Assembly: GCA_023512255.1 (NCBI GenBank)
Contig: JAILZY010000059.1
Location: forward strand, 1-22,748
Length of the DNA stretch: 22,748 nucleotides
From: a bacterium
GTDB lineage: Bacteria > SZUA-182 > DTGQ01
Reading direction: 5' to 3'
The notes under the pieces were generated by a model. It was given only the letters and a program-made list of their open reading frames with translations, searched no databases and was not told where the DNA came from. Below are positions 1-22,748 of this stretch, piece by piece. A program made the translations under genes and the position numbers. Position 1 is the stretch's first letter. Each line of letters opens with the position of its first letter.

Positions 1-75
1 AACTTTCTTCTCTCTTTATTTTCTCTCCTCCCCTTTATATTTTCAACATTATTTTTTCAACATGGGGAACATCTG
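1..75 (+). repeat. Left copy of a 75-bp perfect terminal inverted repeat
   Basis: Bases 1-75 are identical, without a mismatch, to the reverse complement of bases 22674-22748; identity stops at base 76 (g here, c in the other copy). The first 43 bases are almost pure pyrimidine on this strand. TTTTCAACAT occurs twice inside (40-49 and 54-63, period 14). No coding sequence is seen in it. Exact identity over such a length at both window ends cannot be chance. It may be the end of a longer dispersed repeat at which an assembly stopped, or the end of an element. Confidence 0.95.
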
Positions 76-115
76 GATCTGAACTTATGGTTTTTAAATT
101 TTTTTTTCTTTATGG

Positions 116-121
116 TATAAT
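116..121 (+). promoter_or_regulatory. Probable -10 box of the chaperone operon
   Basis: A consensus TATAAT lies 46 bases before the start codon of the Hsp70 gene, in a very T-rich stretch just outside the terminal repeat. The -35 region (around 93-98, tttaaa) is weak, so a sigma-70-type promoter is likely but not certain. I see no CIRCE-like inverted repeat, so heat-shock control by HrcA is not indicated. Confidence 0.5.
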
Positions 122-167
122 ATTTTTGCCTACAAAATAACATCAAAGAAACTAAGGAGAACAAAAA

Positions 168-2534
168 ATGGGAAATCGACTAACTTCCTTCCTTTTTGGC
201 AAGGAAGAGAGGGAAAGAAAGATAGGCAAAGCCATAGGGATTGATCTTGGCACAACCAACACCGTGTTTGGGATTAAGAGGGTTCATACCGAAATCCTAA
301 AGAATGCCGAACAGGAAGAGCTTACCCCATCGTGTGTTACTTATCGAAATAAGAAGTACATTGTTGGTCGGGCTGCTCTAGCTTGGAGGAAACAGGATCC
401 TGAAAACACTATTGTCTCCATCAAGCGAATCATTGGGCGCAGTTTTACTAATGAAGAGGTGCAGAAAATAATAAGGGAACATAAGGTAAGCTACCAGATC
501 AAACCCCTGTCGACCGGTACCGAGCAGAGCATAGCAGTGGTGTTAAATGGCCGAGAGCACACGCCGGAGTTTATTTCCGCCCTGATTTTGAAAAAAATCA
601 AACAGGATGCTGAAAAAACCCTGGGCGAGAAAGTAACTCACGCCGTGATTACCGTGCCCTCATATTTTGACGACAAGCAAAAACATGCTACCAGGGCCGC
701 CGCGGCCCAGGCTGGTTTCAAGGTACAGCGGCTTTTGCCGGAGCCGACAGCCGCGGCCATCTCCTTTGGTGTTGACCAGACGCGGGACAAAAGTATCAAC
801 ACCATCCTAGTCTATGATTTCGGCGGCGGCACATTTGATATTTCAGTTCTGACTATGGTTGAAGGGCAATTCATCGAACAGGCCAAGGGTGGGGATATGT
901 GGCTTGGCGGCAATGATATCGACAACCTCCTGGTGGAGCATGTCTTTGGCCTGATCGAAAAGGAATATCCAGGGATAAAGGTCAAGGAGCTGATCGAGAA
1001 ACTTCCCCCGGAGATGAAAAACCGCTTTCTGGGTGAAGTGCGGGAAAAAGTGGAGAGAGCTAAGATTCAACTAAGTGAGCAGGAGACAGCTTACTTTGAC
1101 CTTCTGGGCATGTTAAAAGATGAAGAGGGGAATATTCTGAATATTGAGGTGGAAATTACCCGTCGGGAGTTTGAATTCCTGATTTCGCCCCTGGTTGAAA
1201 GAAGCATTAGCCTTATGGACGCCCTATTGGAGGGGCTTCACTATACTCCGCAGATGATAGATAAGGTGCTCCTGGTTGGCGGCTCATCCTGCATTCCGCT
1301 GGTGCAGAGGAAGGTGGCGGAAAAATATGGTGCCGACAAGGTCATGATCCACAAAAAACCTATGCTCTCGGTGGCTGAAGGAGCAGCGATTCTCTCTCAT
1401 CGGCTTTCGGAAAGCTACGAGTGCCCAGGGTGCGGGAGAGAGGTGAATCAGAGTGATAAAATTTGCAACCGCTGCGGATTTGATTTGGATAAGTATTTGA
1501 TAGAAACCGGCGTGGTTGATATTGTTCACTCTGCGGCCCATGACTACTACATCTGCTTGGAAAATAATCCCCGCTATCTTCTGGTGGCTAAAAATACCCC
1601 CTTGCCGGTAGAAAAAACAGAAATTTTTCGACTGGTTGACCCGGATCAGAAACTAGTTCATCTCAAATTCTTCAATCTAGTGAATGACAAAGAAGAGCCT
1701 ATCGGCGATCTATGGCTTGGCATTGGTGAGCAACCCTCCCAAAAGCAGCTAGCCGCAGATGAGAAGAACAAGGAGGTTAAGCCAGAAGAGATAATCTGCA
1801 ATTTTCGGATCGATGAAAATAATATTATTGAGGTATCAGCCAGAATGAAAGATCGGCCTGAGATTCAGATCTGCCGGACACTGTCGCGAGGGAAGGCTGA
1901 TGAGAAGCTGTTTTTGGCTCTTGAGGAAACCATCCACAAGGCCAATGCCGATCAACATCAGTTCTATGCAGTTTATGAGCTGATCCATCGCTCGGTTGAT
2001 ATTATTCAGGATATCAACCAGATCGTTGATCCTGAGACTGGAGAGGTCAGAGAGGATAGATACCAGCAGGCTAGGCAAAAGCTTGATAAGGCCAAGAAGA
2101 TGCTAGAGCATGATGAATCTGTCCGGGGAGTAATCAATTATGCCAAACTGATGTTGAATAATTATCAGCCCCTCATTGATCCACAGGGAATAGAGGTCTT
2201 GGAAAATACGCTCCAGAAACTTGAGAAAAGCGATAGCGAGGGAAGCTATGAGGAAACTATCTCCTTGGTTGAAGAATTAGATGCTGAGATAAAAAAGCAT
2301 CAGATGGTCGTGATGTTAATAGAAATGGAAAGAGCCTATAACTACTATCGAGAGCATAACTCTCCAAAGGCTGAGCGTATTTTGACCTATCGAGATAATA
2401 TTGTGCAGAGTTTGGAGAGATTAGATCTTTCCAAGCTTACCTCTTTGCTTGATGAAATCATGCCAGAAGTCGTTGAAGTTGCAGAAATTGAAAGATCCCA
2501 GAAATTAACGGTAGAGAAAGGAATAACCAAATAG
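168..2534 (+). CDS. Divergent Hsp70 (DnaK-family) chaperone with inserted zinc ribbon, 788 aa
   Basis: ATP-dependent chaperone of the Hsp70 family. The nucleotide-binding domain is well kept: phosphate-1 motif IGIDLGTTN at 23-31, phosphate-2 motif DFGGGTFD at 217-224, adenosine motif LVGGSS at 369-374. A CxxC-x10-CxxC zinc ribbon (C419, C422, C433, C436) follows directly, before a segment VVDIV that sits where the hydrophobic linker of DnaK would be. A poorly conserved beta-type substrate domain and a long helical C-terminus follow. At 788 residues it is longer than DnaK (about 640), it has no DnaK-like tail, and it has a charged N-terminal extension of about 20 residues. Start: ATG with AAGGAGA 8 bases upstream. 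First gene of a five-gene operon; the next gene starts 2 bases after its stop. This is not the housekeeping DnaK; clients are unknown. Confidence 0.93.
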   Translation: MGNRLTSFLFGKEERERKIGKAIGIDLGTTNTVFGIKRVHTEILKNAEQEELTPSCVTYRNKKYIVGRAALAWRKQDPENTIVSIKRIIGRSFTNEEVQKIIREHKVSYQIKPLSTGTEQSIAVVLNGREHTPEFISALILKKIKQDAEKTLGEKVTHAVITVPSYFDDKQKHATRAAAAQAGFKVQRLLPEPTAAAISFGVDQTRDKSINTILVYDFGGGTFDISVLTMVEGQFIEQAKGGDMWLGGNDIDNLLVEHVFGLIEKEYPGIKVKELIEKLPPEMKNRFLGEVREKVERAKIQLSEQETAYFDLLGMLKDEEGNILNIEVEITRREFEFLISPLVERSISLMDALLEGLHYTPQMIDKVLLVGGSSCIPLVQRKVAEKYGADKVMIHKKPMLSVAEGAAILSHRLSESYECPGCGREVNQSDKICNRCGFDLDKYLIETGVVDIVHSAAHDYYICLENNPRYLLVAKNTPLPVEKTEIFRLVDPDQKLVHLKFFNLVNDKEEPIGDLWLGIGEQPSQKQLAADEKNKEVKPEEIICNFRIDENNIIEVSARMKDRPEIQICRTLSRGKADEKLFLALEETIHKANADQHQFYAVYELIHRSVDIIQDINQIVDPETGEVREDRYQQARQKLDKAKKMLEHDESVRGVINYAKLMLNNYQPLIDPQGIEVLENTLQKLEKSDSEGSYEETISLVEELDAEIKKHQMVVMLIEMERAYNYYREHNSPKAERILTYRDNIVQSLERLDLSKLTSLLDEIMPEVVEVAEIERSQKLTVEKGITK

Positions 2535-2536
2535 GG

Positions 2537-3460
2537 ATGCCAAAAACTAAACAGTATTGTCCGATCTGTGGGAAAGATCAGATCGGGCCGGATCAGCAGC
2601 GCTGTCCTCAGTGCGATGCGGACCTGACCTGCTTTTGGGTTTTAGATGCCCTGCCGGAGCAGAGTGAGGTGGTGGCTAGCCCTTTGGGAATCAGGAAGAT
2701 GAAGATATGGGGGCTGATAGGGGGCGGGGTTTTAATCCTGCTGGTCGTCAGCCTTGGTTGGATGCTTTATCAGAATCATAAGGTGGCCAGGACTCTGGCG
2801 GATAATCAAAACAGGCTGGAGCAAGTTAACAGGACCATGCTAGCTTTGGTGGAGAAGATTGAGGCTGAAAAAGAAGTCATGAAGAAAGAGGCCTTCCTGC
2901 AAAAGATCAACAGCCAGCAGAGGGCTTCAGAAAGCAAAGATCTTGAGCGTAGAGCGCCTGAGGCAAAGCCTGAATCAAGCCAAATAAAGCCCGAACCAAG
3001 TCAAGTAAAGCCCGAACCACGCCAGGTGGTCAGGCAACCACCGCTATCTCGGCAGACTCGGATCGTCAGACCGAAGCAGGAGCAGCGGCCATTCTTTTGG
3101 TATGAAACCACAGATAAGGATACTCTGTGGTCTATTGCAGACCGCTTTTATCACAATGGTCGATATTATCCGGTATTGCTGGTTATGAATCCGCAGGTTA
3201 GCCTCTATGAGATAAAAGCTGGTCAGCGACTTAAGATATTGAAAAATCCAAAGGATGCTGTATATGTCTTCAATCGCTCCATTGTCCGACAGGGCTCGGT
3301 TGTTTTCTTTTGGTACCAGATCCAGCCAGGAGATAGGCCGCAGACCTTATCCAGAAAATTCTACCGAGCCGAAGATCAGTATTCTATAATCGAAAAACTG
3401 AACCCCAACCTTCGCTTTGAGCCTGGTCAGAGGATTAAAATTTGGCTACCAGATCTTTAA
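2537..3460 (+). CDS. Membrane-anchored zinc-ribbon protein with two LysM domains, 307 aa
   Basis: I do not recognise a named family for the whole protein. Domains in order: zinc ribbon CPIC...CPQC (C8, C11, C23, C26); one hydrophobic segment at about 57-78, preceded by RKMK; a charged, probably coiled-coil stretch at 80-130; a Pro/Glu/Lys/Gln region with a 7-residue repeat (KPEPSQV type) at about 140-165; a LysM-like domain at about 189-235; a second LysM-like domain at about 255-305. With the positive-inside rule the ribbon would be cytoplasmic and the LysM domains outside, where LysM usually binds peptidoglycan. The start is 2 bases after the Hsp70 stop, suggesting translational coupling. 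Its ribbon resembles in spacing the one inserted in the Hsp70. Inferred role: tether between the chaperone and the envelope. Confidence 0.85.
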   Translation: MPKTKQYCPICGKDQIGPDQQRCPQCDADLTCFWVLDALPEQSEVVASPLGIRKMKIWGLIGGGVLILLVVSLGWMLYQNHKVARTLADNQNRLEQVNRTMLALVEKIEAEKEVMKKEAFLQKINSQQRASESKDLERRAPEAKPESSQIKPEPSQVKPEPRQVVRQPPLSRQTRIVRPKQEQRPFFWYETTDKDTLWSIADRFYHNGRYYPVLLVMNPQVSLYEIKAGQRLKILKNPKDAVYVFNRSIVRQGSVVFFWYQIQPGDRPQTLSRKFYRAEDQYSIIEKLNPNLRFEPGQRIKIWLPDL

Positions 3461-3493
3461 ACCCGACCTAAATAACTTTTAAGGGAATCAAAC

Positions 3494-5665
3494 ATGAACC
3501 AGAATCTTCAGCCAAAGGAAATAAAATATAGCCAAGGGTGTCCGAAGGATGATGGTGAAAGGAGGAAAAGATATCGAGAACTCCTAGAAAAAGGAGAAAA
3601 ACTTTTCCAAAAAGAAAAATTCGGATCAGCTAAATATCATTTCGACCAAGCTTACCAGATCTGCCCATCGGAAGAGATTCGGCAGCGAATTCAGCTCTGT
3701 GAGGAAAATGCTCAGAGGATGTCCCAGGCTCAAGCTTTGGTGAGCCAGGGGTATCAACTTGAGCGGGAGAAAAAGCTTGAGAGTGCACTCAAGGTTTTTC
3801 AGCGCTCTCTAGATATCTGGGATAATAAAGAAATCCAACTGGTTGTGGCCAGACTGCGGGCCAAATTACCCAAACCAACCCTTGCCCCTGCTTATCAGGC
3901 TGAGGCTGAGCATCGCTATGAGGAAGCTATAGCACGCTATCGGGAGGTTTTGGAGCTTCAGGATAATCCGCAGGTCAGGGATCGTCTCGGAATCTGCCTG
4001 GTGAAGAAGGGGGCCTATGCTGAGGCAGCCAATATCCTTGTCTCGTCTTCCTCACAGGAGCCAGAGGTCCTGTATTATACAGGATATGCCTTGGCCAGGA
4101 TCGGACACTACAGTGAGGCCATTAAGCGATGGGAAGCGATCGGTGAGAATGGGTCAGAGTTGGCTCGACAGAGAGAGCAGCTTATTGAGATTGCAGTCAG
4201 TGATCTTATCGACCGAGCAGCAGGGGGGGAAGGAGAATTTGAGGCCGCTTACCAGGAAGCAGTTAATCTACTCAGATGCTGTCCTGACCATCCTATGGTT
4301 AGTGATTGTGTTAGGTTGATGAGTCTTGAGCATCTTGAGCACCTTTGGGCTGGGGAAAAATTCGAATCCATGCTGCAATTTCTCTTATCAATAGAGACAG
4401 AAAGAGGAGAGAGCGAGGAATTTTTGCCCTTTATGTTAGCCAAGGTCTACTTTCGGCTGGCTGAAGGATCGGCTCAGTACCTGAGGCCAGCTATTGCCTT
4501 TTGGCTGACGGTTATCTATAACCCGAAATACCAGCTACCTTCTAGACTTAAGGCTGAGAGCTTGAGCCCTACTGCTGCCATCGAGGAGCAAAAGCAGCTC
4601 ATTTTTGATCTTGAGCATAAGCTTGAGGAATTGGTTACAGAGTATAAACTTAGCCAGGGAGAGGAAAGCCTGAAAGAGGTCCTGATCCATTGGGAGATGG
4701 AGCGGCAAGCGATTACCTTTCTTTATGAGGCGGCCAAGGAGGAAGAGTCGCTGGCTGAAATCCTGTGTACGCCAGCCTTTGCCGAGCGCTTTGGTCTATC
4801 TTCGCTGGTTCTTGGGAGATTACGCACCATAAAACACCGGTGGGAGCAGGATGAGCAGTTTTGGATTGTAGGCGCCTCGTTCTCTTTGGCCCGCTCAAGT
4901 CTTCTGCTGCTGAATCAGGGCAGACTAAGAGAGGCTTTGGCTGCCTTGCCAGCCAAAGGAGAGAGTGGAGATAGAGATGATGAGTTTGTTGACTACTGCC
5001 GACAGAGGCTTTTTTTGCGGCTTGGCATCGAGAAATTGCGAGCGGGAGAGGTGGCCAATTTGAAGAGATATTTCACTCAGGCTACTCCCCTGATTCAGCG
5101 GTTTAAAAAGTATGAAACAGAGATTGTTCAACTTGCTCAGGAAATTCCATTTGATCCGCAGAGGCTGATCAGTATGGATGAAGTGCTTCAGAGTTTAGTC
5201 CGCCACATAAAATCTAAGCAGCTTTTGGATATCGCCTCTTATATCATGAGCTACAAAGCCAATGTCCTGCATGGTGAAGGATTGATCACAACTCAGGATG
5301 CGGAGCGCATTTGCCAAAAGGCCCTAGAGCTTAATCCGGATAATGAATTTGCCAAAGATGGGCTCAGGGAAATGGAGCTTCATTATAAAATAGAGGATAT
5401 GGCCAAAGCATTGCGCAAGGGAAATTTGAAAAAAACAGCCGATATTGTTGCCAGCTCACAGAATGAGGAGATAAAAGAGACTTTTTTTAACCTTATTGAC
5501 ACTATTCTCTATGAATTTGAATCTATGCCCTCATCTAAGGAAAAGAAGATTGCTTTTTTAGAGGAGCTGTATCAGCAGTGTGAGAAGGTCGATACTGAGC
5601 ATCCTGTTCTATATGATATTTTGGATAAGATGGAGGCTGTGGAGGAGGAGGATCGCTCATCATGA
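3494..5665 (+). CDS. Large TPR-type helical repeat protein, 723 aa
   Basis: Cytoplasmic all-helical protein; no signal peptide or membrane segment is visible. TPR-like units with A/G/Y/F/A spacing are clearest near the N-terminus (about 28-62 and 78-112, the second with LESALKVFQRSL), at about 133-200 (EEAIARYREVLEL, then AYAEAANIL, then YSEAIKRWEAI), and near the C-terminus (ICQKALELNPDNEFAKDGL, about 610-630). The middle is helical but diverged. TPR proteins act as scaffolds, and in several chaperone systems they bind Hsp70 or its clients, so here it is probably the adaptor or platform of the Hsp70 module. Start: ATG with AAGGGA about 8 bases upstream. The last 4 bases overlap the next gene (ATGA), showing tight coupling. 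Specific function is unknown. Confidence 0.87.
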   Translation: MNQNLQPKEIKYSQGCPKDDGERRKRYRELLEKGEKLFQKEKFGSAKYHFDQAYQICPSEEIRQRIQLCEENAQRMSQAQALVSQGYQLEREKKLESALKVFQRSLDIWDNKEIQLVVARLRAKLPKPTLAPAYQAEAEHRYEEAIARYREVLELQDNPQVRDRLGICLVKKGAYAEAANILVSSSSQEPEVLYYTGYALARIGHYSEAIKRWEAIGENGSELARQREQLIEIAVSDLIDRAAGGEGEFEAAYQEAVNLLRCCPDHPMVSDCVRLMSLEHLEHLWAGEKFESMLQFLLSIETERGESEEFLPFMLAKVYFRLAEGSAQYLRPAIAFWLTVIYNPKYQLPSRLKAESLSPTAAIEEQKQLIFDLEHKLEELVTEYKLSQGEESLKEVLIHWEMERQAITFLYEAAKEEESLAEILCTPAFAERFGLSSLVLGRLRTIKHRWEQDEQFWIVGASFSLARSSLLLLNQGRLREALAALPAKGESGDRDDEFVDYCRQRLFLRLGIEKLRAGEVANLKRYFTQATPLIQRFKKYETEIVQLAQEIPFDPQRLISMDEVLQSLVRHIKSKQLLDIASYIMSYKANVLHGEGLITTQDAERICQKALELNPDNEFAKDGLREMELHYKIEDMAKALRKGNLKKTADIVASSQNEEIKETFFNLIDTILYEFESMPSSKEKKIAFLEELYQQCEKVDTEHPVLYDILDKMEAVEEEDRSS

Positions 5666-5928
5666 ACCCTTATAAAATTTTGCAAATTGCCCGGGATGCT
5701 AGCCAGCAGGAGATTGTCCAGGCAGTGGCCTTGGCTCTTCAGAGAAAGGATTATTCGGTCCGGCAGGTGGCTGAGGCTCAAAAAACCCTAATGGACCCAA
5801 GGGCTAGAAGGGTAGCTGAATTCATTTATCTTCTGGATAGTCAACGGTGGGCCCAGGGCTTGAGCTTGCCTAAAGAGCGATTGAGCCTTGACCGCCTTGA
5901 GCTTATTCATTGTTTTGATAAATTTTAA
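5662..5928 (+). CDS. Small J-domain-like protein lacking HPD, 88 aa
   Basis: Residues 1-56 follow the outline of a J domain: NPYKILQIARDASQQEI resembles J helix I plus the start of helix II, and AEAQKTLMDPRARRVAEF resembles helix III with the DP..R motif. The central part with the invariant HPD is missing: the helix II-III segment (residues 24-35) is short and reads RKDYS. HPD is required for J proteins to stimulate Hsp70 ATPase, so this may be a binding-only or inhibitory J-like protein. A GGAGGAGG run about 10 bases upstream serves as ribosome binding site, and the gene overlaps the preceding TPR gene by 4 bases. The position between TPR and GrpE-like genes in an Hsp70 operon supports the J-like reading. 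Alternatively it is an unrelated small helical protein. Confidence 0.75.
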   Translation: MNPYKILQIARDASQQEIVQAVALALQRKDYSVRQVAEAQKTLMDPRARRVAEFIYLLDSQRWAQGLSLPKERLSLDRLELIHCFDKF

Positions 5929-5947
5929 TTTAAAGGCAATTGGCTCA

Positions 5948-6415
5948 ATGTCAGACGCTTCTCAGCATAGAGCTAAGGAATTTCTACGCCGCAGGCTGAT
6001 TGATTTTCAGAAGCGGATTGCAGACCTTTCCTTTGCTCTGGCCTCTCTTCAGAATGATCATCAGCAGTGGGAAAAGGAATTTTACCTAGAGCTTTTCGAG
6101 GTTCTCGATTCATTTGAGAATATATTTCAAAGTATCGAAGAAAGGGAACCTCAGTGGGATAAATCTGCTCGGGCAGCCATGCAGAGCTTTCGCTCTATCT
6201 ATCGGAAGATTTTGAGAATGCTTTCTCAGCGGGAGGTAGAGCAGATTGAATTTCCCGATCAGAGGGCAGTCTTCGGTCTATGCCGGGTGGTAGAAACCAA
6301 AACCGTGCCTGGGATGGAAAATGAGCATATTCTGTCTGTTTTGCGAAAAGGATATCGGAAAAAAAATGGTGAGATCCTTCGTCCGGCTGAAGTAATTACG
6401 GTTTTGAATGGCTGA
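5948..6415 (+). CDS. GrpE-like nucleotide exchange factor, 155 aa
   Basis: Nucleotide exchange factor for Hsp70. The C-terminal half has the GrpE beta-domain pattern: E(Q)IEFPD...VVETKTVPGMENEHI, then LRKGYRKKNGEILRPAEV (about 135-152), which matches the GrpE signature around VLQKGY...LRPA. The N-terminal half (1-75) is a charged helix suited to the GrpE dimer coiled coil, shorter than in E. coli GrpE (197 aa in total). I chose ATG at 5948, 19 bases after the J-like gene; an upstream in-frame TTG at 5888 would add 20 residues and overlap that gene. Last gene of the operon; the next gene is 176 bases away. It is probably dedicated to the Hsp70 of this operon rather than to the housekeeping DnaK. 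Confidence 0.85.
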   Translation: MSDASQHRAKEFLRRRLIDFQKRIADLSFALASLQNDHQQWEKEFYLELFEVLDSFENIFQSIEEREPQWDKSARAAMQSFRSIYRKILRMLSQREVEQIEFPDQRAVFGLCRVVETKTVPGMENEHILSVLRKGYRKKNGEILRPAEVITVLNG

Positions 6416-6591
6416 TTTGTAGTAACTTTCCACCTCTCTCCTTCGTCAAATTATTGAATATTTCTTTTGTCATCAAAATTGTCACCAAAATCGAAGCCAG
6501 CAGTACTTTGTATATTCAAAGTTCATTCACATGTTCAAGGTTCAGGGGGGAAAGAGTTTTAACGCTTTTAGTTAAAGGGAGGATTTGATCT

Positions 6592-7350
6592 ATGGTTCAT
6601 AGGGTGCGGTTTAAACTTTTGGTTATTGTTTTCTTATTGGCAGCTACCTCAATGGTTGTGGTTCATCGGAGGAGTGCTCAGGCCTATTATGGCTTTGGCG
6701 GCCTCTATGGAGCAGCCGGGCTTTATGGTGGGCCCTATGGTGCTGGGCTTTATGGCTATGGTGGGCTGGGATTATCCGGGCTTTACGGATTGGGGGGATT
6801 AGGGTTATACGGCCTCGGCGGTCTTGGTTATCCATATGGGCTATATTATCTTGGGAATGGTGCGCCAGCCCTGGATAGAGTCGCCGATGTTCTCCTCACC
6901 ACCGGTGGAGGGACAAGCACTCTTTTGTCTACCATAGCTGCTACGGCTCCGGTTATCCCCACTGTGACTGTTACCATCCCTATTTATCCTGATCCTACGG
7001 GTACCTATTACGGTAGTTGGACCAGCGCCTTAACTTCCACCACTAATGTCATGACCATGAGCCTTGTTTATGATATTCTGACCGTTTCCATTACTGGAAC
7101 AGCCGGGCTGCTAACCAATAAGCTCATTCCGGTAGCTATCAATGTGGCTGGCTTTAATAATGCTCCTACCTTCACCTTGAGCGGCACTTACTCGAATCCA
7201 CTCACCCTGGTTACCTATACTCTGGATTTGACCTGCACCTTCACTCCGGCGACCTTGACTCTTCCAGCCATTATTCAGGGAACTTACTTTATTCATGACT
7301 CGCTGTATCTAAGAATTGATGCTGGTAATTTTTCCGTAGGACGGCTATAA
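6592..7350 (+). CDS. Secreted Gly/Tyr/Leu-rich protein, 252 aa
   Basis: Not recognised. A signal peptide is clear: basic start MVHRVRFK, hydrophobic core, probable cleavage after SAQA (about residue 31). Residues 32-85 are low-complexity repeats of GLYG, GLGG and PYG. Residues about 115-252 are Thr/Val/Ile-rich with alternating polar and hydrophobic residues (GTYYGSWTSAL, FTLSGTYS, GTYFIHDSLYLRID), suggesting a beta-sandwich or small beta-barrel. Start: ATG with GGGAGG 9 bases upstream. A strong terminator follows at 7397. It is unlikely to share a function with the chaperone operon upstream; a surface or matrix protein is the best guess. Confidence 0.8.
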   Translation: MVHRVRFKLLVIVFLLAATSMVVVHRRSAQAYYGFGGLYGAAGLYGGPYGAGLYGYGGLGLSGLYGLGGLGLYGLGGLGYPYGLYYLGNGAPALDRVADVLLTTGGGTSTLLSTIAATAPVIPTVTVTIPIYPDPTGTYYGSWTSALTSTTNVMTMSLVYDILTVSITGTAGLLTNKLIPVAINVAGFNNAPTFTLSGTYSNPLTLVTYTLDLTCTFTPATLTLPAIIQGTYFIHDSLYLRIDAGNFSVGRL

Positions 7351-7357
7351 TATTTGA

Positions 7358-7389
7358 GCTGATATTTAAGCAAGCTGATATTTAAGCAA
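7358..7389 (+). repeat. 16-bp tandem duplication after the Gly-rich gene
   Basis: The 16-mer gctgatatttaagcaa occurs twice in direct succession, 7 bases after the stop codon and before the terminator hairpin. It is one of several short tandem duplications close to stop codons in this window (see also 15407-15435 and 20109-20142). Confidence 0.9.
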
Positions 7390-7396
7390 AATTAGG

Positions 7397-7434
7397 GAAT
7401 AGCCTCCGCTCTCACGGTGGCTATTCTCTTTTTT
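7397..7434 (+). terminator. Rho-independent terminator of the Gly-rich protein gene
   Basis: Arms gaatagcc (7397-7404) and ggctattc (7419-7426), extended inward after a T/T mismatch by CCG/CGG, are followed by tcttttttat. This is a classic stem plus U-run on the plus strand, ending the transcript of the 6592-7350 gene. Confidence 0.85.
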
Positions 7435-7474
7435 ATCTTGAATAAGTCTTTCCTCATCTTATCAATTTATCCCC

Positions 7475-7503
7475 TTGAAATAGTTTCTCCGATCCCCTAA
7501 AAT
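7475..7503 (+). promoter_or_regulatory. Sigma-70-type promoter of the phosphoribosyltransferase gene
   Basis: TTGAAA (7475-7480), exactly 17 bases, then TAAAAT (7498-7503). Transcription would start near 7510, which excludes the upstream in-frame start at 7509 and supports the ATG at 7551. Confidence 0.7.
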
Positions 7504-7550
7504 AGCATTTGTGCGCGGTCAATATAACATTTTCCCGGGAAAGGATTTGT

Positions 7551-8099
7551 ATGATCAAAAAAAACTTTATTGACGCTAACAGGCTGTTGCTTGACTCATT
7601 TGCTCTGGCCCGCCAAATCTATGAAAGTGGATTTTTGCCCGATCTGCTGATAGGCATCTGGAGAGGAGGTACCCCCCCTGGGATCGCTATTCATGAGTTT
7701 TTGACCTTCAAGGGCCTCAATCTAGCCCATACAGTGATCAAAGTGCATTCCTACCACGACATCGAATGCCCTGGGGAAGTACAGATTGATGGCTTGGAGC
7801 ATGCCCTAGCCTTAATTAAGGAGGGAGACAAGGTCCTGATTGTGGATGATATTTTTGATACCGGGCGCACTCTCGATACCGTCATTCGAACTATTCAGAA
7901 AATGGCTGGAGAGAAAAGACCAAGAATCAAAATAGCCACGGTTTTTTATAAGCCATGCAAGAACCAGACTAACATTGTCCCCGACTTCTACCTCCGAGTG
8001 GTTGATCAGTGGGTTGTTTTCCCACATGAGCTTAAAGGGTTGACCGAAGAAGAAATTCGACAAAAAGGAGAGGACCTCTACCAGATTATTTACGGATAA
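7551..8099 (+). CDS. Purine-type phosphoribosyltransferase, 182 aa
   Basis: Type I phosphoribosyltransferase, which joins a base to PRPP in nucleotide salvage. The PRPP-binding motif VDDIFDTGRT is at 98-107, and an early PPi-loop segment GIWRGGTPPG at 35-44. Near the C-terminus WVVFPHEL resembles the base-binding end of the xanthine/guanine/hypoxanthine enzymes. The length is normal for this family. Start: ATG with GAAAGGA 6 bases upstream, behind its own promoter. The gene appears monocistronic and converges with the metallopeptidase gene. Whether the substrate is hypoxanthine, guanine or xanthine cannot be told from the sequence. Confidence 0.88.
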   Translation: MIKKNFIDANRLLLDSFALARQIYESGFLPDLLIGIWRGGTPPGIAIHEFLTFKGLNLAHTVIKVHSYHDIECPGEVQIDGLEHALALIKEGDKVLIVDDIFDTGRTLDTVIRTIQKMAGEKRPRIKIATVFYKPCKNQTNIVPDFYLRVVDQWVVFPHELKGLTEEEIRQKGEDLYQIIYG

Positions 8100-8113
8100 G
8101 GGGAAAACCATTT

Positions 8114-8149
8114 AAGGGGAAAACCCTTTTGAAAAAGGGTTTTCCCCTT
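8114..8149. terminator. 17-bp inverted repeat after the phosphoribosyltransferase gene
   Basis: Arms 8114-8130 and 8133-8149 are exact reverse complements with only two bases between, 14 bases after the stop codon. No long U-run follows on either strand, but such a stem in a convergent intergenic region probably ends transcription. Its core aacccttttgaaaaagggtt occurs again, inverted, at 8213-8232. Confidence 0.7.
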
Positions 8150-8159
8150 GTAACCCTTT

Positions 8160-8197
8160 TCCTAAAACTTTAATAAATATTAATTAAAGTTTTAGGA
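8160..8197. repeat. 15-bp inverted repeat, middle of three
   Basis: Arms 8160-8174 (tcctaaaactttaat) and 8183-8197 are exact reverse complements around an 8-base AT loop. It lies between the two other stems in the convergent region and may serve as a bidirectional terminator or insulating structure. Confidence 0.7.
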
Positions 8198-8206
8198 GGA
8201 TGGTTT

Positions 8207-8238
8207 GGAAGGAACCCTTTTTCAAAAGGGTTCCTTCC
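8207..8238. terminator. 15-bp inverted repeat containing the metallopeptidase stop codon
   Basis: Arms 8207-8221 and 8224-8238 are exact reverse complements with a 2-base centre. The TGA of the minus-strand metallopeptidase is at 8224-8222, so its last codons (KEPF) are inside the stem. This is probably the terminator of the minus-strand gene, or a repeat that inserted into its 3' end and replaced the original C-terminus. Confidence 0.65.
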
Positions 8239-11200
8239 TTATGGCTGAGATGAAGCAGGTTCCAAGGCTGCTGTCATTCTCCTGGTAGACAATTCCAGCC
8301 CGTGTTTTTGGATCATATGGAGTGGCATAGACATAATCGGATGATTCACTCTCCGTGCCATATTTATTATATGACTTGACCTTGAGCACATAGGTTGTTT
8401 CATTGGTCAACCCGGTAATGGTAAAGGAAGTAGTATTTCCAGCATCTTTTTGAACGCTAGGATCTTCTCTGCTGGTTTCAATATCATTTTCCGTCCGGTA
8501 ATAGACATGGTAGCCTACGATATCCTCATCAGGAGGAGCCTCCCAAGTCAGGTGCACGGCCCGGTCGCTTACCGTAGCCACAGGATTGGTGGGAGCAAGG
8601 GGAATTCTGCTGATGCCATGTTTGCCGAACTGGTCTTTGATCATAATCGCCGTGTTCTGGTCATGATAGAGGCGGCTCTCTTGATCTAACACCGCTTGCA
8701 GGTAATCGCAAAAGCTTGTAGCTCCAGCATAGCGGGCCTTGTGGAAGATAATGTCGGCAATTTTTTCGCCTCCTTCTGCCGCTAGCTTCTTTCGGACATC
8801 CCACATGGCCTGAGACAGAATCAGACTGTTGGCATAAGCATCATCACCGTAATCATCTGGATATTTCAGAGGCCGATCCTCATCGGTGTTTAGGTTTCGG
8901 ACATAGTCATGTCCTATCCAAAAGCCGCCGTCGCCGATCTTGGCTCCATCAATGCCGTTAGCGGGATCATGGGTTAAAGCCGCTGCCCAGTAGTCGGAGA
9001 AGGCCTCATGCATGGCGTCAAGCTCGGTGGTAAATTGAGGCTGCTGTGTGGTCGTATCTGTGCTGGTAGTAGCAAGCCCTGGGTCAGCAGGGGGCAGGAA
9101 GAAGGAGTAGAAACTCTCAGTGATCGCATGTGTGTATTCATGGTAGATGATATCGGCAAAGAGGGAAAAGTCGCGATATCCATCCACTTTGCCATCTCCT
9201 TCTCCGAAGTAGATCCGGTTTTCTGGAGTCCAGAAGGCATTGGTATAGTAGTCTCCCCATTTGACGACAGCTTTTATGGGGCCCTTTTTCCCACCTCGCC
9301 ACATGCCATCGTATTTACTGTCAATCTCCTTGATATAGCGCAGCATCCTGTTGATATGGTAGTAGACGTTTAATTCATTATAGCTGCTGATGCGAAAATA
9401 GACGCTGAGGCTATTAGGATCGGCAGGCGCAATAGCATTATTCGGATTTTCAGGATCCCAGATAAAGTAGGTATAGTTAGGATCTTGAAAATCCGGATCA
9501 TTAATGTTTTCAACTACCCAGACAGCATCCCAGCTATCTTCGTTATACACCTCTACGTATTTTCCGGCCAGTTTGGCGGCAATGACCAGTTTGTTCGGGA
9601 AAACCTTCTTCCCCAGCCAGGTAGCTGGAAATTGGAAGTTTCCACTGGCATCGGTTTTAAAATTTCCTCTCACGGTGTCATTGGGGTTGATGAGGCTTTC
9701 TAGGATGTCGATATCGTCGATATTCCAGCCGCAGAAAATTCCTGAGCTGTCAGTTGGCCCCATGCCCCAGCGGAGGCGAATCTCTTGACTACTATTATTG
9801 ATGAAAGGAGAAACATCAAAAAGTTGGAGATTCCAGCCGCTACTCCCCTCAAGATAGAAAGGATCCTCAATTTGACTTGTGGCATTGGACCAGACCGTAT
9901 CCCAGGTTATGCCGCGATTTGCGGAAATTTCAACTGAGGCACGATCAAAGCTGGTGCGATTCCCTAAGTCATCTTCAGAATACTCTTTATAGACTCCCAG
10001 CCAGCGCCAAAATCGCAGAATCAGTTTAGACCCACTGCTTGGGGTGAAGCTGATGGGGGGGGTGGTCAGATAGGTAGGCCGCATCAAATTGGTGTAGTCT
10101 CCCGCAAGATTATACCCGAAAACCTTTTGCCCTGTATGACCTTTGTCAGGATCCAGGGGACCACCGTGCCCGCTGGCCATCAGTCCGGATAGATCAGCCA
10201 GTGGTGTGGGCTGGCCATACCCCCATAATCCTTGCGCTTTCCAGCCAGCAGGAGGGGTATCGCTATCCTCAAAGAGAGCCTGAAAGATCGGTTCGTTTTT
10301 ATTCATTAGATAGACGTATAAATCTGGCAATCCCACTTCAGCCGGTGGATCATTGTAGAATTGGGGTAAAACCTTGCCCCTGATTGTCCCTGATATTCCT
10401 GCTCGAGAGCGCCTTAAGCGGCTAATAATTTGCCCACTGCGGGCGTCCACAAAATAGCGCCATATGCCCTCTGGCATATCCAGCATCCAGACTAAAAAGT
10501 ATTCTAAGTTATCTTCAAACCGGGCGGGCAGGATAACCAACTCACTCTGGCTTTCTCCGCCACTTTCCGCTGGGCTGCTAGTGCCAAGATGCTCACTTAC
10601 TATTTGCCGAGCTTTGGCCTCATCAATCAGTGGCCTTGTCTCAAGCTCCTCTATTCCCGGATAGGAATCTGCTCCGAAAGAAAGCAGGCGGTATGAGTCA
10701 TCAAATTGAAACCAGATCCGGCTTCCATACACAGGAATATTCTGGTATACTTGCTGGAAATCGACATAGAAAATCCCTGATTGCTCAGCTACCCTGACTA
10801 GTTGAATTTCAGACTCTCCCAATCGAAATAGGTCTCTATTCTCCTCCACGAATTGAGTGGCATAATCAATCAGCTCATCTTCGCCCCCAAAGAGCCTTCG
10901 CCATATTCCTTCCCCGAATGAGGGTGGGATAATCCGGCTAACCCGATGAGGAGTGCCGGTTATGGTGTTCCAGGAAGAAACCTGCCAGGCGTCGCTATTA
11001 CCCTGCCTGCGGATAAACCTTTGCCAATTCTGCCTTCTCAGCTCTCTGGCTGCCTCTTTGGCCGCGGCCTGCTCTCTCTTATCCCTTGCCCTTCTTTCTC
11101 TAGACCGTTGGACAAAATAGGTATAGTTACCCCCTGGCTGCTCAGAGGGGGGAAGAAAAGCCAAGACAGTGCCTGCAAGCCCAAGATTTGCTAAAATTAC

Positions 11201-11266
11201 ACTCAAAAGCAAAAGTAGCCCTGCCGCTCTCTGCCACCATCTTCTCCTTCTCCGCTCCGAAATCAT
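8222..11266 (-). CDS. Secreted thermolysin/fungalysin-like zinc metallopeptidase, 1014 aa
   Basis: Secreted zinc endopeptidase. Numbering is from the ATG at 11266, which has GGAGG 6 bases upstream; a second ATG lies one codon earlier. Residues 1-36: signal peptide (poly-Arg start, leucine-rich core, cleavage near VLA). About 165-195: FTP-type propeptide segment (DFQQVYQNIPVYGS). About 345-525: jelly-roll, MAM-like or immune-inhibitor-A-like insert ending in GWNIDDIDI. Catalytic motif HEYTH at 709-713, third ligand probably E754 in MHEAFSDYW. About 892-985: fibronectin type III domain. The 41 residues between second His and Glu are more than in thermolysin (20). It has its own intergenic region, so it is probably monocistronic. 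Likely a nutrient-degrading exoenzyme, self-activated by propeptide removal. Confidence 0.9.
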   Translation of the reverse strand: MISERRRRRWWQRAAGLLLLLSVILANLGLAGTVLAFLPPSEQPGGNYTYFVQRSRERRARDKREQAAAKEAARELRRQNWQRFIRRQGNSDAWQVSSWNTITGTPHRVSRIIPPSFGEGIWRRLFGGEDELIDYATQFVEENRDLFRLGESEIQLVRVAEQSGIFYVDFQQVYQNIPVYGSRIWFQFDDSYRLLSFGADSYPGIEELETRPLIDEAKARQIVSEHLGTSSPAESGGESQSELVILPARFEDNLEYFLVWMLDMPEGIWRYFVDARSGQIISRLRRSRAGISGTIRGKVLPQFYNDPPAEVGLPDLYVYLMNKNEPIFQALFEDSDTPPAGWKAQGLWGYGQPTPLADLSGLMASGHGGPLDPDKGHTGQKVFGYNLAGDYTNLMRPTYLTTPPISFTPSSGSKLILRFWRWLGVYKEYSEDDLGNRTSFDRASVEISANRGITWDTVWSNATSQIEDPFYLEGSSGWNLQLFDVSPFINNSSQEIRLRWGMGPTDSSGIFCGWNIDDIDILESLINPNDTVRGNFKTDASGNFQFPATWLGKKVFPNKLVIAAKLAGKYVEVYNEDSWDAVWVVENINDPDFQDPNYTYFIWDPENPNNAIAPADPNSLSVYFRISSYNELNVYYHINRMLRYIKEIDSKYDGMWRGGKKGPIKAVVKWGDYYTNAFWTPENRIYFGEGDGKVDGYRDFSLFADIIYHEYTHAITESFYSFFLPPADPGLATTSTDTTTQQPQFTTELDAMHEAFSDYWAAALTHDPANGIDGAKIGDGGFWIGHDYVRNLNTDEDRPLKYPDDYGDDAYANSLILSQAMWDVRKKLAAEGGEKIADIIFHKARYAGATSFCDYLQAVLDQESRLYHDQNTAIMIKDQFGKHGISRIPLAPTNPVATVSDRAVHLTWEAPPDEDIVGYHVYYRTENDIETSREDPSVQKDAGNTTSFTITGLTNETTYVLKVKSYNKYGTESESSDYVYATPYDPKTRAGIVYQENDSSLGTCFISAIRKEPF

Positions 11267-11583
11267 CATCCACCTCCGACCCAATATGATTGATTATGTT
11301 ATTGATTATGTTGGCGAACATTTATGATGAATAAATATAGTATGATGAATAAATAAGAACAGACACCTTGGGCGACGAGAAATAGTTGCTTATATAGCCA
11401 TCAATTAAGGTATGATAGCAAATTAAATGCCAAAAGAGGAGGCTGTGATCGTTGCTGATTTTGTTGACCATATAAATCAGCCGCACTAGTTAGGAAAAGA
11501 AAGCTAGAATTCTTTGATATATTTTGGTGCAGCAGGAAGATTAGGAGCGGAAAAGCGCACCGATCGCTCTGCTCCACAGGCCC
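11267..11583. other. 317-base intergenic region with direct repeats, upstream of the metallopeptidase
   Basis: No gene is supported here. It holds a perfect 12-bp tandem duplication (attgattatgtt at 11289-11300 and 11301-11312), a 15-bp direct repeat (tatgatgaataaata at 11323-11337 and 11341-11355, period 18), and an 8-bp stem (11454-11461 with 11474-11481). The AT-rich repeats lie just upstream of the metallopeptidase start and could be operator or promoter sequence. On the plus strand a purine-rich GAGGAGG (11436-11442) is followed only by 8 to 15 codon frames. Confidence 0.6.
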
Positions 11584-12621
11584 TTATTCCAGCCGGTATT
11601 TTTCCCTAAGCATACGGGAAATATCACCGGTCAGAGTCAGCGCCTTCTCTGCCATCTCCTTGTGCACTGTGCCAAGACCGCAGGCCGGAGTAATTAAGGC
11701 GGTGCGGATAATCTGCTCCTGATCAATACCTTTGTTAACAAGATCCTGCCAGATTTTTTCAAGTTTTTCTAACAAATCGTTAGCCGAAGCCGCCTTGAGT
11801 GCATCCTCATTGGTAGGCACAATTCCCCAGGCAATGTTTCCCCCGCGATCGAGATATTTCTTTAACTGAGACCCGTACAACAGGAGGTTTGGGGCGTATT
11901 CATAGGCATCGAAGGAGAGAATATCGATCGATGTTCCTAAAATGAGCGACCAGTCGGTGTTCCCGCAGCAGTGGATGCCGGTCAGAGAACGGATCCCCTG
12001 GAGGACCTCCTCGAGGGATTCGATAGCCTGCTCCAGGCTGAGGCTAGTGAAGGCTGATCCGAAGGCAGTCAAATAAGGCTCATCCAGAAAGATGATTGTG
12101 CGGGGATTAAATTTTTGGAGAATTTTCTCCTGCCAGTTAGCCTTTCGCAGAAGATTTTTAATGGCTATACTCTTTAGCTCATCATGGTAGAGCAGAGGCC
12201 TTCGGTTTTCATCAGTAACCTGGAGGGTAAAACTAATTGGGCCGGTTATTTGCCCTTTGAGGGCCCAGGCGGAGCGAAGCTGATCTTGATATTCCTGAAG
12301 TTTATAGAAGCCGGCTGCATAAGGGTGGCTGATGGTAAAAAAATCAAGGTCTTCTGAGAGGAAGCGCTCATAGAATCGCTCAATGGTGGAAAAATCCTCT
12401 GGAGTGCGGATAAACATCCTCTCATCCTCGAAGGATAAACCTGGCAGTCCCTCGCTGTATTGCCAGTACATATTTTCCCTGAAGGTTCTTTTAGGAAGCT
12501 GTGGCCAGAAGGGAATCTGGGGAAGGGTACGCAGCACAAGCTCACAGGCCTCTTTGGCCTCAGTGTGAGGCAGACTGCCAATGCCTGTAGCCCGGCAGTT
12601 TGGGGTAAAATCCGGCTTCAT
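11584..12621 (-). CDS. Short MetE-like (UROD/MetE superfamily) methyltransferase, 345 aa
   Basis: Resembles only the C-terminal catalytic half of cobalamin-independent methionine synthase. It begins with GIGSLPH (13-19). Probable zinc ligands are H217 and C219 in IHCCGN and C314 in TPACGLG, as in the HxC...C pattern of MetE. Full MetE is about 750 residues; short core-type MetE proteins of 310-350 residues are known to take methyl groups from corrinoid proteins rather than folate. I chose ATG at 12621 (GAGGAGG just upstream); a longer frame up to 12708 would overlap the preceding gene. Start is 16 bases after that gene's stop, so it is the last gene of the lysine/arginine operon. The exact methyl donor and acceptor are not known. 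Confidence 0.75.
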   Translation of the reverse strand: MKPDFTPNCRATGIGSLPHTEAKEACELVLRTLPQIPFWPQLPKRTFRENMYWQYSEGLPGLSFEDERMFIRTPEDFSTIERFYERFLSEDLDFFTISHPYAAGFYKLQEYQDQLRSAWALKGQITGPISFTLQVTDENRRPLLYHDELKSIAIKNLLRKANWQEKILQKFNPRTIIFLDEPYLTAFGSAFTSLSLEQAIESLEEVLQGIRSLTGIHCCGNTDWSLILGTSIDILSFDAYEYAPNLLLYGSQLKKYLDRGGNIAWGIVPTNEDALKAASANDLLEKLEKIWQDLVNKGIDQEQIIRTALITPACGLGTVHKEMAEKALTLTGDISRMLREKYRLE

Positions 12622-12637
12622 AATGCCTCCTCTTAAT

Positions 12638-13426
12638 TTATTGGTATTTTGCGGCGATAACTGGATTTTTAAGCCTCCCGATACCCTCAATTTCCACCTC
12701 CACCACATCCCCGGGCTGTAGAGCGCCGACTCCAGAGGGTGTGCCGGTAAAGATCACATCTTCGGGAAGCAGGGTCATGATCCGTGAGATAAAGCTTACC
12801 AGAAAGGCGGGCGGGAAAATCAACTGAGCCGTATGTGATGATTGCCGAACCTGGCCGTTAAGGTAGGTTTTGATGACAAGATTATCAGCACAAAGCCCTA
12901 CGGCCAGGCAAGGGCCAAAGCTGGCAAAGGTATCAAAGGATTTAGCCCTGGTCCATTGGCCATCCTTTTTTTGTAGGTCGCGGGCCGTAACATCATTGGC
13001 ACAACTGTAGCCGGCAATGTAGCTAGCCGCATCTTCCGGTTTGATCTGCTGAGCCCGTCTGCCGATAACAATCGCCAGCTCCCCTTCATATTCAACCTGA
13101 TGAGACATCGAAGGATAGACAATCGCCTCCTCATGGCCAATGAGCGCACTTGGGGGTTTTAAAAACAGCAGGGGCTCATCCGGCTCAGGCAGTTTTAACT
13201 CCCTGGCATGGTCGCGGTAGTTGAGTCCTACGGCTACAATCTTGGATGGTTGACAGGGAGGCAGGATCCTGATGTGGCTTTGCTCATACCAGCGATCGAG
13301 CATCAGGTACTCATCAAAAGGAGAGCCCTCAATGGCCTGGATTTTCCCATTGCTTTCATCCACCAGGCCATATCCAGTAAAATTAGGGGCCGAAAACCGT
13401 ACAAATCGTCTGATCAAGGTTATCAT
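12638..13426 (-). CDS. Fumarylacetoacetate hydrolase family protein, 262 aa
   Basis: FAH superfamily, which hydrolyses, decarboxylates or isomerises beta-dicarbonyl-like acids with a divalent metal. Family motifs seen: VGLNYRDHA, LFLKPPSA, the metal-binding EGELAIVIG segment (two Glu), the Asp in SCANDVTARD, and FTGTPSGVG near the C-terminus. Length and order are normal for the bacterial 2-hydroxyhepta-diene-dioate isomerase or acylpyruvase branch. ATG at 13426 lies 14 bases after the dapB stop; a TTG at 13444 overlapping that stop is the alternative start. The substrate cannot be read from sequence; many such annotations are unreliable. Its place after dapB is unexplained and could mean clean-up of a reactive keto-acid by-product. 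Confidence 0.87.
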   Translation of the reverse strand: MITLIRRFVRFSAPNFTGYGLVDESNGKIQAIEGSPFDEYLMLDRWYEQSHIRILPPCQPSKIVAVGLNYRDHARELKLPEPDEPLLFLKPPSALIGHEEAIVYPSMSHQVEYEGELAIVIGRRAQQIKPEDAASYIAGYSCANDVTARDLQKKDGQWTRAKSFDTFASFGPCLAVGLCADNLVIKTYLNGQVRQSSHTAQLIFPPAFLVSFISRIMTLLPEDVIFTGTPSGVGALQPGDVVEVEIEGIGRLKNPVIAAKYQ

Positions 13427-13440
13427 CCTCACGATTCGGC

Positions 13441-14244
13441 TCAAAGGCCTAAAATCTCTTTCATATCGTATAAACCAGCAACCTGATGCCGAGCCACAAA
13501 CAGGGCCGCCCTGACTGCACCGCAGGCAAATGTCCGGCGGCTGTGGGCCCGGTGAGTAATCTCAATCCGCTCGGCATCTCCGGCAAACAATACCGTATGC
13601 TCGCCTATGATATCACCCCCGCGCACGGCATGGATGCAAATCTCGCCTCTTTCCCTCTCACCAGGCAAGCCCTGCCGTCCATAGCGGGCTGCCTTAGCCA
13701 GATCAAGACCTCGCGCCTTGGCTAAGACCTGAGCCATCTTGATCGCTGTCCCGCTTGGAGCATCCTTTTTCAACCGATGATGAGCCTCTATAATTTCTAT
13801 ATCGTAACTTTCACCCAAAACTTGAGCAATCTGAGGCAGAAGAGCAAATAATAAATTTACCCCAATGCTCATATTGGGAGACTGGACCACAGGAGCCTGC
13901 TCAGCCAATTTCCTGATTTCAGACACTACCTCATCTGGCAAGGCCGTCGTGCCGATGACCATTGGTTTTCGATGCTTTTGGGCCGCAAGGACCATATTTT
14001 TCGTCGCCTCAGGTGTAGTAAAATCAATGATCACCTGGGCCTGATCAATAACCTCTTCTATCCGATCGGTGATTTTAACCCCAAGAGGACCTACCCCGGC
14101 CACCAGACCGGCATCCTCTCCCACTGATTTATGTCCAGGCTGCTCCAAAGCTCCGGATAGCTCAATCCCTTCCGTATCATGAATCACCTGGATAATTAAC
14201 CTTCCCATCCTACCTGCAGCACCGCAAACCAAAGCTTTGACCAT
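13441..14244 (-). CDS. dapB: 4-hydroxy-tetrahydrodipicolinate reductase, 267 aa
   Basis: Second committed step of the diaminopimelate/lysine pathway: NAD(P)H-dependent reduction of the DapA product to tetrahydrodipicolinate. The N-terminal nucleotide-binding motif GAAGRMG is at 8-14, DFTTPEAT at 74-81, IGTTAL at 97-102, and the catalytic segment EAHHRLKKDAPSGT at 153-166 (H155 and K159 match the E. coli catalytic pair). The length equals the family norm (about 270). The chosen ATG has AGGAGA 8 bases upstream; a longer frame reaching 14343 only translates the small palindromic repeat at 14269-14319. It is separated from dapA by 221 bases containing that repeat, so an extra promoter or processing site there is possible. 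Confidence 0.95.
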   Translation of the reverse strand: MVKALVCGAAGRMGRLIIQVIHDTEGIELSGALEQPGHKSVGEDAGLVAGVGPLGVKITDRIEEVIDQAQVIIDFTTPEATKNMVLAAQKHRKPMVIGTTALPDEVVSEIRKLAEQAPVVQSPNMSIGVNLLFALLPQIAQVLGESYDIEIIEAHHRLKKDAPSGTAIKMAQVLAKARGLDLAKAARYGRQGLPGERERGEICIHAVRGGDIIGEHTVLFAGDAERIEITHRAHSRRTFACGAVRAALFVARHQVAGLYDMKEILGL

Positions 14245-14268
14245 GCGCTTTTCTCCTAGTAAAATTGC

Positions 14269-14319
14269 TTCGCTCTTACTACTATAGGGTTTATGGTGTC
14301 TGATATATAAGAGCGAATT
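14269..14319 (-). repeat. Small palindrome-ended repeat, copy 1 (about 50 bp)
   Basis: Ends are a perfect 10-bp inverted repeat, ttcgctctta (14269-14278) and taagagcgaa (14308-14317). Bases 14288-14319 match, as reverse complement, 32 bases of copy 2 (16290-16321) without a mismatch. It lies 25 bases upstream of the dapB start. It is too short for a gene, and looks like a MITE or REP-type repeat that may fold in the RNA. Confidence 0.75.
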
Positions 14320-14465
14320 GCTTTTATAGTCGTTTTTGGACAAATCTCATAAAGGACCTTACCAAATTTATTTGCCTTTATCTGCCGGGTAAGCAAGGCT
14401 GCCACTGATGTGTTTGTAAAGCTCAAATTCACGAGGAGTTTTCACGATCATGTCCGCCGAGCGGT

Positions 14466-15362
14466 TTATACCCCTTCCCCTTGGTGTGGCGGCAGCAGTT
14501 GGTATTTGGCCAGGACATCCTTTAGCTTACTCAGATTCCACTCCGACATAGAGCATAGCGGCAGGCGAAATTCTTCTCGGATCATCCCCATCAGCCAAAG
14601 CGCTGTCTTGACCGGAATGGGGTTGGTTTCATAGAACATGGCCTGAAAGAGCGGATACAGAGCAAGGTTTAACTCCTGTGCCCGTGCCCAATCACCCTGA
14701 AGGAAGGAGTTTACCAACTCGGCCATTCGATCTGGAATAATGTTGGCTGCAACCGAGATTACCCCCTTGCCGCCTACGGCCAAAATGGGTAGAGTCAGGG
14801 CATCATCGCCGGAGAAAACAGCCATTTTGTCCCCGCAGCGCTGAATGATCTCGGTAACTTGGGTCAGAGAGCCGCTGGCTTCCTTGATGCCGACGATATT
14901 TTCAATCTGGGAGAGCCTTTCTACAGTTTTCGGCTCAAGATTCACACTGGTCCGGCCAGGCACATTGTAGAGGATAAGTGGAAGATCAACGGCTTCAGCC
15001 ACGGCCTTATAGTGCAGGTACAGCCCCTCCTGAGTAGGCTTGTTATAGTAGGGAGTAATCAGCAGGGCTGCATCAGCTCCCGCTTCTTTGGCCTTGCGGG
15101 TCAACTGGATCGCCTCTTCAGTGCTGTTAGAGCCAGTTCCGGCAATAACTGGAACCCTTCGGTTAGCCGCCTCAATGGTCAGGGCCACCACTCGGCTGTG
15201 CTCCTCATGGCTCAGAGTAGCTGATTCACCGGTAGTGCCGCAAGGGACAATGGCCGAGGTCCCCTTTTCAATCTGGAAGGCTATAAGCTCCTGCAACCCC
15301 TTCTCATCCACTAGGCCATTACAAAAAGGAGTTACTATAGCTACCATTGATCCACTAAACAT
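14466..15362 (-). CDS. dapA: 4-hydroxy-tetrahydrodipicolinate synthase, 298 aa
   Basis: Condenses pyruvate with aspartate semialdehyde, the first committed step to diaminopimelate and lysine. TIM-barrel aldolase with all expected residues: GTTGE (42-46) for pyruvate carboxylate binding, Tyr132 in YNVPGRT, Arg137, and Schiff-base Lys160 in GIKEASG, matching Y133, R138 and K161 of the E. coli enzyme. Length is typical (about 292). Start ATG has AGGAGGG 7 bases upstream, and lies 41 bases after the dapF stop. Lysine feedback sensitivity cannot be judged. Confidence 0.97.
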   Translation of the reverse strand: MFSGSMVAIVTPFCNGLVDEKGLQELIAFQIEKGTSAIVPCGTTGESATLSHEEHSRVVALTIEAANRRVPVIAGTGSNSTEEAIQLTRKAKEAGADAALLITPYYNKPTQEGLYLHYKAVAEAVDLPLILYNVPGRTSVNLEPKTVERLSQIENIVGIKEASGSLTQVTEIIQRCGDKMAVFSGDDALTLPILAVGGKGVISVAANIIPDRMAELVNSFLQGDWARAQELNLALYPLFQAMFYETNPIPVKTALWLMGMIREEFRLPLCSMSEWNLSKLKDVLAKYQLLPPHQGEGV

Positions 15363-15403
15363 CTTTTTTCCCTCCTAAAGTCAATGCATTTTTACCAGGA
15401 TAC

Positions 15404-16264
15404 CTATTCTGATTCTTCTATTTCTGATTCTTCTATCCTCAGCTCATCAAGCCAAAGATTTCCTTCAGCCACCACTCTAGCCTCGCCCTGCAAATAAATA
15501 TCGCCAAATTCACCGGCTGATTTCTCTTTATAATAGACCTTCAGCACACAGCCGCTTCTGGTTACCACCGACACCGGTGAAACTACCAGCCCAAGATGAG
15601 CGCAGATGATACTCGAGGCTACTGACCCTGTGCCGCAGGCCAGGGTCTCATCCTCGACTCCCCGCTCATAGGTTCGAGCGGCGATCTTGTGGGGGCCAAG
15701 CACCTGGACGAAATTGGCATTGGTGCCCTGGGGCTGAAAATGAGGATGATAGCGGGTCGCCCTTCCAAGACCAATCACATCGACTTGCTCAAGATCCTCA
15801 ACCAAGTATACGGCATGAGGGACCCCGACTTTGAGAAAAAATACCTCACGCTCCTTGCCGTTAACCATTAGCGGAAATGGCGGCTTGGGGCTTAAGAGAT
15901 AATCCATTTTTAGTTTTACCTTCTGGCCATCCACCTCGGCTTCGATCAGGCCGGCCTGAGTCTCAAAGGTCATCCGGCTGGTGCATACATCGTTCAGGTA
16001 GGCGAAACGGGCAAGACAGCGGGCCCCATTACCGCACATTTCAACCTCTCGGCCATCGGCATTGAAAAAAACCATACCAAAATCTGCTACCTGAGACTGG
16101 CGAAGAAAAATTACTCCATCTGCCCCAACAGCTATACGACGCCGGCAAACTTGCTGTACAAACTCAGACGCTTTAGCTTTATCCAGCAGATTTTGGCGGT
16201 TGTCGATCAGAATAAAGTCGTTTCCACAGGCACTCATTTTAAAGAATGGTAGCCTTTTGCTCAT
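15404..16264 (-). CDS. dapF: Diaminopimelate epimerase, 286 aa
   Basis: Converts LL- to meso-diaminopimelate, used for peptidoglycan and as LysA substrate. Cofactor-free two-cysteine epimerase: C77 in EMCGNGARC and C210 in LACGTGSVA are the catalytic pair; GNDF at 14-17 and GADG at 47-50 are also family features. Length is typical (274-290). The last residues RIEESEIEESE come from a 15-base tandem duplication at the 3' end, so the tail is probably dispensable. Start ATG follows AAGGA closely. It is separated from lysA by 270 bases holding a palindrome-ended repeat. Its presence shows an LL-DAP route rather than the direct dehydrogenase route. Confidence 0.96.
   Translation of the reverse strand: MSKRLPFFKMSACGNDFILIDNRQNLLDKAKASEFVQQVCRRRIAVGADGVIFLRQSQVADFGMVFFNADGREVEMCGNGARCLARFAYLNDVCTSRMTFETQAGLIEAEVDGQKVKLKMDYLLSPKPPFPLMVNGKEREVFFLKVGVPHAVYLVEDLEQVDVIGLGRATRYHPHFQPQGTNANFVQVLGPHKIAARTYERGVEDETLACGTGSVASSIICAHLGLVVSPVSVVTRSGCVLKVYYKEKSAGEFGDIYLQGEARVVAEGNLWLDELRIEESEIEESE
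15407..15435 (-). repeat. 15-bp-period tandem duplication at the dapF 3' end
   Basis: The 14-mer ttctgattcttcta is found at 15407-15420 and 15422-15435. It encodes the repeated IEESE of the DapF tail and reaches to one base after the stop codon triplet, lengthening the protein by 5 residues without a frameshift. Confidence 0.85.
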
Positions 16265-16289
16265 CTTCCTTATGCTCTTTCCCTTATTT

Positions 16290-16411
16290 AATTCGCTCTT
16301 ATATATCAGACACCATAAACCTTATATCAGAACAACCATAGACCCTCGAAGGGGCTTAGCTTTTATTAGGGTTATGTCTCTCAATGGTAGCTAATAAATA
16401 AGAGCGATTTA
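16290..16411 (+). repeat. Small palindrome-ended repeat, copy 2 (about 120 bp)
   Basis: The left end tcgctctta (16293-16301) and the right end taagagcga (16399-16407) are exact inverted repeats. The first 32 bases equal copy 1 in the opposite orientation. The inside is partly palindromic: ccctcgaaggg near 16343-16353, and catagaccct facing agggttatg. It lies 26 bases upstream of the dapF start. Copy 1 may be an internally deleted version. Probably a non-autonomous mobile repeat; no coding content. Confidence 0.75.
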
Positions 16412-16417
16412 ATTTTA

Positions 16418-16451
16418 TACCATTACCACTATATTACCAGTACCATTACCA
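16418..16451. repeat. Direct repeats of taccattacca between dapF and lysA
   Basis: taccattacca occurs at 16418-16428 and 16441-16451, with a related atattaccag between, so that tggtaat appears three times on the minus strand with 11-12 base spacing. Meaning unknown: a simple-sequence remnant or a binding-site array. Confidence 0.5.
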
Positions 16452-16534
16452 AGGCAGGGCGATTGTATGAAAAATCTACTAAATATTATTGTCTAACCAA
16501 TTATGATGCCATTGATGATGCCCTTGCCCTGCAT

Positions 16535-17788
16535 TTACCAGGCAGGGATCGACTCTCCCCTGATCAAATCCTCATACGTTTCTCGCTCCCGAATAATCGA
16601 GAATTGATCCCCTCTGACCAAAACCTCCGCCACTCGTGGTCGGGAGTTATAATTGCTTGACATGGCAAAGCCATAGGCTCCGGCGCTCATGACCGACATC
16701 AGCTCTCCGGCTACAAATTCGGGCAGCTCGCGATCTCGGGCCAGAAAGTCTCCAGATTCGCAAATTGGCCCCACCACATCAGCCACAATCCTTGGCCGCT
16801 CCTCCCTCTTGCAGACGGGCAGAATTTCATGGTAAGCCTTGTAGAGACTTGGGCGGATCAGATCGTTCATTCCTGCATCTACGATCAGAAAATTTTTGTT
16901 ATCCTTCCTTTTAACATACAGTACCTGAGTGACCAGGATACCAGCGTTGCCGACAATTACCCGACCAGGCTCTGAGATAATCTTGACCCCAAGCCCCTCA
17001 ATGACCGGCGATATGGCCTGCAAAAATTCCTGCGGCGATGGGGGGACCTCATCCCGGTAGGTTATGCCCAGCCCACCGCCGATATCAACGAACCTAATTC
17101 CGATCCCCTCAGCATCGAGTTTTCTGATCAGGTCAATGACCTTGATCAGGCTGTCCACAAAGGGAGAAACCTGGGTAATTTGCGAGCCAATATGAACATG
17201 AATACCGGCAATATCTATATTTTTCAGCCGTCTGGCTTTTTTATATTCGCTAATAGCCTGATGAATGTCAAGACCGAACTTTTCGCGGCGAAGCCCAGTG
17301 GAGATATAGGGATGGGTATCGGCGGCAATGTCTGGATTAACTCGCCAAGCTACAGTAGCCTTCACCCCAAGCTCTCCGGCCACTTGGTTCAGAAATTCTA
17401 GCTCAGGCCAGGATTCAACATTAAACATCAAGATCTTGGCTCGAAGAGCCATCTCCATCTCTGATCGCATCTTACCAACACCAGCATAGACAATCTTCTC
17501 CGGCGAAATGCCGGCTTTTAGGGCACGGTGTAGCTCCCCGCCAGAGACAATATCCGCACCTGCCCCCAGCTTGCCGAGAAGATTCAGTATGGCTAGATTG
17601 GAATTGGCCTTGACAGCAAAACAAACCAGATGATCAATCTTCCCAAAGGCTGAATCATAGGCTTTAAAATGCCGCTCCAAGGTCTTATAACTATAGATAT
17701 AGACAGGGGTGCCGACCTGAGAGACAATTTCCCGCACCGGCACCTCTTCGGCATAGAGCTCATTATGGTTATACTGGAAGTAATTCAC
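16535..17788 (-). CDS. lysA: Diaminopimelate decarboxylase, 417 aa
   Basis: Last step of lysine synthesis: PLP-dependent decarboxylation of meso-diaminopimelate. Fold-type III enzyme with Schiff-base Lys60 in FAVKANSN, VSGGEL (PLP phosphate region), HVHIGSQ, the glycine-rich DIGGGLG, the SEPGR motif, and the active-site cysteine in GPICESGDFLA; YGFAMSSNYNSRPR near the C-terminus is also typical. Length is normal (about 415-420). The start is GTG at 17788 with AAGGTGAGG about 8 bases upstream. It follows argH after 184 bases with no strong terminator seen, so read-through from argH is likely. Confidence 0.97.
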   Translation of the reverse strand: MNYFQYNHNELYAEEVPVREIVSQVGTPVYIYSYKTLERHFKAYDSAFGKIDHLVCFAVKANSNLAILNLLGKLGAGADIVSGGELHRALKAGISPEKIVYAGVGKMRSEMEMALRAKILMFNVESWPELEFLNQVAGELGVKATVAWRVNPDIAADTHPYISTGLRREKFGLDIHQAISEYKKARRLKNIDIAGIHVHIGSQITQVSPFVDSLIKVIDLIRKLDAEGIGIRFVDIGGGLGITYRDEVPPSPQEFLQAISPVIEGLGVKIISEPGRVIVGNAGILVTQVLYVKRKDNKNFLIVDAGMNDLIRPSLYKAYHEILPVCKREERPRIVADVVGPICESGDFLARDRELPEFVAGELMSVMSAGAYGFAMSSNYNSRPRVAEVLVRGDQFSIIRERETYEDLIRGESIPAW

Positions 17789-17972
17789 GCTAAGAACCTC
17801 ACCTTATTATCGCTACCTAGAGCCCACTCTTTTGGGGCCGCAAAATCAGCTGACATGGCCAAAAGAACTGGCCTCAAACCTTAGCCTGGCCTCATCAGGG
17901 TAGCGGGGCTTGAGCGGCCCTCTCTTCCCGCAAGAGCCAGAGAGAGCAAGGATGATTATAGTTAGGTAAATC

Positions 17973-19400
17973 TTAATTGCTTTCCTCATCTTGCAATACT
18001 TTCCGGGCCTGCTCCAAGGCCTCCCTAACTCGGCTGGTGGCTGTGCCGCCCAGGGATTTTTTAGCCTCGATCGACTCCTGTAGACTCAAGACGCTGGCTA
18101 CATCCTGGCTAAAGTGAGGAGAAAATTCTTGCCACTCAGCCAAAGAAAGCTCTGAAAATTTCCTCTTCTGCCGCAGACAATAAGCCACAGCCTGTCCGAT
18201 GATGCGATGGGCCTCACGGAAAGAAACCCCTCGCCGCACTAGATAGTCAGCCAAATCAGTGGCCAGCATCATTTCATCGCTGGCTGCCTGGTGCATAACT
18301 TGAGGGCGGATCGAAAGCTTCTCCCATAAGGGGGTGATCACCGAAAAGATCGCTTTGAGGGTATCCACAGCGTCAAAGACAGCCTCTTTATCTTCCTGCA
18401 GGTCTCGGTTATAGGTCAAGGGCAGGGATTTTAGCAGGGTCAAAAGGCCCATCAGGTGGCCGTAAATCCGACCTGTCTTTCCCCTGATCAACTCCGGCAC
18501 ATCAGGATTTTTCTTCTGTGGCATCAGACTGCTTCCCGTGCAGAAGGCGTCCGGCAGGTCCACAAAGGAAAATTCCGCCGTGGACCAGAGGATTAGCTCT
18601 TCACTCATGCGGCTAAAGTGCATGGCCATAATGGAGGCGCAGGATAAAAATTCAAGGCAAAAATCCCGATCACTGACCGTATCCAAGCTGTTTCGGGTAA
18701 TGGATGGAAAATCAAGGAGCTTGGCCACTATCTGGCGATCAATCGGCAAGGTGCTGCCGGCAAGGGCACCTGCTCCCAAGGGGCAGACATTCGCCCTACG
18801 CCAGCAATCCCAAAGCCGCTCCTTGTCGCGCTGGAACATCTCAAAGTAGGCAAGCAGATGATGCGAGAACAAAACCGGTTGAGCCCGCTGCAAGTGAGTG
18901 TAGCCTGGCATGATGACCCCAAGCCACTCTTCGGCCTTAGCTACTAAGGTTGTCTGAAGGCTAGATACGGCCTTGATCAGATACTTGATCTCTTCCCGCA
19001 GATAGAGGCGAAGATCGAGCAGGACCTGATCATTGCGGCTTCTAGCCGTATGAAGCTTTCCGCCAGTTGGGCCGATCTTTTCGATCAGGCGGCTTTCAAT
19101 ATTCATATGGATATCTTCAAGTTCTGGCCGGAAAGGGAATTTACCTTCTTCAATCTCGGCCTTTATTTCTAAAAGCCCCTGTTGAATTTGCTGTGACTCT
19201 TCAGAAGTAATCAGGCCAACCTGCTCAAGCATCCGGCAGTGGGCTATACTTCCCTGAATATCAAAGCTGAAGAGCCGCTGATCATAGGTCAGGGACAGGG
19301 TAAAGGATTCCACGGCCCGATGCGTGGACTCCTGAAACCGTCCCGACCAGGGTTTTTCCACCGGCTGATGAGATGTTGACTTCTGGGAATTTGATGACAT
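17973..19400 (-). CDS. argH: Argininosuccinate lyase, 475 aa
   Basis: Splits argininosuccinate into arginine and fumarate, the last step of arginine synthesis. Member of the fumarase/aspartase superfamily, with signature GSSLMPQKKNPD at 289-300 (catalytic serine loop), HTARSRNDQV (about 105-115) and GYTHLQRAQPV. Length is typical (455-475). The N-terminus of about 15 residues is Ser/Gln-rich and less conserved; ATG at 19400 has only a moderate AAAGAGA site. First gene of the minus-strand amino-acid operon; argH-lysA-dapF-dapA-dapB order is known from deltaproteobacterial genomes. Confidence 0.97.
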   Translation of the reverse strand: MSSNSQKSTSHQPVEKPWSGRFQESTHRAVESFTLSLTYDQRLFSFDIQGSIAHCRMLEQVGLITSEESQQIQQGLLEIKAEIEEGKFPFRPELEDIHMNIESRLIEKIGPTGGKLHTARSRNDQVLLDLRLYLREEIKYLIKAVSSLQTTLVAKAEEWLGVIMPGYTHLQRAQPVLFSHHLLAYFEMFQRDKERLWDCWRRANVCPLGAGALAGSTLPIDRQIVAKLLDFPSITRNSLDTVSDRDFCLEFLSCASIMAMHFSRMSEELILWSTAEFSFVDLPDAFCTGSSLMPQKKNPDVPELIRGKTGRIYGHLMGLLTLLKSLPLTYNRDLQEDKEAVFDAVDTLKAIFSVITPLWEKLSIRPQVMHQAASDEMMLATDLADYLVRRGVSFREAHRIIGQAVAYCLRQKRKFSELSLAEWQEFSPHFSQDVASVLSLQESIEAKKSLGGTATSRVREALEQARKVLQDEESN

Positions 19401-19705
19401 TGTGTCTCTTTCTAATCCTCTGCTGTTTTCGCTCTGCTTTGGTTCTGGTCTTAAAAACTGCTTTGGCTTCTAAGCCCCCCTCCTTATCCCTTACCCTATC
19501 CAAAGATGAAGGGGGAAGAGTTGAGAGGGAGGAATTTTTGAATGACCTCAATTTTAATAAAATCCCGGACCAAGTACAAGGTAAAAAATGATGTGATGAT
19601 TTTGACAAAATAGGGCATGTGGTGGTAAATTTTAAATTAGCTTGATTAACTACTTGAAAAGTTAAAAGATATCATCTTTTCATAGCTTCATGAGGGGGGA
19701 AAATA
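19401..19705. other. 305-base intergenic region between argH and a broken gene
   Basis: No supported gene. It must contain the argH operon promoter on the minus strand and, originally, the promoter of the plus-strand pseudogene, as these are divergent. No clean -35/-10 pair was found. A 7-bp stem aaaagat/atctttt (19664-19680) lies just upstream of the pseudogene start. Pyrimidine-rich stretches at 19400-19500 have no clear structure. Confidence 0.5.
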
Positions 19706-20096
19706 TTGAAGTGGAAAAAGTGGCTTGAAAATTGGGATATGACCTCCATTAAAATGACAGCTCCATTTCTGGAGATGGAATGGCAACCAAGGGATGAGGA
19801 TAAGAATGCGACTTGGGAGCTGTGTATAGAATTGTTAAAGAGAAACGATTAAAAGGAATGGGAGGCATTGTATTGAATTTGCCAAAATAGCGATTGTGGT
19901 CTTGAATCAGAAAATTCTGCCCCTTACTGCCAAATGGCATCGGCTTGTAATTCAAGGTGCGTTTAGTGAAGAAGAAAAGCGAAAAGAATTTAGGCAAGAT
20001 TTAGCCCAACTGCAAACCACTTTGAGGAATTACACCAAAATGCTGGCTGACATGGCAGGGGTTGAAGACCTAACTTCGTTAGAAGAAGAATATTGA
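19706..20096 (+). pseudogene. Broken conserved small gene with an internal out-of-frame deletion
   Basis: The first part starts at TTG 19706 behind GAGGGGGGA and reads 48 residues (MKWKKWLENWDM...WELCIELL) to a stop at 19850-19852. The second part is in another frame, from about 19841 to the stop at 20094: RETIKRNGRHCIEF, then KIAIVVLNQKILPLTAKWHR, and finally MLADMAGVEDL. As I remember it, these two pieces are the start and end of one conserved hypothetical family of about 150-170 residues in environmental bacteria (N-terminal EMEW(E/Q)P(R/K)D, C-terminal AGVEDLT). The junction lies after ELL near 19836-19841, with about 30 residues missing and the frame changed. Function of the family is unknown to me. 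A database comparison is needed to confirm the deletion. Confidence 0.6.
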
Positions 20097-20108
20097 GCAG
20101 TTTTCTTT

Positions 20109-20142
20109 TCTTATCTTTAGACCAGTCTTATCTTTAGACCAG
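20109..20142 (-). repeat. 17-bp tandem duplication across the radical SAM stop codon
   Basis: The 17-mer tcttatctttagaccag is present at 20109-20125 and 20126-20142 without a mismatch. The second copy holds the last codons and stop (20134-20136) of the minus-strand radical SAM gene. The duplication therefore leaves the protein unchanged and repeats its end in the 3' flank. Confidence 0.9.
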
Positions 20143-21516
20143 CGGTGGTGAATATTCCAGAGGCCGCCGCACCTGCGAGCCATGACGGATCGAGAGGATG
20201 ATCTGCACAGGCCGTATTCTCTCATCAACTTCCTCGATATCCTCAGGACTCATGGATCGAGTTGCATAAAACCATTCGCGGTTGCGAAAAAAACCCGGCT
20301 GGTCAACCATATCGATTCTTAGTTTTTGCGCTCTCTCAAGTTCATCCCAAAGAATAGAGCCAGGGATTGGCCAATACCATTGAAGATAAATTCTCACTCC
20401 ATAGTCCAGAATAAGATCGGTTATAAATTGCAAGGTATTGAGGCAGTTTTCTTTGGTATGCCAGGGGAAGCCGATAATGAAGCTAAAAACGGTTCTGTAG
20501 TTTAAATGATACTGTTGAACGTTTTTAGCTGCCTGCCGGATCAGCTCAGGGGAGACAGCCTTATGGATTCTTCGGGCTTCATCCTGGCTGATCACCTCTG
20601 CCCCGGCAAGAAGGTCGCTGGTAAAAGGCTCTAAGGCTTCAAGCAGCTCCTCATCCCTCAGATCATCTATAGTGGCATCATAGGTCAGCCGGCGGCGGAA
20701 GTCATCCCCAGGCAGCATTTTACACAGATCCAGGATTCGCTTATGATCGGCAGTGAAGATATTGTCAACGATATTTATCTTTTTACTGCGAGTCTTCTGG
20801 CAATAGGGAAGTGCATATAGGAGCTGTTCGGCCGCGGTTTCGGCTGGATAGGCCCGCCAGTTTCTGTGTCCGATGGTTGAGCAAAAGGTGCAGTTAAATC
20901 GACATCCACGCGAGGTCAAAACTGGTATGGTTCCATATTGGGAATCAGGGATAAGATCATAGGCAGGCCGCCAGTCAAACTGGGTCAGATCAGACTCTTG
21001 AATGACCTGAGCAGAAGAGGAAGCTGCGGCCACCCCCTGCTTGATCAGAACAAGACCTGGAATCTGCTGCTGTTTTTCTGACTGCAATACCTCATAGACC
21101 AGGTGAGCCGAGCGATCCGCCTCTCCCCTGAAAAGGGCATCAAAGTATCCGCTGGCGATGACCGATTGAGGATAGCAGGTTGGGTGCGGCCCGCCGATAC
21201 AGGTTTTGATTCTAGGATCGCGCTCTTTGACCTTTTGGGCCAAAATCCTGGCTGTTGCCCAGTTGAGTGAATTGGCACTCAGCAATATTACCTCATAGCT
21301 GAGCAGTTGATCAATAACCTGATCGAGCGAAAGCTGAGGCAAAGCTACCCAATCCAGCACCTCACACGGATACCCTTTTCGTCTAAGATGAGCTGCTAGA
21401 AGGTATACGCCAAGTGCCGGACTGTCGCGATAGGAATCCTGCATAGAGGGGATCAGCCGATTATCTACGTAACACATAACTGGACAGCTGACCACAACAC
21501 ATGGCTTTTGCCCCAT
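20134..21516 (-). CDS. B12-binding radical SAM protein, 460 aa
   Basis: Radical SAM enzyme with an N-terminal cobalamin-binding-type domain. Residues about 30-145 form the Rossmann-like B12 fold, with GGPHPT at 108-113 and FRGEAD at 129-134; the DxHxxG lower-ligand motif is not seen, as in many of this class. Radical SAM cluster motif CRFNCTFC (C205, C209, C212), preceded by PVLTSRG. The rest has NIVDNIF and FSFIIGFPW, typical of the radical SAM barrel. Length fits the class. Start ATG has GAGGAG 9 bases upstream. Such enzymes do methylations, ring changes or other C-C chemistry; the substrate cannot be read. It lies 274 bases downstream of a small NHLP-like protein gene on the same strand, with a hairpin between, so peptide modification is a reasonable guess. 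Lipid or cofactor chemistry are alternatives. Confidence 0.9.
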   Translation of the reverse strand: MGQKPCVVVSCPVMCYVDNRLIPSMQDSYRDSPALGVYLLAAHLRRKGYPCEVLDWVALPQLSLDQVIDQLLSYEVILLSANSLNWATARILAQKVKERDPRIKTCIGGPHPTCYPQSVIASGYFDALFRGEADRSAHLVYEVLQSEKQQQIPGLVLIKQGVAAASSSAQVIQESDLTQFDWRPAYDLIPDSQYGTIPVLTSRGCRFNCTFCSTIGHRNWRAYPAETAAEQLLYALPYCQKTRSKKINIVDNIFTADHKRILDLCKMLPGDDFRRRLTYDATIDDLRDEELLEALEPFTSDLLAGAEVISQDEARRIHKAVSPELIRQAAKNVQQYHLNYRTVFSFIIGFPWHTKENCLNTLQFITDLILDYGVRIYLQWYWPIPGSILWDELERAQKLRIDMVDQPGFFRNREWFYATRSMSPEDIEEVDERIRPVQIILSIRHGSQVRRPLEYSPPLV

Positions 21517-21600
21517 ATTTAAAAACTCCTCATTAACCCCCTAATTTGGCTCCGCTTCAGACTGGTTTCGCTACTGTTTCGCTCCCCATTTTTAAAAATC

Positions 21601-21668
21601 AGCTTCTCCTCAAAACCGCCTGCTCTCACCTTGAGTGATAACTTACAGCACAGTTTTGAGGAGAAGCT
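21601..21668 (-). terminator. 16-bp-stem hairpin between the small precursor-like gene and the radical SAM gene
   Basis: agcttctcctcaaaac (21601-21616) and its exact reverse complement (21653-21668) enclose a 36-base loop. On the minus strand the stem is followed by gatttttaaa, so it may act as a partial terminator or as RNA-stabilising structure. It lies about 85 bases before the radical SAM start. Strong precursor and weak enzyme expression through such a structure is common in peptide-modification operons. Confidence 0.65.
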
Positions 21669-21718
21669 TTCCTTATTTAGGTTTTTCCCAAAGCTATGAA
21701 CCTGTCTATTTATTGCCT

Positions 21719-21806
21719 GCCCCTAGCTTACGGTTAACCCTAAAGCAGGGCAGTAAGAGTGATCAGTAGGATTGCTCCCCTCTGTCCCCCCTAGCTCACG
21801 GTAACC
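21719..21806 (-). repeat. Partial duplication of the 3' end of the precursor-like gene
   Basis: The end of the gene at 21791 (cccctagctcacggtaacc, 21788-21806) occurs again 67 bases away as cccctagcttacggttaacc (21720-21739), differing by one substitution and one inserted base. Both copies have an attgc nearby on the left. It may be the trace of a tandem copy of the gene's end, or a chance similarity of about 19 bases. Confidence 0.5.
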
Positions 21807-22183
21807 TTCTGCTCATCCTCAGGTGCAGGCAGATTCGAGGATCCTTGAAAGATTGCGGCCACCACAGCCACGGCAACAATATATTGAGGCCCTTGCCCCA
21901 ATATTCTGGACTGGCCGGATGCCCGGCCCTCAGCTCTACGATGTCCGAGAGCCACCAGCACATCTTCGTCGGTAATCCTTCGAGAATCCTTGCTCAAGAC
22001 CTGGATACCAACCCTAGCCAGAGTTTCCTGCAGATTATCCCTGAATCTTCTGGCCAGCTCTGGATCTCGCACCATATCACGGACCAGATTAGCCATCGCC
22101 TCCGGTGAATAGGCAGAGGTGAAGGTAAATGTTATCTGAGAATCGGGTAATACAAAGACATTTTGCTCTCCCTCTCTTTTCAT
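21791..22183 (-). CDS. NHLP/proteusin-like putative peptide precursor, 130 aa
   Basis: Hypothetical small protein. Residues 25-66 (SPEAMANLVRDMVRDPELA, then RRFRDNLQETLARVGIQVL) resemble the NHLP leader pattern of nitrile-hydratase alpha-chain-like precursors: a helix with D-P, L, R/F, then L-x-x-x-G-I/L. ITDEDVLVALGHRR (70-83) ends the leader-like part. A Gly/Ser/Arg linker (84-98) leads to a short hydrophobic Val/Ala/Ile stretch YIVAVAVVAAIFQGSSN (101-117) and an acidic tail. There is no Gly-Gly cleavage site and no Cys. Start: ATG at 22183 with AAGGAG upstream; a TTG at 22204 is less likely. A radical SAM gene follows on the same strand. It could equally be a small regulatory or membrane-associated protein, so the precursor role is an inference. 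Confidence 0.6.
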   Translation of the reverse strand: MKREGEQNVFVLPDSQITFTFTSAYSPEAMANLVRDMVRDPELARRFRDNLQETLARVGIQVLSKDSRRITDEDVLVALGHRRAEGRASGQSRILGQGPQYIVAVAVVAAIFQGSSNLPAPEDEQKVTVS

Positions 22184-22243
22184 GATCTTCTCCTTACTTA
22201 TCAATTATTAAGACAACCAAATACACAAACATTTTATCTCCTA

Positions 22244-22262
22244 TCCCGACCCTTTGTCGGGA
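22244..22262 (-). promoter_or_regulatory. Hairpin in the leader of the precursor-like gene
   Basis: tcccgac and gtcggga form a perfect 7-bp stem around 5 bases, 61 bases upstream of the start codon on the minus strand. It could be a leader structure or the terminator of an upstream gene that lies outside the window; no U-run is visible. Confidence 0.5.
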
Positions 22263-22275
22263 ATCGGGTCTCATG

Positions 22276-22291
22276 TTCGCTCTTGCTACTA
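22276..22291 (+). repeat. Fragment similar to the palindrome-ended repeat
   Basis: ttcgctcttgctacta matches 14269-14284 (ttcgctcttactacta) at 15 of 16 bases, including the terminal ttcgctctt. Probably the end of a third, degraded copy. Confidence 0.45.
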
Positions 22292-22507
22292 GGCTATGTA
22301 AACCATATCCTAGTGGTTTATCTAAGTTTTCGGTATAACCTGATTAAAATCGCTATGCTCATGAATTAATCCGTTTGGGGATTGAAGAGGAGGCCAAGGC
22401 TCACTCAGCTAGCCGCTCACGATTAATAAGTGTAATAGGTGTTGGGGAATAAGGCCCACCCCCTACTGGCCACGGAACCCATCGAGGGGGGGAATAAAGT
22501 GCGCAAC

Positions 22508-22572
22508 TTGGGCGTAAACAAGACCCACCCCTACAATTTGCTTGGGTAATTACCCTGCCCCTCCTACAATTG
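22508..22572 (-). repeat. Two tandem copies of a 32-33 bp GC-rich repeat unit
   Basis: The units 22508-22539 and 22541-22572 both start cttggg and end ccctacaatt or cctacaatt. Read on the minus strand they give aattgtagg followed by G-rich sequence, with an internal palindrome gggtaattaccc in one. This looks like the dispersed GTAGGGG-type intergenic repeats of environmental bacterial genomes; a related G-rich stretch follows at 22450-22500. Confidence 0.6.
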
Positions 22573-22673
22573 ATTGTGCAAATTGGATCTTTGCATTTGG
22601 CGAGAAAGCCATTTAGGAAACATCTCAAGGGGCGTATTTTGTAAGAAATTTGCAAAAGATAAAATGGTTTTGG

Positions 22674-22748
22674 CAGATGTTCCCCATGTTGAAAAAATAA
22701 TGTTGAAAATATAAAGGGGAGGAGAGAAAATAAAGAGAGAAGAAAGTT
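22674..22748 (-). repeat. Right copy of the 75-bp perfect terminal inverted repeat
   Basis: Exact reverse complement of bases 1-75. It ends the window, so the true length of the repeat beyond 75 bases is not visible. See the left copy. Confidence 0.95.

Follow-up and report, generated by a model that had tools for sequence, protein, structure and literature searches.

A recurrent five-gene operon appears to encode a separate Hsp70 machine with a linker zinc ribbon and an HPD-less J-like partner

A five-gene operon found in identical order in 15 genomes appears to encode a separate and hitherto undescribed chaperone machine, centered on a divergent Hsp70 that we term ZR-Hsp70. With slightly better than even confidence, we take the five genes to form one dedicated, membrane-recruited Hsp70 machine apart from DnaK, in which J control is non-canonical. 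A search of the open-access literature found no description of such a five-gene system.

The operon lies in a window of 22,748 nucleotides (contig JAILZY010000059.1), which is the whole stretch of DNA analyzed; all coordinates below refer to its plus strand. Five open reading frames (ORFs) at 168–2534, 2537–3460, 3494–5665, 5662–5928 and 5948–6415 encode, in this order, ZR-Hsp70, a zinc-ribbon/TM/LysM protein, a TPR protein, an HPD-less J-like protein and a GrpE-like protein, the first three lying 2 and 33 nt apart, the third and fourth overlapping by 4 nt (ATGA), and the last two separated by 19 nt. A sequence-only reading of the window had described this tightly spaced set at 168–6415 and proposed to look for the five families together elsewhere. 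ORF and profile checks bore out its coordinates, spacings and families, and the same order was indeed found in the 15 genomes, at 12 complete and 3 truncated loci. The carriers include one Elusimicrobia bacterium and Thermodesulfobacteriota, and the flanking genes differ between them. Given this recurrence, the operon is not a product of chance. The TPR and ZR-Hsp70 families, searched separately, gave matches in the identical 2 of 395 genomes. Comparison with a congener yielded dN/dS values of 0.09–0.26 for four of the genes, dS being saturated for the J-like gene. The divergences of all five proteins are correlated (r 0.87–0.96), a correlation that shared ancestry alone could also yield.

ZR-Hsp70 (168–2534, 788 aa; Pfam HSP70, PF00012, 3e-98) consists of a nucleotide-binding domain (NBD, residues about 21–414), a zinc ribbon (419–440), an SBD-beta-like domain (about 448–575), a helical C-terminal domain (576–777) and a basic C-terminal tail. 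Its NBD can be aligned to DnaK over the whole length, the SBD-beta is recognizable, and the DLGTTN motif, the Lys, the Glu and the DFGGGT motif are conserved in the 14 members, which places them in the Hsp70 superfamily. The protein nevertheless scores under every DnaK and HscA cut-off: 318 bits against 822.55 for the DnaK equivalog TIGR02350, and 286 against 708.55 and 289 against 620 for the HscA models. In the tree, ZR-Hsp70s form a single distinct long-stem clade with support of 100/100. Directly before the catalytic Glu, 14/14 ZR-Hsp70s have Pro or Ser where the 14 canonical DnaKs used for comparison all have Asn; the arginine that corresponds to R167 of DnaK is kept. A four-cysteine ribbon of the pattern C-x2-C-x10-C-x2-C-x-[FL]-D-L (1422–1487) is inserted at the NBD/SBD linker; this second zinc ribbon of the operon was missing from the earlier reading. 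All four cysteines are invariant in the 14 aligned ZR-Hsp70s. The ribbon occupies the position at which the 14 canonical DnaKs carry VLLLD or a near variant, and this linker is absent from 14/14 ZR-Hsp70s, which have the ribbon and a GVxDIVH-like stretch instead. The ribbons of the operon are predicted to bind zinc. A full-length model of ZR-Hsp70 resembles DnaK structures overall, but with a mean pLDDT of 68 it is too poor for details, so the ribbon was placed from the sequence. A search of the PDB with a profile of the C-terminal half gave nothing beyond weak matches, to zinc fingers and to SBDs of DnaK. The C-terminal tail, (V/I)xK(G/D)(I/V)x(K/R) (2511–2531), is kept in 14/14 members and is a candidate docking motif.

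The J-like protein (5662–5928, 88 aa) is compact and matches the Pfam DnaJ model at 8e-5, under the cut-off, and its profile aligns with canonical J-domains at an HHalign E-value of 1.5e-6. The AF2 model, with a core pLDDT of 92–96, indicates the four-helix J-domain fold: its PDB matches are overwhelmingly J-domains, which fill the top ranks with Z up to 8.8, at Foldseek E-values of only 0.03 or above. Searched by sequence against solved structures, the profile matched only designed coiled coils at E 0.02 and worse, which we took as noise. The HPD motif expected of a functional J-domain protein is missing from 12/12 aligned members and from a 13th, L084, read in frame by eye. The protein thus falls into type IV, the pseudo J-domain proteins, defined by a recognizable J-domain in which HPD is non-conservatively replaced (PMC13254874). 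The GrpE-like protein (5948–6415, 155 aa; Pfam GrpE, 3.7e-12) has a conserved beta-wing, passes the Pfam cut-off with 46.7 against 25.8 bits, matches the PDB GrpE 4ani at 2.3e-6 and can be aligned to the canonical GrpE of the same genome, yet it lies far under the GrpE equivalog cut-offs. The TPR protein (3494–5665, 723 aa; TPR_2, 3e-11) has neither a TM segment nor a signal; TPR models match all 5/5 members scanned, and the protein is likely a scaffold.

The membrane protein (2537–3460) comprises an N-terminal zinc ribbon, one TM helix, a coiled linker and two LysM-like domains. The ribbon, CPIC...CPQCDADL (2558–2614), gives a weak zinc-ribbon profile match; the CPxC...CPQC pattern is present in 13/14 members as annotated, and in the 14th, L084, it lies in frame 5' of the first ATG. 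A single TM segment (2711–2767 by Kyte–Doolittle analysis) recurs in 14/14 members, with mean values of 1.9–3.1 across 19 residues, and the other four operon proteins look soluble. The LysM region (3116–3418) contains LysM 1 (residues 194–234; Pfam LysM, 2.6e-7, 30.9 bits against a cut-off of 20.9) and LysM-like 2 (residues 260–294; LysM2_NFP, 2e-5). LysM was detected in 6/6 members of the first homolog set, and its DTLW motif is present in 11/14 members, but the domain is gone in G1140, G1143 and G1146, which retain ribbon and TM. We therefore rejected LysM as a defining feature and regard the zinc ribbon and TM anchor, not peptidoglycan binding, as the conserved core. Tethering to the envelope, as the sequence-only reading had proposed, is supported at the level of sequence by the invariable TM segment. 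The topology is probably N-in, with the ribbon inside and LysM, where present, outside; the charges flanking the TM, three K/R before and two after, weakly favor this orientation.

Such a protein might instead read the state of the cell wall, with Hsp70 and TPR acting as a nucleotide-dependent switch for signaling or sequestration rather than as a folding machine. Several features fit this idea: most members carry LysM, the TPR protein is large, the two zinc ribbons could sense redox state or zinc, and the HPD needed for a classical folding cycle is lost. We nonetheless consider it unlikely: a pure switch would have no use for the SBD-beta and the dedicated exchange factor, both of which are kept, three members lack LysM, and the operons share no regulator or output domain, either within them or next to them.

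Canonical DnaK is present in 15/15 operon-carrying genomes, and the window's own genome has a separate canonical dnaK-grpE-dnaJ set, a point that the reading had asked to be checked. As every carrier keeps an ordinary DnaK, the five-gene set is apparently a separate machine; together with the co-occurrence of the five families, this gives good support to the earlier proposal of a second, dedicated Hsp70 machine. Additional Hsp70s are common in the carrier genomes. A sigma-70-type promoter-like site upstream of the operon (93–121; TTTAAA, 17 nt, TG-N-TATAAT) matches 10/12 consensus positions with an extended -10; such matches are no commoner across the region than in shuffled sequence, and the site is only suggestive of the operon promoter. 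That the operon is an ordinary duplicate of the general chaperone of the cytosol, put to use under heat or other stress and with incidental partners, would agree with the known folds of all its genes and with the frequency of extra Hsp70s, but is decidedly improbable in view of the distinct long-stem clade, the invariant linker ribbon, the absence of HPD throughout, the gene order fixed across deep lineages and, weakly, a promoter that is sigma-70-like and not heat-shock-like.

The distribution of the operon is patchy (2/395, 1/294 and 10/86 genomes), figures that are a lower bound because the non-exhaustive contig pattern scan missed G414. Across lineages, the operons have no neighboring gene in common beyond the five themselves, and hence no client is indicated. 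A Gly/Tyr/Leu-rich secreted protein encoded downstream (6592–7350) was rejected as a client, being found beside the operon only in the congener G001 and not beside the others. With neither a client nor a shared neighbor found, the suggested quality-control role for secreted or surface proteins is still conjectural. No RNA families were found in the window. Searches of plasmids, phages and viral contigs gave no operon match, and we rejected a mobile-element origin; we also rejected a defense system as PADLOC families gave no convincing match. These searches also tell against a conflict module akin to the GAP1-N2 GTPase-centered systems, which has patchiness, a similar parts list and the occurrence of Hsp70, GrpE and DnaJ/TPR in conflict systems (PMC7159879) in its favor but is very improbable, since no GTPase (DO-GTPase), GAP1 or FNIII was seen in or beside the operons, nor effector genes in them, when ORF sequences were inspected by eye.

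Returning to a dedicated, membrane-recruited Hsp70 machine, we propose a putative working model. The membrane protein and the TPR scaffold would recruit ZR-Hsp70 to the inner membrane on its cytoplasmic side, perhaps via ribbon–ribbon contact or the conserved ZR-Hsp70 tail. The J-like protein would act as an adaptor or pseudo-J, in which case either something other than the HPD–linker latch would trigger ATP hydrolysis or a canonical J protein would do so in trans. The cycle would be reset by the GrpE-like factor, through its predicted exchange activity. Clients bound for the membrane or envelope might be handled at their exit or assembly site, by analogy with membrane-recruited Hsp70 in mitochondrial import. 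In the DnaK latch, His33 of HPD contacts linker residue L391 and Asp35 contacts R167 (PMC8215388; PMC13012618); the HPD side and the linker side of the latch are therefore both altered here. More tentatively, and with somewhat less than even confidence, we suggest that a further membrane-recruited bacterial Hsp70 type beside DnaK, HscA and HscC has abandoned the latch on both sides. With a zinc ribbon in place of the linker and a J partner devoid of HPD, hydrolysis would then come under a new zinc-ribbon/J-like/TPR contact. If so, ZR-Hsp70 would join, as a further type, the three that are generally distinguished among bacterial Hsp70s (PMC8215388). Whether J proteins without HPD arose by accident or selection, and how they act with Hsp70, was called unresolved in a 2026 review (PMC13254874). 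The operon offers a conserved bacterial case with its own Hsp70, exchange factor and scaffold, in which the Hsp70 linker side has changed too, and a small system of five proteins, found in at least one described species, for testing HPD-free J–Hsp70 control and membrane recruitment.

The five-gene set shares with canonical DnaK–DnaJ–GrpE an Hsp70 ATPase with SBD-beta, a J-fold partner and a GrpE-type exchange factor. It differs in the linker ribbon, the lack of HPD, a GrpE-like protein under equivalog cut-offs and the added TPR and membrane partners, and it coexists with the canonical set. The Myxococcus xanthus SglK–GrpS pair is likewise an extra bacterial Hsp70 paired with GrpE. SglK (MXAN_6671), with an adjacent-numbered GrpE (Mxan_6672), is connected with extracellular fibrils and social motility. 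Unlike ZR-Hsp70, it belongs to the PRK00290-type DnaKs; it can rescue a dnaK mutant of E. coli, and the cited passages mention no partner with a zinc ribbon, LysM or TPR (PMC8265645; PMC10313047). E. coli HscC, too, is a divergent bacterial Hsp70, with membrane-bound partners, DjlB/DjlC, whose J motif is not HPD. HscC, however, lacks a GrpE signature and is believed to work without GrpE (PMC8215388), whereas every complete locus of our operon has a GrpE-like gene and no Djl-type protein. DjlB and DjlC, J proteins with an HPE motif, are tail-anchored in the plasma membrane, whereas in the five-gene set HPD is wholly gone and the anchor is the zinc-ribbon protein. The mitochondrial import motor comprises mtHsp70, Tim44, Pam18, the HPD-less Pam16 and Mge1. 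Like the proposed machine, it has an Hsp70 that is recruited to the membrane, together with a J-fold protein devoid of HPD and a factor of the GrpE type (PMC13254874), but the operon has no equivalent of the HPD-bearing Pam18, and its anchor and scaffold are of other folds. The resemblance, for which we do not claim homology, lies in the possible mode of working.

Re-examination of the window bore out the five plus-strand open reading frames and the tight spacings claimed at 168-6415 by the sequence-only reading. Their products matched Pfam HSP70 (3e-98), LysM (membrane protein, 2.6e-7), TPR_2 (3e-11), DnaJ (J-like protein, 8e-5, under cut-off) and GrpE (4e-12). A perfect extended -10 lies upstream, in a region whose promoter-like matches do not clearly exceed those in shuffled sequence. 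The source assembly is 3.83 Mb and 96.6% complete, with the window as its contig 52. The two ends (1-75 and 22674-22748) form an exact 75-bp inverted repeat, so a repeat is probably where the contig breaks off. Directly downstream of the operon, 6592-7350 encodes a secreted-looking protein with long Gly/Tyr/Leu repeats (GLYGGLYG). At 8222-11284 (minus strand) is the gene for a secreted peptidase of 1020 aa, thermolysin-like (M4) and containing an FN3 domain, which is conserved next to the operon in a congener. At 20134-21516 and 21791-22204 (both minus strand) lie the respective genes for a radical SAM protein of the B12-binding type (its best NCBIfam model is ApyD of RiPP biosynthesis, 6e-26, under cut-off) and for an adjoining peptide of 130-137 aa that weakly resembles TOMM/nitrile-hydratase leaders (E 0.058), a possible RiPP cluster.

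Searches elsewhere, a check the earlier reading wanted, found the five families together and in order in 12 complete loci; three more, in G003, G1138 and G1146, are broken by contig ends. The congener (G001) shares with the window the full set of five and three downstream neighbours, and G003, of the same family, carries the block in a different context. Among GTDB genomes, a scan turned up two further carriers of the block, an Elusimicrobia bacterium and Desulfamplus magnetovallimortis, the latter belonging to Thermodesulfobacteriota; later searches brought in G414, also of Thermodesulfobacteriota, and nine more carriers among 86 genomes of the Desulfamplus family. Carriers numbered 3/386 relatives (including the window's own genome), 2/395, 1/294 and 10/86 per sample. 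The TPR profile, run independently over the 395 genomes, found the same two genomes as the Hsp70 profile and no others. Across 11 genomes, the five proteins have pairwise identities that correlate with one another at 0.87-0.96, for which shared ancestry accounts in part. In most loci the genes lie end to end or overlap, and flanking genes vary from lineage to lineage, which defines the five genes as the unit. The TPR gene of G003 is split by a frameshift (locus L046, 472-2642), from assembly error or gene decay.

In the tree, 14 operon Hsp70s are separated from the DnaKs by a 100/100 branch with a long stem. All 14 retain intact ATPase motifs, with Pro/Ser directly before the catalytic Glu, against Asn in the 14 DnaKs compared. 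At the linker position, these DnaKs show VLLLD or something close to it; the 14 operon Hsp70s all carry C-x2-C-x10-C-x2-C-x-(F/L)-D-L there, with a GVxDIVH-like stretch immediately after. The chain C-terminal to this ribbon aligns to SBD-beta, followed by a modelled helical domain (pLDDT about 75-92) and a basic tail whose conserved pattern is (V/I)xK(G/D)(I/V)x(K/R). The J-like protein aligns to canonical J-domains (profile E 1.5e-6), and nearly all structures matched by its AlphaFold2 model (core pLDDT 92-96) are J-domains (in Foldseek, probability near 1 with E-values 0.03 and up; Z up to 8.8). The loop in which HPD would be expected is shortened, and HPD is absent across all members. In DnaK, HPD His33 touches linker L391 and Asp35 touches R167 (PMC8215388, PMC13012618). 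The latch is thus changed on both the HPD and linker sides, perhaps by co-adaptation; the arginine equivalent to R167 is retained.

The separate canonical dnaK, grpE and dnaJ expected in the host genome lie on its contig C3 with an htpG-like gene, and a second canonical-looking grpE is on C114. DnaK scores above the TIGR02350 cut-off in 15/15 carriers, and the operon Hsp70 below it in every one. On C12 (locus L047, 7722-9976) is a second non-canonical pair, in which a GrpE-like gene (247 aa) overlaps a short Hsp70 (504 aa) whose Pfam match ends after the ATPase domain; another secreted-looking Gly/Tyr/Leu-repeat protein (1659-2480) lies about 5 kb away. On C62 (locus L050), two Hsp70-related genes (9363-12371 and 13611-15473), at least one with DUF3731, flank a tryptophanyl-tRNA synthetase-like gene.

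The proposed membrane-tethered LysM protein held up in its tether: 14/14 members have a zinc ribbon at the N-terminus and a single TM segment; LysM was found in 11/14, missing from G1140, G1143 and G1146. Anchoring is thus the conserved function and wall contact optional. The ribbon presumably faces inside. On balance we slightly favour, as the most likely reading, an Hsp70 positioned at the inner membrane by the TM protein and TPR scaffold. The J-like protein would serve as adaptor; hydrolysis would be set off HPD-independently or by a J protein acting in trans, with the cycle then reset by the GrpE-like factor. Clients would be membrane or envelope proteins, judging by location alone. A sensing switch seems unlikely, a plain duplicate chaperone more doubtful still, and a conflict system very improbable.

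No published description of the five-gene set was found in the mainly open-access full text searched. Myxococcus SglK/GrpS and GAP1-N2 systems have parts in common with it but apparently do not share its ribbon-linker Hsp70, its anchor or its gene order. Assignment of the operon Hsp70 as DnaK or HscA was ruled out by model score. HscC has membrane-bound partners, DjlB/DjlC (PMC8215388); unlike HscC, the operon Hsp70 has a GrpE-like partner. An HPD-less J-fold protein also occurs in the mitochondrial import motor (PMC13254874). By analogy, the operon machine may work somewhat like HscC with DjlB/DjlC and like that import motor.
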